A stretch of DNA of 64,000 bases from Chitinivorax sp. B (GTDB lineage: Bacteria > Pseudomonadota > Gammaproteobacteria > Burkholderiales > SCOH01): assembly GCF_005503445.1 (NCBI RefSeq), contig NZ_SCOH01000002.1, positions 1-64,000 on the forward strand. Reading direction: 5' to 3'. The notes beneath the pieces are model-generated. The model was not told where the DNA came from and did not search any database. It worked only from the letters and a program-made list of their open reading frames with translations. Below, one piece after another: positions 1 to 64,000 of the stretch; position 1 is the first letter of the stretch; every line of letters begins with the position of its first letter. Both the position numbers and the translations under genes were made by a program.

Positions 1-420
1 AATTGCCCGCCACCTTACCGCCTGAACTCGCGGCCCGCTGGCCCCACGTGAAGACGCTTATTGAAGTGAGCAGTGAGCGCACCGAGGGCGGCCGAAGCTG
101 CAGCGACGCACGCCGGTACCTGAGTTCCCTGCCGGTGGACGCCAGGCAGGCAGCCCATGCGGTTCGCCGTCACTGGGGCATCGAGAATGAACTGCACTGG
201 GTACTCGACGTAGTCTTCCGTGAGGACGAGCTGCGTGTGGCTGACCCGGAGGGTGCGGCGCAGCTGGCGTTATTCAACCGCGTGGCACTGAGCGTGATCC
301 GGCAGCATACCAAGCGCAAGGATAGTGTCGCGGGCAAACGACAGCGGGCAGCATGGGATCCGCGCTTCAGGACTGAGCTTTTATTTGACTAAACAAGGAG
401 TAAAGTTCGATCCCGCCCTG
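1..420 (+). mobile_element. Right end of an ISAs1-family insertion sequence
   Basis: The window opens inside an insertion sequence. It carries the 3' part of a transposase gene and ends in a likely terminal inverted repeat at about 400-420, which read from outside inwards begins CAGGGCGGGATCG. ISAs1-family ends characteristically begin CAGGG, which matches the transposase type. The left end lies outside the window, so element length and target duplication cannot be checked. The exact right boundary at 420 is an inference. Confidence 0.6.
3..392 (+). CDS. ISAs1-family transposase, C-terminal part
   Basis: This is the C-terminal 129 residues of a DDE transposase; the 5' part lies beyond the window edge, so the apparent start is not real. 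The segment HWGIENELHWVLDVVF followed by F-R-E-D is the signature of ISAs1 (H-repeat-associated) transposases and carries the last acidic catalytic residue. The tail ends in a normal stop 28 bp before the presumed inverted repeat. Nothing in the visible part is broken, so the copy could be intact. The enzyme would catalyse cut-and-paste movement of its own element. Confidence 0.8.
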   Translation: MPATLPPELAARWPHVKTLIEVSSERTEGGRSCSDARRYLSSLPVDARQAAHAVRRHWGIENELHWVLDVVFREDELRVADPEGAAQLALFNRVALSVIRQHTKRKDSVAGKRQRAAWDPRFRTELLFD

Positions 421-453
421 GGAGCAATAGTAAAACAACAACTTGCAATTGGT

Positions 454-559
454 TAAGGCACCTCTGCACAAATCGGATTTTGACAGATTCTTCAATCTTA
501 AGTGCTTGAATTTACTAGGTGCTGTTTTTCGATTTTTGATTCGTGCAGAGATGCCTTAA
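454..559. repeat. 106-bp MITE-like inverted-repeat element
   Basis: Two 22-base arms at 454-475 and 538-559 are inverted repeats of each other with two mismatches (outer bases TTAAGGCA, then C or T, then CTCTGCAC). They enclose about 60 bp of AT-rich sequence with no open frame. Symmetrical arms around a short non-coding core fit a MITE or a collapsed IS. TTAA forms the outermost bases on both sides and may be part of the repeat or of the target. An RNA hairpin is the alternative reading. Confidence 0.5.
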
Positions 560-714
560 GTTAAATATTTAAATAGAATGACTTAACTTTGCCTACTGTC
601 GCTGTACTCGGCAAGGATACTTCTCCATACAATATGAATAACCTCCCTGTTTATGGATTAAGTCCGTGTTTCGACGCACTGCAGTTCCGCTAGTCTAATA
701 CAGGTCGCTGACAA

Positions 715-730
715 TCATGGGAGCCCATGA
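715..730. promoter_or_regulatory. Palindrome upstream of the dehydratase gene
   Basis: TCATGGG-AG-CCCATGA is a perfect 7+7 palindrome lying 56 bp before the start codon of the nucleotide-sugar dehydratase gene. Its size and position suit an operator for a dimeric regulator, but no adjacent regulator gene is visible and chance cannot be excluded. The rest of 560-786 shows no gene. Confidence 0.25.
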
Positions 731-786
731 CTTGCCAAAGTACAATTCATCTGCTTGTTCATTAGAGCAAGCAAGGTACATTAGAT

Positions 787-2649
787 ATGTCTATACTCGA
801 TATAAAAAGATTAAGTAAACTCAATTTCTTAGCCCTACTTGCTTTTGGGCATGACATCACTGCTGTTGCAATCGCGTGGTATCTATCGTTCTGGCTACGC
901 TTCAATCTCACCTTGCCAGAACCATTTTCCACCACAGTTTGGCACTCTATGCTATTAGCACTGGTGATCTATTCAATTTTTTTCTGGAAATTTGGTCTAT
1001 ATCGCGGTATCTGGCGCTATGCCAGCTTACCAGACCTGAAAAATATCCTGGCAGCCATTACCATTGCAACCATGGCAACCTTTCTGGTGGTCTATATGTT
1101 ACAGGTCAGCCATATACCACGGTCTGTTGCGATTCTCAATCCATTGCTGCTGGTGTGTTTGATGGGTGGTAGTCGCGCACTCTATCGATCATGGAAAGAT
1201 CGGGCACAGTACAATGCCGATCGGGAACCTATTTTAGTACTAGGAGCAGGAGCCGCCGCTTCAAAACTGCTATGGGATCTTTCACGCCACCCCAAGTGGC
1301 GTGTAGTGGGACTTCTAGATGATGACCCGGCTAAACATCAACGGGAAATATATGGTGTTAAGGTATTGGATCCTATTATCCATTTACCAACATGGACAAA
1401 GCGTATGCGGGTTTCAACCTGCCTGATAGCTGCACCATCCGCTACGCCTAGTGAGCGGGAACGTATGCTGAGAGTCTGCGAGGCAGCCGCAGTGAAAGTA
1501 CTGACAGTTCCATCCTTGGATGATTTGCTTTCAGGTAATATCTCCATTTCTGCAGTACGAGAGGTGGAAATTGACGATCTCCTTGGCCGCCACCCTGTTG
1601 ATTTGGATATTGCAGGTTTGAAACATTTGATCACCGATAAAGTGGTATTGGTCAGTGGCGCTGGCGGATCCATTGGCTCCGAACTTAGCCGTCAAATCTT
1701 GAAATTCCGCCCTAAGCGACTGCTGCTGCTTGAACTGAATGAATTCGCGCTGTATCGAATTGAACAGGAATTTGAGAAAAATCATCGCGATGAACTCATC
1801 GATTATCTGGTAGGGGATGTCAAGGACAAAGCTCGGCTGGATGACATCATGTCCCGTTTCAAGCCATCTCTTGTATTCCATGCCGCAGCCTATAAGCACG
1901 TTCCATTGATGGAAAGCTGCAACGCATGGGAAGCAGTACGTAACAATGTATTTGGTACTTACTGTCTAGCCATGGCAAGTATGGAATATGGTGTAAGTAA
2001 GTTTGTGCTGATTTCAACAGACAAAGCAGTTAACCCGACAAACGTGATGGGTGCCTCCAAACGCATGGCTGAAATGGTCTGCCAAAGTTTGCAAGGCCAC
2101 CATGATACTGAGTTTGTTATTGTTCGCTTCGGCAATGTATTGGGCAGCAATGGAAGCGTCGTGCCTAAATTCCGTGAACAGATTGAGCGCGGTGGTCCAA
2201 TTACCGTCACCCACCCAGAAATCACCCGCTACTTCATGTCGATTCCTGAAGCTGCACAACTTGTGTTGCAGGCAGGTGTAATGGGTACAAAAGGACAGAT
2301 TTTTGTATTGGACATGGGGAAACCCATCAAAATCGTTGATCTGGCAAAAGAAATGATCCGTCTTTCAGGTTTTGATGAAGAGCAAATTCCAATCCAGTTT
2401 ACTGGGCTGCGTCCTGGTGAAAAATTATACGAAGAATTGCTCGCAGATGACGAGCATACACTCCCTACCCCACACCCTAAACTGAGAATCGCCAAGGCTA
2501 GAACAGCAGAACATCAATGGCTGGAAATGACTGTCTCGTGGATTACCCAAACCCGTCGCCCGTCGCCCCAAGAGTTGCGTTCCAGCCTGCAAGCATTGGT
2601 CAATGAGTATCAGCCCAGCAAGGAAGCCACCCGAGCCTTCGTTAACTGA
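787..2649 (+). CDS. Membrane-anchored nucleotide-sugar 4,6-dehydratase (CapD/WbpM/PglF type)
   Basis: A 620-residue protein with about four N-terminal membrane helices (residues 15-130), a first nucleotide-binding Rossmann segment (V-L-G-A-G-A at 151-156) and a C-terminal extended SDR domain starting with GAGGSIG at 291-297. The catalytic region shows S410-T-D-K413 and M421-x-x-x-K425; replacement of the usual Tyr by Met in YxxxK is typical of UDP-GlcNAc 4,6-dehydratases of the WbpM/PglF/CapD group. These act at the inner membrane on UDP-HexNAc to make dideoxy sugars for O-antigen, capsule or protein glycans. Length matches full-size family members. No other glycan genes are visible to the right; the matching cluster may lie left of the IS. 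The exact product is not predictable. Confidence 0.85.
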   Translation: MSILDIKRLSKLNFLALLAFGHDITAVAIAWYLSFWLRFNLTLPEPFSTTVWHSMLLALVIYSIFFWKFGLYRGIWRYASLPDLKNILAAITIATMATFLVVYMLQVSHIPRSVAILNPLLLVCLMGGSRALYRSWKDRAQYNADREPILVLGAGAAASKLLWDLSRHPKWRVVGLLDDDPAKHQREIYGVKVLDPIIHLPTWTKRMRVSTCLIAAPSATPSERERMLRVCEAAAVKVLTVPSLDDLLSGNISISAVREVEIDDLLGRHPVDLDIAGLKHLITDKVVLVSGAGGSIGSELSRQILKFRPKRLLLLELNEFALYRIEQEFEKNHRDELIDYLVGDVKDKARLDDIMSRFKPSLVFHAAAYKHVPLMESCNAWEAVRNNVFGTYCLAMASMEYGVSKFVLISTDKAVNPTNVMGASKRMAEMVCQSLQGHHDTEFVIVRFGNVLGSNGSVVPKFREQIERGGPITVTHPEITRYFMSIPEAAQLVLQAGVMGTKGQIFVLDMGKPIKIVDLAKEMIRLSGFDEEQIPIQFTGLRPGEKLYEELLADDEHTLPTPHPKLRIAKARTAEHQWLEMTVSWITQTRRPSPQELRSSLQALVNEYQPSKEATRAFVN

Positions 2650-2651
2650 AC

Positions 2652-2682
2652 AGACGGGTTGCCAGTAACAGGCAACCCGTCT
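2652..2682 (+). terminator. Strong hairpin after the dehydratase gene
   Basis: A perfect 12-bp stem (AGACGGGTTGCC paired with GGCAACCCGTCT) with a 7-base loop starts 3 bp after the dehydratase stop codon. No T run follows, so it may act as a transcript 3' end or with Rho rather than as a classical intrinsic terminator. Confidence 0.5.
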
Positions 2683-2703
2683 AAAATGTCGCCTCTGCTG
2701 AAC

Positions 2704-2777
2704 GCGGGTGTAGTTCAATGGTAGAACGGCAGCTTCCCAAGCTGCATACGACGGTTCGATCCCGTTCACCCGCTCCA
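2704..2777 (+). tRNA. tRNA-Gly (anticodon CCC)
   Basis: A complete 74-nt cloverleaf with acceptor stem GCGGGTG/CACCCGC, D-loop TTCAATGGTA, anticodon loop TTCCCAA with CCC at 2736-2738, T-loop TTCGATC and encoded 3' CCA. It closely resembles the E. coli CCC-reading glycine tRNA. It stands alone between two protein genes. The 260 bp that follow (2778-3040) contain no gene I can support. Confidence 0.95.
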
Positions 2778-3046
2778 TCTCCCTGTCACTTTAATTATCC
2801 TCTTCGTTTTCGTACCGTACCGCATCTGAGCAATACATCTCCAGATTCGGATGGTGCAATGCACCACAAAAGTCAGATTCGCTGTCTACAATGCCTATTG
2901 CAGTCAAGTACCGGCATCCCATAATGCAGTCCTGAACTATCGATATCCGCCTTCCGAATATTGCATTTACTGACTGGCAACTTGGCATGCTGTCGGCGGC
3001 CAAGTGATACACGATAGAACAGGGTCACCTTGTACGAGGAGTGATC

Positions 3047-4171
3047 ATGGCAGGCAAAGCAGCTTCATCCCGTAGTCAAAGAACCGCACTGCTGATTGGT
3101 GGTGGTGCGCCTAATTCCAGTTTGATGGCCGGTGCCTTAGTGGCCTTCATTGAGCACAACATGCAGTTTGATGTCATTTCTGCATCGGGAGCTGGTGCAT
3201 TAATGGGCTTGCTTTATCAAGCTCCCAAAGACGGTGATGCGATCAAGGCACTCAAGGCTTGGTCGTCGGTTGGCGTATCTAACGCTATTTATGATGTCTT
3301 CCCGGTCAATTACAAAGTATTTATGAAACCAGGTCCTGCAGCTGAGTGGTATCGGGCAATGTTGGCACAAAACCCCATTACACGACCTATCGTCAGTGAT
3401 TGGTCTGGCGACGGACTATCTGGCGTAGTCGGAGATTGGTTACGCTTGATATTGGCCACGTTTTCGCCAACCGACCTTAGCAGCCGAAGCTTGGGGCTGT
3501 GTGCTCATCTCCCGTTTGCCGAGCAGGTAATTGATTTTTCTGCAATTGCCAAAATAAAACCAGAATTCTATATAAACGCATATAACGTTACCAGATCGGA
3601 AATGGAAATCTGGGGAAAACACGAGATCACGCCTGCCCACCTACGATGCGCGTTCTCGTTCCCAATGATCTACCCGCCATTCCATTTGGATGGCAATGAC
3701 TATATTGAAGGTGCAGCAATCGACACATTGAATTTCAAAGCTCTGGTATCTGACGACGACAATCGGCCAGGCTGCGAGCGTGACGTCGATACGCTGGTGA
3801 TCTTTGACATTCTTGGGGCAGACAAACTGATACGTACACCGAGAAATCTCTACGATGCCTGGGTACAATCAATCATCACACCATTAGTTGAAATTGCCAA
3901 AGACGACATCCGACTGTTTGAACTTTGCCATAATGTAGATCAGCAGACAGGCAAACCCAAACGCAAGCTACTCAAGGTGGACCTGATGGGAAGCATTCCA
4001 CATGCTTACTGGCCGGAGATCATGGACTGGTCAAATTCCAACCTAAAGTATCTGTATGAGGTTGGATATCAGGCAGGTGTACGCTTCTGCCAGGAGCATC
4101 CAGAATTATTGCCTCAATTTACACCGCCACGCTCAACCAAGCAGGAAGCCTTGGCAACCATGGCCCAGTAA
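3047..4171 (+). CDS. Patatin-like protein with degenerate catalytic motifs
   Basis: A 374-residue protein of the patatin-like phospholipase fold. The glycine-rich oxyanion loop (L-I-G-G-G-A-P-N, residues 16-23) is followed by a nucleophile-elbow region SASGAGALMG at 45-54 and a DGG/A-like segment written IEGAAID. Aligned on A-G-A-L, the canonical G-x-S-x-G serine position is Gly48 and the only nearby serine, Ser47, has lost both flanking glycines; the dyad Asp appears as Glu. The protein may therefore be a non-enzymatic or altered family member. The ATG at 3047 is preferred to a GTG at 3041 because GAGGAG at 3036-3041 is correctly spaced for it. No signal peptide is seen. It stands alone, followed by a 280-bp stretch without a gene. 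Confidence 0.7.
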   Translation: MAGKAASSRSQRTALLIGGGAPNSSLMAGALVAFIEHNMQFDVISASGAGALMGLLYQAPKDGDAIKALKAWSSVGVSNAIYDVFPVNYKVFMKPGPAAEWYRAMLAQNPITRPIVSDWSGDGLSGVVGDWLRLILATFSPTDLSSRSLGLCAHLPFAEQVIDFSAIAKIKPEFYINAYNVTRSEMEIWGKHEITPAHLRCAFSFPMIYPPFHLDGNDYIEGAAIDTLNFKALVSDDDNRPGCERDVDTLVIFDILGADKLIRTPRNLYDAWVQSIITPLVEIAKDDIRLFELCHNVDQQTGKPKRKLLKVDLMGSIPHAYWPEIMDWSNSNLKYLYEVGYQAGVRFCQEHPELLPQFTPPRSTKQEALATMAQ

Positions 4172-4451
4172 GCAGCAATCCAATTTGTGATGGAAACACC
4201 AAACCCGCGTGGTTTTGCTCGGCATGTCACGATCGAAGCCGGCAAATGTGTGTTTCCATTACAAACTGGCATGTACAACACACACGTGATCAAGCCCTGC
4301 ATTCCCACTCCAAAGCACGTCCATTGAAACACATGTATCAGATGGTTCCAACCCAATGGCATGTATCTCAATTTGCCTAAGACATATCGTTGACAAGGTC
4401 ATCGTATAGTAATACCAGTCTAACACTCGACCAAAGCAAAGAGAGGACCAG

Positions 4452-6137
4452 ATGCGGAAGTATGTTTTCGGGGCATTGCTACTGCAATGCCTTCCTCTGT
4501 GCATTGCAATTTACATGCTTATCTGCCAAGGAACACTATTTGGTGCAGCAGTAGTAGCAATATTGGGTGGCATTATTCTGACTTGCAATTTGTTTTGGCT
4601 GGAGAAAAACATTTGCAAGCCAGTTCATTGCCTTATCGAGACGGTCGCAGACATGGCTGAGCGACACCCCCAAAACTTGGCATTACCCATACCAATGCCG
4701 GGCGGACAGTTCAATCCTATTGCAGTAGCATTCAATCACTTCCGAATAGGGTTGGCCGACACCCTGCAAGTCACACGACACGACAATATCAAGCTTTCAA
4801 TTGAAGCCGCCCAGGTTGGTAAGCAGATAAAAGATGCCAACCTTAAGGCGCAAGAACAACGTGCTTTGGCTCAAGGTATCTTTGCATTGACCGAACAATC
4901 CAACCATGAGGTCGATAATGTCAAAAGCAGCATTAGCGTCATTGCAGGCTTTACCCAAGATTTAGCCATTGGTGCAGAATCCACACAGAGTGACATGTCG
5001 ATCGCCAACGACAACGCGATGAAAGCTGCCAATGTTATGCACGGATTTACTGCCAGTATTGGCAAACTTTTGGAAGATACCGAAACCATTATCAGCAGCG
5101 TTGGTGAAATCCGTGAAATTTCAGATCAAACCAACCTGCTTGCATTGAATGCAGCCATCGAAGCAGCCCGTGCGGGTGAAGCAGGACGAGGCTTTGCTGT
5201 GGTGGCCGACGAAGTGCGAAAGTTGGCTGAACGAACACGTGGCCTGGCAGAAAATGTCACCGACAAGGCTCAGCGTATCCACCTACAATCCCAAGAAACC
5301 TCCACGTCTGCCACTTCCATCGCTACGAATATCAGTCGAACCAGTGAAGTACTAAGTGCAGCTACCACACAACTCACCCAATTTGCCAACGGCAGTCAAC
5401 GTGTCAATACCGAGATTGATAGCATCTGCGGTGCGATTGACGCCCTGTCAGCGAACAATCATGAGGTTCACCGAAATGTTGGCTCGATGAACGAGCTGAC
5501 AAGCGATATGTCAATGTTGATGCAGAGTTGCTATGACACTTCACTGGATCTGATCAATGCTGCCGAACACGTCATGCGCAAGCTAGGGCGATTCCACCTT
5601 GGTGATCATGCTTTCGATCGCATCATCAAGCAATTAGATGAGGCGCGCCTACAATGTGAGGGCATGCTGGACAGACTAGCCAATGACGGACACAACTTGT
5701 TTGATAAGCAATATAAGGTGATTCAAGGTACTAACCCACTTCAGTATCATGTCAGCTATGACACTGCTTTCGAAAAGCTATTTCGACCCTATTACGACCA
5801 ACTTACAACTTCGATATCAGGATGTGATCTTGCAGTTATGGTAACGGCTGATGAAACCTACCCTCCTACCCATGTCAGCAAATACTGTGAAACGCAAACC
5901 CACGATGTTTCGCACAATACTGCATATAGCCGCGACAAACGCTTTCATAACAGCAATCCAATGCTCTACAAATGTGGCAAAGATCAAGGTGACTTCCTGT
6001 TCCAGGCTTATGTGCGCGATATTGGGGACATCTTTGCATTACTCTCTGTTCCGATTTTCCACAGGGGGCGACATTGGGGTGGTTTTATGTTTAGCTTGCA
6101 ACATCAGGCGCTACTGCAACCAATGCCACCCAAATAG
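4452..6137 (+). CDS. Methyl-accepting chemotaxis protein with C-terminal PAS-like sensor
   Basis: A 561-residue chemoreceptor. Two adjacent membrane helices occupy about residues 5-50 with almost no periplasmic loop, so the ligand sensor is not periplasmic. The signalling domain (about 150-370) carries the conserved tip with [19 protein letters not shown], which contacts CheA and CheW. After it comes a globular domain of about 170 residues ending in GRHWGG, a motif seen at the C-terminus of a group of MCPs with a cytoplasmic PAS/Cache-like sensor. GAGAGGA lies 4 bp before the ATG. No che genes are nearby. The stimulus is unknown; an intracellular signal is likely from this layout. Confidence 0.88.
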
Positions 6138-6200
6138 AAGAATAACCTATTCATTTGTTTTTTATTGGGAATGTCTGAAGCCAGACTATATTGACCAGAA

Positions 6201-6229
6201 AAAAAACCCATGCATTGCATGGGTTTTTT
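6201..6229. terminator. Bidirectional terminator between chemoreceptor and secA
   Basis: A perfect stem AAAAAACCCATG / CATGGGTTTTTT with a 5-base loop lies between two convergent genes. The A run on one side and T run on the other make it a good intrinsic terminator in both directions. Confidence 0.9.
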
Positions 6230-6247
6230 GTTTTCTGGCAATACCGA

Positions 6248-8968
<2,721 letters not shown>

Positions 8969-9024
8969 GGGCGTTTCTTGTCTGGCCTTAAACAAACGGC
9001 CAATTGATCTTATCGTTCATAAAA

Positions 9025-9055
9025 GGCAAGGGGAGGTAGAACCCGCCCCCTTGCC
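9025..9055 (-). promoter_or_regulatory. Hairpin in the secA leader
   Basis: A 9-bp GC-rich stem (GGCAAGGGG paired with CCCCTTGCC) lies 57 bp upstream of the secA start. On the secA strand it is followed by TTTTATG, so it looks like a short leader attenuator or terminator. No upstream gene on that strand would need ending. The function is inference only. Confidence 0.35.
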
Positions 9056-9254
9056 GTGAAAATCTATGGGATAACGAACAAATTCATCCCAAATGCATTT
9101 TGCATGTTATTGCAAAACCTGGGCATCTTACCATAGCTACTGATCCCCGCGCACCCGCCAGCCAGTTAACGCCTATGCTGTCCACTGGTTGACACTTGGC
9201 GATATAGTACAAGCCCAGCTAAGATGTGGATACTCAGTGGAATATTCAAGTCTT

Positions 9255-9671
9255 ATGCCGCAATTAAAGGATTGGCTGCCCAGCAGCGAGATGTCAGTTT
9301 TCAAACAAACCCAACGCATGTTGGCCACCCAACGCCAAGTTGCGTCATTGTTACCTTACGGCGGAAAAGGATTACAGGTGGTTCGATGGGATGGCAGCGT
9401 GTTGGTTTTGTTTGCCGAGAATGCGGCCATTGCTACACGTGTCAGACAACAAACCCCTAGTCTGCTGAAAAAAATGCGCGAAGCGGGTTATGAAGCATCT
9501 GATATTCGTGTCAAAGTTACGGTAAATGAAGAGCGGGCAATCAAAGCTAAACAGGCACTTATGAGTGATGCAGCCCTGAACAGTCTTGCCCAATTGGCAG
9601 ACACCGTTCAAGCACCGGAATTGAAAGATAAACTGAACACATTGCTACAACGCCAGTTACATCAACGTTAA
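9255..9671 (+). CDS. DUF721 / DciA-like replication helicase-loading protein
   Basis: A small basic protein (138 residues from this ATG) with the DUF721/DciA pattern: an N-terminal helix with Q-R-M-L-A-T-Q-R, then a central segment LVLFAENAAIATRVRQQTP resembling the KH-like domain that interacts with the DnaB helicase. DciA-type proteins replace DnaC in many bacteria. The gene lies divergent from secA and convergent with the lpxC transcript. The start is uncertain: an in-frame TTG at 9189 is possible, no clear ribosome site is seen, and the family pattern begins only after the chosen ATG. Confidence 0.7.
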   Translation: MPQLKDWLPSSEMSVFKQTQRMLATQRQVASLLPYGGKGLQVVRWDGSVLVLFAENAAIATRVRQQTPSLLKKMREAGYEASDIRVKVTVNEERAIKAKQALMSDAALNSLAQLADTVQAPELKDKLNTLLQRQLHQR

Positions 9672-9706
9672 GCACAGAGCATTCTTGTATCGCAGTGGAA
9701 CTGGAT

Positions 9707-9889
9707 TCATATCAGCCTACCGAGCAGGTAGTATGCAACATACAACAAACCTACCAGCAAGCCAGTTTTGATCAAACGTTTTGCTAGTAGTACGTATCCA
9801 GGCTGCCGAGTGAGTACTCCCAATAACACCAATACAATGCTTACCACAGCTACGACAATAACAATTAGTCGCAGCCAACCCACGGTCAT
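9707..9889 (-). CDS. Small two-helix membrane protein coupled to lpxC
   Basis: A 60-residue, very hydrophobic protein with two predicted membrane helices (about residues 6-26 and 38-57) separated by a short basic loop. Its ATG overlaps the lpxC stop by one base (TGATG), so it is probably translated by coupling with lpxC; that placement is the main reason to call it real. I do not recognise the family. It may be a small inner-membrane protein related to envelope synthesis by association, but no function can be assigned. Confidence 0.6.
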   Translation of the reverse strand: MTVGWLRLIVIVVAVVSIVLVLLGVLTRQPGYVLLAKRLIKTGLLVGLLYVAYYLLGRLI

Positions 9890-10803
9890 CAGACCAATGT
9901 GGGTTGCAAACGGTGGAACGAGTTGGGCACTTGCTCAGGCTTGTCAAAAGTTACCCACTCCCAAGCAGAGGCATCCGCCAATAGCGCCCGCAACAGCTTA
10001 TTGTTCATCATATGACCGGATTTGAACCCTGAGAATGCACCAATCAACGGGTGCCCTAAAATATACAGATCCCCTATCGCATCCAGCACTTTATGACGGA
10101 CAAACTCGTCTTCATAACGCAGTCCATCTCCATTCAGTACACGATACTCATCCAGAACAATTGCGTTGTCGAAACTTCCACCACGGCCCAAACCCATTTC
10201 ACGCATCATCTCGACCTCATGCATGAAACCAAAGGTACGAGCCCGGCTAATTTCCGTCACAAAGCTCGTATCGGCAAAATCAATGGTGACCGATTGGCTG
10301 GATTTACTGATGGCGGGGTGACGAAATTCGATAGTCAAGGAAACCTTGTACCCATTATGGGGCTCTAGCTTGACCCATTTGTCGCCATCGCGTATTTCTA
10401 CTGCTTTCAACACCCTGACAAACCGTTTCGGTGCTAGCTGCTCCACAATACCTGCTTGTTGGAGTAAATAGACAAACGTTGCCGCGCTACCATCCATGAT
10501 CGGCGTTTCTTGAGCATTGATATCAATATAGAGATTGTCCAGACCTAAGCCCGCAAAAGCTGACATCAAATGTTCAATCGTGGCGACCCGTACACCATCT
10601 TTCACAAGCGTTGAAGATAGACGCGTATCGTTGACCAAATCCGGCGTCACCCGAAACTCTGGAACAGCGGGTAGATCAACACGACGAAACACCAAACCAG
10701 TGTTGACCGGCGCAGGCCACAAATGCAGCGTGACACGATCCCCGGAGTGGAGCCCAACACCACTAGCTTTAACGGGTTGCTTGAGTGTACGTTGCTGAAT
10801 CAT
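9889..10803 (-). CDS. lpxC: UDP-3-O-acyl-N-acetylglucosamine deacetylase LpxC
   Basis: A 304-residue zinc deacetylase that carries out the committed step of lipid A synthesis, removing acetate from UDP-3-O-acyl-GlcNAc in the cytoplasm. The zinc ligands are visible as H78 (EHLMSA), H237 and D241 (HKVLDAIGD), with the catalytic H264 in SGHMMNN. The length equals that of the E. coli enzyme. It is followed by a coupled 60-aa membrane protein. The gap of 113 bp to the upstream diguanylate cyclase gene could hold its own promoter. Confidence 0.97.
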
Positions 10804-10916
10804 GGTAAGCGTCGATGCAAACTATTCGAAAGGACATGAAAGTCTAGCATATCGGTCTACTCACCCCAATTGAGTATTACTATTACATTCATCACCTGTT
10901 CAGCTAAAAAGCTGGG

Positions 10917-12518
10917 CTAGGTCGCCGCTGCAATGGTAATTCGATTTCGGCCCGCTCGCTTTGAAGCGTACAATGCCTCATCAGCTGCATTGATCAACTC
11001 TTCAACTGAATCAAAACCTGGATAGGCAGACACACCAGCACTAAACGTGATATTGAAACGGGTATCACGATATGGGTGTTCGATCAGGGCAAAATCTCCA
11101 CGAATCCGGTCCAGCACCAATCGAGCCTGCTCTGCATCCACACCAACCAAACCGATCACAAACTCTTCGCCACCATAACGGCCAATAATATCGCTCTTAC
11201 GTAATCGCTGTTTGAGCAACCAGGCCAAACTTCGAATGATTTGATCTCCCACAGGGTGACCGTAGGTATCATTCACTTTCTTGAAATGATCGATATCTAA
11301 CATCGCTACCGCCAACCGGCCATTTTCCCGCAGAGCGTAATTCAATGCAGCATCCAACGATGTTTTTGTACTGGTATGATTGAGTAAGCCCGTCAGACTG
11401 TCGTGAAACATTGAACGCCGCAACATGCGATAGCGCTCAATTTTGCTTTTTACAATCGCATTTAGAAAAACTTGATTGAACGGTTTGGTCAGGAAATGAT
11501 CCCCCCCCAAGCGCAATGCATCAACCTGCAACGCTACATCAGTTTCACCCGATAAATAGACAATAGGGATCGACAGAAATTCGTTGTGTTGCCGAATAAC
11601 ACGAGCAGCCTCAACACCCGTGCAATTGGGCATGTACATATCCATCAGGATCAAATCTGGCTGGAACTGCCTCAAGGCATTGAGAACCTGAAGTGGGTCT
11701 TGAATTGATTGTGTCGTGATATGGTGCTCTTCCAACGCACGCTGAATGGCCCTTGCTGCTGTTAGAGAATCCTCTACCACCAATACCCGGAACGGCTCCT
11801 GATCCGTAGGGTCGTTCAGCTCAAGGATTTGTGCTACCACACCTTGCAAGGAAGCTCCATGTGGAAAGCACCAGTCCGCACCACTTTTCAAGGCAAGTTG
11901 CAGTAAACGAAAATCCGAAGGCACGGACAAACCAATAATTTGTGCGAGTCGATGCTGTTCACGCAATACTTTTAACCGCGTAGACCAATCCTCCGTTGGA
12001 ATGTCATTAGTATCAAGCAATATTAAAGGATTGGGAGGGGCATCCAGCGGCAGCCGATCATCCCACCGCAGCTCCAGCACCTTTACCCCAAAATAGGTAA
12101 GCTGCCCAAGCAAATCCAACCACTCCTCGGCTGAATGTCCAATGAAATAGACAACTCGTGTAGGCCGCATTTCCTGTTGACTACGGCCAGCGCGACGATC
12201 ATCCAAACGTTCTGTCGCGTGGACGTAACTTTCCACCAACTTGGAAAGTGTATGCACTCGGTCATGCAGATCCTGCATCGACATATCCGGCATAGGGTGA
12301 TTGGTTTCATCACCAAACAGCGACAACGCAATCTGCTCAAGCTCCTTACTAGCGTGAAGCAGGCCAGTGACTGCCTTATCGATCAGATAATCGGTAAATG
12401 CATTAAGGGAAACCGCAAACTCGACGAAGTTCTCAAAGCTTGGAACTTTGCGATACCGTTGCCAGGTCAAGATCAGAGCCTGGTTCTTTTGGGCGAGTTC
12501 GACCGGCGAACAGGACAT
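10917..12518 (-). CDS. Response regulator diguanylate cyclase (pseudo-REC, REC, GGDEF)
   Basis: A 533-residue soluble protein. Residues 1-115 are a helical segment, 120-235 look like a receiver fold with only a partial acidic pocket (LLDTND, D169), 243-360 are a full receiver with VVED and phospho-acceptor D293 in LILMDMYMP plus K345, and 370-533 are a GGDEF domain with the active-site form GGEEF at 449-453. An RxxD product-inhibition site (R440-D443) sits exactly five residues before it. It should make c-di-GMP under control of phosphorylation and feedback. No partner kinase lies beside it, so it is an orphan regulator. It is upstream of lpxC, which seems incidental. Confidence 0.9.
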   Translation of the reverse strand: MSCSPVELAQKNQALILTWQRYRKVPSFENFVEFAVSLNAFTDYLIDKAVTGLLHASKELEQIALSLFGDETNHPMPDMSMQDLHDRVHTLSKLVESYVHATERLDDRRAGRSQQEMRPTRVVYFIGHSAEEWLDLLGQLTYFGVKVLELRWDDRLPLDAPPNPLILLDTNDIPTEDWSTRLKVLREQHRLAQIIGLSVPSDFRLLQLALKSGADWCFPHGASLQGVVAQILELNDPTDQEPFRVLVVEDSLTAARAIQRALEEHHITTQSIQDPLQVLNALRQFQPDLILMDMYMPNCTGVEAARVIRQHNEFLSIPIVYLSGETDVALQVDALRLGGDHFLTKPFNQVFLNAIVKSKIERYRMLRRSMFHDSLTGLLNHTSTKTSLDAALNYALRENGRLAVAMLDIDHFKKVNDTYGHPVGDQIIRSLAWLLKQRLRKSDIIGRYGGEEFVIGLVGVDAEQARLVLDRIRGDFALIEHPYRDTRFNITFSAGVSAYPGFDSVEELINAADEALYASKRAGRNRITIAAAT

Positions 12519-12626
12519 TTATGGAGTCTTGATATCAATATCCGAGGAAGGCCATAACCAACACGGCCACTTAGGAATATTCTAGCACGGTCGTTGAAGT
12601 CTGCCTGGAATCCATCGCCCAAACAA

Positions 12627-12648
12627 AAGGCCAGCATAAGCTGGCCTT
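12627..12648 (-). terminator. Terminator of the tRNA-Lys cluster
   Basis: A perfect 9-bp stem (AAGGCCAGC / GCTGGCCTT) with an ATAA loop, followed on the minus strand by TTGTTT after the stem. It lies directly after the last tRNA gene in transcription order. Confidence 0.85.
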
Positions 12649-12653
12649 AATTT

Positions 12654-12729
12654 TGGTGGGTTGTGCGCGACTCGAACGCGCGACCAACGGATTAAAAGTC
12701 CGCTGCTCTACCGACTGAGCTAACAACCC
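12654..12729 (-). tRNA. tRNA-Lys (anticodon TTT), copy 2
   Basis: A 76-nt cloverleaf on the minus strand with acceptor GGGTTGT/ACAACCC, anticodon loop CTTTTAA (anticodon TTT) and encoded CCA. Its sequence is identical to the tRNA at 12777-12852. It is the last gene of a three-tRNA transcript ending in the hairpin at 12627-12648. Confidence 0.95.
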
Positions 12730-12776
12730 GGTTTTTTGCGGGTATTGAAATCGTGCAATTGCGATTTCATTGAAAT

Positions 12777-12852
12777 TGGTGGGTTGTGCGCGACTCGAAC
12801 GCGCGACCAACGGATTAAAAGTCCGCTGCTCTACCGACTGAGCTAACAACCC
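12777..12852 (-). tRNA. tRNA-Lys (anticodon TTT), copy 1
   Basis: A 76-nt minus-strand tRNA with anticodon TTT and encoded CCA, identical in sequence to the copy at 12654-12729. The spacer between the two is 47 bp. Identical copies suggest recent tandem duplication or gene conversion. Confidence 0.95.
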
Positions 12853-12882
12853 GCACGCGGCGAGCTGCCACGGGAGGAAACT

Positions 12883-12958
12883 TGGTGGGTTGTGTAGGGA
12901 TCGAACCTACGACCTACGGATTAAGAGTCCGCTGCTCTACCAACTGAGCTAACAACCC
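12883..12958 (-). tRNA. tRNA-Lys (anticodon CTT)
   Basis: A 76-nt minus-strand cloverleaf with the same acceptor stem as its neighbours but anticodon loop CTCTTAA (anticodon CTT) and a different T stem (GTAGG/CCTAC). It reads AAG codons and is first in the tRNA transcript. Confidence 0.95.
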
Positions 12959-13021
12959 AAGAAGGCCGGCATTTTAACAATCGTATGAAAATTGTCAACT
13001 AATTAACCGACCTTTTTAAAA

Positions 13022-13699
13022 TCAACGATAGCGCGTTACATCAACAACCCCTGCCAATTCAAAGCCTTCCTTGCGCAAACGGCATGAGTCACATTGCCCA
13101 CAAGCACGTCCTTCTTCATCGGCCAGATAGCAGGAAACAGTCAGTGCATAATCCACTGCGCGGGTGACACCGGCAGAAATAATCTCTGCTTTGGTAAGAT
13201 CAATCAACGGAGTATGGATTTTGAAAGGATGCCCTTCCACCGCAACTTTGGTAGCAAGGTTAGCCATATCTTCGAAAGCCGAAATATATTCAGGGCGACA
13301 ATCTGGATACCCAGAATAATCCACAGCATTGACACCGACAAAGATGTCTTGTGCCTGTAGAACCTCTGCCCAAGCCAACGCATATGAAAGCATGATGGTA
13401 TTCCGTGCAGGGACATAAGTCACTGGAATAACACCCTCCTGCACCCCATCCGTTGGCACGTCAATTGACTTATCAGTTAATGCAGAGCCTCCAAATGCAG
13501 CCAGATCAATAGTCGCCAACCGATGCTCACGGGCACCCAAGGCATGAGCAACACGTTTGGCAGCAGCCAATTCAGCCGAATGACGCTGACCATACTGGAA
13601 GCTCAAGCAATAGCAATCAAAACTCTGTTCTTTAGCAATAGCCAGCACCGTTGCAGAATCAAGCCCGCCAGACAGCAGGATGACAGCTTTTTTGTTCAT
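13022..13699 (-). CDS. queC: 7-cyano-7-deazaguanine synthase QueC
   Basis: A 225-residue PP-loop enzyme that converts 7-carboxy-7-deazaguanine to preQ0 in queuosine synthesis, using ATP and ammonia. The ATP-binding SGGLDS motif is near the N-terminus and four cysteines near the C-terminus (C-Y-L-A then CGQCDSCR) form the zinc site. I chose the MNKKAV start because GAGGA lies 8 bp before it; an in-frame start 30 bp upstream would touch queE. It is last in the run that begins with ruvB and the tol genes and follows queE by 26 bp. Confidence 0.95.
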
Positions 13700-13725
13700 T
13701 TCAACCATCCTCAAAACCGAGCCGA

Positions 13726-14376
13726 TCATTTACCCGGGATATTACCCCATAACACTTTGTGCAACTGCAGCTGATACCTGACCGGCAAGCGGTCACGTAA
13801 TAACCAGTCGGCCAGTTCATGCGGCGCCACTCCACCATTGACTGGCGAGAATAGGACAGGGCAACGTAGATGTAACTGATGTTCCATCAACACTTGCTTG
13901 GCCCATTCATAATCCGCTTCGTGGCATATGACAAATTTCAGTTCATCATAAGGTGTCAACAATTCGATATTAGGCCAATGATTTTTCATGACCTCGCCAG
14001 AACCGGGGGTCTTCACATCAACGATCCGTGAAACACGAGGGTCGACATCATTGATTGGCAACGCACCACTGGTTTCCAGCGATACAGAATAGCCCTCATC
14101 ACAAAGCCGCTTCAAAAGCGTCAAACAGGTTTTCTGTGCCAGCGGCTCACCACCTGTCACACAAACATAGGGGGTACCATATTGCTGCACTTCATCCAAG
14201 ATACGATTAACGGTCCAGCCCGAGCCACCATGGAATGCATATTCGCTATCACAATATCCGCAGCGTAATGGACAACCGGTGAGGCGTACAAAAACCGTTG
14301 GTAAACCAACTCGGCTGGTTTCACCTTGTAGTGAATAGAAGATTTCAGTAATGCGTATGGATTGCGTGGTGGACAT
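13726..14376 (-). CDS. queE: 7-carboxy-7-deazaguanine synthase QueE (radical SAM)
   Basis: A 216-residue radical SAM enzyme that forms the 7-deazapurine ring from 6-carboxytetrahydropterin. The cluster-binding CPLRCGYC (CxxxCxxC) and the substrate-loop SLQGE are visible, and TGGEPL is the SAM-binding GGE motif. The start at MSTTQS is chosen by the family pattern; a GTG at 14406, 14 bp after the cpoB stop, is also possible. It makes the substrate for QueC encoded next. queD is not in the window. Confidence 0.94.
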
Positions 14377-14420
14377 CGTCTTGTGAGCCGGCGCGTTGTG
14401 ATGCACGTCGGCTGCTTGAA

Positions 14421-15218
14421 TTATCGGCTATTGGCAAGCAACCGCTTGGCTTTATCTGCGGCTGTTGAAACGGGATACTTGGCAACGAGGTCGTCAAGTG
14501 TCTTTCTGGCGGCTTTCTTCTCCCCCAACTCCAGCTGATTGGCGGCAATATTAAACATCGCATCCGGTACTTTGCTTGCATCCGCCCATGCGGCAATCAA
14601 CTTCTGCTGGGAGACAATCGCTCCTTTGTAATCTCGCAACGCTGACTGGGACATACCGATCCAGTATTGCGCATTCGGTGCCAGCTTACTCTCTGGGTAT
14701 GCTTTCAAGTATTCACGGAAGCCAGATACAGCTCCTTGATAATTACCCATTTTGTAAAGATTGAATGCCGCGTCATAAGCTGCCTGATCTCCTTCAGCTT
14801 TGGCCACGGTAACCAGTGGCTTTTCACCACCGCTACCCGTCCCAGCGTCAGCACCGCTATTGGGCTCCAAAGCACGCAGGCGACTATCCAGATCAATATA
14901 CAAATCCTTTTGTCGCTTTTGGGTTTGCTCGATGTTGTACTGCAACACCTCCAATTGCCCATTAAGTTTGTTCAGGTTATCCACTTGCGCATCCAGCTGC
15001 GAAACCAGATTGGATACCTTAAGGTTATCCACACGGGTTTCCAGTTGATTCAGACGATCACGCATTGCATGATTATCCTGACGCAATTGCTCAATCTGGG
15101 CTTTCAGATCAGCAATCATCTTGCGCGCTTCGGTGTCATCAAACAGCCCCGCTTGGCTGCTGGCAGCATAGGCCAGCAGCACTAGCGGGAACAGGCGCTT
15201 CATCAGACGCGGCATCAT
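14421..15218 (-). CDS. cpoB: Cell division coordinator CpoB (YbgF), Tol-Pal system
   Basis: A 265-residue periplasmic protein with a signal peptide ending S-S-Q-A-G near residue 23, an N-terminal coiled coil (about 30-110) that mediates trimerisation, a low-complexity linker, and a C-terminal TPR domain (about 135-265). CpoB links Tol-Pal function with septal peptidoglycan synthesis. It starts four bases after the pal stop codon, the standard place at the end of the tol operon. The first two codons are both ATG, and a third Met six residues in is an alternative start. Confidence 0.94.
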   Translation of the reverse strand: MMPRLMKRLFPLVLLAYAASSQAGLFDDTEARKMIADLKAQIEQLRQDNHAMRDRLNQLETRVDNLKVSNLVSQLDAQVDNLNKLNGQLEVLQYNIEQTQKRQKDLYIDLDSRLRALEPNSGADAGTGSGGEKPLVTVAKAEGDQAAYDAAFNLYKMGNYQGAVSGFREYLKAYPESKLAPNAQYWIGMSQSALRDYKGAIVSQQKLIAAWADASKVPDAMFNIAANQLELGEKKAARKTLDDLVAKYPVSTAADKAKRLLANSR

Positions 15219-15221
15219 CGC

Positions 15222-15764
15222 TTACTTATCGTCAGAATAAACGACATCAGCACGGCGGTTGATGGCAAATGCCTCTTCATCATGGCCCGTTGCCTTCGGC
15301 TTTTCTTCACCGTAACTGATGGTTTCGATCTGGCCTTCGGTTACACCGAGTGTCGACATCATCTTCTTAACCGCTTCAGCACGCTTCTGGCCAAGCGCAA
15401 GGTTGTATTCACGACTACCACGCTCATCTGCATTGCCTTCGATCTTGACTTTCAGGTCACGTTTCTCAGTCAAGTATTTAGCGTGTGCTTCAACCAGCGC
15501 CTTGTGATCGTCACGTACGACATACTTGTCATAGTCAAAATAGATGCTACGTTCAGCAAGCTTATTGTTCGGGTCTTGATGCGGCGGCAGATTGGCAGTG
15601 CTCAGGCCATCACTTGGCACCGGATTGGTTTCAGGTGACTTGGTCGTGTCTTGCTGCGAGGTTCTGTCTTCAACCGGTACCTTGGGGGTAGCTTCCGGCG
15701 CGGGAGTGCTGGCGCAAGCAGCCAACAGGCTGACTACCAAAGCGCTGAGCAGTACTTTTTTCAT
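15222..15764 (-). CDS. pal: Peptidoglycan-associated lipoprotein Pal
   Basis: A 180-residue lipoprotein with lipobox L-L-A-A-C after a short basic signal peptide, a proline/threonine-rich linker, and an OmpA-like domain with YFDYDKYVV and NADERGSREYN, the diaminopimelate-binding loop. Pal sits in the outer membrane, binds peptidoglycan and is moved to the septum by Tol proteins. The chosen ATG follows AGGAGA by 6 bp; a longer in-frame opening of 20 codons lacks a signal and is rejected. A 195-bp gap separates it from tolB and may hold a second promoter. Confidence 0.96.
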   Translation of the reverse strand: MKKVLLSALVVSLLAACASTPAPEATPKVPVEDRTSQQDTTKSPETNPVPSDGLSTANLPPHQDPNNKLAERSIYFDYDKYVVRDDHKALVEAHAKYLTEKRDLKVKIEGNADERGSREYNLALGQKRAEAVKKMMSTLGVTEGQIETISYGEEKPKATGHDEEAFAINRRADVVYSDDK

Positions 15765-15959
15765 GTTTTCTCCTAATGATATAGGTGGGAATACTTCCCG
15801 GCGGGGTAAGTTTGATCTTCCCACTTAACTGATTATGTTAACGTATCTGGTCCAAATATGATCGATTCAGGCATCAATACTGAACAATACAGAACCACCA
15901 AATGGGCTGGAGATACTTGGTATTCCGCATAAAACACAGAGTCATCTCAAGCCAGACCT

Positions 15960-17252
15960 TTATTGAAAAGCTGGGCTCCATGCTGGTTCACGAATATCGC
16001 CTGATTGCACACGTAAGCGCTGCTTGACCCGACCATCACTTGATGCAGCCGCAAGCACCCCCCTGCGCCCTACTTCAGTGGCATAGAGAATGATTTTACC
16101 GTTTGGCGCAAAAGATGGCGATTCATCTGCCGCAGTATCGGACACAATTGTCGTCACACCACTCGCCAAATCCATCACAGCCACCTGAAATTTGCCACTT
16201 TCCCGTTTGACGAAAGTCAGGTTCTTACCATCAGGGCTAAACCGTGGCGATACACAATAATCACAATCAAAAGTCACACGCCGGACATCACCACCAGAAG
16301 AAGACATCATATAGATTTGAGGGCTGCCACCTCGATCAGAGGTAAACACGATGCGGCTACCATCAGGCGAGAACTCCGGCTCGGTATCAATACCGGAGCT
16401 ATTGGTGAGTCGAGTCAAGCCAGAACCATCTGCGTTCATTCCATAGATCTGCGACAAGCCGTCCTTGGTCAGCACCACAGCCAATCGACTTCCATCTGGC
16501 GACCAGGCTGGTGCGCTGTTGCTGCCCTTTGAGGCCGACACGACACGACGTTGCCCGGTAGCTAGCACATGCGAATAAACGATAGGTTTTTTCTGCTCGA
16601 AGGACACGTACGCCAATTTTGCACCATCTGCAGACCATGCTGGCGAGATGATTGGCTCTGAAGAAGCCAGTACGGTTTGTGCATTGAAGCCATCAGCATC
16701 AGCCACTTGAAGTTCATAACGCTTACCTTGCTTCAGGATATAGGCGATTCTGGTCGCAAACACACCTTTGTCACCTGTCAGTTTCTCGTAGATCACATCC
16801 GCAATCTTATGGCCCGCCAAACGAATCTGATTCGGTTTGACCACATGGCTTACCCCGGCCAACTGCTGTTTGCGCAATACATCCATCAAGCGCACACGAA
16901 TAGTGGCGGACCCATCGCCATTATCACTCACCGACCCAATGGCAATCGCTTCCGCCCCTTTGCTCTGCCAGTCCCCATAATTGAGTTGATTGGGTTCGGT
17001 GGGCACGGGATTGACACTGGCGGCATCCACCAGCTTGAACATGCCGCTACGCGCCAGATCAGCTTGCACAATGGCTGTTACCGATTCCTTGAGGACGCCT
17101 TCTTTACCCAAGGGCGCAATAGCCACCGGGATCTGCTTAGCGCCACCGCCAATAATCTCGATGGTCAAGGCCGCATTTGCGTATTGACATGCCAAACCGC
17201 AAGCCAGTGCGGCCATGGCGAATAGTTTTTTGCTGATCATGAAACGACTCAT
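15960..17252 (-). CDS. tolB: Tol-Pal system periplasmic protein TolB
   Basis: A 430-residue periplasmic beta-propeller. The signal peptide ends near Q-Y-A-N-A, an N-terminal domain follows (about 30-160), then six propeller repeats with WSPDGS and FSPDGS blades (about 190-425). TolB binds Pal and is competed off by TolA. The ATG at 17252 follows GGATGGAG closely; a TTG at 17264 is also open. It begins directly after the tolA stop. Confidence 0.96.
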   Translation of the reverse strand: MSRFMISKKLFAMAALACGLACQYANAALTIEIIGGGAKQIPVAIAPLGKEGVLKESVTAIVQADLARSGMFKLVDAASVNPVPTEPNQLNYGDWQSKGAEAIAIGSVSDNGDGSATIRVRLMDVLRKQQLAGVSHVVKPNQIRLAGHKIADVIYEKLTGDKGVFATRIAYILKQGKRYELQVADADGFNAQTVLASSEPIISPAWSADGAKLAYVSFEQKKPIVYSHVLATGQRRVVSASKGSNSAPAWSPDGSRLAVVLTKDGLSQIYGMNADGSGLTRLTNSSGIDTEPEFSPDGSRIVFTSDRGGSPQIYMMSSSGGDVRRVTFDCDYCVSPRFSPDGKNLTFVKRESGKFQVAVMDLASGVTTIVSDTAADESPSFAPNGKIILYATEVGRRGVLAAASSDGRVKQRLRVQSGDIREPAWSPAFQ

Positions 17253-17264
17253 TACTCCATCCAA

Positions 17265-18038
17265 TCAATCGTTGGGCCTGAACACCAAACGCAACACTCG
17301 AAAATCCTGGAAACGCATGCCATCCGGCAATGGCGGCAATGGGCTGGATTTCAAAATGGCACGCTCAATCGAATCATCGTAGGCGGTGCTGCCACTGGAC
17401 TTGCGCTTGACAACATTAAGCACTTCCATCGTCGGCAACAACGTCACTTCAAACACGGCTTCTGGGTTGTCGCGCACATCATCGGGCACATTCACGAAGC
17501 GCTTGATCCGCGATTGCACTTGCGAAATATAGTCTCCAACTGCCTTCTGTTTAGCTGTATCAGCAGCAGCCTTGAGCTTGGCCTCATTTTGTGCAGCCGC
17601 CCTGGCCAAGGCATCCTGCGCTGTTTTAAGCTCATGCTTGATCTTCTCATCTGGCGGCACTGGCTTAAGCTCAGGCTTTTTCTCAACCGGCTTGGATTCC
17701 GGTTTCGGCTCTGGTTTCTTCTCTATCTTTTCCGGCTCACGCTTTTCAGGCACCTTCTTGGGTTCCTTGATAGCAATGTCCGGTTTGGCAATGTGATCCG
17801 ACACCTCCGGGTCCGGTTCAGGCACCGGACGTTTCACCACCTTCTTTGGCGGAGTAGGCTGCTCAACCGGGCGTGTGGTTGGCTTGGGCATGCCCGCCCA
17901 CAATTCGACCGATACCGGTTGTTTGCGTTCATTCTGCCACTGCAGGCCAAATACCAGTAGACAGAAAAAAACCACATGAACGCCGACAGACAATGCGAGC
18001 GATAGCCCCCGTTTGTCTTCATGTTGCGACTGCGTCAT
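17265..18038 (-). CDS. tolA: Tol-Pal system inner-membrane protein TolA
   Basis: A 257-residue TonB-like protein. There is one membrane helix at about residues 14-34, a long periplasmic stalk rich in Lys, Pro and Glu (about 50-170), and a C-terminal TolA/TonB domain (about 175-257). TolA couples the proton-driven TolQR motor to TolB-Pal. The stalk is shorter and richer in proline than the helical E. coli stalk. Its ATG overlaps the tolR stop by four bases. Confidence 0.94.
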   Translation of the reverse strand: MTQSQHEDKRGLSLALSVGVHVVFFCLLVFGLQWQNERKQPVSVELWAGMPKPTTRPVEQPTPPKKVVKRPVPEPDPEVSDHIAKPDIAIKEPKKVPEKREPEKIEKKPEPKPESKPVEKKPELKPVPPDEKIKHELKTAQDALARAAAQNEAKLKAAADTAKQKAVGDYISQVQSRIKRFVNVPDDVRDNPEAVFEVTLLPTMEVLNVVKRKSSGSTAYDDSIERAILKSSPLPPLPDGMRFQDFRVLRLVFRPND

Positions 18039-18451
18039 TTGCTCTCCGGCCGCACCAGCAGCCCAACACGGCTGATCTGCTCACGTTGCAGGCGATCCAT
18101 TACACGCATCACCGCATCGTATTTCACATTCTTGTCTGCTGAAATCACAACCGGACGATCGGCTTTGTTTGCTACCGCGGTCTTGACCTGCGACACCAGT
18201 TCATCCAGCGACAAATGCTGGGTATTGCGTTTACTTTCCGTGTCTCGCAAGGTCAGTTCGCCTTTGGCATCGATCTGCACTTCCAGAGGCGAAGCAGGTG
18301 GCGTCTCGGCTTTGCCGATACTGGGCAAGTCGACAGTACCGGATTGCATCATCGGTGCAGCCACCATAAAGATGACCAACAGTACCAACATCACGTCGAT
18401 GTAAGGTACGACGTTCATCTGCGCCATCGCGCGGCGACGGCGTCGACTCAT
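18035..18451 (-). CDS. tolR: Tol-Pal system proton-channel protein TolR
   Basis: A 138-residue ExbD/TolR protein with basic N-terminus RRRRR, a single membrane helix containing the essential Asp in VVPYIDVMLVLL, and a periplasmic domain. With TolQ it forms the proton-driven motor. It overlaps tolQ and tolA by four bases each, so the three are translationally coupled. Confidence 0.96.
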   Translation of the reverse strand: MSRRRRRAMAQMNVVPYIDVMLVLLVIFMVAAPMMQSGTVDLPSIGKAETPPASPLEVQIDAKGELTLRDTESKRNTQHLSLDELVSQVKTAVANKADRPVVISADKNVKYDAVMRVMDRLQREQISRVGLLVRPESK

Positions 18452-19122
18452 CGGTGTGCTCCCTGCCGCTGCAGGATGTTGGAAAATTCCTCGATGAAGC
18501 TTTCGAAACGCACCGCCAAACGATCAATATCAGCAGCAAAGCGGTTATAGGCAATCACAGCCGGGATAGCTGCAAACAAACCAATAGCAGTTGCAATCAA
18601 CGCCTCTGCAATGCCTGGTGCCACATGTGCCAATGTTGCCTGGCCTACGCTACCAAGCGCCCGAAATGAGTTCATGATGCCCCAAACAGTGCCAAACAGA
18701 CCAACATAGGGGCTGACCGAACCCACTGTCGCGAGAAATGACAAATGGCCATCCAGTTGATCAAGCTCCCGTTGAGAGGAAGCCTTCATTGCCCGACGAG
18801 TACTGTCCATGACGTCAGCCAGTTCTGCACCGGGGGTTTTGCGCTGCTTCATGAATTCTGTAAAGCCGGCTTCGAAAATTCGCTCTAGCGCCAAGCTTCG
18901 CCCCTGTACATCGGTATAAAGACGGTTCAAATCCGCCCCACTCCAAAAACGCTGTTCGAAATCAAGCGTGCGAGAGACCGCGTGGCGCACAGCAAATAGT
19001 TTGCTGAAGATCATCGCCCACGATGCCATCGACGCCAATGCCAAGCCCAGCATCACCAACTGCACCACAATACTGGCATTTGCAATCAAGCCTAGCATCG
19101 AGAGATCGTGACTGGTTTCCAC
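18448..19122 (-). CDS. tolQ: Tol-Pal system proton-channel protein TolQ
   Basis: A 224-residue MotA/TolQ/ExbB-family protein with three membrane helices: one near residues 17-38, and two near 130-155 and 165-190, including the A-T-A-I-G-L-F-A-A-I-P-A channel segment. It forms the pentameric part of the TolQR motor. It is the first tol gene here; the thioesterase gene ybgC that often precedes it is absent and ruvB lies upstream instead. A 100-bp gap to the small upstream gene may contain a promoter. Confidence 0.96.
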   Translation of the reverse strand: METSHDLSMLGLIANASIVVQLVMLGLALASMASWAMIFSKLFAVRHAVSRTLDFEQRFWSGADLNRLYTDVQGRSLALERIFEAGFTEFMKQRKTPGAELADVMDSTRRAMKASSQRELDQLDGHLSFLATVGSVSPYVGLFGTVWGIMNSFRALGSVGQATLAHVAPGIAEALIATAIGLFAAIPAVIAYNRFAADIDRLAVRFESFIEEFSNILQRQGAHR

Positions 19123-19222
19123 AATTTCCTTTCAACAAATCGATGATACGAAAACAGAGAATGATAACGTATTACAGAGAAAGTTCGCGATTTCGCCGAC
19201 GTTCCGGATAAAAACCAGCGGC

Positions 19223-19402
19223 TTAAAGCACCTTGAACAGCAGAATAGGTAACAGTACCAATGCAGCCACTAATTTGATCAAGTGCCACACCAACACCGG
19301 ATCAAGCGGTACCAGCGGTGGCGCCGGCTCGACAACAGGGCTGTCAACCACAGATGGCGCGACTTCTTCGTCATCCGTTGTATTGATCTTCGGCTCAGCC
19401 AT
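19223..19402 (-). CDS. 59-residue single-helix membrane protein between ruvB and tolQ
   Basis: A short frame of 59 codons. It starts with MAEPKINTTDDEE, has an acidic, proline-rich N-terminal half (VVEPAPPLVPLDP) and ends in one strongly hydrophobic helix (about residues 36-58, including LIKLVAALVLLPILLF). It begins 14 bp after the ruvB stop on the same strand, with 100 bp to tolQ. Composition and position suggest a real small inner-membrane protein, likely with the N-terminus in the cytoplasm. I do not recognise it; a link with RuvB or Tol is only positional. Confidence 0.6.
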   Translation of the reverse strand: MAEPKINTTDDEEVAPSVVDSPVVEPAPPLVPLDPVLVWHLIKLVAALVLLPILLFKVL

Positions 19403-19416
19403 GAATCATCACGGGG

Positions 19417-20487
19417 TCAGCTGCCATTCCACAAATCGCCGTTGACCGGCTGCGTTTGTGGCGCTTGCAAACCAAAATGTTGATAAGTGGACATAGTTGC
19501 CATTCGGCCACGCGGCGTACGCTGTAACAGACCTTGCTGAATGAGGTAGGGTTCCAGCACATCTTCGATCGTATCGGTACTTTCGCCAATCGCTGCGCCT
19601 ACATTGTCCAAACCTACCGGACCGCCACCAAATTTGTGAAGAATGGCGGACAACAGCTTGCGATCCATCAAATCCAACCCGGCATGGTCGACATCCAGCA
19701 TGAACAAGGCTGCATCGGCCACCTCCAGTGTGACATGACCATCAGCTTTAACCTCAGCAAAGTCACGCACCCGCCGCAACAAACGATTAGCAATACGAGG
19801 GGTGCCACGTGAACGACGAGCAATCTCGAAAGCACCATCCTCAGACATTTGCACATTCAGTAAACTGGCCGAACGCCTGACAATCTTGGTCAGTTCTTCC
19901 GGCGTGTAAAACTCAAGTCTGGCTACAATACCAAAGCGATCACGCAATGGATTGGTCAACATGCCCGCCCGAGTCGTCGCACCCACCAAGGTGAAGGGCG
20001 GTAGATCCAGTTTGACTGACCGGGCTGCCGGGCCTTCACCAATCATGATATCGAGCTGAAAGTCTTCCAGAGCCGGGTAAAGAATTTCCTCGACAACGGG
20101 GCTCAATCTGTGAATTTCATCAATGAACAACACATCATGCGGCTCAAGATTGGTCAGCAAAGCAGCCAGATCGCCAGCCCGCTCCAACACCGGACCAGAA
20201 GTCTGTCGCAAATTGACACCCAGCTCCCGCGCCACAATATGGGCTAATGTGGTCTTACCCAGACCTGGTGGGCCAAACAACAAGACATGATCCAATGCCT
20301 CGCCACGCATCTTGGCGGCCTGAATGAAGATAGAGAGTTGCCCGCGCGCCTTCTCCTGTCCCACATATTCGTCCAACAACTTGGGGCGTAATGCACGCTC
20401 CAATGCTTCTTCTTGGGCAGAAAGCTTATGTGAGGTGACGATCCGGTCTTCAGAGGGAGCTGCCTTGAGATTGTCAGTCTGGATCAT
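19417..20487 (-). CDS. ruvB: Holliday junction branch migration ATPase RuvB
   Basis: A 356-residue AAA+ helicase motor that drives branch migration with RuvA. Visible are Walker A GPPGLGKT, Walker [10 protein letters not shown], sensor GATTRAG and arginine region LRDRFG, then the C-terminal winged helix with TPRGR. The N-terminus [19 protein letters not shown] is typical. It is separated from ruvC-ruvA by the oppositely oriented ribB, an unusual arrangement. It heads the minus-strand run that leads into tol-pal. Confidence 0.97.
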
Positions 20488-20628
20488 GGTGGAGTCTGAT
20501 TACATGCATTTGATAAGACATTGTAACCCGGATAACAGCAAACTTAGCCCTGCTGCACACAGGGTTGAACCATCCCCATGATATGGATATAGTCCGCCTG
20601 CCGGCATACTGCCGGTAACATTCAGTGC

Positions 20629-20778
20629 GTCTTCAGGGCGGGGTGCGATTCCCCACCGGCGGTATGGTTGAAAAACTGAGCCCGCGAGCGCTTGATGCGT
20701 ATGAATCGATGTACGATCAAGGTCAGCAGATCCGGTGAGAGGCCGGAGCCGACGGTATAGTCCGGATGAAAGAAGATG
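20629..20778 (+). promoter_or_regulatory. FMN riboswitch (RFN element) upstream of ribB
   Basis: The conserved RFN segments occur in order: TCTTCAGGGCGGGGTG with CCCCACCGGCGG, GAGCCCGCGAGCGC, GGTCAGCAGATCCGGTGAGA, GCCGGAGCCGACGGT, and the closing TCCGGATGAAAGAAGA. These form the FMN-binding multi-helix junction closed by CTTC/GAAG pairing. It lies about 110 bp before the ribB start on the same strand. FMN binding should lower ribB expression. Confidence 0.95.
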
Positions 20779-20846
20779 CAAAGTGCCGCCGTTGCCTAGC
20801 TTTGGCTGTTGCCTAAAGTACGGCCACGTGTTGACGCTTCCGCCCT

Positions 20847-20883
20847 GAAACGCTTATTGCCGACATCCAGCAAGGAGCGTTTC
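20847..20883 (+). promoter_or_regulatory. RBS-sequestering hairpin, expression platform of the riboswitch
   Basis: GAAACGCT (20847-20854) pairs with AGCGTTTC (20876-20883), and TTGC (20857-20860) with GCAA (20870-20873), around a 9-base loop. The ribB ribosome site AAGGAG (20872-20877) is buried in the 3' side, ten bases before the ATG. This suggests translational control, with no T-run terminator visible. Its switching with FMN is inferred. Confidence 0.55.
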
Positions 20884-20886
20884 ACC

Positions 20887-21525
20887 ATGAACTTCAATCC
20901 CGATGATTTCCAAGTGCGTGTTACAGCAGCATTGGATGCCATGCGCATTGGCAAACCTGTGTTGCTGATGGATGACCTCGATCGCGAAAACGAAGCTGAT
21001 CTGATCATAGCGGCAGAACGCATCACTATATCCACCATGGCAATGCTGATTCGCGATTGCAGCGGCATTGTCTGTCTGTGCCTGACAGACGAGAAACTCA
21101 AGCAATTAAACTTGCCGCCAATGGTCAGCCACAACCAAAGTCGACATGGTACAGCTTTCACCATAACCATTGAGGCACGTCACGGCATCAGTACGGGCGT
21201 ATCTGCGGCAGACCGGGTCACGACCGTTCAAGCGGCGATTGCAGCAGACACCAAAGCGGATGATCTGGTCAGCCCTGGCCACATGTTCCCGTTACGCGCA
21301 GCACCCGGTGGAGTGCTTTCAAGGCGGGGACATACTGAAGGATCCGTCGATCTGGCCTTGTTGGCGGGATTACAGCCTGCCACTGTCTTGTGCGAATTGA
21401 TGAATCCAGATGGCACGATGGCACAGGGTCAGGCTATATGGGATTACGCTGCACTGCATGCACTGCCGATTCTATCGATAGAAGATATTGTCCGCTTTCG
21501 CCAAGCCAGTTGCCTGGCGGCATAA
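20887..21525 (+). CDS. ribB: 3,4-dihydroxy-2-butanone 4-phosphate synthase RibB
   Basis: A 212-residue DHBP synthase that turns ribulose 5-phosphate into formate and the four-carbon riboflavin precursor. Motifs include [11 protein letters not shown] (metal and substrate loop), GHMFPLRA and [10 protein letters not shown]. It is monofunctional, without the GTP cyclohydrolase II half. AAGGAG lies nine bases before the ATG within a predicted hairpin. The gene lies on the plus strand inside the ruv region, controlled by the FMN riboswitch. Confidence 0.96.
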
Positions 21526-21601
21526 CACCCACTGAAAACAGGCTTGAAGCAGATCACCACTCATCGGCTATATGACTCTCCGGTGAGTTGTGAGCTATGG
21601 C

Positions 21602-22201
21602 CTAAACTTTGGCCAAGCTTTTCAATGCAAGGCGAATGCCATCCGATACACCAACATCGTTTGGCAGTAACTTGATGGCAGCAGCAGCTTCGCGTTCGTT
21701 GTATCCCAACGCCAGCAATGCATTGATAATGTCGCTGCGTTCAGATGCCACCGACAGCAACGGCAAGCCACCACTCGGTGTCGGTGCACTACCACCATCA
21801 AAACTCAGCTTGCCACGCAGCTCCAACACCAACCGCTCGGCTGTTTTTTTCCCTATACCAGGGATTTTTGATAGCCTTGCCACATCCTCACCTGCGATCG
21901 CAATGGCAAGCTCATCAGCGCTCATACCGGAAAGAATGGCCAGGGCAATCTTGGGGCCAATACCGGATATCTTCAGCACCTGCCTGAAGGTCTCACGTTC
22001 ACCTTTGGTAGCAAAACCATATAACAGATGAGCGTCTTCCCTGATCACGTGGTGAGTAAACAGGGTGACCTTTTCGTTCAAATGCGGCAGAACATAAAAC
22101 GTGCTCATCGGAACATCAACCTCGTAACCTACTCCGTTTACATCGACCACAATTTGCGGTGGCTGCTTTTCAGCCAACACACCATTCAATCTTCCAATCA
22201 T
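21602..22201 (-). CDS. ruvA: Holliday junction DNA-binding protein RuvA
   Basis: A 199-residue protein with the N-terminal OB-like domain ([12 protein letters not shown]), tandem helix-hairpin-helix motifs ([13 protein letters not shown] and [13 protein letters not shown]) and a C-terminal domain III that contacts RuvB. RuvA tetramers hold the four-way junction open. It follows ruvC by 68 bp on the same strand and converges with ribB. The partner ruvB is about 1.1 kb further along. Confidence 0.97.
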
Positions 22202-22269
22202 GTTTTCTTTCCGTCATTGCTCGGATAACGCCCAATTAAGATAATCAAGCATGATGAATCATACAGAGA

Positions 22270-22794
22270 TCAGGCCAAACGCCCGCGCTTGACTCGATAA
22301 CCCTGACTGGCCAGACCTTTGGCCAACGAACCATTGTGGTTGGCATGACACAACGCACAGGCCAAGGCATCCGCCGCATCCGCCTGTGGATAGCCTTCCA
22401 GTTTCAACAATCGTTTTACCATTTCCTGCACCTGCTCCTTGGCAGCCTTGCCATGACCAACCACGGCCTGCTTGACTTGCAACGCGGTATATTCTGCCAC
22501 CGGCAGATCACGCATCACTGCCGCAGAAATCGCCGCACCCCGCGCCTGCCCCAAAAGAAGAGTTGATTGTGGATTGACATTGACGAAGACCTGTTCAATT
22601 ACCACCTGATCAGGTTGATACTCCGTAATAATTGCAAACAAACCATCAATAATGCATTTCAGCCGGGCAGGTAATAAGTCATCCCCTAGGGTGCGAACGC
22701 ATCCACTGGCAACGTAGTAGCGAGCCTGCCCTTTCACATCGATCACGCCGAAACCTGTCACCCGCAAGCCAGGGTCAATACCTAATATCCGCAT
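22270..22794 (-). CDS. ruvC: Crossover junction endodeoxyribonuclease RuvC
   Basis: A 174-residue Holliday junction resolvase with RNase H-like fold. The acidic residues are seen in [16 protein letters not shown] (Asp7), VVIEQVF (Glu) and [13 protein letters not shown] (two Asp). It cuts junctions symmetrically in the ruvABC pathway. It is the first gene of the ruvCA pair; 257 bp upstream are without a supported gene. Confidence 0.97.
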
Positions 22795-23051
22795 AAAGAG
22801 GGTTGAGCTCGTATAAAAATGCTATGTTTATGAAAGAGCAAGCTTTATTCCATATTTCAAGCAGCACGACTACACAAACTATTGTATAAAACCCCATTGT
22901 GGCAATGTTTCATCAGTTTGAATGTAGCGTACTTACCGACTTTCGACAGCTTGCCATACCCGACGACCGACACAATCAGCCGTTGGCCCTATTGGCGTGG
23001 AGCCATGTTGTGTCACCCACAGCGTGCATCCTTTGCCCCTGAAAGCATAAC

Positions 23052-23720
23052 GTGCGGCCTGCAAGTCACTTACTCACCAACCATGACCCAACATTGCAGC
23101 ACGCATTTGCAATGATGACGGTCGCTGCGTTACTGGACGATGTCGACATATTGATATTCGCCACCGACTTGGACGGGCGTATACTGTTTCTCAACCAAAC
23201 CGCTGCCAGAACACTAGGAATAGCCCAAACATCAGGTGCTGAGCTGATTTGTGCCGAGCTGATGCCCGCCTGGTCACATATTCTGCTAATGAAGACAGCC
23301 ATCCCCCACGCCAATACAGAGCGAATTTGGCGTGGGGAACTGGCCTTACTGTCCAGTAATGGTGGTGAAATCCCGGTGCGTTTACAGCTATTGGCACACC
23401 AGCCATCACCAGACAGCCCCATCATTCATCTATTTTATGCGCAGAACCTAACTGGCGAACGTCGCCGAGAACATGCACTGACAAGGGCCAAACACGATGC
23501 CGAAAACAGCAATCACGTACGTGGGCAATTTCTGAGCAATATTGCGTCACAGCTGCGCAACCCGATTGACTTGTTGCACGATGACTTAACGCAGCTTTGC
23601 CAAGCAGACGAACTAGATGTGGCACATCGCGTGTTGTTGCAACAATCACTCAATCAAATCCGGAAAATTCAACGCTTCATAGACGACGTGCTTGCCTACA
23701 TCGATCTCGAAAAAATATAG
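23052..23720 (+). CDS. PAS protein with a kinase-like dimerisation helix lacking His
   Basis: A 222-residue protein. Residues 22-135 form a PAS domain (ATDLDGRILFLNQTAARTLG), and 145-215 resemble the dimerisation domain of histidine kinases. In its H-box, FLSNIASQLRNP (160-171), the phospho-accepting His is Ser166. No ATP-binding kinase domain follows: the frame stops normally two residues after the helical pair. It may be a regulatory fragment that dimerises with a true kinase or a decayed kinase gene. The GTG start is weakly supported; an ATG at 23112 just before the PAS domain is possible. It converges with murU, with only 9 bp between the stop codons. Confidence 0.6.
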   Translation: MRPASHLLTNHDPTLQHAFAMMTVAALLDDVDILIFATDLDGRILFLNQTAARTLGIAQTSGAELICAELMPAWSHILLMKTAIPHANTERIWRGELALLSSNGGEIPVRLQLLAHQPSPDSPIIHLFYAQNLTGERRREHALTRAKHDAENSNHVRGQFLSNIASQLRNPIDLLHDDLTQLCQADELDVAHRVLLQQSLNQIRKIQRFIDDVLAYIDLEKI

Positions 23721-23729
23721 TGATTGCGC

Positions 23730-25435
<1,706 letters not shown>

Positions 25436-25488
25436 GTTAAAGACTCGACGCGCTTTTAAGATAGAATGCCTAATTTTACATCGTCCAC

Positions 25489-27732
25489 GTGCGCAACCGT
25501 ACTATGCGGCCGTTCCACCTGACTCCTATTGCACTGCTCCTGCTGGCATCCACCTCCCATGCGGAAGGCCCAACAGCCCCGTTGAAGCTGGATTCCAATC
25601 TCATCCTCAATCCGCCCCGCGGGGAGCCGGTTGGCGCCTGGCACCTGTCGGCAGACAAGATTGAGGGTAGTCCTCAAACCCAGCTTAACGCCAGTGGCAA
25701 TGTGCAATTACGCCGCCGAGGAGCGTTGATCGCCGCTGATACCATGTGTTATCGCAGCAATCCAGAACAGATCGAAGCCGAAGGCAATGCCCGTGCCGAA
25801 CAGTATGGGGACATTGTATGGGGTGATCAAATGCTGCTGCGACAGGATAACTCAACCGGTTTTGTAAACAATGCCCGTTATCAGATGGGACTTGGTGCAC
25901 GCGGCACTGCTCGCAAAATGGTGATGGAAGGCGAGAAACAATACAGTTTCGAGACTGGTAGCTTCACCACCTGCCAACCCGACAACGACGATTGGGTATT
26001 CCGCAGTGACAAACTGACACTGGATTACAACCGCAACGTAGGTGAAGCCCATCACACCACCTTGCATTTCCTTGGCGTACCAGTCCTGTATTGGCCCTGG
26101 ATGGATTTTTCATTGAATGGTCAACGTAAAACGGGCTTTCTTCCCCCGATACAAGGCTCATCCAACAAGGGTGGTTTTGAAATCACGCTACCGTTTTACT
26201 GGAATATTGCACCCAACTACGATGCAGAGATTGCACCACGTATCATCAGCCGACGCGGTTTGGCGCTGAATACCGAGTTTCGTTATCTGCAGCCCTCGTT
26301 CACCGGCACCTTGAAGTCAGAGGTACTGAACAGTGACCGACTCACCAATACCCGCCGGTCTTATGTTTCGTTCCAACATCAGCACAAGCTGCTGGATAAC
26401 CTGCATGCCAATTTGAATTTGCAGCGTGCTTCTGACGATGAATATTTCATCGACCTCAGCAACAAGGTCAGCTCAACTTCACAAGGTATTCTGCCTCGAG
26501 AAGGCTCGCTGACGTATACGAATTCGGGGTGGGTCGCACAGACCAGAGTGCAACGCTACCAGACGCTCAAAGACGAACAGCTCAATCTGGTATCAGCCCC
26601 TTATGCACGCGTACCTCAAGTCCAGTTAACCAGACAGGGCTATGATGGCTTCGGGACCAATTACAACTTCATGGGTGAATATACCCATTTCTCCCATCCG
26701 ACCCAGGTTTCCGGCAAACGTCTGGTGATCAATCCATCGATCTCCACCACGCTGAATACCACTTATGCCTACATCACACCGAAGCTTGGGCTGCATTACA
26801 CCCAATACAACATTGACCGGTTTGATCAGACCCCTGGCTATCGGTACAAACGGACACTACCCATTTTCAGCACCGATGCAGGCATCGTGCTGGAGCGCGA
26901 CGATTCATGGTTCGGTAACGAATTCGTGCAAACATTGGAGCCACGTATCTTCTACGTACGCACACCTTACCGTGAACAAAACCAATTGCCACTTTTTGAC
27001 AGCGCTCTGCGTGACTTCAACTATGCATCGATGTTCAGCGAAAACCAGTTTGCGGGCCAGGACCGCATCAATGATGCAAATCAGATCACTGCGGCAGTCA
27101 CGACACGCTTTCTGGAAACCTCAACGGGCCGAGAACGGTTGAGGTTTGGAGTGGGGCAGCGCTTTTACCGAAGCCCACAACGAGTCACCTTGACGCCACA
27201 GGCCGAAGACCCGTCCGGACGCTCTCGCAATTCATCTGACATCATCACTTTCGGCGGCGGTCAGCTGACTAATAGCTTGGATGTGGATGCCACTTGGCAA
27301 TACAACTCCAGTATTCACAAAACACAGCGTATTGATTACAACTTCCGATACCAACCGGCAATTGGCAAAGCCATCAATCTTGGCTATCGCATGAACCGTG
27401 ACTTGCTGAGGCAAGTTGATTTCTCTACCCAGTGGCCTATTAGCAGCCGCTGGTCTGGCGTAGGCCGGGTTGCCTATTCGTTGAAGGATCGGAAGAATCT
27501 AGAGAGCTTGGCAGGTATTGAATACAATGCCGGCTGCTGGGTATTACGCTTGGTTGGCCAGCGCTTTGTGGCCAGCACCAATCAGGTCAACAGCAATATT
27601 TTCCTACAGATTGAATTGTCCGACGTTGCGCGAATCGGCACCAACCCGCTGGAATTGCTAGCGCGGACGATTCCTGGTTATTCAAAATTGACGGCATCAC
27701 CGCAGCCTCTACAAAGCGATGCCTACAAATAA
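25489..27732 (+). CDS. lptD: LPS-assembly outer membrane protein LptD
   Basis: A 747-residue protein: signal peptide ending S-H-A-E near residue 25, an OstA-like beta-jellyroll (about 35-160) and a large C-terminal beta-barrel. LptD with LptE inserts LPS into the outer leaflet. Cysteines at C-Y-R-S-N-P, F-T-T-C-Q-P and A-G-C-W-V are candidates for the structural disulfides. The start is a GTG; an ATG five codons in is also possible, and no clear ribosome site is seen. It heads lptD-surA-pdxA-rsmA; SurA is needed for LptD folding. Confidence 0.95.
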   Translation: MRNRTMRPFHLTPIALLLLASTSHAEGPTAPLKLDSNLILNPPRGEPVGAWHLSADKIEGSPQTQLNASGNVQLRRRGALIAADTMCYRSNPEQIEAEGNARAEQYGDIVWGDQMLLRQDNSTGFVNNARYQMGLGARGTARKMVMEGEKQYSFETGSFTTCQPDNDDWVFRSDKLTLDYNRNVGEAHHTTLHFLGVPVLYWPWMDFSLNGQRKTGFLPPIQGSSNKGGFEITLPFYWNIAPNYDAEIAPRIISRRGLALNTEFRYLQPSFTGTLKSEVLNSDRLTNTRRSYVSFQHQHKLLDNLHANLNLQRASDDEYFIDLSNKVSSTSQGILPREGSLTYTNSGWVAQTRVQRYQTLKDEQLNLVSAPYARVPQVQLTRQGYDGFGTNYNFMGEYTHFSHPTQVSGKRLVINPSISTTLNTTYAYITPKLGLHYTQYNIDRFDQTPGYRYKRTLPIFSTDAGIVLERDDSWFGNEFVQTLEPRIFYVRTPYREQNQLPLFDSALRDFNYASMFSENQFAGQDRINDANQITAAVTTRFLETSTGRERLRFGVGQRFYRSPQRVTLTPQAEDPSGRSRNSSDIITFGGGQLTNSLDVDATWQYNSSIHKTQRIDYNFRYQPAIGKAINLGYRMNRDLLRQVDFSTQWPISSRWSGVGRVAYSLKDRKNLESLAGIEYNAGCWVLRLVGQRFVASTNQVNSNIFLQIELSDVARIGTNPLELLARTIPGYSKLTASPQPLQSDAYK

Positions 27733-27761
27733 GCCCTGTTCACAATGAAAGTATATCCCCG

Positions 27762-29054
27762 ATGAAGTTGCATCTAATCCGTGCCGGCCTGCTGGCCGCC
27801 CTGATTTCCGCCGCAACCGCCCAGGCTGCGCCGATTGCCGTTGATCGTGTCGTCGCAGTGGTGAACAAGCAGGCGATTACTTATAACGAGCTGAAGGAAC
27901 GGGTGAAAACGGTCACTCGGCAGATGAATGTTCAGAAAATCCCGCTCCCCAAGACAGAAGTACTGGAATCGCAAGTACTGGAACGGATGGTTAGTGAACA
28001 GGTATTGCTGCAATTGGCATTCGATACCGGTATTCGAGTGGACGATACTCAACTTGACCGAACTGTAGAGCGAATCGCACAACAGAATAATATGTCCCTG
28101 CCGTCTTTCCGTGCAGCGCTGAAAAAAGATGGGATCGACTTCAAGCAATTTCGTGAAGAGATCCGCAGTGAAATCATTATCAGCCGCCTACGCGATCGGG
28201 AGGTGGACAACCGAGTGGTCGTGACCGATGCAGAAATCGACGGCCAAATGAAGCAGCAAGAGAGCCAAGGGGAAGGCGGCCAGGAATATCAGCTGTCACA
28301 TATTCTGGTATCGATCCCGGAAAACGCCACACCAGAACAGATCGCCAAACTGCGTGAAAAAACAGAGAAAGCCGCCGCCGAAATCCAGAAGGGCACCAAC
28401 TTCTCGCAAGTAGCGGCCAGCTATTCCGATGCACCGGATGCACTGGAGGGGGGATCGTTGGGTTGGCGCCCAGTAGGGCGTCTACCAAGCCTGTTTGTCG
28501 AGCAAATCGAAAAAATGAAGGCTGATCAAGTCAGTGGCGTACTAAAGAGTGCCAAGGGCTTCCATATCATCAAACTGCAAGACAAGCGCATCAAGAGCGA
28601 ACAAATGGTGGTTGAGCAGACCCACGCACGCCATATTCTGATTCGTACCAATGAGGCGGTTTCCGAGCAGGAAGCCAAGCAATCCATCGACAATATTGCG
28701 GCACGCATCAAAGGTGGTGGGAAATTTGAGGAAATTGCCCGTCAACAATCCGAGGACGGCAGCGCACCCAAAGGTGGTGACCTTGGTTGGCTCAGCCCAG
28801 GTGATACCGTACCTGAATTCGAAGAAGCCATGAACAAGCTCAGCCCCGGGCAAATGAGTGAACCGATACGTACCGCTTTTGGTTGGCATTTGATTAAGGT
28901 GATTGAGCGTCGCAATCAGGATGTCAGCACAGACCGGCTACGTAGTTCTATCCGCCAAGCGATCCGTGCCCGCAAGTCGGATGAAAGCTTTGTTGACTGG
29001 GTGCGCCAACAACGTGACCGGGCTTATGTCGAATTGAAGCTGGAAGATCGTTGA
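27762..29054 (+). CDS. surA: Periplasmic chaperone and prolyl isomerase SurA
   Basis: A 430-residue protein with a signal peptide (cleavage near A-Q-A-A, residue 23), an N-terminal chaperone region (about 25-170), two parvulin domains (about 175-280 and 285-390) with [10 protein letters not shown] and HARHILIRT, and a C-terminal helix. It escorts outer membrane proteins, including LptD. It starts 29 bp after lptD and its stop overlaps the pdxA ATG by one base. Confidence 0.96.
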
Positions 29055-30040
29055 TGGCAGTTGCCCCACTTGTTCTGACCAGCGGTGAGCCCGCTGGTAT
29101 TGGTCCTGATCTGGTATTGATGTTGGCACAGTCAGCGCAGATTTGGCCTATGGTTGTCCTGGCAGACCAAGACCTGTTGGCAGCCCGCGCAGAACAGCTT
29201 GGCATGCAGATTACACTAAGATCTGCGGACTCAGGCCCAGCCCAAGTTGGCGGTGGTGTATTGTCAGTACACCATGTGCCACTGCAGGCAAGTTGCCAAG
29301 CAGGTAAATTGAACCCAGCTAATGCTGGTTACGTTCTGGCACTGCTTGAAGCTGCTGTCATTGGTTGCCAGACAGGTCGATATGCTGCCATGGTGACGGC
29401 CCCTATTCACAAAGGCGTCATCAATGAAGCGGGTATCCCGTTCACCGGCCATACCGAATGGCTAGCCGAACGTACAGCTACTTCAAAAGTGGTCATGATG
29501 TTGGCTGGCGAGGCGATGCGGGTTGCGCTTGCTACCACTCATCTGCCATTGAAAGACGTCTCAGCCTCGCTGACAATCGAGAGTCTGCGGCAGACATTAC
29601 GGATTCTGTACCACGACCTGCAGAACAAATTCGGTTTTGACAATCCACGTATTCTGGTGGCTGGACTCAATCCTCACGCTGGTGAGGGAGGTCATATGGG
29701 ACGGGAAGAAATCGATGTCATCATTCCTGTCTTGAATCAGCTACGTGCAGAAGGTATGCAACTGATTGGTCCATTACCAGCCGACACCCTGTTCAATCGT
29801 CCAGTCTTGTCGCAAGGTGACGCCGTATTGGCGATGTACCATGATCAAGGATTGCCAGTGCTGAAATATGCCACCTTTGGTGAAGGCATCAACATCACCC
29901 TCGGCCTACCGATCATTCGAACTTCGGTTGACCATGGTACCGCACTGGATCTGGCCGGAACTGGCCGAGCAGACGATGGTAGCTTGCGTGCGGCCGTCAA
30001 TCTGGCACAGATACTGGCTAATCGCACAGCAACGCACTGA
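29054..30040 (+). CDS. pdxA: 4-hydroxythreonine-4-phosphate dehydrogenase PdxA
   Basis: A 328-residue NAD-dependent enzyme of pyridoxal phosphate synthesis that oxidises 4-phosphohydroxy-L-threonine. Motifs include [11 protein letters not shown] at the N-terminus, TGHTEWLAE, the metal-binding [10 protein letters not shown] and AMYHDQGL. The ATG at 29054 overlaps the surA TGA (TGATG) and is preceded by GGAAGA. The surA-pdxA-rsmA order is classical. Confidence 0.96.
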
Positions 30041-30163
30041 CCGCGACAACGGCTACAACAAAAGCGCCTTCACACACTACAATGCAATGGCTTATTCAAA
30101 GCATCGCACTTGGCCTACAAATTGGCCAGATCGATGTTGCGCATCTTTGTATTCAGTCTTACT

Positions 30164-30188
30164 GACGCGCGACAGCGCGTCTGCTTTT
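30164..30188 (+). terminator. Hairpin between pdxA and rsmA
   Basis: GACGCGC-GACA-GCGCGTC followed by TGCTTTT lies 25 bp before rsmA. It has the form of a weak intrinsic terminator and may reduce readthrough from the lptD transcript into rsmA. Confidence 0.45.
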
Positions 30189-30212
30189 CAACACGCTTCG
30201 TGGTAACCCATT

Positions 30213-30995
30213 ATGAGTCAACATATTCCGCGCAAGCGCTTTGGCCAGAACTTTCTGGAAGATCAAGGCGTCATTGGCGACATCATTTATGCCATCAATC
30301 CTCGCCAGGATGACGTCATTGTCGAAATTGGTCCAGGGCTTGGCGCCCTCACCCAACCATTGCTCGCTCACCTCAAGCACCTGCACTGTGTAGAAATTGA
30401 TCGTGACATCATTGCGCGATTGGAAAAGCGATATTCAGCGGATCGACTAACCATCCATGGCATCGATGCCCTAAAGTTTGACTTTTGCACTTTAGGCGAC
30501 AAACTTCGTATAGTCGGCAATTTGCCCTATAACATTTCATCACCACTGTTGTTTCATCTTGCTGAATACAACAGCCGCATTGTCGACATGCATTTCATGT
30601 TGCAAAAAGAAGTGGTCGATCGTATGGTTGCAGAGCCGTCTACAGCGGATTACGGCCGACTGTCTGTCATGTTGCAATATCGGTTCTACATGGAAAAAGT
30701 ACTGGATGTACCGCCGGAAGCATTCAATCCACCACCCAAGGTAGATTCAGCAGTTGTTCGCATGATCCCGCTGCCTAAGCCCACTTTGGCTTGCCAGCAC
30801 ATTGGTCAGTTGGAACAACTTGTCACACAAGCCTTCTCACAACGCCGCAAAACTTTGCGCAATAATTTGAAAGAGTGGCTGGATATCACGGATTTTGAAC
30901 AGTTGGGAATCAACCCGGGTCTGCGCCCTGAAAACCTGTCGGTAGAGGACTTTGTCAGGATGACCAATTACTTGTCATCTCGGCTTGAAAAGTAG
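30213..30995 (+). CDS. rsmA: 16S rRNA dimethyladenosine transferase RsmA (KsgA)
   Basis: A 260-residue SAM-dependent methyltransferase that dimethylates A1518 and A1519 of 16S rRNA. It has the N-terminal KRFGQNFL, the SAM-binding EIGPGLGALT, and the catalytic NLPYNISSPL motif; the C-terminal helical domain with FSQRRKTLRNNL binds RNA. It follows pdxA by 172 bp, in part a hairpin. It closes the lptD-surA-pdxA-rsmA series. Confidence 0.97.
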   Translation: MSQHIPRKRFGQNFLEDQGVIGDIIYAINPRQDDVIVEIGPGLGALTQPLLAHLKHLHCVEIDRDIIARLEKRYSADRLTIHGIDALKFDFCTLGDKLRIVGNLPYNISSPLLFHLAEYNSRIVDMHFMLQKEVVDRMVAEPSTADYGRLSVMLQYRFYMEKVLDVPPEAFNPPPKVDSAVVRMIPLPKPTLACQHIGQLEQLVTQAFSQRRKTLRNNLKEWLDITDFEQLGINPGLRPENLSVEDFVRMTNYLSSRLEK

Positions 30996-31199
30996 CTTGT
31001 ACGCGGGATAGCAGGATGTTGGCACCCGTAACGCAAGATGACATACAAGCACAAATGCACCATACAGGAAATTAGCAATTGTACTTAAACGTCGGTCGGT
31101 TACGATGCGGCAAAAAGAAGCCATATCGGCATTTGCAGATACAAAACTGTAACATCCAGGCTCATCAGGGCCGAGCTTCATAATTCAAGGAGACATTTT

Positions 31200-32099
31200 A
31201 TGCGCGTCAGCAAGACCATTCTGGCCATGTTGGTTACTGGTATTGCCGCATCAGGAGCAGTACACGCTGCGGAACTGACCGGCACCCTGAAAAAAATCAA
31301 GGATAGCGGGTCCATCACCATCGGCCACCGCGAATCGTCGATTCCTTTTTCCTACATGGACGACAAACAGAAAGTGGTTGGCTACTCGCATGAAATTGCG
31401 ATGGCCGTTGTTAATGAAGTGAAAAAACAACTCAGCACCCCTGGGCTGATTGTTAAACTCAACTCCGTCACCTCGCAGACACGCATTCCGCTGGTACAGA
31501 ATGGCACAGTGGACCTGGAGTGCGGTTCTACCACCAACAACACCGAGCGCCAGAAGCAAGTCGCCTTTTCCAACTCGATTTTCGTCATTGGCACTCGCCT
31601 GATGACCAAAAAAGATTCTGGTGTCAAAGATTTTCCAGATCTGTCTGGCAAGAATGTCGTGACTACTGCTGGCACCACCTCTGAACGGATCATTCGTAAA
31701 ATGAATGCCGAAAAGAGTATGGGTATGAACATCATCAGCGCCAAAGACCATGGCGAATCATTCCTGATGCTGGAAACCGGCCGCGCTGTAGCCTTCATGA
31801 TGGATGATGCACTGCTGTACGGTGAAATGGCCAAAGCAAAGAATGCGAAAGACTGGGTCGTGACCGGTAAACCTCAATCTTTTGAAGCTTATGGCTGCAT
31901 GATGCGCAAGGATGACCCTCAATTCAAGAAAGTGGTCGATGACACCATTGCGGGTTTGATGAAGAGCGGCAAGGTCAATGAAATCTATAAACGCTGGTTC
32001 CAAAGCCCGATTCCGCCCAAGGGTCTAAACCTCAATTTTCCATTGAGCGACGATATGCAAGCATTGATCAAGAATCCGAACGACAAGGCATTCGAGTAA
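31200..32099 (+). CDS. gltI: Glutamate/aspartate ABC transporter binding protein GltI
   Basis: A 299-residue periplasmic amino acid binding protein with a signal peptide ending V-H-A-A near residue 22, and a bilobal type 2 fold. Segments IGHRESSIPFSYMDDKQK, GTTSERI and the C-terminal IYKRWFQSPIPPKG closely match GltI/AatJ. It delivers acidic amino acids to the GltJKL transporter encoded next. AAGGAGA precedes the ATG by about 7 bp. A 320-bp structured gap separates it from gltJ. Confidence 0.92.
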   Translation: MRVSKTILAMLVTGIAASGAVHAAELTGTLKKIKDSGSITIGHRESSIPFSYMDDKQKVVGYSHEIAMAVVNEVKKQLSTPGLIVKLNSVTSQTRIPLVQNGTVDLECGSTTNNTERQKQVAFSNSIFVIGTRLMTKKDSGVKDFPDLSGKNVVTTAGTTSERIIRKMNAEKSMGMNIISAKDHGESFLMLETGRAVAFMMDDALLYGEMAKAKNAKDWVVTGKPQSFEAYGCMMRKDDPQFKKVVDDTIAGLMKSGKVNEIYKRWFQSPIPPKGLNLNFPLSDDMQALIKNPNDKAFE

Positions 32100-32123
32100 T
32101 CCACACCATGAACTGACTTGGTA

Positions 32124-32374
32124 AGCACCCGAGCAATCGGGTGCTAGATTGGCAGATCTATGCCTCTGCCAACTACCTCTTCTGCGTCCCAAAAGGACCA
32201 ACAGTTCGTAACGGATTGCCTAATATCAAATACAACAGATAGCTGGGTGGCATCCAAAACCCACCCATTGCACGAGAGCTGTTCACCACACAACGCGTAT
32301 CACCCGCAATGCAGGCTTACCAACCATCGTCATTGATGGCAATGGGCTAGCCGCGTCTGCCATCGGGGGATGGC
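32124..32374 (+). promoter_or_regulatory. Series of four hairpins between gltI and gltJ
   Basis: Four inverted repeats occur in the 320-bp non-coding gap: 32124-32145 (AGCACCCG), 32149-32172 (TTGGCAGA), 32244-32267 (TGGGTGG) and 32359-32374 (GCCATC), each with a matching second arm. The first two are adjacent. Such structures commonly protect the upstream binding-protein mRNA and lower downstream permease expression. That role here is inferred. No gene is seen in the gap. Confidence 0.5.
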
Positions 32375-32419
32375 GTGATGTGATTTTTGCTTTGTCGTGT
32401 TCCACTCTGGAGATGCAGC

Positions 32420-33157
32420 ATGTCTTACCAATGGAACTGGGGAGTCTTCTTCCAGACCACACCGGATGGTACGGATACCTATCTCGGCTGGCTCATTACC
32501 GGTATGAAATGGACATTATCCGTTTCGCTTTCCGCCTGGGTAATTGCGTTGGTAGTCGGATCCGTACTGGGCGTTCTGCGCACAGTCCCCAATCGCTGGC
32601 TGTCCGGCTTTGCCACCGCTTATGTCGAACTATTCCGGAATATCCCGTTACTGGTTCAATTGTTCATCTGGTTCTATGTTGTTCCCGAACTGCTACCAGA
32701 AAGTATCAAGATGGCGATCTTCTCGCTGTCGCCAGTCACATCGCAGTTCATTTTCGGCTTTGTTGGCCTAGGTATGTTTACCGCTGCACGGGTCTGTGAA
32801 CAAGTCCGGTCTGGGATCCAGTCCCTGCCGGTGGGCCAGAAAAATGCTGGGTTGGCCATGGGGTTCACCCTGGCTCAAACCTATCGCCATGTATTGCTAC
32901 CCATGGCATTTCGCATCGTCATTCCACCGATGACGTCCGAGTTCATGAACATTTTCAAGAACTCCGCTGTTGTATCTGTAATTGGCATGCTGGAACTAAC
33001 CGGCCAAGCTCGTCAGTTACTGGAATATACCGCTCACGCCTATGAATCCTTTACTGCCGCCACGCTAGGTTACTTCCTGATCAATGTGATTGTGATGTAC
33101 TCCATGCGCTGGCTAGAAAACCGCACCCGTGTACCGGGCTACATGGGAGGTAAATAA
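32420..33157 (+). CDS. gltJ: Glutamate/aspartate ABC transporter permease GltJ
   Basis: A 245-residue HisM-type inner-membrane permease with about five helices and the EAA-like loop region [11 protein letters not shown]-terminal segment [10 protein letters not shown] fits GltJ, which is why I start here and not at an upstream frame opening 33 bp earlier; GGAG lies about 9 bp before. It pairs with GltK, and its stop overlaps the gltK start by one base (TAATG). Confidence 0.92.
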
Positions 33158-33834
33158 TGGCCTACGAATTTGACTGGAGTTCCATACCTGGCGCGGTACC
33201 GGCGCTACTCGACGGAGCCAAGATCACCTTTGAAGTATTACTGACTGCCTTGACGGTTGCCATCCCGTTTGGTGCGTTGCTGGCTGTCATGCGCTTATCG
33301 TCCAGTAAGCCCCTCTCATGGTTTGCGGCAGCGTATACCAATACCTTCCGATCAATTCCATTGCTGATGGTGATCTTGTGGTTCTACCTGATTGTGCCAC
33401 AACTGCTGCGCTCAGTATTAGGAGGTGACATCGAGAATATTGGCTTGGTATCAGCCATGACCGCCTTCGCCTTGTTTGAATCAGCCTACTATGCGGAAAT
33501 TTTCCGTGCTGGTATCCAAAGTGTGCCCAAAGGCCAGATGGGGGCTGCCACAGCGTTGGGAATGACCAATAGCCAAGCCATGATCCTGATCATCCTGCCA
33601 CAGGCATTTCGCAATATGACGCCATTGCTACTGACACAGGCAATCGTATTGTTTCAGGACACCTCGCTGGTCTATATCATCGGCGTAATGGATTTCCTGA
33701 AAGCGGCGTATTCCGTAGGTGAACGCGATGGCCGGATCGTTGAAATGCTGATCTTTGCCGGTGCCATGTATTTCATTGTCAGCTTTGCCATGTCGCACGC
33801 TGTCAAACAGCTTCAAAAGAGGATGGGTAAATGA
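33157..33834 (+). CDS. gltK: Glutamate/aspartate ABC transporter permease GltK
   Basis: A 225-residue HisM-type permease with five or so membrane helices and the cytoplasmic loop [14 protein letters not shown] that contacts the ATPase. It is the second membrane subunit of the acidic amino acid importer. It overlaps gltJ by one base and gltL by four, so the three are coupled. Confidence 0.92.
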
Positions 33835-34559
33835 TTTCTATCAAGAACGTCAGCAAGTGGTACGGCCAGTTCCAGGTGCTCACCGACTGCTCGACTGAGG
33901 TCAAGAAAGGTGAAGTGGTTGTGGTCTGCGGCCCGTCCGGCTCGGGTAAGTCCACGTTGATCAAGTGTGTGAATGCATTGGAGCCATTTCAAAAAGGCGA
34001 GATCATTGTCGACAATATTTCGGTTGGTTCACCCAAAACAGATCTCCCCAAGTTACGCTCACGGGTGGGAATGGTCTTCCAGCATTTTGAACTGTTCCCG
34101 CACCTATCAATCACGGAAAACCTGACGATTGCCCAAGTCAAAGTCTTGAAACGCAATCCTGATGAAGCTCGTGATAAGGGGTTGAAGTTACTCGACCGCG
34201 TTGGCTTGAAAGCGCATGCTGAGAAATTCCCTGGCCAATTGTCTGGTGGACAACAACAGCGTGTCGCCATTGCCCGTGCCCTGGCAATGGACCCAATTGC
34301 CATGCTGTTTGACGAACCGACTTCAGCATTGGACCCGGAAATGATCAACGAAGTCCTGGATGTGATGACCGAACTGGCCCACGAAGGCATGACCATGATG
34401 TGCGTAACGCACGAAATGGGTTTTGCCAAACGTGTCGCCAACCGGGTCATCTTCATGGATCGCGGTCAGATTATTGAGGATTGTACGAAGGACGAGTTCT
34501 TCGGTACCCAGCGCTCAGAACGTGCGCAGCAGTTCCTGTCCAAAATTCTGCAACATTGA
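33831..34559 (+). CDS. gltL: Glutamate/aspartate ABC transporter ATPase GltL
   Basis: A 242-residue ABC ATPase of the polar amino acid class. It shows Walker [11 protein letters not shown]-loop [10 protein letters not shown], signature [15 protein letters not shown] and Walker [13 protein letters not shown]. It powers GltIJK. The gene ends in a strong intrinsic terminator 27 bp downstream. Confidence 0.94.
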
Positions 34560-34585
34560 TCTGAAATTCTTTGGGAAATATTGAT

Positions 34586-34611
34586 AAACCGGCGTGACCG
34601 CCGGTTTTTTT
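34586..34611 (+). terminator. Intrinsic terminator after gltL
   Basis: A 9-bp stem AAACCGGCG / CGCCGGTTT with a 4-base loop and a run of seven T. It ends the glt operon and lies at the 3' end of the convergent regulator gene. Confidence 0.92.
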
Positions 34612-35371
34612 ATGCGCCAGGGAATCGCCGTGGATCAGGTTCCCGACGCAGCGCCTCAAAGGCGCTCAGCTCCCAGCTACGAATCGCCAATAGCAGGCTG
34701 CTGCCAAATCGGGTCGATTCCGGGGCATCGGTGCTTTCCTGGTGCAGTTCGGCAAACTCTTGTGCCAGTCGGCGCATACGCTGCTGCAATTTCGCATTTG
34801 CCTCCGGTGTCAGCATGCCATGTACAAACAACAATTGTTCGCCCGATTGATCAAACTTGGTATTCAGAAAATCATCCCGTACCCGCTGGCGGAAGAAATA
34901 TTCAATTGGACCACTGGGCAACCATGAAAAATCACGCGCCACCTTAAGTCGAACCCGATTTCCAGGCATCAAATCGATCAATCCCAAACGGTCCAACCGC
35001 AACATATGCTGGATACACTCGGCCTCTGTCAACCGATACGTCGCCACAATCCGTGATGCAGTCCAGTGATTGATGATACAAACTGCAACCAACAGCAAAG
35101 TACTATCAGACACCAGTTCCTTTTCTTGCGCTGCAGTCAAGTGACGTACAGTGGCTTCGTGTTCTGTGGCCAAACGGGCCAGATCACTCAATTCCATATC
35201 CAGCAGACCACACAACTCTTCCAACCTGGTCAGAGTCATTTCCTTACGTGACAACAGGCGTTTGACGCTGGATTCTGACAGATTAATGCGCTGGGCAACA
35301 TCCGCATAAGTCAAACCATAGGCGCGCAGTTGCCGTTTCAGAGTATCGATCAAGTGATTGGATTGGGCCAT
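34610..35371 (-). CDS. XRE-type transcriptional regulator
   Basis: A 253-residue protein with an N-terminal Cro/C1 helix-turn-helix (about residues 8-62, YADVAQRINLSESSVKRLLS). A 190-residue C-terminal region follows, containing a second winged-helix-like stretch (about 110-155) and a helical tail rich in Arg and Glu. The start is the MAQSNH codon; a TTG 57 bp upstream would overlap the divergent gene. It is convergent with the glt operon and divergent from the ceramidase-like gene, whose first ATG overlaps its own start. The target is unknown; the divergent gene is the natural candidate. Confidence 0.75.
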   Translation of the reverse strand: MAQSNHLIDTLKRQLRAYGLTYADVAQRINLSESSVKRLLSRKEMTLTRLEELCGLLDMELSDLARLATEHEATVRHLTAAQEKELVSDSTLLLVAVCIINHWTASRIVATYRLTEAECIQHMLRLDRLGLIDLMPGNRVRLKVARDFSWLPSGPIEYFFRQRVRDDFLNTKFDQSGEQLLFVHGMLTPEANAKLQQRMRRLAQEFAELHQESTDAPESTRFGSSLLLAIRSWELSAFEALRREPDPRRFPGA

Positions 35372-36299
35372 GACAAAGTACCAGATTCTGATACGACAGA
35401 GCCTATCCAATACCACACTTGCAAGCAAGCTTTACGCTAGGGTGAACATCATCGAAAGTGGCGCGGTTACTTACTCTAATTCCAATACCGTGACACTTGC
35501 CCGCCCTCACTTGATTCCAATTGCAGTATCACTTTTACTCTTGATCGTATTTTTACTTCACGGCCCAATTGGTCAACTTGATCATTATCACGACTTTGCC
35601 GATCAGCGCAGTCTCGGTGGCATTCCGCATGCCATGGATGTCTGGTCAAACGTCGGTTTTGCCATTGTTGGCACCTTAGGCTTAGCAGTCTGCTGGATGG
35701 GCCGCCGTCAATTAGGCGCTCGAACAGCTGGCTACACCATATTTTTTGCCGCCATGCTGATGACCGCTTTTGGCTCCAGCTGGTACCACATCGCCCCAGA
35801 TAACAGCCGACTGGTTTGGGACCGCCTGCCAATTGCGGTGGCGTGTGCCGGGATCATGTCTGCCGCATGGGCAGAATTTGTTAACAGCAAACAAGCTCGA
35901 TTTGCTCTACCGTGGCTGCTCTTGGGTGCCTGTTTGAGTGTGGCATGGTGGCACGTGACAGAATTGACTGGTATGGGGGACCTGCGCCCTTATCTCTGGC
36001 TGCAGGCCTTGCCACTGATTACTGTTCCCTTGTTGCTCTGGAAAAGCCCAAAGCGTCCAGCACGGGCCGGCGCCTGGACCATTGCCATTCTGTGCTATGT
36101 CTTGGCCAAAGGGTTTGAACTGGCAGATCATGCAATCTTTGATCTGCTTCATTTGATTAGTGGCCACACCTTCAAGCACCTGTTCGCCACGTTAGCAGCA
36201 TGGGCCATTTACTGGCGTCTCCAACAGCTTGTTTCAACTGACACAAGTTATGAGCCAGTGACCCAACACAAGCTATCTATGATCAGCAAGGCCCATTGA
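35370..36299 (+). CDS. Ceramidase-like (CREST superfamily) membrane protein
   Basis: A protein of up to 309 residues with about seven membrane helices. Motifs YHDFADQR, SSWYHIAPDNSRLVWDRLP and HTFKHL place His and Asp residues as in the CREST superfamily (alkaline ceramidases and related metal-dependent membrane hydrolases). The natural substrate in bacteria of this type is unknown. The N-terminal 45 or so residues before the first helix look non-native, so the true start may lie at a GTG near 35442 or later; no clear ribosome site is seen. It converges with the DUF456 gene with no gap. Confidence 0.6.
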   Translation: MTKYQILIRQSLSNTTLASKLYARVNIIESGAVTYSNSNTVTLARPHLIPIAVSLLLLIVFLLHGPIGQLDHYHDFADQRSLGGIPHAMDVWSNVGFAIVGTLGLAVCWMGRRQLGARTAGYTIFFAAMLMTAFGSSWYHIAPDNSRLVWDRLPIAVACAGIMSAAWAEFVNSKQARFALPWLLLGACLSVAWWHVTELTGMGDLRPYLWLQALPLITVPLLLWKSPKRPARAGAWTIAILCYVLAKGFELADHAIFDLLHLISGHTFKHLFATLAAWAIYWRLQQLVSTDTSYEPVTQHKLSMISKAH

Positions 36300-36785
36300 T
36301 CAGAACACCAATGCCAGTATGAAAATACCCAGCATGGTAAATCCGAGGGCAACCTTGGCTGCCATTCCAAGCACGACACCGACCCATGCTGCGGCACCCA
36401 CTTTGCCAGCACGGACCATATCCTTGCGAACCAGGTATTCACCCAACAATGCACCAACGAAGGGTCCTAGTAAAATGCCCGGCAGACCACCAAAAATGCC
36501 CACGACAGCACCGATTGTGGCACCCCATACGGCCTGTTTACTGGCCCCAGCTTTTTGTGCACCAAAGCTGCCAGCCACAAAGTCGATCACCTGTGACAGT
36601 ATCATCAGTACTGTCAGTACAATCAGCGTACCCCAGCCAACCTTATCAAAACCGTCAATCCATGCGCCAAGACCCATACCAGCCAACATGACCGGCGTAC
36701 CTGGTAACAATGGCAGGACATTGCCAGCCAACCCAATTACGATCAGTGCACCGGCCAACAGCCACCACCATGTTGTTGCATCCAC
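36300..36785 (-). CDS. DUF456 family membrane protein
   Basis: A 161-residue, glycine-rich hydrophobic protein with four or five membrane helices. The pattern GLAGNVLPLLPGTPVMLAG near the N-terminus and GGLPGILLGPFVGALLGE in the middle are the two internal glycine-zipper-like repeats of DUF456 proteins. No function is established for the family. Its stop touches that of the convergent ceramidase-like gene. Confidence 0.75.
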   Translation of the reverse strand: MDATTWWWLLAGALIVIGLAGNVLPLLPGTPVMLAGMGLGAWIDGFDKVGWGTLIVLTVLMILSQVIDFVAGSFGAQKAGASKQAVWGATIGAVVGIFGGLPGILLGPFVGALLGEYLVRKDMVRAGKVGAAAWVGVVLGMAAKVALGFTMLGIFILALVF

Positions 36786-36855
36786 ATTTCACTCCATTTT
36801 TTGGACGTATTGAAAACATTTCAACTTCTGGGCAATCCATATTTTGCACGGATGA

Positions 36856-37173
36856 TCAATCCGCTATCCAACCAAAGCGTTTAAGGTCAATTCGACCAGC
36901 ATCATTGAATGCAACTCCTTCCTCTTCCAGCAATATACGCTGATATTCATCACACCCATCCAGGCCACGTGGGCTGATTCGACCCTGACTATTGACCACT
37001 CGCCACCACGGAATATTCACGCCGTCCGGCATTTGACGCAGTGCGTAACCCACCAGACGGGATCGGCGCGGTAGTCCCGCCAATTCGGCGACCTGCCCGT
37101 AAGTGACAACATACCCTTGTGGCACTTGACGAATCACCTGATAGAAGCGCGCATAAGTATCTGTTGAGGACAT
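36856..37173 (-). CDS. Alkyltransferase-like protein (ATL), MGMT family
   Basis: A 105-residue protein of the O6-alkylguanine-DNA transferase C-terminal fold. The DNA-binding PQGYVVTYGQVAELAG and RLVGYALRQM segments are intact, but the alkyl-acceptor PCHRV motif reads PWWRVV, with Trp in place of the reactive Cys. Such ATL proteins bind O6-alkylguanine without repairing it and hand it to nucleotide excision repair. It stands alone on the minus strand. Confidence 0.9.
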   Translation of the reverse strand: MSSTDTYARFYQVIRQVPQGYVVTYGQVAELAGLPRRSRLVGYALRQMPDGVNIPWWRVVNSQGRISPRGLDGCDEYQRILLEEEGVAFNDAGRIDLKRFGWIAD

Positions 37174-37274
37174 CTTATCCCTATATCCTTTTATAACGTT
37201 TGGCAGACATCAGGATAGCCTAGGCTATGATAGCCAGCCGCAACACCCCTATACATCGATTGAGGATGCTATCA

Positions 37275-37763
37275 ATGAAGAAAACTTTGGCTGCCTTGCT
37301 ATTGTTCACATCTACCTGGGTTGGCGCAGGAACTTTACAAGTGCCGTTGGATAAAACCAAACCCTTTCCCTACAACGAACAGGCTGACGCAAAAGCCGAC
37401 CTCCGAGCAGTCCAGACCGCAGCCCGTGTCGATGGCAAGAAGGTGCTGGTGGTATTTGGCGCCAATTGGTGCCCAGATTGTCGTGGCCTATCTCAGGAAT
37501 TGGTATCCGGTGAAACAGCCAAGATTGTGGCCTCATCCTATCATGTGGTGAAGATCAATTTGGGGCGCTGGGACAAAAACCTGGACATCGCTGACATTTA
37601 CGGCAAACCACAGGCGAAAGGAATTCCCGCGTTGGTGGTGTTGGACCAAGAAGGTGTACTACTAAAAACAATGGATGGCGAAGCGTTGGATAAAGTTCGC
37701 GAAGGGCATGATGCAGATATTGCCAAGTTTCTAAAAGAACAGGTAAACAAAAAAGCATCTTGA
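37275..37763 (+). CDS. Secreted thioredoxin-family protein
   Basis: A 162-residue protein with a signal peptide (MKKTLAALLLFTS, cleavage near G-A-G) and a thioredoxin fold with active site W-C-P-D-C. The cis-Pro is in GIPALVVLD. It probably works as a periplasmic thiol reductase or oxidase; the acidic CPDC pair differs from DsbA and TlpA types. The ATG is chosen because GAGG lies 9 bp upstream and the signal peptide then begins correctly. It ends in a shared terminator with ilvD. Confidence 0.82.
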   Translation: MKKTLAALLLFTSTWVGAGTLQVPLDKTKPFPYNEQADAKADLRAVQTAARVDGKKVLVVFGANWCPDCRGLSQELVSGETAKIVASSYHVVKINLGRWDKNLDIADIYGKPQAKGIPALVVLDQEGVLLKTMDGEALDKVREGHDADIAKFLKEQVNKKAS

Positions 37764-37766
37764 ACA

Positions 37767-37797
37767 TGAATCGGTGCCGATAATCGGCACCGATTCA
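37767..37797. terminator. Bidirectional hairpin between thioredoxin gene and ilvD
   Basis: A perfect 14-bp stem TGAATCGGTGCCGA / TCGGCACCGATTCA with a TAA loop sits between two convergent stop codons. There is no long T run, but its strength and place indicate a transcript end for both sides. Confidence 0.7.
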
Positions 37798-37807
37798 TCA
37801 GCCATGC

Positions 37808-39667
37808 TTAACGATGACGCTCGACCTGGGTTACGTCACGCACAGCTCCGGTATCCGCTGATGTCGCCATGGCAGCATAGGCACGCAAGGCTGCCGATAC
37901 CGGGCGATTACGGTTCAGTGGCTTCCAGGCATCTTTGCCTTTTGCCTCCATCGCTGTCCGACGTTTGGCCAACACATCATCAGCCACCTGTAAGCTGATC
38001 GTCCGGTTAGGAATGTCGATATCGATGGTGTCGCCCTCTTCCACCAAGCCAATCAATCCTCCCTCCGCGGCTTCCGGGCTGACATGGCCAATGCTCAAAC
38101 CAGAAGTACCACCGGAAAAACGGCCATCTGTCAGCAAAGCACAGGCTTTGCCCAACCCTTTCGATTTCAGGTAGCTGGTGGGGTATAGCATCTCCTGCAT
38201 GCCTGGGCCACCTTTGGGGCCTTCATAACGGATCAGCACAACATCGCCAGCTACGATCTGATCCGCCAAAATGGCTTCTACCGCAGCATCCTGGCTTTCA
38301 AAGATGCATGCCCGGCCAGTGAACTTGAGGATGGAATCATCCACGCCCGCTGTTTTCACAATACAGCCACGTTCTGCAATGTTGCCGTACAACACAGCCA
38401 GACCGCCGTCTTGCGAATAGGCATTGGCTTTGTCGCGGATGCAGCCACCCGCTCTGTCGATATCCAGGTCCGGATATCGCATGCTCTGGCTGAAAGCGAT
38501 GGTTGTGGGAATACCACCTGGCGCAGCACGGAAGAACTGGCGCACTGCATCGCTGCAACTGGCACGCATCACGTCATATTGATCCAACGCTACGCCCATA
38601 TTGGGGCTATGCACCGTGTGTACCTCACGGTTGATCAGACCGGCTCGGTCCAACTCGCCCAAGATGCCCATGACGCCACCCGCGCGGTGCACATCTTCCA
38701 TATGGTATTTTTGGGTAGCCGGTGCCACCTTGGCCAGACATGGCACGCGACGGGACATGCGGTCGATATCCTTCATCGTAAACGGTACATTGGCTTCTGC
38801 TGCGGCTGCCAGCAAATGCAATACCGTGTTGGTGGACCCACCCATCGCAATATCCAGCGCAATCGCGTTCTCGAAAGCTTCAAAGCTGGCGATTGAGCGC
38901 GGCAGCACGCTGTAGTCGTCCTGCTCGTAGTGGCGGCGGGCCAGCTCCACAATCAGCCGGCCCGCTTTCAGAAACAATTCCTTACGGTCGCCATGGGTCG
39001 CGACTGTTGAACCATTGCCCGGTAACGACAAACCCAAAGCTTCGGTCAGACAGTTCATCGAATTGGCAGTAAACATGCCGGAGCAAGAACCGCAGGTTGG
39101 GCAGGCAGAACGTTCAATTGCGGCAACCTCTTCGTCACTGACCTTATCGTCTGCTGCTTCCACCATCGCATCCACCAGATCCAATGCCCGTGTTTCTCCA
39201 TGCCAGTTGACCTTGCCAGCTTCCATTGGCCCGCCGGACACGAATACCACTGGAATATTCAAGCGCAGTGCTGCCATCAGCATACCTGGCGTGATTTTGT
39301 CGCAGTTCGAGATACAAACCAACGCATCGGCACAGTGGGCATTCACCATGTATTCGACCGAATCCGCAATCAGATCGCGTGATGGCAACGAATACAGCAT
39401 GCCACCGTGACCCATGGCAATACCGTCATCAACGGCAATGGTATTGAATTCCTTGGCAACGCCGCCGGCCTTTTCAATTTCCCGCGCCACCAGTTGGCCC
39501 AGGTTATGCAAGTGAACATGGCCAGGAACAAACTGGGTAAACGAGTTGGCAATGGCAATGATCGGCTTCTGGAAATCTTCATCCTTCATGCCGGTGGCAC
39601 GCCATAATGCGCGTGCACCAGCCATGTTGCGACCATGTGTGGTAGTACGGGAACGGTAAACGGGCAT
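37808..39667 (-). CDS. ilvD: Dihydroxy-acid dehydratase IlvD
   Basis: A 619-residue iron-sulfur enzyme that dehydrates dihydroxy acids in valine and isoleucine synthesis. Cluster ligands are seen in [13 protein letters not shown] and [16 protein letters not shown] lies nine bases before the MPVYRS start; a frame opening 48 bp upstream is not needed. A hairpin (39701-39719) lies in its leader. It follows the nine-gene operon on the same strand after 224 bp, which are without a gene. Confidence 0.97.
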
Positions 39668-39700
39668 AGCAACCTCAATCGATTCGGAAACAGTCAGGCC

Positions 39701-39719
39701 TGCTGTGCAGCGCACAGCA
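39701..39719 (-). promoter_or_regulatory. Hairpin in the ilvD leader
   Basis: TGCTGTGC-AGC-GCACAGCA is a perfect 8-bp stem about 34 bp upstream of the ilvD start. It has no T tail. It could affect mRNA stability or be an operator; no leader peptide rich in branched-chain codons was seen. Confidence 0.3.
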
Positions 39720-39777
39720 ATGTCTTGGGCGTCGCTGTGGGTGATGCGACGAAGTGGCAGGGTTAGCCAGAAGTCAC

Positions 39778-39805
39778 GGTGCTTGCCCGGATGAGAGCAA
39801 GCACC
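39778..39805 (-). terminator. Hairpin downstream of the nine-gene operon
   Basis: GGTGCTTGC and GCAAGCACC form a perfect 9-bp stem with a 10-base loop, 87 bp after the stop of the TerB-like gene. There is no T run on the minus strand, so it marks a probable 3' end rather than a classical terminator. Confidence 0.4.
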
Positions 39806-39891
39806 ATGCGGTCATTCAAGTGTTGATGTGATTGTAACAAAAACAACGGTGATACGAATGCGGACAAACCGTTAGGAGCTACGTGCAACCT

Positions 39892-40353
39892 TCATACCTT
39901 GCCGGGATGCATGCCTGCGGCCACTTCACCCAGTGCAGCCACATTTTCAATACGCGAGATCTGTTGCAACAGGTGGTCGGCGACCTGATCCTCAACGACT
40001 GCCAGCTCATTTTCCATCATGCCTAAAGCCTTGCCATACTCAACAATGCGCGCCCTTTCAGTGGTGGAATACTGGCCATCTGCATAAGCCAGCAACAGGC
40101 AGGAATGGAGGAATGCGCGTTTCAGTTCTGGCGTATTGAAATTATCTGCCAAGGCTGACAGATCCAGCTTGACGGATACCAACTCCTGAAAAGTGGTCAG
40201 TGCCTGGCTATCTGCCTGGCAGGCTTGGTAGAAGCCGTTGAGCATGACCCGCTCAGCATCATGTACGCCATCGACCAATGACAGCTCGTGCATGGCACGA
40301 ACCAGCAGCTGGACGTGATTGATGTTCAACTCGATATTCATGGTGGAGATCAT
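39892..40353 (-). CDS. TerB-like protein (operon gene 9)
   Basis: A 153-residue all-helical protein with two DG-containing repeats, LVDGVHDAERVM (28-29, Glu34) and AYADGQYSTTERARI (92-93, Glu99), as in the TerB/tellurite-resistance fold where these acidic residues bind divalent metal. GAGAGGA lies five bases before the ATG. It is the last gene of the operon, 60 bp after the AAA ATPase gene. TerB-like proteins often accompany membrane-stress systems. No TerC, TerD or TerA partner is present, so tellurite resistance itself is not supported. Confidence 0.65.
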   Translation of the reverse strand: MISTMNIELNINHVQLLVRAMHELSLVDGVHDAERVMLNGFYQACQADSQALTTFQELVSVKLDLSALADNFNTPELKRAFLHSCLLLAYADGQYSTTERARIVEYGKALGMMENELAVVEDQVADHLLQQISRIENVAALGEVAAGMHPGKV

Positions 40354-40413
40354 GGTCTTCCTCTCGTTTCGAAATAGTGCAATCCGTTGAGCGTCATCGC
40401 CTCGATATCAGGG

Positions 40414-42237
40414 CTAAAGCCGCAATTCACGCTTCAGTTCCCGCAGACGCTGATGTATCTGTTCTTGTGTGTAATCACGGTAGCGGGCCGGCAACATACT
40501 GCGACGGGATGCTTCAAATACGGCTTGCAGCTCCATGTACTCCAGCATCGCGCTATCACGTGAGGGCATGTAATCCTGCGCTGCAGTGTCCAGAATCGGC
40601 AACGTAATGGCCTTGCCATCCGCCAGTGCGTGCGCCAACAACGCCACCGCTTCCAGATCCGCATTGGCGTAGCCAGTCAGCCGGCTCAAAACCGGGTCAG
40701 CTTGAGACCAGTCGAAACCGCTCGTCAGGCGATGCCGGGCGAACAGCGCTTGCAAAATGGCCGATACTTCATCGACCGAATCCGGGTAGAAAAACGGTAT
40801 CTTGCGATCAAGCCGACCGGCCCGTTTGATGTCGATATCCAGTTTGTCTGGTCGATTGGTCATCATCACAAACAACACCACCCCCCGGTTTTCCGGGTCG
40901 CTCATGAATGCCTTAAGCCGGGCGATGATTCGCGAAGAAGTACCGCCATCTGTGTCTTCAGAGCCCCCGCCAAAGCTGCGATCACCTTCGTCGATGATCA
41001 GAACAATAGGGCCCAGTGCTTTGACCATGCCCAATACCTTTTCCAGATTGGCTTCTGACGAACCCACCCACTTGGATCGGAAGTTCTTGAGCGTGACTGC
41101 ACTCAAACCCGCACTTTTGACAAAACAATTGGCCACGAAGGTTTTACCAGTCCCCATTGGGCCAACAAACAGCAAACCCATCGGTACCCTTGTCTTGTCA
41201 CCGCTACGGATCGCAGCAGCAATCTGCTCCAGCTCTGCCTTCAGCCCTTCGTTCCCACCCACAGCCGACAAATCGTGGCGAGAATCGACAAACTCAATCA
41301 ACCCTTCGCACTCTTTCTCGATGATCTCCCGCTTGCGGGCATACACCAGATCCAGTACTTCTGCATAGGGATCGCTGCTGGCTGAATGTTGCTGCTGGAT
41401 ATCAGGGTTCAACAGGTGGCGGATTTCGTCGGCATCCATACCACGTGTCAGCAGGGTCAATTTGTCGGCACGGGTGCTGACATCCACCGAATCCGCCAAC
41501 AGGGACAAAATCAACACACGTCGATCGTCATCGCTCAAGTCATCTGCCCTTGGCGACAGAATCTGGGCAATCTGCACAGCACGTAGCCCTGCGGTATGTT
41601 CTGCCAAGCGTTGCACTTGTGTTGACGGCATGGTCGTATCGCATTGCTGGATGACGGTTTCACGCAAGACCCGATCGGGTAACGGTATTTCGACAGCCGC
41701 CACACGTGGGTTGGCTACAATTTTGGCATTCAGCTCGGTCAGAGATTCGGTCAGCAAAAACACCACATTATCCTTGCGATGCAATTGCGGGCTAAGTGTC
41801 CAACGGTGAAGCCGGATGGCGGCAAAACGATCCGCGTGCGTCAGCATGCTCTCATCACCTGGTGGGGCGACACTGCTGGCGTAGGGTATGATCAACGCCG
41901 TGCGATCCTGGGCCATCAATTCAGGCTCCAGCTTGGCCAATACCTCATCGGGCAAAGCCCCGGCTGGCAACGAAGTAACTGGCGACATGACTGCCCGCTT
42001 GGCATAACGCACACCAGCCGACGGGTCGTAAACAATGATTGTCTGCTTGTTGTCCTTCAGCAATACATCCGTCAAGAAATCGACCAGTGTGTAATAGTGC
42101 CCGTCGTAAAGCTGCTCATCGAACACATTGTGATGCAGCACAAACATGGAAGCTTCACCACTCACATATTTGCGGCGAACATTTTCGGCCCAACCAGGCA
42201 AAGCTGGTCTTGCAGGCAACGACGGCGGGGTCATCAT
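40414..42237 (-). CDS. Two-part AAA ATPase (operon gene 8)
   Basis: A 607-residue cytoplasmic protein. Residues 20-280 look like a degenerate AAA module without Walker motifs, in the manner of Ycf46-type proteins. Residues 320-510 are a complete classical AAA domain with GPMGTGKT (359-366), VLIIDE (412-417), sensor asparagine N461 and an arginine-rich second region of homology KRAGRLDRK (471-479). The C-terminus is helical. It starts four bases after the PspA-like gene, so the two are surely co-translated. A remodelling or disassembly role on the PspA polymer is an attractive inference. Confidence 0.8.
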
Positions 42238-42241
42238 GACA

Positions 42242-42946
42242 TTACATCTGCTTGCCAGCAGCAGCCTGGGCGCGCTGCCGCTTCAACTCGTCCAATTGGG
42301 CACGGGCAGTCACCGTACCAGTTTGTTGACGCAGTTTATCCAGACGCACATCCAGATCGGTATCGCGTAGTTCCTTGCCCAAATTGGCCTCGGCAATAGT
42401 GGTTTTGATGTGCTCACGAACACGGTCCAGCGCTTGCACGTCAGCCTCAACACTCAAACCTTCCAGTTGCGATTGAATCTGGATCCGGGCCTGGGCGCTT
42501 TGCATCTTGGCCAGCATCCGGTCACGCTCATCCTTGAGTTTGCCAATTTCACCCTGCACAGCCAGCAAGGCATTCTTGGCATCATCAGCATCAGATTTGG
42601 CCTGCTCTGCCTCGCCCACCAAGCCATTCAGATCGGCCTCGATCGCACTTTTCTTTTGCAACAGCACCAGCGCCAAGTCATCCTGATTGGTGGCCAATGC
42701 TGTCTCCAGCTCGCGCGTGACCTGGTCAAGCGCTTTGCGTTCGGTATTCACCCGGCCATCGATTTCGTCACGACGACGGATGATTGCTGCTGTCGCCGAC
42801 TTCAAGCGGGTGTATTTGGTCACCATGCCATTGATGGCGTTCTCATAGGCTATTTCGGGATGTTCTTTTTCAACATCGGCAATCCACAGCGATACAAAAC
42901 CACTCCACAGGTTACCCAAACGGGCAAAAAAATTAACATTCGCCAT
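42242..42946 (-). CDS. PspA/IM30-like coiled-coil protein (operon gene 7)
   Basis: A 234-residue, highly charged helical protein with the PspA/Vipp1 layout: a short N-terminal amphipathic stretch ([17 protein letters not shown]), a long helical hairpin (about 30-150) and further helices to the end. PspA and Vipp1 belong to the ESCRT-III superfamily and polymerise on membranes. No pspF, pspB or pspC gene is present; instead the neighbours are an AAA ATPase and an ABC system. Its start overlaps the preceding gene by 14 bases. Homology is judged by length, pattern and context. Confidence 0.7.
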
Positions 42947-43826
42947 GTTTCGCTCCTATTTCTGTCAGATTCATTAAGGGGTCATGATTAACCCGCTCGA
43001 AAAAAGTTCGGTGATCTTCGGCAAAACGCTTGAAGCCCTGATGCAACTGCGCACGCAATACGTCATGCATAGCTGTCGGCACATTGCGGAAGGCCAGTCT
43101 CGCACCTTGTGTTGCCCAATCGAAATGGTCTGCCTCTGCGCCACCACCATGTCCGGAATGAATGGCAAGCCATTGGTATGCCACATGGTCTTGCCCGGCA
43201 ATATTGACCCGGGTGTTTTTCAATGTCTGTACAAGCGTCGGCGCGTAGAAACACAGCGTTTCGTCAATGATGGAAAATTCACGATCCGCCAATAATTCGG
43301 AACCCAGGTGATAACCAATGCAGCTGAAAATGGCCGGTAAGTCATCTGCCGTACCAACGCCATACCCTTCGGCGACACGGGCATTCAATAATGTCAGCCA
43401 TTCAGGTTCATGCAACAGGGCATTGAGGTCGGCATGCTGTAGAGGATTGGCAGCGGTCTCAACATCGATCACCCCTTTCAGCATGGATTGCGCCAGACAG
43501 CGGTGTGTATCACGGTGGACGGTATCGCGGTCATCGAACTCATCACGTGCAGCATCAAAGAAAAAGCTGGCCACAAATACGCTACGATCTGCCAATGCGG
43601 CCACTGGTTGCGTCGCATCATTGAACAGACCACGGGAACGGCCGATTTTACCGGCCAACGATGCGACACCTGAGCCAAAAAAACCGTTCCAGCTAGCATA
43701 GCGCCCAAGGAAACGAATGCGCGTCAGCGGGGCCTGTAATGCATCGGTCAGGGTATCTTTGACCAAGGCCTCGTGCAGTCCAAAATCGCACAATGCTTTC
43801 AGTTCCGAAACGGTGATGTTGCCCAT
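42933..43826 (-). CDS. Unknown helical protein, possible haem-oxygenase-like di-iron fold (operon gene 6)
   Basis: A 297-residue soluble protein I do not firmly recognise. Candidate metal ligands include GYHLGSELLADREF (His173, Glu177) and AIHSG-GGGAEADHFDWA (His223, Glu231, His234), a spacing like that of haem-oxygenase-like di-iron or TenA/PqqC-type proteins. A further H104-x-x-x-H108 pair lies in an acidic stretch. It overlaps the PspA-like gene by 14 bases, which points to a tight functional tie. An oxidase or a metal/redox sensor are possible roles. The family call is a guess from motif spacing. Confidence 0.45.
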   Translation of the reverse strand: MGNITVSELKALCDFGLHEALVKDTLTDALQAPLTRIRFLGRYASWNGFFGSGVASLAGKIGRSRGLFNDATQPVAALADRSVFVASFFFDAARDEFDDRDTVHRDTHRCLAQSMLKGVIDVETAANPLQHADLNALLHEPEWLTLLNARVAEGYGVGTADDLPAIFSCIGYHLGSELLADREFSIIDETLCFYAPTLVQTLKNTRVNIAGQDHVAYQWLAIHSGHGGGAEADHFDWATQGARLAFRNVPTAMHDVLRAQLHQGFKRFAEDHRTFFERVNHDPLMNLTEIGAKHGEC

Positions 43827-43884
43827 AGCCTCTTCCTTACGTCGATCAATTGAAGCGATTCATTGGGTCGGCCAAGCTAACCGT

Positions 43885-44739
43885 TCAGTGACTGACATTC
43901 ACGGTTGCTTTACCTGCAGCGGGTCGAATTGGCTCACGCAATTCGGCCTCATAACCACTACACAATTCTTCCTCCAGGCGCAGGCGATCAATGGCCTCTT
44001 GCAGCCTGCCTCCTCCTTCATTAAAGGCAGGGACGGCAATCACTGCCTGATAGATTTCCTCCACCGCATCTGGCAATGATAGCAGCGCAGCTTCCACAGC
44101 CGCTTTCCGCCCAGTCAAACGTTGGTGGCGCTGGCGAAGTTCTTCCAGATCGGCTCGCGCTTTCAACAAGCTATGCTGATCGCCACCACCGGCCGCAATC
44201 TGGCTATCGATCTGTTCAATCTTGCGTGTCAATTTGGCCTCATCCACGCTTTCCTGTCGGGATGCAATACTCAGACGTGCCAACCAAAGACTCATGAAAT
44301 CCACCGGTGCATCTTCCAGTCTGGCCATATCATGGGAAGGAATGGCCGTTTCACGGTGAGATGCTGCGGCAATGATCGCCATAATGCGCTCTTGTATTTG
44401 TACCAGCACCCGCCAATTCGGATGCCCTTCATTGCAATGACGCAGGATTTCTGATCGTAGTTGCGCCATGCGCAAATCGCGTTGGCGATTCCGATAGGCC
44501 CGATCCACCTTGGCACGGAAGGTTGAAGATGATGGAATGAATGTTGCGGCAATGATTTCGCCAGCAACAAATGCAATGGCCGGCAAAATTGCGCCGGACA
44601 GGCCGAATGGTATGGCAAGCAAAGCGCTGGTCGCTGCCGTACCCAAAAAAGCATAGAAATTGGGCTGGCTCCGCAGCATCTCCTTCAGATAGGACGGTTG
44701 TTCTGTTTGGCCGGTCGTCCAGCCATTCTGCTCGCTCAA
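43885..44739 (-). CDS. Membrane and coiled-coil protein (operon gene 5)
   Basis: A 284-residue protein of unknown family. Two adjacent membrane helices occupy about residues 28-68 (LLAIPFGLSGAILPAIAFVAG), followed by about 200 residues of highly charged helix likely in the cytoplasm, including a coiled coil near 165-230. It may anchor the PspA-like protein or the AAA ATPase at the membrane. It lies 49 bp after the ABC ATPase gene and 58 bp before gene 6. No enzyme motif is visible. Confidence 0.6.
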   Translation of the reverse strand: MSEQNGWTTGQTEQPSYLKEMLRSQPNFYAFLGTAATSALLAIPFGLSGAILPAIAFVAGEIIAATFIPSSSTFRAKVDRAYRNRQRDLRMAQLRSEILRHCNEGHPNWRVLVQIQERIMAIIAAASHRETAIPSHDMARLEDAPVDFMSLWLARLSIASRQESVDEAKLTRKIEQIDSQIAAGGGDQHSLLKARADLEELRQRHQRLTGRKAAVEAALLSLPDAVEEIYQAVIAVPAFNEGGGRLQEAIDRLRLEEELCSGYEAELREPIRPAAGKATVNVSH

Positions 44740-44788
44740 GGTACTACTGCTCCTACTCGGACATTTTCCATATCAAGGTGGTTCGACT

Positions 44789-45625
44789 TCAGACCGATAC
44801 CGCTACCGTGCCGCGCCGATTACCACTATGCAGTGTCGCCAATACGCGCTCCTCCATTTTGATGGCTTCAGCTGATCGCAGCCATTGCTCACCGCGCGGT
44901 CTCAGCGCATGGATATTGAAGTCATCAGCAATTTTTGCCGGCTGGGTCGACAACACAATTACGCGATCCCCCAGTATCAAGGCTTCAGTGACATCATGGG
45001 TTACAAAGATGGTCAGGCAAGGTGAATCATGGTGCAGCTTGGCCAACAGCTGCTGCATTTCGGCGCGGGTCTGTGCGTCCAGCGCACCAAATGGCTCATC
45101 CATCAACAGGATTCGCGGCCTAAGGACGAGTGCCCTGGCCAACGCCACCCGCTGATTCTGCCCACCGGACAATTGCCCAGGAAGATTCCGCTTGCGGTCA
45201 GCCAAGCCGACCGCTTCCAGCATTGCATCCACTCTGTCGGTCCACTCCTTTTGTGGCACACTCTGGCGCCAGCGAGCAAAACGAAAAGGTAGTGCAACGT
45301 TGTCCCATACCGTCAGATCCGGTCGGTTGGCATAGCGCTGGAACACCATCACCACGTCATCATGAGCCGCCGTACATGGCTGACCGTCAATCAGCACCTC
45401 ACCTGTAGTAGGTGTATCGACACCAAATGGGCGCACCCCACCCATCATGTGTAACAAGGTCGATTTGCCACATCCTGACGGCCCCAACAACATGTTGATG
45501 CCAGGTTTGTCGAAGCGTAGGGAAACATCATTGATGACGGTGATGGGTTGACGGCTGCCATCACGGGCCGGATATTGCTGCACGATGTTACGCAGCTCGA
45601 CACTGATGGCCGGCGCAGTGCTCAT
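44789..45625 (-). CDS. NitT/TauT-type ABC transporter ATPase (operon gene 4)
   Basis: A 278-residue ABC ATPase with Walker A GPSGCGKST, signature LSGGQNQRVALARAL, Walker B ILLMDEPFGALD and the H-loop VTHDVTE, of the nitrate/sulfonate/taurine class. The start is the ATG overlapping the permease stop by four bases (ATGA); a much longer in-frame opening of 91 codons is an overlap artefact with Cys- and Arg-rich composition. It should energise the permease encoded just upstream. Confidence 0.9.
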   Translation of the reverse strand: MSTAPAISVELRNIVQQYPARDGSRQPITVINDVSLRFDKPGINMLLGPSGCGKSTLLHMMGGVRPFGVDTPTTGEVLIDGQPCTAAHDDVVMVFQRYANRPDLTVWDNVALPFRFARWRQSVPQKEWTDRVDAMLEAVGLADRKRNLPGQLSGGQNQRVALARALVLRPRILLMDEPFGALDAQTRAEMQQLLAKLHHDSPCLTIFVTHDVTEALILGDRVIVLSTQPAKIADDFNIHALRPRGEQWLRSAEAIKMEERVLATLHSGNRRGTVAVSV

Positions 45626-46434
45626 AACTGGGTTTCCCATGGGTAAAGTCGGCGCTTGGCGTATTGCATCCCCTGATAGGTGGCAAGGGCCAGTGCAATG
45701 ATGACGATAATGCCGGCAAACACCTGATCCATCGCCGAGAAACGTCGTGCGTTCTGAATCAACTGGCCAAGGCCTTCCTGAGCATTGACGTACTCTGCAA
45801 CAGTGATATAAGTCCACATCACGGACACCGACACGATCACGGCATCCGCAATACGCGGCATCGACAGCGGCAGTACCGAATGACGTACCGCCTCCCACGG
45901 CGTAGCGCCAAGGTCACGGGCACTGATCCAATAGGCTTGCGGTACGGCACGCACAGCATCACGTACCATGGGAATCAGGTACACCACGGCCCCTACGAAC
46001 AGAAACAGGATCTTCATCCATTCACCAATCCCGAACCACATCACCATGATTGGCAGCAAAGCCACCACTGGCGCCGACCTGAAAGGATCAATCAATGGCG
46101 ACAAGGTAGCATTGACCCGTGGTGAGGCCCCCATCAACACGCCGACAGGGATACCGATCATCAGCACCAGGACACCTGCAGCCAGTACCCGCCCAACGGA
46201 CCAGAGCGTGGCGGTCAACAGCAAACTGGTCTGACGCTCGCCATCCCAAACCAAGTATGTCAATGCTTTGGCCACCTGCCATGGTGCTGGCAACTTGTTG
46301 GGGCCTACCAGACCGGAACCAGCTAGTGCGCTCCAAACCATCAGGACAACCAATACCGCTAAAATACCCAGCCAGCGACGCTGGCTGGCGTCAAGCAACG
46401 CATAGGGATTCCAGAAACTCTTCGCGTCTGACAT
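45622..46434 (-). CDS. NitT/TauT-type ABC transporter permease (operon gene 3)
   Basis: A 270-residue inner-membrane permease with six or so helices and the EAA loop DLGATPWEAVRHSVLPLSMP, typical of SsuC/TauC/NrtB proteins. It lies 10 bp after the solute-binding protein gene and overlaps the ATPase gene by four bases. The substrate is not known; the unusual binding protein makes simple assignment to taurine or nitrate unsafe. Confidence 0.88.
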   Translation of the reverse strand: MSDAKSFWNPYALLDASQRRWLGILAVLVVLMVWSALAGSGLVGPNKLPAPWQVAKALTYLVWDGERQTSLLLTATLWSVGRVLAAGVLVLMIGIPVGVLMGASPRVNATLSPLIDPFRSAPVVALLPIMVMWFGIGEWMKILFLFVGAVVYLIPMVRDAVRAVPQAYWISARDLGATPWEAVRHSVLPLSMPRIADAVIVSVSVMWTYITVAEYVNAQEGLGQLIQNARRFSAMDQVFAGIIVIIALALATYQGMQYAKRRLYPWETQL

Positions 46435-46444
46435 GGTTACCCAC

Positions 46445-48133
46445 TCAGCGGGTCAATACAGCCGTACGGGTTGTACGGTTCAAGGCACGGCAGTCTTCAA
46501 CCGTCAACTCTTCCGCCGCTGCATTGCGTTCGTCACACAACGGCTTGTCCGGGCCGTTGCCGAGGATTTTGAACCGGGCTCGGTCAAACTCCCATTGACT
46601 GACCAAGTAGTTCACCACCGCCTGAGCACGGGCTTGCGACAGGCGCATATTGGTGTCTCGCGCTCCAGTTGCATCCGTATTCCCAGAGATTTCAAAATAA
46701 GCCGATCCATTGTTTTCAATGAAAGGCACCATTTCGTCATCAATGGTCTTCTGCGCCCGCTTGGTCAACTCAGCTGATCCGCTGGCAAATCCGACCCGCA
46801 CCGGTTTGGTCACGGTGGCTTCTTTGCTCGCAGCTGCTTCACGGCCCGTATCGCTGAAACTGTACTCAGGTTTGGTCGCGGCTTGCTGAGCAGCCTTGTT
46901 CTTGTCCAGCAATGTCTTTATGTAGCGCAGATCAACCGAATCCTGCGGCTCAATGACCGGAGATTTGGGGTTGGCCAAGGCACCGGCAGCACGGTAAATG
47001 CCATCAAAACGACGGTAAACCCGCTCGTAGTGGTTGGTACCACCCGCCAGACCCAGAATCCGCGCGTTGTCTTCCAAGCCCGTCCATACCAGATTATTGA
47101 ACAAGCTCTTGATGAACGGTTTGCCTTGATCTTTGGCCAGCAGGGCAAAAAACTCCTCGGTGTTCACCAAGGCTTCTACTGCATCGTCTGGTTTGGCCTT
47201 GGCCGCATCGATACCTGCCATCCAACCACTGACAAAACCCTGGATTGCCGCTTGGTTGACCGGATCCTGCAACACGCGCTGGTCACACACCATGACGTCG
47301 TAAATCAGATTGGAAGCTGTCTTTGTGGAATACACCACCTTGGCACCAGGAATCTTTTTCAGCGCAAGTGACAGGTCGGGATCCCACAATGCAGCGGCAT
47401 CGACATTACCAGCCTCCAGTGCGGCACGAACCCCGGCCGTACCTTCCTCTGCGTTGATGAAGACCATCTTCACCGATGCCTTTTTACGAGCAGTGAGACT
47501 GGAGCTATCCAGCGCATCAATCACCATGCCGTGTGAAGGGGTGAACTGCAACATGGCGATGTTGCGCCCGGCCAGATCTTCCACACTCTTGATGGCTGGA
47601 TCACGGGTGATGATGGCATCTGCCCCCTGTGTGTTATCGACCACCATGACCGCGCGTGCATCCAAGCCAGCATTGCGCAGATTAGGCTGCTCCTGAGCCC
47701 AGAAATCCGAGGTACGCCATGCACAATGGGCAGCTTTGGATTCAAAAATGGTCGACAAGGTAGGGATATCGTCCTGAATTACCAACTTTACTTGCACCCC
47801 CTGCCGATCAAAGATTGAGCCGGACTGGGTAGTCAATGACTTACCGTTGGCCACCAGCGCTGGAGCATAACCGTGAAAGCTGACAATGCTGACCTTCAAA
47901 GGATTGCCATTGCTACCCAAAGTGCCTGACACTTTTTCCGGTGCAGATGGCGTAGCTTTACCTGAAGTAGCTGTTACATCAGTCCGCTGACCAGCATCAG
48001 CACCACTCATCGGTTGCGAATTACTCATGCGCTGTACGATGTCTTTCAAGCCGAAATGCCAGGCGACTGCTGTCGCACTACCCAGCACGGCTACCGTAAT
48101 CAGGCCTTTGGCCAAAGGAGTCAGTCTTGCCAT
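46445..48133 (-). CDS. Solute-binding protein fused to an OmpA peptidoglycan-binding domain (operon gene 2)
   Basis: A 562-residue periplasmic protein. There is an N-terminal membrane helix without a clear cleavage site (LITVAVLGSATAVAWHFG), a Ser/Thr/Ala-rich linker, and a NrtA/SsuA-like solute-binding domain (about 75-400, with the segment SVEDLAGRNIAML). An OmpA-like domain follows (about 440-562) with SGNTDATGARDTNMRLSQARAQAV, the peptidoglycan-binding loop. The fusion suggests a binding protein held between inner membrane and cell wall. The start chosen drops 15 residues of unsupported N-terminal extension. Confidence 0.85.
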   Translation of the reverse strand: MARLTPLAKGLITVAVLGSATAVAWHFGLKDIVQRMSNSQPMSGADAGQRTDVTATSGKATPSAPEKVSGTLGSNGNPLKVSIVSFHGYAPALVANGKSLTTQSGSIFDRQGVQVKLVIQDDIPTLSTIFESKAAHCAWRTSDFWAQEQPNLRNAGLDARAVMVVDNTQGADAIITRDPAIKSVEDLAGRNIAMLQFTPSHGMVIDALDSSSLTARKKASVKMVFINAEEGTAGVRAALEAGNVDAAALWDPDLSLALKKIPGAKVVYSTKTASNLIYDVMVCDQRVLQDPVNQAAIQGFVSGWMAGIDAAKAKPDDAVEALVNTEEFFALLAKDQGKPFIKSLFNNLVWTGLEDNARILGLAGGTNHYERVYRRFDGIYRAAGALANPKSPVIEPQDSVDLRYIKTLLDKNKAAQQAATKPEYSFSDTGREAAASKEATVTKPVRVGFASGSAELTKRAQKTIDDEMVPFIENNGSAYFEISGNTDATGARDTNMRLSQARAQAVVNYLVSQWEFDRARFKILGNGPDKPLCDERNAAAEELTVEDCRALNRTTRTAVLTR

Positions 48134-48203
48134 AGTTGTCGTGTGTCGTCCGAAGAAAATTGAAAAACCGAGCCGCATTCATGTTGACTGCGGTAATGAG
48201 AAT

Positions 48204-48902
48204 TCATGCGGCAGGCGTACCAAAAATGCGCCGGATTTCCTCTAACCTGCCGATTTCCACTTGTAGTCGGGCGGTTTCACGCTCTGCGGCCTCCCGTGTC
48301 GCTCTGGCCTGGTGTTCAGACTCGGCCTTTTCATTGGCGGCCCGAGCCAGTTCCCGCTCCATCAATGCTTCCAGGTCTGTCATTTGCTGGCGGATACGTG
48401 CGACGCTCTCTTGTAGCACCTGTTCCCGCTCGATAATGGCTTGCTGCGTCGCTTGTTCGGCCGAAGCAACGGCAGCCATGATTTGCTGCTTCGCTTTCTC
48501 CAGCGCCTGCACTTTGATTGTTGCATCAGCAACCGAATCATCGATGGTCCAGCTTTCATCTGCCGCATCCAGTGCCAGCACCGCTGCTTTACGGGTATTT
48601 GCATCCAATGCCAGTAACCCGTCCAATACTTTCAGCAGTTTTTCAGCAGCAAAGGGAGAAGGGGGAATATTGAACGCACTGTAGATTTCTTCCAATGGCC
48701 GTTGCTCGGTCACACCTTCAGCTACCGGCACAGGTATTTGCGCTGGGATTTCCAGAGTAAACGGTTCAATTGGCACGTCACGCCCAGGGACATCGTCACC
48801 TGTATTGATAAGTGATTTGGTCTCAGCAACCTGGGGGTCGTTCGGGACATCATCCAGTTCAATCAATCCAACCTTGTGCAGTGCGCGCATGAAGCCACTC
48901 AC
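48204..48902 (-). CDS. Coiled-coil protein of unknown family (operon gene 1)
   Basis: A 232-residue soluble protein. The N-terminal 75 residues are acidic and proline-rich; residues 80-130 are helical and 130-225 form a long, strongly charged coiled coil. It starts at a GTG seven bases after GGGAG; an ATG four codons further in is possible. It is first in the operon, 70 bp before the solute-binding fusion gene. No known domain is recognised. The coiled coil could contact the other helical proteins of the operon. Confidence 0.6.
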   Translation of the reverse strand: MSGFMRALHKVGLIELDDVPNDPQVAETKSLINTGDDVPGRDVPIEPFTLEIPAQIPVPVAEGVTEQRPLEEIYSAFNIPPSPFAAEKLLKVLDGLLALDANTRKAAVLALDAADESWTIDDSVADATIKVQALEKAKQQIMAAVASAEQATQQAIIEREQVLQESVARIRQQMTDLEALMERELARAANEKAESEHQARATREAAERETARLQVEIGRLEEIRRIFGTPAA

Positions 48903-49017
48903 GTGATACTCCCTTTGATTTTATTGATCGTATCGAGCGTCATCCACCCCATGCAAGCGAACATCATGGGCTGCATGCTGTAGTCAGACCGCCATCACAG
49001 GCGATCTCAGTATACAC

Positions 49018-49035
49018 CGCCAGCCTAGGCTGGCG
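49018..49035. promoter_or_regulatory. 18-bp perfect palindrome before the nine-gene operon
   Basis: CGCCAGCCTAGGCTGGCG is a perfect palindrome about 115 bp upstream of operon gene 1 and 46 bp after the benE stop. On the minus strand it is followed after three bases by TATACT, a good -10 hexamer, so it could be an operator within the operon promoter. It could equally be a terminator-like hairpin for benE, but lacks a T run. Confidence 0.4.
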
Positions 49036-49081
49036 CAGTGTGTTGCATTGCATATGCAGTGTGCCAACCAACAGCGTCTTC

Positions 49082-50242
49082 TCACCGTCTTGTTACCATC
49101 ACGCAACGGGTCAGTAAACCCATCACCACCCCCCAGAATGCAGAGCCAATCCCAAGCAAAGTCACCCCGGATGCGGTTACCAGAAAAGCTACCAAAGCAG
49201 GTTCCCGTTCAGTTTCATCGTGTAATGCGGTCGACAGGCCACGTCCGATCGTGGGCAATAATGCCAAGCCGGCAATAGAGATGATCAACTCACGCGGAAA
49301 GGCCTGGAATACATCGACAATCACCGGTGCCACCAGTGCCAAGGCAATATATAGCGCACCGGCGCCAACAGCTGCCCAGTAACGTTTACCTGCATCGGGA
49401 TGAACTTCAGCACCCATGCACAGCGCTGCCGTGATGGCGGCCAGATTCAGACCAAAGGCACCAAACGGAGCGAACACCAGCGTAGTCAACCCTGTCAGGG
49501 TAATGATGCGTGAAATGGGGGCAGGATAGTGGAACGCCTTCAGTACAGCCACACCTGGCACATTTTGTGAAGCCATGGTGACCACGAACAAAGGCAAAGC
49601 AATGCTGATGATATCGGTGAATACAAATTGTGGTGTAGTCCAGATCGGCAGATTGAACGTCCCCATTGCTTGGGGTAGCGGCAGTTGCCCACATAAGGCG
49701 GCGGCGGCGACACCCACCGCCAGCACCCATGGCACAGCAAAGCGCGGTGACCAGCGTTTGCCCAAAAAATAGGTCAGTACCATGCTACCAACGATCGGGA
49801 ATGCCGTCTGAAGACCTGCGAAAGTCTCCAGTGCAAACTTGACTAGTACGCCGGCCAGCAAGGCACTGGCCAATGCTGCCGGGATACGATGCATACCACG
49901 TTCGAACCAGCCCGATACCCCCATGAGCGTCAACAATATCCCACACACCACAAATGCACCAATCGCACTAGGCAAACTACCCTGATGCGCAGTAACGGCC
50001 AACAGGGCAGCCCCTGGTGTCGACCAGGCAGTGACAATCGGCATCCGTAACCAAAGGCTCGGCAGCAAGGTGGTCAACCCCATCCCCAGACACAGCACTA
50101 CAGTCATAGAAATGATGTGTTCGCGGTCCATTCCCATAGCTTGGCCGGCCTGCACCACGATGGCGTAAGAGCTGGTGAACCCAACCAGCACCGTCACCAC
50201 GGCGGCGGTTGCAATGGTCAAGGCGTGAGAACGCACACTCAT
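49082..50242 (-). CDS. benE: BenE-family membrane transporter
   Basis: A 386-residue, very hydrophobic protein with 11 to 12 membrane helices in the pattern of BenE (benzoate/H+ symporter-like, NAT-related). Segments TAWSTPGAALLA and FGAFGLNLAAITAAL with polar residues in helices match the substrate path of the family. No benzoate-degrading genes are nearby, so the substrate is open. It is on the same strand as, and upstream of, the nine-gene operon, with a 179-bp gap holding a palindrome. Confidence 0.82.
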   Translation of the reverse strand: MSVRSHALTIATAAVVTVLVGFTSSYAIVVQAGQAMGMDREHIISMTVVLCLGMGLTTLLPSLWLRMPIVTAWSTPGAALLAVTAHQGSLPSAIGAFVVCGILLTLMGVSGWFERGMHRIPAALASALLAGVLVKFALETFAGLQTAFPIVGSMVLTYFLGKRWSPRFAVPWVLAVGVAAAALCGQLPLPQAMGTFNLPIWTTPQFVFTDIISIALPLFVVTMASQNVPGVAVLKAFHYPAPISRIITLTGLTTLVFAPFGAFGLNLAAITAALCMGAEVHPDAGKRYWAAVGAGALYIALALVAPVIVDVFQAFPRELIISIAGLALLPTIGRGLSTALHDETEREPALVAFLVTASGVTLLGIGSAFWGVVMGLLTRCVMVTRR

Positions 50243-50375
50243 AAATACCTTTCAATCATTCATATCCGGTTATAGCCATGCTATATGGTGATTATGGGGC
50301 CGATTAGGAAAACTTGGATAGCACCTTTCACGTTCCATGCCGCATCAGCTCATCACCTTTCATTAAGTGGCTGTG

Positions 50376-50381
50376 TATAAT
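50376..50381 (+). promoter_or_regulatory. Probable -10 box of the lgt promoter
   Basis: A consensus TATAAT lies 34 bp upstream of the lgt start codon, in the short gap between the divergent benE and lgt genes. No good -35 hexamer is found at normal spacing. Confidence 0.35.
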
Positions 50382-50415
50382 TTGCGACTTTCCTTTGTAA
50401 GCCGAGTACACCGCC

Positions 50416-51267
50416 ATGATCACCCACCCACAATTTGACGCCGTGGCGATCCACTTGGGGCCATTGGCCATCCGTTGGTATGGGTTGATGTATCTGGTCG
50501 GATTCATCCTGTTCATCGTCTTGGGGCGCATGCGCATCAAACGCCGTCCTGACTTGGGCTGGGATAATCGCCAACTGGATGACTTGCTGTTCTACGGTGT
50601 GCTAGGTGTCGTACTGGGTGGACGCCTGGGATACGTGTTGTTCTACAAATTTGGCGATTACCTGAGTAATCCAGCAGCGATTCTGAAAGTCTGGGAAGGC
50701 GGTATGTCCTTCCATGGTGGCTTTTTGGGCGTATTGGCAGCAATGTGGCTGTTTGGCCGCAAAACTGGCAAGACGTTTTGGCAAGTAGCGGATTTTGTCG
50801 CACCACTGGTCCCCACCGGCTTGCTGGCTGGCCGTATCGGTAACTTCATCAACGGCGAGTTATGGGGTCGTGTTACCACACCTGACTCCCCCTGGGCCAT
50901 GTTGTTCCCACAAGCAGCACGTGAAGATATCAACGCAGCCGCCAGCAACCCACAATGGCAAAGCTGGCTGCTGCAGTATGGTGCCTTGCCACGGCATGCC
51001 TCGCAGTTATACCAAGCTGCACTGGAAGGTCTGTGCCTGTTCCTTATTCTGTGGGCCTTTTCTGCCAAGCCACGGCCATCTGCTCAAGTGTCAGCCGTAT
51101 TCCTGATCGGTTATGGCAGCTTCCGCTTCATTTCAGAATTCGCTCGCGAACCAGACAGCTTTCTGGGTTTACTGGCCATGCAATTGAGCATGGGGCAATG
51201 GCTAAGCCTGCCGATGATCATTGCGGGTATTGGTTTGTTTGTCTGGGCGGGGCGCAAACAAGCCTGA
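50416..51267 (+). CDS. lgt: Prolipoprotein diacylglyceryl transferase Lgt
   Basis: A 283-residue inner-membrane enzyme with seven helices that adds diacylglycerol to the lipobox Cys of prolipoproteins such as Pal. The Lgt signature [14 protein letters not shown] is present, as are SFHGGFLG with its essential His and the C-terminal [15 protein letters not shown]. It is single and followed by an intrinsic terminator. Confidence 0.97.
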
Positions 51268-51294
51268 TTGAGCAAGACCACCCAAAGAAACGGG

Positions 51295-51320
51295 ATGGGC
51301 TGGCATACTAGCCCATTTTT
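51295..51320 (+). terminator. Intrinsic terminator after lgt
   Basis: ATGGGCT and AGCCCAT form a 7-bp stem followed by five T, 27 bp after the lgt stop codon. Confidence 0.75.
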
Positions 51321-51438
51321 CATGCCCGACAGTGCAGGAGCACTTTTTCAGATGCATACCTGCCATGCATCAATGACATTGCCAATCGTTGCCTAACGCC
51401 ATTAGGCTCCTTGTTCACCTAGAACTATGGAGCCAACA

Positions 51439-52068
51439 ATGTCTTCCCAACCCATCACGCTTTATGTGGATGCCCACTTCACCAGCCCCTACGCCATGTC
51501 GGTATTTGTTGGCCTACATGAGAAAAAGCTGCCATTCGAACTAGTCACCGTCGATCTCTACGCTGGTGCCAATCGCGAACCCCATTTTACCGGCACCTCG
51601 TTGACACAACGGGTACCCACGTTGGTGCATGGCGATTTTGCGCTTTCGGAGTCATCCGCCATCACCGAATACCTGGACGAGACCTTTGATGGTGTTGCAC
51701 TTTACCCGCGGGAACCACAACAACGTGCACGAGTGCGTCAAGTACAAGCTTGGCTACGCAGTGATCTGATGCCAATTCGTGAGGAGCGCCCGACCACAAC
51801 CATTTTCTATCAACCCAGTACAATCCCGCTATCTGACAAAGCGCAACAAGCCGCCAAGAAATTGATCTTTGCGGCCGAATCGCTATTGCAAGGTCGGGAC
51901 ACCCTGTGTGAGGAATGGAGTATTGCCGATGTGGACTTGGCGCTCATGCTGAACCGGTTGGCAATGAATGGTGATCCCTTGTCACCACAGCTTGCCGACT
52001 ATGCCAAACACCAATGGCAACGACCCTCAGTCCAATTATGGGTGAATCGGCAACGCCCCGCCTACTAA
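51439..52068 (+). CDS. yfcF: Glutathione S-transferase, YfcF-like
   Basis: A 209-residue GST. The N-terminal thioredoxin-like domain (1-80) has S-P-Y-A-M at the glutathione-activating position, RVPTLVHGDF with the cis-Pro and SESSAITEYLDE binding the gamma-glutamyl group; a helical C-terminal domain follows. The pattern resembles E. coli YfcF, a GST with peroxidase activity. The ATG used follows GGAG by eight bases; an ATG 12 bp upstream lacks a site. No operon partner is seen. Confidence 0.82.
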   Translation: MSSQPITLYVDAHFTSPYAMSVFVGLHEKKLPFELVTVDLYAGANREPHFTGTSLTQRVPTLVHGDFALSESSAITEYLDETFDGVALYPREPQQRARVRQVQAWLRSDLMPIREERPTTTIFYQPSTIPLSDKAQQAAKKLIFAAESLLQGRDTLCEEWSIADVDLALMLNRLAMNGDPLSPQLADYAKHQWQRPSVQLWVNRQRPAY

Positions 52069-52079
52069 CACCGTCATGT

Positions 52080-52103
52080 GCCCGGCTGCTGCTCGGTCCG
52101 GGC
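52080..52103 (+). terminator. GC-rich hairpin after the GST gene
   Basis: GCCCGG and CCGGGC form a short stem with a 12-base loop 12 bp after the stop codon, followed by an AT-rich stretch (about 52109-52180) but no pure T run. Confidence 0.4.
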
Positions 52104-52242
52104 CGTCAGATTTATTTACATATTCGATTTAATTTACATTCCAATAAAATAACAAGTAATTGATTAAAAATAAATATAACGCATTGGTGCAACCATTGCT
52201 TTCAGCACTGCATGCACATCTACCGCATAAAGGAGTCATGCC

Positions 52243-53040
52243 ATGCTGCGTCGTCCCAAGCTGTGTGCTCTTGCTGTAACCGGCCTCATTGCCGCCTCTA
52301 TCCACACCAGTTACGCCAGCCCATTCACCAGTTCACTATCCGCAACTGCCAGCAGCAGCTTTGATCTGATCAATTCGCTGGCACCAATAGGTACCGCACA
52401 ACAATCTGGCTCCATTTTTCACACTGCTGGCGGTGTCATAACCAGCAGTGTATTCAACGGTGTCAGCATTACGCCCGGCTCGATCAACGGCGGCCTTACC
52501 GATGTTGGGGATGGCGTAGGCATGTCGATCGATGCCAATGGAAGCGGCCAGAGCGGGGTATCAGAAAATGGTGGTATTTTTGGCGATTGGCAAATGTCAT
52601 TGCAGAATACGTCTGCCGTAGACACGCTATTCATCAGGCTTGCCCTGCATGTCGTCTACGATGGCCCGGCCGCATTTGGGCAGGATGCTTTCATGCTGTT
52701 TGATGTGTCCATTCAGGATAGTGGACTCAACGAATTGTTGTTCAGCCATCGATTGGCAGACTCGCTCAATGGTGACAATCCACCAGGAGACAGCAACCCG
52801 GGTCATATTGATATATCGCTGCTTCCAGGGCAATCAGCCAGCTATACCGGGGTAGTAAGAGCACGTGGCGGCGCGTTTGCTTTCGATTCCTCCTACAATG
52901 GCTTCATGAATGCCTCGTTCAGTATCGAGAGTGTACGAACCAGCCGACGGAACATCCCAGAACCATTCCCGCTGTTACTGATCGGAACGGGCTTGCTCAG
53001 CATCGCATGGCAACGTTCGAAATCCAGCTTCTCTAAATAA
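52243..53040 (+). CDS. PEP-CTERM sorting-domain exported protein
   Basis: A 265-residue protein. The signal peptide ends near T-S-Y-A-S (residue 26), a Ser/Gly/Asn-rich beta-type body follows, and the C-terminus is a PEP-CTERM tail: P-E-P, a hydrophobic helix (LLLIGTGLLSIAW) and a basic end. Such tails are recognised by exosortase (EpsH/XrtA types) and occur in EPS-producing Gram-negatives. Here exosortase would be encoded elsewhere. AAAGGAG lies seven bases before the ATG. The upstream 170 bp are clearly richer in A and T than the surroundings. Function of the body is unknown. Confidence 0.78.
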   Translation: MLRRPKLCALAVTGLIAASIHTSYASPFTSSLSATASSSFDLINSLAPIGTAQQSGSIFHTAGGVITSSVFNGVSITPGSINGGLTDVGDGVGMSIDANGSGQSGVSENGGIFGDWQMSLQNTSAVDTLFIRLALHVVYDGPAAFGQDAFMLFDVSIQDSGLNELLFSHRLADSLNGDNPPGDSNPGHIDISLLPGQSASYTGVVRARGGAFAFDSSYNGFMNASFSIESVRTSRRNIPEPFPLLLIGTGLLSIAWQRSKSSFSK

Positions 53041-53131
53041 ATTGATACCCCATTCAGCAATACCTACTGCGGCATCAACCCAGCAGCGGGCCGGGCCACG
53101 TCGCTGTTTCATTAACCGATAGGAGCTTGTC

Positions 53132-53785
53132 ATGATTCGCATGCAACATCATTTGTTGATTAGCACTGTCTTGTTGGTCACGCCACTGTCTGCGACGCTG
53201 GCTTGTTCTTCAGAACCCATCCTGGGATCCATCTGTACCGTTGGATTCACCTTCTGTCCGCGCGGCTGGGCAGAGGCCAACGGGCAATTGCTTTCCATCG
53301 CACAGAATACGGCTTTGTTTGCATTACTGGGTACAACTTATGGTGGCAATGGGCAAACCACCTTTGCGTTACCCGATCTACGCGGCAGAGCCATCGCTCA
53401 TACAGGGCAAGGGCCAGGCCTATCCAATCTGGACCAAGGGCAGGTCTTGGGAAGTGAAAATACCACGTTGATCGTCAACAATCTGCCACCTCACAATCAC
53501 AGCGCCAGTTCCAACGCCGCCATCACAGCCAAGCTTCGTGGCAGCAGTGGCAATGGATCGACCGACAGCCCTGCTGGTGGTGTGCTGGCGAAGCAAGCCC
53601 GCACCAACATCTATGGCGCCGGACCGGCCGATACGGACATGGGACCATCAGCCATTGCTGTTAATGCGACGGTGGCAACCACAACCAGCAACACCGGTGG
53701 TGGCCAACCATTCGACAATCATCAGCCCACTTTAGTCATGCGACAGTGCATTGCTCTGGAAGGCATTTTCCCTTCCCGAAATTGA
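53132..53785 (+). CDS. Secreted tail-collar domain protein
   Basis: A 217-residue protein with the phage tail collar (microcystin-dependent protein) domain: EPILGSICTVGFTFCPRGWAEANGQLL near residues 27-54, then TYGGNGQTTFALPDLRGR and the NNLPPHNHS region. It also has a signal peptide (LLISTVLLVTPLSATLA), and several cysteines in the collar segment that could form disulfides. It stands behind the PEP-CTERM gene with TAGGAG before its start. There are no phage genes nearby, so a secreted surface protein is more likely than a virion part. Confidence 0.75.
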   Translation: MIRMQHHLLISTVLLVTPLSATLACSSEPILGSICTVGFTFCPRGWAEANGQLLSIAQNTALFALLGTTYGGNGQTTFALPDLRGRAIAHTGQGPGLSNLDQGQVLGSENTTLIVNNLPPHNHSASSNAAITAKLRGSSGNGSTDSPAGGVLAKQARTNIYGAGPADTDMGPSAIAVNATVATTTSNTGGGQPFDNHQPTLVMRQCIALEGIFPSRN

Positions 53786-53812
53786 CCACTGGCATGCCAC
53801 AGGCCAAAACAA

Positions 53813-53844
53813 ACGGGGCGCAACGTGTCAGCGTTACACCCCGT
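53813..53844 (-). terminator. Terminator of corA
   Basis: On the minus strand ACGGGGTGTAACG pairs with CGTTGCGCCCCGT (13 bp including two G-U pairs) and is followed by TTGTTTTGG. It lies 25 bp after the corA stop and can also end the convergent collar-protein transcript. Confidence 0.75.
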
Positions 53845-53868
53845 CATATTGAAATATCATCAACCCTA

Positions 53869-54939
53869 CTACAACCAGCGACGTCGCCAGAACGAATAGC
53901 CCATCACCGATGCAATTACCACCAGTAAACCCAGTACGCCAAAGTAGCCCCAATGCCACTCCAACTCCGGCATGTATTTGAAGTTCATGCCATAAATCCC
54001 GGTAATTAACGTCAGCGGCAAGAAGATCGTGGTAATCGCGGTCAAAAAGCGCATTTCGACATTCAGGCGATTTGACAGCGCGGATAGATAGATATCCTGC
54101 ATACCCGCGATCAGATCTCGGATAACCTCGGTGGATTCGATCACATGCACAGTGTGATCATAGACATCACGCAGGTAAAGTCGGGTATCTGCACCAAACA
54201 GATCATGCTCACCACGAGCCAGCGTACTGAACAGCTCGCGCAGCGGCCATAACGAGCGTTTCAGCAACAAGGTATCTGCCTTCAGTATATGAATACGCGG
54301 CAACAGCTTGTGACTGGGACGTTGTAGCAATTCATCCTCTAGCCTTTCAGTGGCATCATTGACTCGCTCCAACACGACAAAGTAGTAGTCAACAATCGCA
54401 TCCAGAATGGAATAGGCGAGATAGTCCGCACCGGATCTACGTAATAGGCCGGTGCCCGCACTCAAACGCTGGCGAAGGTCCGCCAGTTTGCCTGTTGGCC
54501 GTTCTTGAAAAGTCAGTACCCAATTCGGCCCCACCGCCAGGCTGACCTGTTCGGAAAACAGATTGCCATGGGTGTCACAGTCAAACACCCGAGCCACAAT
54601 GTATAAATAGTGACCGTAATCCTCCAGCTTGGGACGCTGATCGGTATTCAGAATGTCTTCCAGTGTCAATGGGTGCAGATTGAAGCGCTCACCGATCTCA
54701 GCCATGATCTCTGGCTCATGCAGGCCGTGCACATTCAGCCAATATACGCCGCCATTCGGCTGATAAGCTTTGCCCTCTTCCAGGCTACGAAAATGCGTCT
54801 CCCGATACCGCTCAACATCATATTCGATCAAGGTGATCGCTGGCACGTCCGTTTTCACGTCACCGATGTGTATCAATGCGCCCGGGCCTTGGCCAGTTTT
54901 GCGCAGGCGGTCTTTGTAGAGCTTACGCGCTCTTGCCAT
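53869..54939 (-). CDS. corA: Magnesium/cobalt transporter CorA
   Basis: A 356-residue CorA-type channel: a large N-terminal cytoplasmic alpha/beta funnel (about 30-290) and two C-terminal membrane helices, with the selectivity motif Y-G-M-N between them and a basic C-terminus. It transports divalent cations, chiefly magnesium. GGAG lies seven bases before the ATG, which overlaps the end of ppx by 17 bases, so ppx and corA are co-transcribed. Confidence 0.93.
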   Translation of the reverse strand: MARARKLYKDRLRKTGQGPGALIHIGDVKTDVPAITLIEYDVERYRETHFRSLEEGKAYQPNGGVYWLNVHGLHEPEIMAEIGERFNLHPLTLEDILNTDQRPKLEDYGHYLYIVARVFDCDTHGNLFSEQVSLAVGPNWVLTFQERPTGKLADLRQRLSAGTGLLRRSGADYLAYSILDAIVDYYFVVLERVNDATERLEDELLQRPSHKLLPRIHILKADTLLLKRSLWPLRELFSTLARGEHDLFGADTRLYLRDVYDHTVHVIESTEVIRDLIAGMQDIYLSALSNRLNVEMRFLTAITTIFLPLTLITGIYGMNFKYMPELEWHWGYFGVLGLLVVIASVMGYSFWRRRWL

Positions 54940-56413
54940 GACGAATCTCCAAGCCCAATCCAACGGCTTGCCAGAATTCAGCTTCCTGCTTCAATGCCAT
55001 ATCCGTCAATGGACTGTGTTCCAGCCATTTGCGATCGATCGTCAGCGTAAAACCCTTGTTACCATTGATGACCAGCTGGATATCGGGCAGCTTGACGTCC
55101 ATCCGGCTCCGGAAGAACAAGGCTCCCAGACGGATCGCTACGATGCGAGACCATTCGGTCAGACTGGCACCTTTAAGCTGCTTCCCAAGATTACCGCGAT
55201 GGGCCAGTGCCATGCGCGACAACGCCAACTGCTCTGGCTTGGAAAAACCAGGCATGTCGGCATTTTCAAGAATATAGGCTGAGTGCTTGTGATAACCCGT
55301 GTGTGATACCGATAAGCCGATTTCATGCAGTTTGGCCGCCCAGCTGATGATTTGTAGCGCCTGCTCATGGTCACCTTCCAGCTGCCTTGCCAGCTGTAGG
55401 TAAAGCTTCACGGCCAGGTTCATCACGCGTTCGGTCTGACCGATATCCACATGATAACGGCGTTTGAACTGCGCCACCGTCACATCACGCATGTCCTTGT
55501 GATGGTGGCGCCCCAATAAATCCCACAATACTCCTTCGCGTAGCGCACCATTGGCTGTGATCATCTGTTTGATGCCCAGCTCGGCAAACGCTGCATACAT
55601 GATGCAGAAACCACCCACGATCACCGGGGCGCGATCAGGCCGTAAACCATTGAGTTTAAGATCCGCAATATTCCCCTGAGCAAGCAACATATCACGTACA
55701 CGCTCCATGCCTTCAGCGGTGATGCCATTGGTACTCAGGTCGTTCAATTCCATAATGTCAGCCAGGGACCTGGCTGTACCGGAAGTGCCGACCGCCTGTT
55801 GCCAATGGGTCGCATGGAACTCGCCGACTATACGAACGATTTCATTGCGTGCGGCCAGCTCTGCTGCCCGCATTGCCTGCTTGGTGATCTTGCCATCAGG
55901 AAAAAAGCGCCGTGTATAGCTGACGCACCCCATGTAAAGACTCTCAGTCTTTTGCGGTTTAAGTTGACTACCAATGATGAATTCCGTCGACCCACCTCCA
56001 ATGTCGATCACCAGACGTTTTTCCTTAGTGGCAGGTAGACTATGTGCTGCACCCAGGTAAATCAGGCGTGCCTCTTCACGACCAGCAATGATCTCAATTG
56101 GGAAATCGCCCAAAGCCTGTTCAAAACGCGGCATGAATTCGGAAGCGTTCAACGCTACCCGCAACGTATTGGTACCAACAATGCGGACCGCCTCCTTTGG
56201 CAGGCCACGCAAACGCTCACCAAACCGGCGTAGGCATTGCACAGCACGTTGAATGGCTGCCTCTTCCAACCAATCATCAGCGGTCAAGCCGGCCCCAAGT
56301 CGAACAGGGTCTTTCAGGGTATCAAGGGGATAGATCTGATCGTCGACAACACGGGCAACCTGCAGCCGAAAGCTGTTGGAACCCAAGTCAACTGCGGCAA
56401 TAGTGGGAAAATT
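54923..56413 (-). CDS. ppx: Exopolyphosphatase Ppx/GppA family
   Basis: A 496-residue enzyme of the sugar kinase/actin fold. DLGSNSFRL and VIDIGGGSTEF are phosphate loops of the N-terminal halves, and a C-terminal HD-like helical domain (about 300-490) follows, with the full length typical of Ppx. It hydrolyses polyphosphate and may also act on pppGpp. It lies 57 bp after phoU on the same strand, a frequent link of phosphate metabolism genes. Confidence 0.92.
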   Translation of the reverse strand, partial: NFPTIAAVDLGSNSFRLQVARVVDDQIYPLDTLKDPVRLGAGLTADDWLEEAAIQRAVQCLRRFGERLRGLPKEAVRIVGTNTLRVALNASEFMPRFEQALGDFPIEIIAGREEARLIYLGAAHSLPATKEKRLVIDIGGGSTEFIIGSQLKPQKTESLYMGCVSYTRRFFPDGKITKQAMRAAELAARNEIVRIVGEFHATHWQQAVGTSGTARSLADIMELNDLSTNGITAEGMERVRDMLLAQGNIADLKLNGLRPDRAPVIVGGFCIMYAAFAELGIKQMITANGALREGVLWDLLGRHHHKDMRDVTVAQFKRRYHVDIGQTERVMNLAVKLYLQLARQLEGDHEQALQIISWAAKLHEIGLSVSHTGYHKHSAYILENADMPGFSKPEQLALSRMALAHRGNLGKQLKGASLTEWSRIVAIRLGALFFRSRMDVKLPDIQLVINGNKGFTLTIDRKWLEHSPLTDMALKQEAEFWQAVGLGLEIRHGKSA

Positions 56414-56470
56414 CATCGATAGGAAAATGCCGCTCACATATCGCAAGCGGCTTCAAAAATGACAATGCTG

Positions 56471-57172
56471 TTATTGTAACGCTTCGCGCTCGACTTCTTC
56501 GACAGAAGTGTGACGAACGTCCTTACCCTTGACCATGAACACCACGTATTCACTCATGTTTTTGGCGTGATCGCCAATACGTTCCAATGCTTTGGCAATC
56601 GACAAAATCTCCAACGAAATCGAAATGGTTCGTGGGTCTTCCATCATGAAGGTAATCAATTGTCGAATGATGGCACGGTATTCTTCATCCACCTGAAGAT
56701 CAGCCCGTACCACTTGAGCCGCTGCAGTCAAATCCAGACGCGCAAAAGCATCCAGTGCCTTGCGCAACATTTCCAGCACCAGGTCAGCCATATGGCGCAC
56801 TTCATGGAAACGCGGCAAATTCACCCGATCCGACTCATAGATCATCTTGCTCATTCTGGCGATTTTTTCGGCTTCATCACCTATACGCTCCAGATCTGTC
56901 GTGGTCTTGATCATTGTCATGACCATACGCAGGTCACTGGCGGCAGGTTGCCGACGGGCAATGATATGCTGGCAGGCATCATCGATTTCCACATCATAGG
57001 CATTGACGCGGTGATCATCGGAAATGGCCTTATGGATCAGATCCATATCGCCTGTGGCCAAGCCTTCCATCGCGGTGATGATTTGCTGTTCAACCAGTCC
57101 CCCCATTTGCAGCACGCGGGAGCGAACCGATTCCAGCTCGGTATCGAATTGTTTTGAAATATGTTCCGGCAT
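56471..57172 (-). CDS. phoU: Phosphate signalling protein PhoU
   Basis: A 233-residue all-helical protein with two PhoU repeats, each with acidic E/D-x-x-x-D metal-binding signatures (DLERIGDEAEKIA and ALERIGDHAKNMSEY). PhoU mediates between the Pst transporter and PhoR. The pst genes are not in the window; here phoU is followed by ppx and corA. Confidence 0.95.
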   Translation of the reverse strand: MPEHISKQFDTELESVRSRVLQMGGLVEQQIITAMEGLATGDMDLIHKAISDDHRVNAYDVEIDDACQHIIARRQPAASDLRMVMTMIKTTTDLERIGDEAEKIARMSKMIYESDRVNLPRFHEVRHMADLVLEMLRKALDAFARLDLTAAAQVVRADLQVDEEYRAIIRQLITFMMEDPRTISISLEILSIAKALERIGDHAKNMSEYVVFMVKGKDVRHTSVEEVEREALQ

Positions 57173-57244
57173 TGCTGCATTCTCCTGCGACAGGCTTCAT
57201 AATCGGCTGACGATAGCAGCCGATTATGACAATTGTGTTGCAAT

Positions 57245-57901
57245 TTAGGAAATGGTCTGAACTCCATCAGGCTTGCCAAGCAACAGCACATCCGCGCGCC
57301 GGGCGGCAAACAGGCCATTGGTCACCACACCCACGATCTGGTTCAACATAGCTTCAAATTCAACTGGCTTTACAATTTGCAACCCATGCACATCAATGAT
57401 TACGTTGCCGTTGTCAGTGACCACACCTTCACGCAGTGCAGGGTGACCACCCAGTTTGACGATTTCCCGAGCTACATGACTACGCGCCATCGGAATAACT
57501 TCAACCGGTAATGGGAAAGCACCCAATACGTCCACCAGCTTGCTTTGATCCGCAATACAGATAAATTGTTTCGCCACCGCAGCTACAATTTTTTCTCGGG
57601 TCAGTGCAGCACCACCGCCTTTGATCATGTGTAGATGATGGTTGATCTCGTCCGCCCCATCCACATACACCGGCAATTCGTCCACCACGTTCAGATCCAG
57701 CACTTGTATTCCGTGAGACGTCAAACGCTTCGCACTGGCTTCCGAACTGGCCACCGCACCATTGATGCGATGTTTGATCTTGGCCAGTTCATCAATGAAA
57801 TGGTTTGCTGTTGAACCAGTTCCAACCCCAACGATGCAATCATCAGGCACATACTGAATGGCAGCCTTGGCCACCGCTTGTTTCATTTCGTCTTGCGTCA
57901 T
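57245..57901 (-). CDS. rpiA: Ribose-5-phosphate isomerase A
   Basis: A 218-residue enzyme converting ribose 5-phosphate and ribulose 5-phosphate. Motifs are [16 protein letters not shown] (phosphate loop), [20 protein letters not shown] (catalytic region with Asp, Glu and Lys) and EVIPMA. It is divergent from ilvA across 227 bp and upstream of phoU by 72 bp. Confidence 0.96.
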
Positions 57902-58128
57902 ACCAGATATCCAGTTGATCCAGCTTCAAGCATAGCCTTTGGCGTGGTAATTACACAATAACCATGCATTGGGTGTTGGGTTTGAGAGAGAAAATAGCGT
58001 ACTCAACAATTTTCGCATATGACTGCCGGTCAAATGCTGGCAAAGATATGGCTTACCAAATCCAGAGTGGCACGCCTGTAGCCCATCTGATACGCTTATT
58101 GGCTTAGACCGCACGCAGAATCAGGCAC

Positions 58129-59640
58129 ATGAAACAGGATTATCTGGAACGCATACTCACCGCCCGCGTTTATGAAGCAGCGGTTGAAACCCCCTTGGAA
58201 ACTGCCCCCAACCTCAGCAAGCGCATTGACAATCAGGTATTGCTGAAACGCGAAGATATGCAACCGGTGTTTTCCTTCAAATTGCGTGGCGCCTATAACA
58301 AAATGGCATCACTCAGCGATGAGGAGCTGGCACGGGGGGTGGTGACCGCATCGGCAGGCAACCATGCACAGGGAGTGGCCTTCTCGGCGCAAAAACTTGG
58401 GGTGAAAGCCACCATCGTCATGCCTGCTACCACACCACGTATCAAAGTGAATGCAGTGGCCGCACGGGGTGGCAATGTGGTGTTACATGGCGATAGTTAT
58501 GACGATGCCTATCGTCACGCGCTGTCCATCGTCGAACAGGAAGGCGCCACCATGGTCCATCCGTTTGATGATCCGGACGTGATCGCAGGCCAAGGCACTG
58601 TTGGCATGGAAATCCTGCGACAAGAATCCAAACTGATTACCGCAATTTTCGTCCCCATTGGCGGCGGCGGTCTGGCCGCTGGGCTGAGTGCCTACGTCAA
58701 ACGATTGAAACCCGAGATCCGTGTGATTGGGGTGGAACCGATAGATTCGGACGCGATGTACCAGTCACTACAAGCCGGTGAACGTGTCACCCTGCCACAG
58801 GTTGGGCTGTTTGCCGATGGCGTGGCCGTTAAGTTGGTTGGGGCAGAAACCTTTCTGTTATGTCAGCGCTATCTGGATGAAATCGTACGTGTGGATACTG
58901 ACGAAATCTGCGCAGCCATCAAAGACGTATTCGAAGATACCCGTTCGATCATGGAACCTTCCGGTGCCTTGGCACTGGCTGGCCTGAAGCGTTGGGCTGC
59001 ACGTGAGCAGGTGAAAGGCCAGCGACTGGTCGCCGTCACATCCGGTGCCAATATGAACTTCGACCGCCTTCGCCATGTAGCAGAGCGGGCCGAAGTAGGT
59101 GAACAACGTGAAGTGTTGCTGGCTGTGAACCTGCCAGAAAGACCAGGCAGCTTCCGCCATATGTGCGAGTTCCTGGGTGGACGTTTCGTCACTGAATTCA
59201 ACTATCGCTATGCCAGTGCTGATCAGGCACATGTCTTTGTTGGCCTGCAGGTGAATCATCGCAGCGAGGCGACGGAGATTGTTCGGGAGCTAGAGGTGCA
59301 TGGGCTGACAGCCCTGGACCTGACAGAGAATGAACTTGCCAAGGTCCATATCCGTAACCTGATTGGTGGTCGCGCACCGGCGGCGCGCCACGAACGCCTG
59401 ATCAGCTTTGAGTTCCCGGAACGCCCTGGCGCCCTGACACGCTTTCTGGACAGCATGAATCACGACTGGAACATCAGCCTGTTCCATTACCGCCACCATG
59501 GTGCTGACTATGGCCGAGTTCTGGTTGGCATTCAGGTGCCACCTGACGAAAATGCCGAATTTGGCGAATTTTTGGCCAAACTGGGCTATATATGGGCAGA
59601 AGAGACCGACAATCCTGCATACAAACTGTTCCTCAGCTGA
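58129..59640 (+). CDS. ilvA: Threonine ammonia-lyase, biosynthetic (IlvA)
   Basis: A 503-residue PLP enzyme that deaminates threonine to 2-oxobutanoate, the first step towards isoleucine. The PLP lysine is in FSFKLRGAYN, the glycine loop is VPIGGGGLAAG, and two ACT-like regulatory domains follow (about 325-400 and 420-500), the arrangement that gives feedback inhibition by isoleucine. It matches the biosynthetic full-length type. It ends in an intrinsic terminator. Confidence 0.96.
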   Translation: MKQDYLERILTARVYEAAVETPLETAPNLSKRIDNQVLLKREDMQPVFSFKLRGAYNKMASLSDEELARGVVTASAGNHAQGVAFSAQKLGVKATIVMPATTPRIKVNAVAARGGNVVLHGDSYDDAYRHALSIVEQEGATMVHPFDDPDVIAGQGTVGMEILRQESKLITAIFVPIGGGGLAAGLSAYVKRLKPEIRVIGVEPIDSDAMYQSLQAGERVTLPQVGLFADGVAVKLVGAETFLLCQRYLDEIVRVDTDEICAAIKDVFEDTRSIMEPSGALALAGLKRWAAREQVKGQRLVAVTSGANMNFDRLRHVAERAEVGEQREVLLAVNLPERPGSFRHMCEFLGGRFVTEFNYRYASADQAHVFVGLQVNHRSEATEIVRELEVHGLTALDLTENELAKVHIRNLIGGRAPAARHERLISFEFPERPGALTRFLDSMNHDWNISLFHYRHHGADYGRVLVGIQVPPDENAEFGEFLAKLGYIWAEETDNPAYKLFLS

Positions 59641-59661
59641 ATCACAGCATCAGCTAGCAAT

Positions 59662-59696
59662 AATGGCCTACCCCTTGGTGGGCCATTGTCTTTTTT
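59662..59696 (+). terminator. Intrinsic terminator after ilvA
   Basis: An 11-bp stem (AATGGCCTACC with GGTGGGCCATT, one G-T pair) with a CCTT loop is followed by GTC and six T, 22 bp after the ilvA stop. Confidence 0.92.
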
Positions 59697-59807
59697 GTAT
59701 CTGATCAATGGCTTGAACTCGGCCAACCATTTCCCACGATGCTATAGTGTTTAAAGGAGTATTTGAGCAAACAAATGTTCAATCAGCTGTGATGTTTACA
59801 CCGAAGG

Positions 59808-60611
59808 TTGTTCCATCACCCGGAAATCTCCGCCACGAACCGATTGCATGCCACAACGGCAGGGATGACTGTACTTTCTCGCCTTGGTGCTGGACCCAAT
59901 CCCCGAATGGGAGACATTGTGTTGCAAGATCCGTTTGACTTGTTGCTAGGCAAAGCTTGGCATTGGCTGACAACCTCCATCCTGACTGTGTTCTGTTCGT
60001 GCTGGATGCAGACATCACAGGCGAGCACGCTCAGCATCACCGTCAATGATCAATCAGGCAAACCGCTGGAACATGCAGTAGTCACACTTTCCCAGCCCAA
60101 TCAATCGCCAGCCCTTAAGCCTGGTAAGGCCACCATTGATCAGATCGACAAGGAATTTGTGCCTTTCGTCTCTGTCATCAGTACCGGTACCAGTGTCAGT
60201 TTTCCGAATAAAGACAACACGCGACATCATGTTTACTCATTCTCCGGAACTAAAAAGTTTGAACTGAAGCTATATTCCGGTACGCCATCTCAGCCTGTGA
60301 TCTTTGATAAGCCAGGCATTGTGGTGCTGGGATGCAATATCCATGACTGGATGCTGGCCTATGTTTATGTCACCGATGACCCCTATTTCACCAGCACTGG
60401 CAATAATGGCCTAGCCAAGTTTGACACACTACCCAGTGGGGACTGGCAAGTACGCATTTGGCACCCTCGTCAAACAGGAGCGGAATTCACGGCCATAGTG
60501 AAGCAGACAGATACCCATCAAGTCATCACGTTAAAAATTGATACCACCACAACCAAGCAGCCCGCCAAACGCCCACCTGGTGGTGGAAAATACCAATACG
60601 ACCGACCTTGA
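59808..60611 (+). CDS. Cupredoxin-like exported protein (methylamine-utilisation-like)
   Basis: A protein with a hydrophobic export segment (about residues 47-68, ending M-Q-T-S-Q-A-S) and a cupredoxin-like body. Candidate type I copper ligands are His in NTRHHVYSF and Cys, His, Met in GCNIHDWM. An Ig-like/carboxypeptidase-regulatory strand pattern precedes it. The start is uncertain: ATG codons at 59808, 59865 and 59907 are in frame and the last is closest to the signal segment. It is followed after 15 bp by the EAL protein gene; the two are likely co-transcribed. Confidence 0.7.
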   Translation: MFHHPEISATNRLHATTAGMTVLSRLGAGPNPRMGDIVLQDPFDLLLGKAWHWLTTSILTVFCSCWMQTSQASTLSITVNDQSGKPLEHAVVTLSQPNQSPALKPGKATIDQIDKEFVPFVSVISTGTSVSFPNKDNTRHHVYSFSGTKKFELKLYSGTPSQPVIFDKPGIVVLGCNIHDWMLAYVYVTDDPYFTSTGNNGLAKFDTLPSGDWQVRIWHPRQTGAEFTAIVKQTDTHQVITLKIDTTTTKQPAKRPPGGGKYQYDRP

Positions 60612-60626
60612 TTGAGGATCGACGGC

Positions 60627-63002
60627 ATGGCCCATGCACGCCAAAGCTTCCGTAGCCGTATTTTCTTTTTCAGTACCGGCTTGGTGTCGTTGCTGGTATT
60701 GGTGCTGTTTTTGCTGATCAGCGATACCAGTTTCCGCTTTGGACGTCAGCAACTGGAAAAAGGCTTGGAAATTGCGGAACGTGTTTTTCGACAGTCACTT
60801 GCCGACGATCATGCGAAACTGGCGCAGGCGGCGCAGGTATTGTCTGCAGACTTCGGGCTACGGGAAGCCGTCGCATCCAACGATGGCCCCACGATCGCTT
60901 CGGCCCTTGGCAATCACGCAAATCGCATCCGGGCAACACTTGGCATCATCACCACAACGGAAGGCAAGCTGCTTGGCAGCACTGATGCCCGGTTGAAAAA
61001 TCCTTTGCCAAAGGAGGTGATATCCCTGCTGTCGTCACAAGCGGGGGAAAGCTCAGGACTGATTCACGTCGGTGACAAGCTCTATATTACAGTCGCCGCA
61101 CCGATTCGGGCTCCGTTACTGATGGGCTGGGTCATCCTGGGATTTGAGGTAGACGATAACCGTGCAACACGCGTGTCACAGTTGACCGGGACAGATATCA
61201 CTTTCGCTTCGATTAACCATGGCCGGTGGACAATCCACGCCAGTACACTGTCAGGCAACAAACGCTCAGCTCTTGATAGCCAGCTACCACAACGTACCGG
61301 CATAACCGATACGGTGGATGGCGAACTGCTGGGGAAACACTTTCTGTTCCGGGCCGCAATCCTGGAACCCAAGACACACATTGTCGCCATTCTTCAGCAA
61401 TCCATCGATGAAGCCATGCAGCCTTACTATGACCTGCGTTCATCCATTTTGCTGGTATTGTTGGCCAGTCTGATTGTCGCAATCATTGGTAGCCGATGGC
61501 TATCCAGTGCCGTTGCTCAGCCGATCGCTTCGCTGGCCAACGCCACCAAAGCCATCGCTCAAGGAGACTATACCCTGCGGGTTGATATCCGAACCAGCGA
61601 TGAAGTCGCCACACTGGCCGAAGATTTCAATCGCATGAGTCAGGCCATTTCAGACAGGGAACAGCGAATTCGCTACCAGGCATATCATGACAGCCTGACC
61701 GACCTACCAAACTATAAGTTACTTCACTCCACCGGCTCCGAGATATTGCTGAAAACTGCGCGCCGTGGTGATTTTGCAGTATTGCTAAAACTGGATATTG
61801 ACCGTTTTCGACTGATCAACGATGCACTGGGTTACGAAACTGGTGACGCCGTTATTCGTGAGGTTGGCCAGCGTTTACAGCACCTGATGAGCGAAGAGGA
61901 TTTGCTCGCCCGCCAAAGCGGCAATGAATTTGCAATACTGATAACTGCCCCAGAACCCCTGTCGCTGGAAAAGATTCAGCATCAGCTAGAGCAGTCATTT
62001 GACAACCCGATTATCATTTCGGGACAACCCCTTGATGTGAAATTCAGCATTGGTGCCGCATTATTCCCACAACATGGGAATGGCATGGAAGCATTGATGC
62101 GTAATGCTGAAATCGCCTTGTTTGCTGCCAAACGCAGTAAAACAGGTCTGGCTACCTATGATCCACGTCATGAAGACAACGCAAGAACCAAACTCTCCTT
62201 GCTGGGTGAACTCAAACAGGCGATCGAATCCACAGATCAGCTACAATTTTTTCTTCAGCCCAAAACCAACCTGCTGGATGGCCATATTCTGCAGGCGGAG
62301 GCGCTGATTCGCTGGCATCATCCAGTCAGGGGGTTTATTTCACCTGCAGAGTTTGTCCCATTTGCCGAGCAAACCGGCCAGATCAGCGGCTTAACACAAT
62401 GGATGCTGCATCAGGCCGCCACCTGGGCTCCAAAGTTTGAGGCAGCAGGCATGCCACTGACCATTTCAGTCAATGTATCCATGCGCGACATTCAAAATGA
62501 ACAGTTTCCGGACCGATTGGTGTCAACGCTGCAATCCTTGCATGTCGACCCAGCTCAACTATGTCTGGAAGTGACGGAAAGTGGGCTGATGGATGATGCA
62601 GATCATGCACTGGCGGTACTTCGACGGTTACATGACATGGGGTTCAAATTATCTATCGATGACTTTGGCACAGGCTATTCCTCCCTCGCCTATCTGCAAA
62701 AGATGCCAGTCGATGAGCTAAAGATCGATCGTTCATTTGTACGTGGCTGCAAACGTGGTACTGATAGTGAATCCCTGTTACGCTCAATTATCCAGTTAGG
62801 GCGATCATTGGGGTTGCACATTGTGGCAGAAGGTGTCGAAGATACCGAAGAATGGCTGTTACTGAAGGATCTGGGCTGCGATCTGGTACAAGGCTACATC
62901 GTCAGCAAGCCGCGAGAGGTAAATGAATTTGCAGCATGGCTAAAACAGAACCAGCGATTTGTACTGCCCGATACAACACCGGAGAAGCAATCCTCAAGCT
63001 GA
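60627..63002 (+). CDS. Sensor c-di-GMP phosphodiesterase (Cache-like, HAMP, degenerate GGDEF, EAL)
   Basis: A 791-residue inner-membrane protein. Membrane helices at about 12-33 and 273-290 flank a periplasmic sensor of about 235 residues; HAMP follows, then a GGDEF domain whose active site reads SGNEF (431-435) and so probably cannot make c-di-GMP. The EAL domain is complete: E-A-L at 558-560, N in NVSMRD, E in EVTESG, DDFGTGYSSL, K in ELKIDRS and E in AEGVED. It should be a phosphodiesterase. The ATG follows GAGGA by eight bases. Confidence 0.88.
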   Translation: MAHARQSFRSRIFFFSTGLVSLLVLVLFLLISDTSFRFGRQQLEKGLEIAERVFRQSLADDHAKLAQAAQVLSADFGLREAVASNDGPTIASALGNHANRIRATLGIITTTEGKLLGSTDARLKNPLPKEVISLLSSQAGESSGLIHVGDKLYITVAAPIRAPLLMGWVILGFEVDDNRATRVSQLTGTDITFASINHGRWTIHASTLSGNKRSALDSQLPQRTGITDTVDGELLGKHFLFRAAILEPKTHIVAILQQSIDEAMQPYYDLRSSILLVLLASLIVAIIGSRWLSSAVAQPIASLANATKAIAQGDYTLRVDIRTSDEVATLAEDFNRMSQAISDREQRIRYQAYHDSLTDLPNYKLLHSTGSEILLKTARRGDFAVLLKLDIDRFRLINDALGYETGDAVIREVGQRLQHLMSEEDLLARQSGNEFAILITAPEPLSLEKIQHQLEQSFDNPIIISGQPLDVKFSIGAALFPQHGNGMEALMRNAEIALFAAKRSKTGLATYDPRHEDNARTKLSLLGELKQAIESTDQLQFFLQPKTNLLDGHILQAEALIRWHHPVRGFISPAEFVPFAEQTGQISGLTQWMLHQAATWAPKFEAAGMPLTISVNVSMRDIQNEQFPDRLVSTLQSLHVDPAQLCLEVTESGLMDDADHALAVLRRLHDMGFKLSIDDFGTGYSSLAYLQKMPVDELKIDRSFVRGCKRGTDSESLLRSIIQLGRSLGLHIVAEGVEDTEEWLLLKDLGCDLVQGYIVSKPREVNEFAAWLKQNQRFVLPDTTPEKQSSS

Positions 63003-63110
63003 GCCTACTCAGCGCTTGCTTACAGCGCCTATAGTGAAATAGCACAGCACCGATCGCCAAGTGTCGGTCCGTAACATTGCTACCACCACACATGCCTCCG
63101 GGAGCCCGTC

Positions 63111-64000
63111 ATGTCTGCAGAGCAGGACGAACTGAGCCGACAACTTGCGTTTACCCAGGCACTGCAGGCAGTCACCAACAGTATCCACGCAACCCGTAAT
63201 CTCGACGAAATCATGCTGGAATTGAGCCAGTCGGTCTGCGACCTGTTCAATGCCGACAGGCTAACTATTTACGTGCTGGACGATACCCGCACAGCCATCG
63301 TATCCAAGGTAAAAACTGGTATCAATTCAGCCAAAGAACTTCGGCTTCCAATCAATGAACAAAGCCTGGCGGGATTTGTCGCGCTGCACAAGCGCGGGCT
63401 GAATATCACCGATGCCTACGATGACACCGAGTTGGAGCGCTATAGTCGCGAACTGCGCTTTCTGAAAGCGGTGGATCAGCATACGGGGTACCGCACCAAG
63501 CAAATGCTGGTATCACCGGTGCTGGACGAAAGTAACCGTTCATTAGTCGGCGTGGTTCAACTGATCAATAATCGGGCTGACGAGCCATTCTCCATGTTAA
63601 TGGAACGTGGCCTGAATGAACTGTGCAAAACGCTCGCCATTGCCTTGAAACAACGCATTGGCGGTCAGCCATTTGTCGCGAATACCAAGTACGACTACTT
63701 GGTTGCGGATGGCATTCTATCGACAGCCGAATTTGAATTGGCCGCTCGTGCCGCCCGTCGCAAGCAAATGGATCTGGAAGAAACCTTGATCCAGGAATTC
63801 CAAGTCTCGATTACAGCCATCGGCCAATCACTCGCCAAGTTCTTTGGCGATAGCTACGAGCCCTATCGAGGCGACCGAATCAAACCTGCCGAACTGCTCA
63901 AAAACATCAAGCCGGGCTTTGCACAAAGCAATGGCTGGCTACCGGTGGACGAAACACCAGAAGGAATTGTCGTCATTGCGTTGGACCCGGCCCAACTGAA
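63111..64000 (+). CDS. GAF and type II secretion ATPase-like protein, N-terminal part
   Basis: The first 296 codons of a gene cut by the window end. Residues 10-180 form a GAF domain (GLNITDAYDD, VVQLINNR). Residues 200-255 resemble the N-terminal domain of GspE/PilB/MshE-type ATPases (YDYLVADGILSTAEFELAA), so the missing part probably carries the secretion or pilus-type ATPase domain. GGAG lies eight bases before the ATG. It follows the EAL protein gene by 108 bp. MshEN-like domains can bind c-di-GMP, which would fit the neighbour; this is inference. Confidence 0.65.
   Translation, partial: MSAEQDELSRQLAFTQALQAVTNSIHATRNLDEIMLELSQSVCDLFNADRLTIYVLDDTRTAIVSKVKTGINSAKELRLPINEQSLAGFVALHKRGLNITDAYDDTELERYSRELRFLKAVDQHTGYRTKQMLVSPVLDESNRSLVGVVQLINNRADEPFSMLMERGLNELCKTLAIALKQRIGGQPFVANTKYDYLVADGILSTAEFELAARAARRKQMDLEETLIQEFQVSITAIGQSLAKFFGDSYEPYRGDRIKPAELLKNIKPGFAQSNGWLPVDETPEGIVVIALDPAQL

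Follow-up and report, generated by a model that had tools for sequence, protein, structure and literature searches.

The PspA-like gene and the adjoining AAA ATPase gene of Chitinivorax sp. B are part of an eight- or nine-gene operon that also encodes a sulfonate/taurine-type ABC transporter, and it is rather probable that the AAA protein is dedicated to remodelling the PspA polymer of this operon at the expense of ATP. As judged from its predicted structure, the AAA protein is a tandem (type II) AAA protein of the p97/Drg1/Rix7/Pex1-6 kind with a dead first module. The operon lies in the window, i.e. the whole 64,000-nucleotide stretch that was analysed, to which the positions below refer unless a different contig is named. 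That the AAA protein remodels a PspA polymer had already been suggested by the first-pass annotation of this DNA and is still the best hypothesis, backed by the conservation of the gene linkage, of the minimal loci, of the pore loop and of the PspA tail; the Vps4-like build that the annotation implied for the AAA protein did not survive the structural comparison described below.

The annotation had correctly read the two genes as 4 bp apart: both are real open reading frames on the minus strand, the PspA/IM30-family gene at 42242-42946 (234 aa, C-terminal end ...AAAGKQM) and the tandem AAA gene at 40414-42237 (607 aa, with a degenerate AAA-1 and an AAA-2 of active type), and the open reading frames of the window leave four bases (42238-42241) between them. 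The operon runs on the same strand in the order coiled-coil, SBP-OmpA, permease, ABC ATPase, X, Y, PspA, AAA and TerB-like. At its head stands a 232-aa protein (48204-48902), likely a coiled coil, for which a Pfam search returned zero matches. The transporter's binding protein (SBP, 46445-48178) combines an NMT1/SsuA-type domain (PF09084, 28.1 bits) with a C-terminal OmpA peptidoglycan-binding domain (PF00691, 52.0 bits), and has a single hydrophobic stretch near its N-terminus. Next come a permease of the TauC/SsuC type (45622-46434; PF00528, 92.1 bits), which scores 145 bits against the TauC family, under that family's cut-off of 342, and an ATPase of the nitrate/sulfonate/taurine type (44789-45640; PF00005, 99.2 bits). 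Note that the open reading frame of the latter extends to 45898, the start at 45640 being inferred from the close relative L019. X (43885-44739) is a protein with a predicted TM hairpin followed by helices. Y (42933-43826, 297 aa), which overlaps the start of pspA by 14 bp, has zero matches in Pfam and NCBIfam, and the last gene (39892-40353) encodes a TerB/DUF533-like protein (PF05099, 31.7 bits). Promoter and terminator scans of the locus found fewer sites than in shuffles.

A scan of the contigs of 84,980 species yielded 533 stretches that fit a search pattern, 445 of which encode relatives. The best 80 of these 445, which come from Gammaproteobacteria, Betaproteobacteria, Acidobacteriota, Myxococcota and Desulfuromonadales, were taken with their flanking DNA, and 84 loci were examined in all. 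The AAA protein is rare: at class level it was found in one of 274 genomes (E 1e-30), the sole one being the window's own, and at phylum level in four of 398 (E 1e-25), in two of them through divergent forms. Since the gene counts per locus rest on mechanically called open reading frames, they are lower bounds. Of the related loci, 55 have 8 kb or more of upstream sequence; in 54 of them PspA is encoded on the same strand as the AAA protein, and the linkage is therefore not due to chance. SBP-OmpA (49), X (47), the ABC ATPase (44) and the permease (42) accompany the pair in most of these 55 loci, and the coiled-coil protein in 30. A TerB-like gene lies directly downstream of the AAA gene in 26 of the 67 loci with enough sequence, and Y is confined to 10 of the 84 loci, mostly those of gammaproteobacterial relatives. 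Two gene orders are seen repeatedly: one is (coiled-coil)-SBP-permease-ATPase-X-PspA-AAA, and the second, which many Acidobacteriota share with some other genomes, is PspA-SBP-permease-ATPase-X-AAA. In several Acidobacteriota the PspA and AAA genes are kept in one operon at a distance of about 4.3 kb, which argues for more than accidental adjacency.

The pair persists in three loci where the transporter genes were not detected, which speaks for the remodeller hypothesis: in L072 PspA and AAA were the sole members of the core set to be detected, and L024 and L027 hold PspA, AAA, Y and sometimes TerB. The branch lengths of all operon proteins are strongly correlated in a mirror-tree comparison (r 0.54-0.99), a result without discriminating power, as the genes of the operon have a common history. 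Such a correlation is also what plain co-inheritance would produce if PspA and the AAA protein were merely co-regulated in an envelope/solute-stress operon and made no direct contact; we consider this very unlikely, given that the two genes stay together where the remaining ones go undetected and in different gene orders. A divergent subtype of the pair is found in L021 (7248-9779) and L022 (8351-10942), where the AAA protein is 32-33% identical and shorter, the K-x-M tail described below is missing, and the next gene encodes a TM protein whose layout resembles that of X.

The AAA protein matches PF00004 with 86.5 bits (cut-off 21.2) over residues 355-482, and the SRH arginines R472 and R475 are invariant in 73 of 73 orthologues, in good agreement with the earlier reading of a classical AAA domain with an arginine-rich second region of homology. 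Its degenerate N-terminal module likewise proved real, and is itself a degenerate AAA domain: the chain consists of AAA-1 (about residues 14-290), AAA-2 (about 310-580) and a C-terminal helix (591-605), and a Walker A motif is present in none of the 73 N-modules and in all 73 C-modules. In AAA-2 the GKT, the KWVG pore loop, the DE, the sensor 1 N and both Arg fingers are invariant in 73/73 orthologues, so that Walker A and B, sensor 1, Arg fingers and an aromatic pore loop are all found in one module. An AlphaFold model computed from the 73 orthologues (pLDDT 89.8) was compared with solved structures. Foldseek returned Rix7, Cdc48, NVL and p97 as best matches (E 2.1e-21 for 7swl_D), and VIA aligned residues 12-579 of the model with substrate-bound Drg1 (7z11_C; Z 24.6, 478 residues aligned). 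Against Cdc48, Rix7 and Pex1/Pex6, VIA gave Z 22.5-24.5 across both modules, and the range for the tandem group as a whole, with Drg1 included, is Z 22.5-24.6 over 440-500 residues (about 24 over 470-490 residues for Drg1, Cdc48/p97, Rix7 and Pex1/6); both methods thus find two AAA modules spanning the chain, and the fold covers p97 D1 and D2. These matches are to double-ring unfoldases that thread their substrates, a further point in favour of the remodeller hypothesis. A solved precedent for an inactive D1 above an active D2 is Pex1/Pex6 (PMC10518020).

Vps4 (3eih) aligns with module 2 alone, at Z 22.9 across 262 residues. No MIT three-helix module is seen at the N-terminus of the predicted model; the region is alpha/beta and AAA-like instead, with predicted strands at 31-36, 66-71, 113-117, 158-163 and 179-184 that match p97 D1-type domains. 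A Vps4 beta-domain is also missing, as the model has no strands of at least 3 residues from 482 to the C-terminus. Among curated models, CdvC scored 36.3 bits (cut-off 650) and CDC48 74.9 bits (cut-off 802.65), both sub-threshold. Membership of the Vps4/CdvC family was rejected on these grounds (no MIT, no beta-domain, 36.3 bits against the CdvC cut-off), and the nearest solved structures are tandem p97/Cdc48, Drg1, Rix7 and Pex1/6 instead. A PspF-type regulator was considered separately and also rejected, as the protein is without sigma54 or HTH parts.

The partner is a true PspA. Its match to PF04012 is full-length and above the cut-off (residues 6-225; 67.1 bits, cut-off 33.9), which confirms the earlier placement in the PspA/Vipp1 branch of the ESCRT-III superfamily, and a profile of 57 orthologues matches Vipp1 structures (6.5e-12). 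The operon PspAs form their own clade with respect to the seven other placeable PspAs from the sampled genomes (support 0.98), with a mean column identity of 68% versus 56% for the AAA protein. In 67 of 70 unique C-termini the protein ends in the three residues [KR]-x-[MLI], as a rule KTM, KSM or KQM, preceded by an Ala/Gln-rich linker that varies in length and sequence. The tail is not encoded uniformly either: each of the two Lys codons is used, and so are several codons for Thr/Ser. Among the other proteins of these loci only 7 of 411 have such an end, six of them X. The tail is retained where SBP-OmpA instead of AAA follows PspA, and likewise in loci whose transporter genes went undetected; L021 and L022, the two most divergent pairs, are without it, and the second PspA of the genome ends in SPKQDT.

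Vipp1 residues R44, E126 and E179 are needed for the slow, weak intrinsic ATPase of PspA/Vipp1 (PMC11746142). At these positions the operon PspAs carry K, K/Q and V/I, respectively, each in 70 of 72 sequences, and have thus lost the residues linked to this activity; family membership stands, since ATPase residues are not a defining feature of the fold. The loss is in keeping with energy being supplied by a partner, and, like the conserved tail, would suit a PspA on which a dedicated motor pulls. The relation between the two proteins might also be the reverse, PspA being an adaptor or inhibitor whose coiled coil binds the AAA ring and blocks its ATPase until membrane stress removes PspA. We regard this as improbable: binding and inhibition of the AAA+ protein PspF by PspA are known from E. 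coli (PMC3128695), and two-gene coupling would suit a regulator and its target, but the AAA protein carries neither a DNA-binding nor a sigma54 module, its pore loop is of the kind that threads substrate, and the conserved feature of PspA is found at the C-terminus and not only in the helical hairpin.

X is predicted to form a two-TM hairpin at about residues 25-70 (hydrophobic windows 34-70), after which the chain continues as a long helical part on the cytoplasmic side; its model (pLDDT 83.5) is entirely helical. It matches nothing in Pfam or NCBIfam, has a probability of 1.9 in an hhalign profile comparison with PspA, and yields no Foldseek match with E below 0.28. In VIA, Z reaches 9.9 to BAR domains and long-helix bundles, which is chance level for helical models, and the Z of 7.6 to E. 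coli PspA(1-144) is within the same chance range. Profile and fold comparison thus neither show nor exclude that X is a second ESCRT-III protein (a 'Snf7 with TM'); a role as membrane anchor is plausible. X belongs to a conserved, fast-evolving family, 6 of whose 65 members end in [KR]-x-[MLI].

In many Acidobacteriota loci it is X that stands next to the AAA gene in place of PspA. The archaeal Vps4, CdvC, is moreover a poorer match for AAA-2 than Cdc48, PAN and FtsH are, so that the substrate may be another protein, e.g. a transporter subunit. The AAA protein could on this basis be an unfoldase for the quality control of membrane proteins, acting on the ABC transporter or X, with PspA as a recruiting scaffold or leak sealer and not the substrate. 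The p97/FtsH/PAN-like motor, the position of X and the presence of transporter and X genes in 42-49 of the 55 full loci all agree with such a role. We nevertheless hold it to be unlikely, because loci with PspA and AAA but without detected transporter genes do occur (L024, L027 and L072), PspA is the partner most often retained, and the PspA tail would be left unexplained. The tail can also be turned against the remodeller hypothesis, as it might be bound by X, TerB, the ABC ATPase or the membrane, and not by the AAA ring; its absence from L021 and L022 counts against the hypothesis too.

Under the preferred remodeller hypothesis, PspA would assemble at the cytoplasmic face of the inner membrane, beside the peptidoglycan-anchored ABC transporter and X. 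The AAA protein would build a two-tier ring whose degenerate first tier docks the substrate; in the catalytic second tier, the KWVG pore loops would grip the flexible C-terminal tail of PspA (the K-T/S/Q-M end) and thread it from there. PspA subunits would be extracted in this way, and the polymer recycled or reshaped. In this picture physical binding, the direction of threading, disassembly of the polymer, the membrane localisation and the link to transport are inferred. The AAA protein would then be to PspA what Vps4 is to ESCRT-III, acting through a p97/Pex1-6-type machine and not an MIT-AAA cassette. More tentatively, and with somewhat less than even confidence, we suggest that the system is a bacterial functional counterpart of the ESCRT-III/Vps4 cycle that was built independently, in which a double-ring unfoldase whose first ring is dead recognises the K-x-M tag of a dedicated PspA subfamily, and that the cycle is coupled to an ABC transporter anchored to peptidoglycan. 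The pair is well suited to asking whether bacteria own a Vps4-like recycling engine: with a conserved pair, an intact motor and a candidate recognition tail, the question is reducible to two proteins and one three-residue deletion.

The first-pass annotation had also set the pair apart from the PspF-controlled psp system, having seen none of its regulators; their absence extends to the genome. Profile searches, on which all our genome-wide statements about this assembly rest, found neither PspB nor PspC anywhere in the assembly, and even the best score for PspF, 277 bits, stays below the equivalog cut-off of 443.55 bits. One further PspA is encoded, on contig C11. Its locus (L023, G000:C11:55000-74000, 7426-17951) is a DUF2170(CesT/Tir-like)-PspA operon that also encodes a 231-aa membrane protein, a 690-aa protein, a zinc-ribbon protein and a 1731-aa DUF3686 AAA protein, and it resembles another operon type that Ravi et al. 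2024 (PMC11237479) describe. Two PspA-AAA operons of different kinds are thus present in a single genome.

The association of PspA with such an AAA protein and the ESCRT-like proposal are already published: Ravi et al. 2024 (PMC11237479) describe PspA together with a two-AAA protein, whose N-terminal copy is inactive, in ABC/OmpA operons, and propose ATP-dependent, ESCRT-like (Snf7/Vps4-like) membrane remodelling. The locus is a further member of this predicted system, with the same components and the same functional proposal, and the set described there is complete in the window (PspA, AAA with an inactive N-copy, ABC ATPase, permease and PBPB+OmpA). The two descriptions differ in that Ravi et al. 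also name Snf7 homologues with a TM segment, whereas X has a TM hairpin and no detectable homology to PspA. The PspA tail, the lost intrinsic-ATPase residues and the p97/Pex-like fold were not found in the accessible text of that paper; these three points and the figures for the gene linkage are our additions. A literature search that covered few subscription journals found no experimental work on this operon type.

Like ESCRT-III/Vps4 (CdvB/CdvC), the operon places a polymer protein of the superfamily, with a conserved C-terminal motif, beside a classical AAA protein with a threading-type pore loop. It differs in that the AAA protein has two AAA modules instead of one and neither MIT nor beta-domain, and in that the PspA motif comprises three residues and not an MIM helix. 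The canonical pspFABC system and the CesT(DUF2170)-PspA-flotillin-AAA operon share the PspA family with the window, and the same genome has its DUF2170-PspA-DUF3686 AAA operon on contig C11; PspB, PspC and PspF of the former are absent here, and the AAA protein and PspA of the window fall into different clades from those of both. Finally, the tandem AAA architecture is shared with Cdc48/p97, VAT, Drg1 (AFG2), Rix7/NVL and Pex1/Pex6, and in Pex1/6 D1 is catalytically dead too. Unlike the members of this group, with which it shares about 20% identity, the AAA protein of the window has no N-domain before AAA-1, lacks any Walker A in AAA-1, and comes with a dedicated operon partner.
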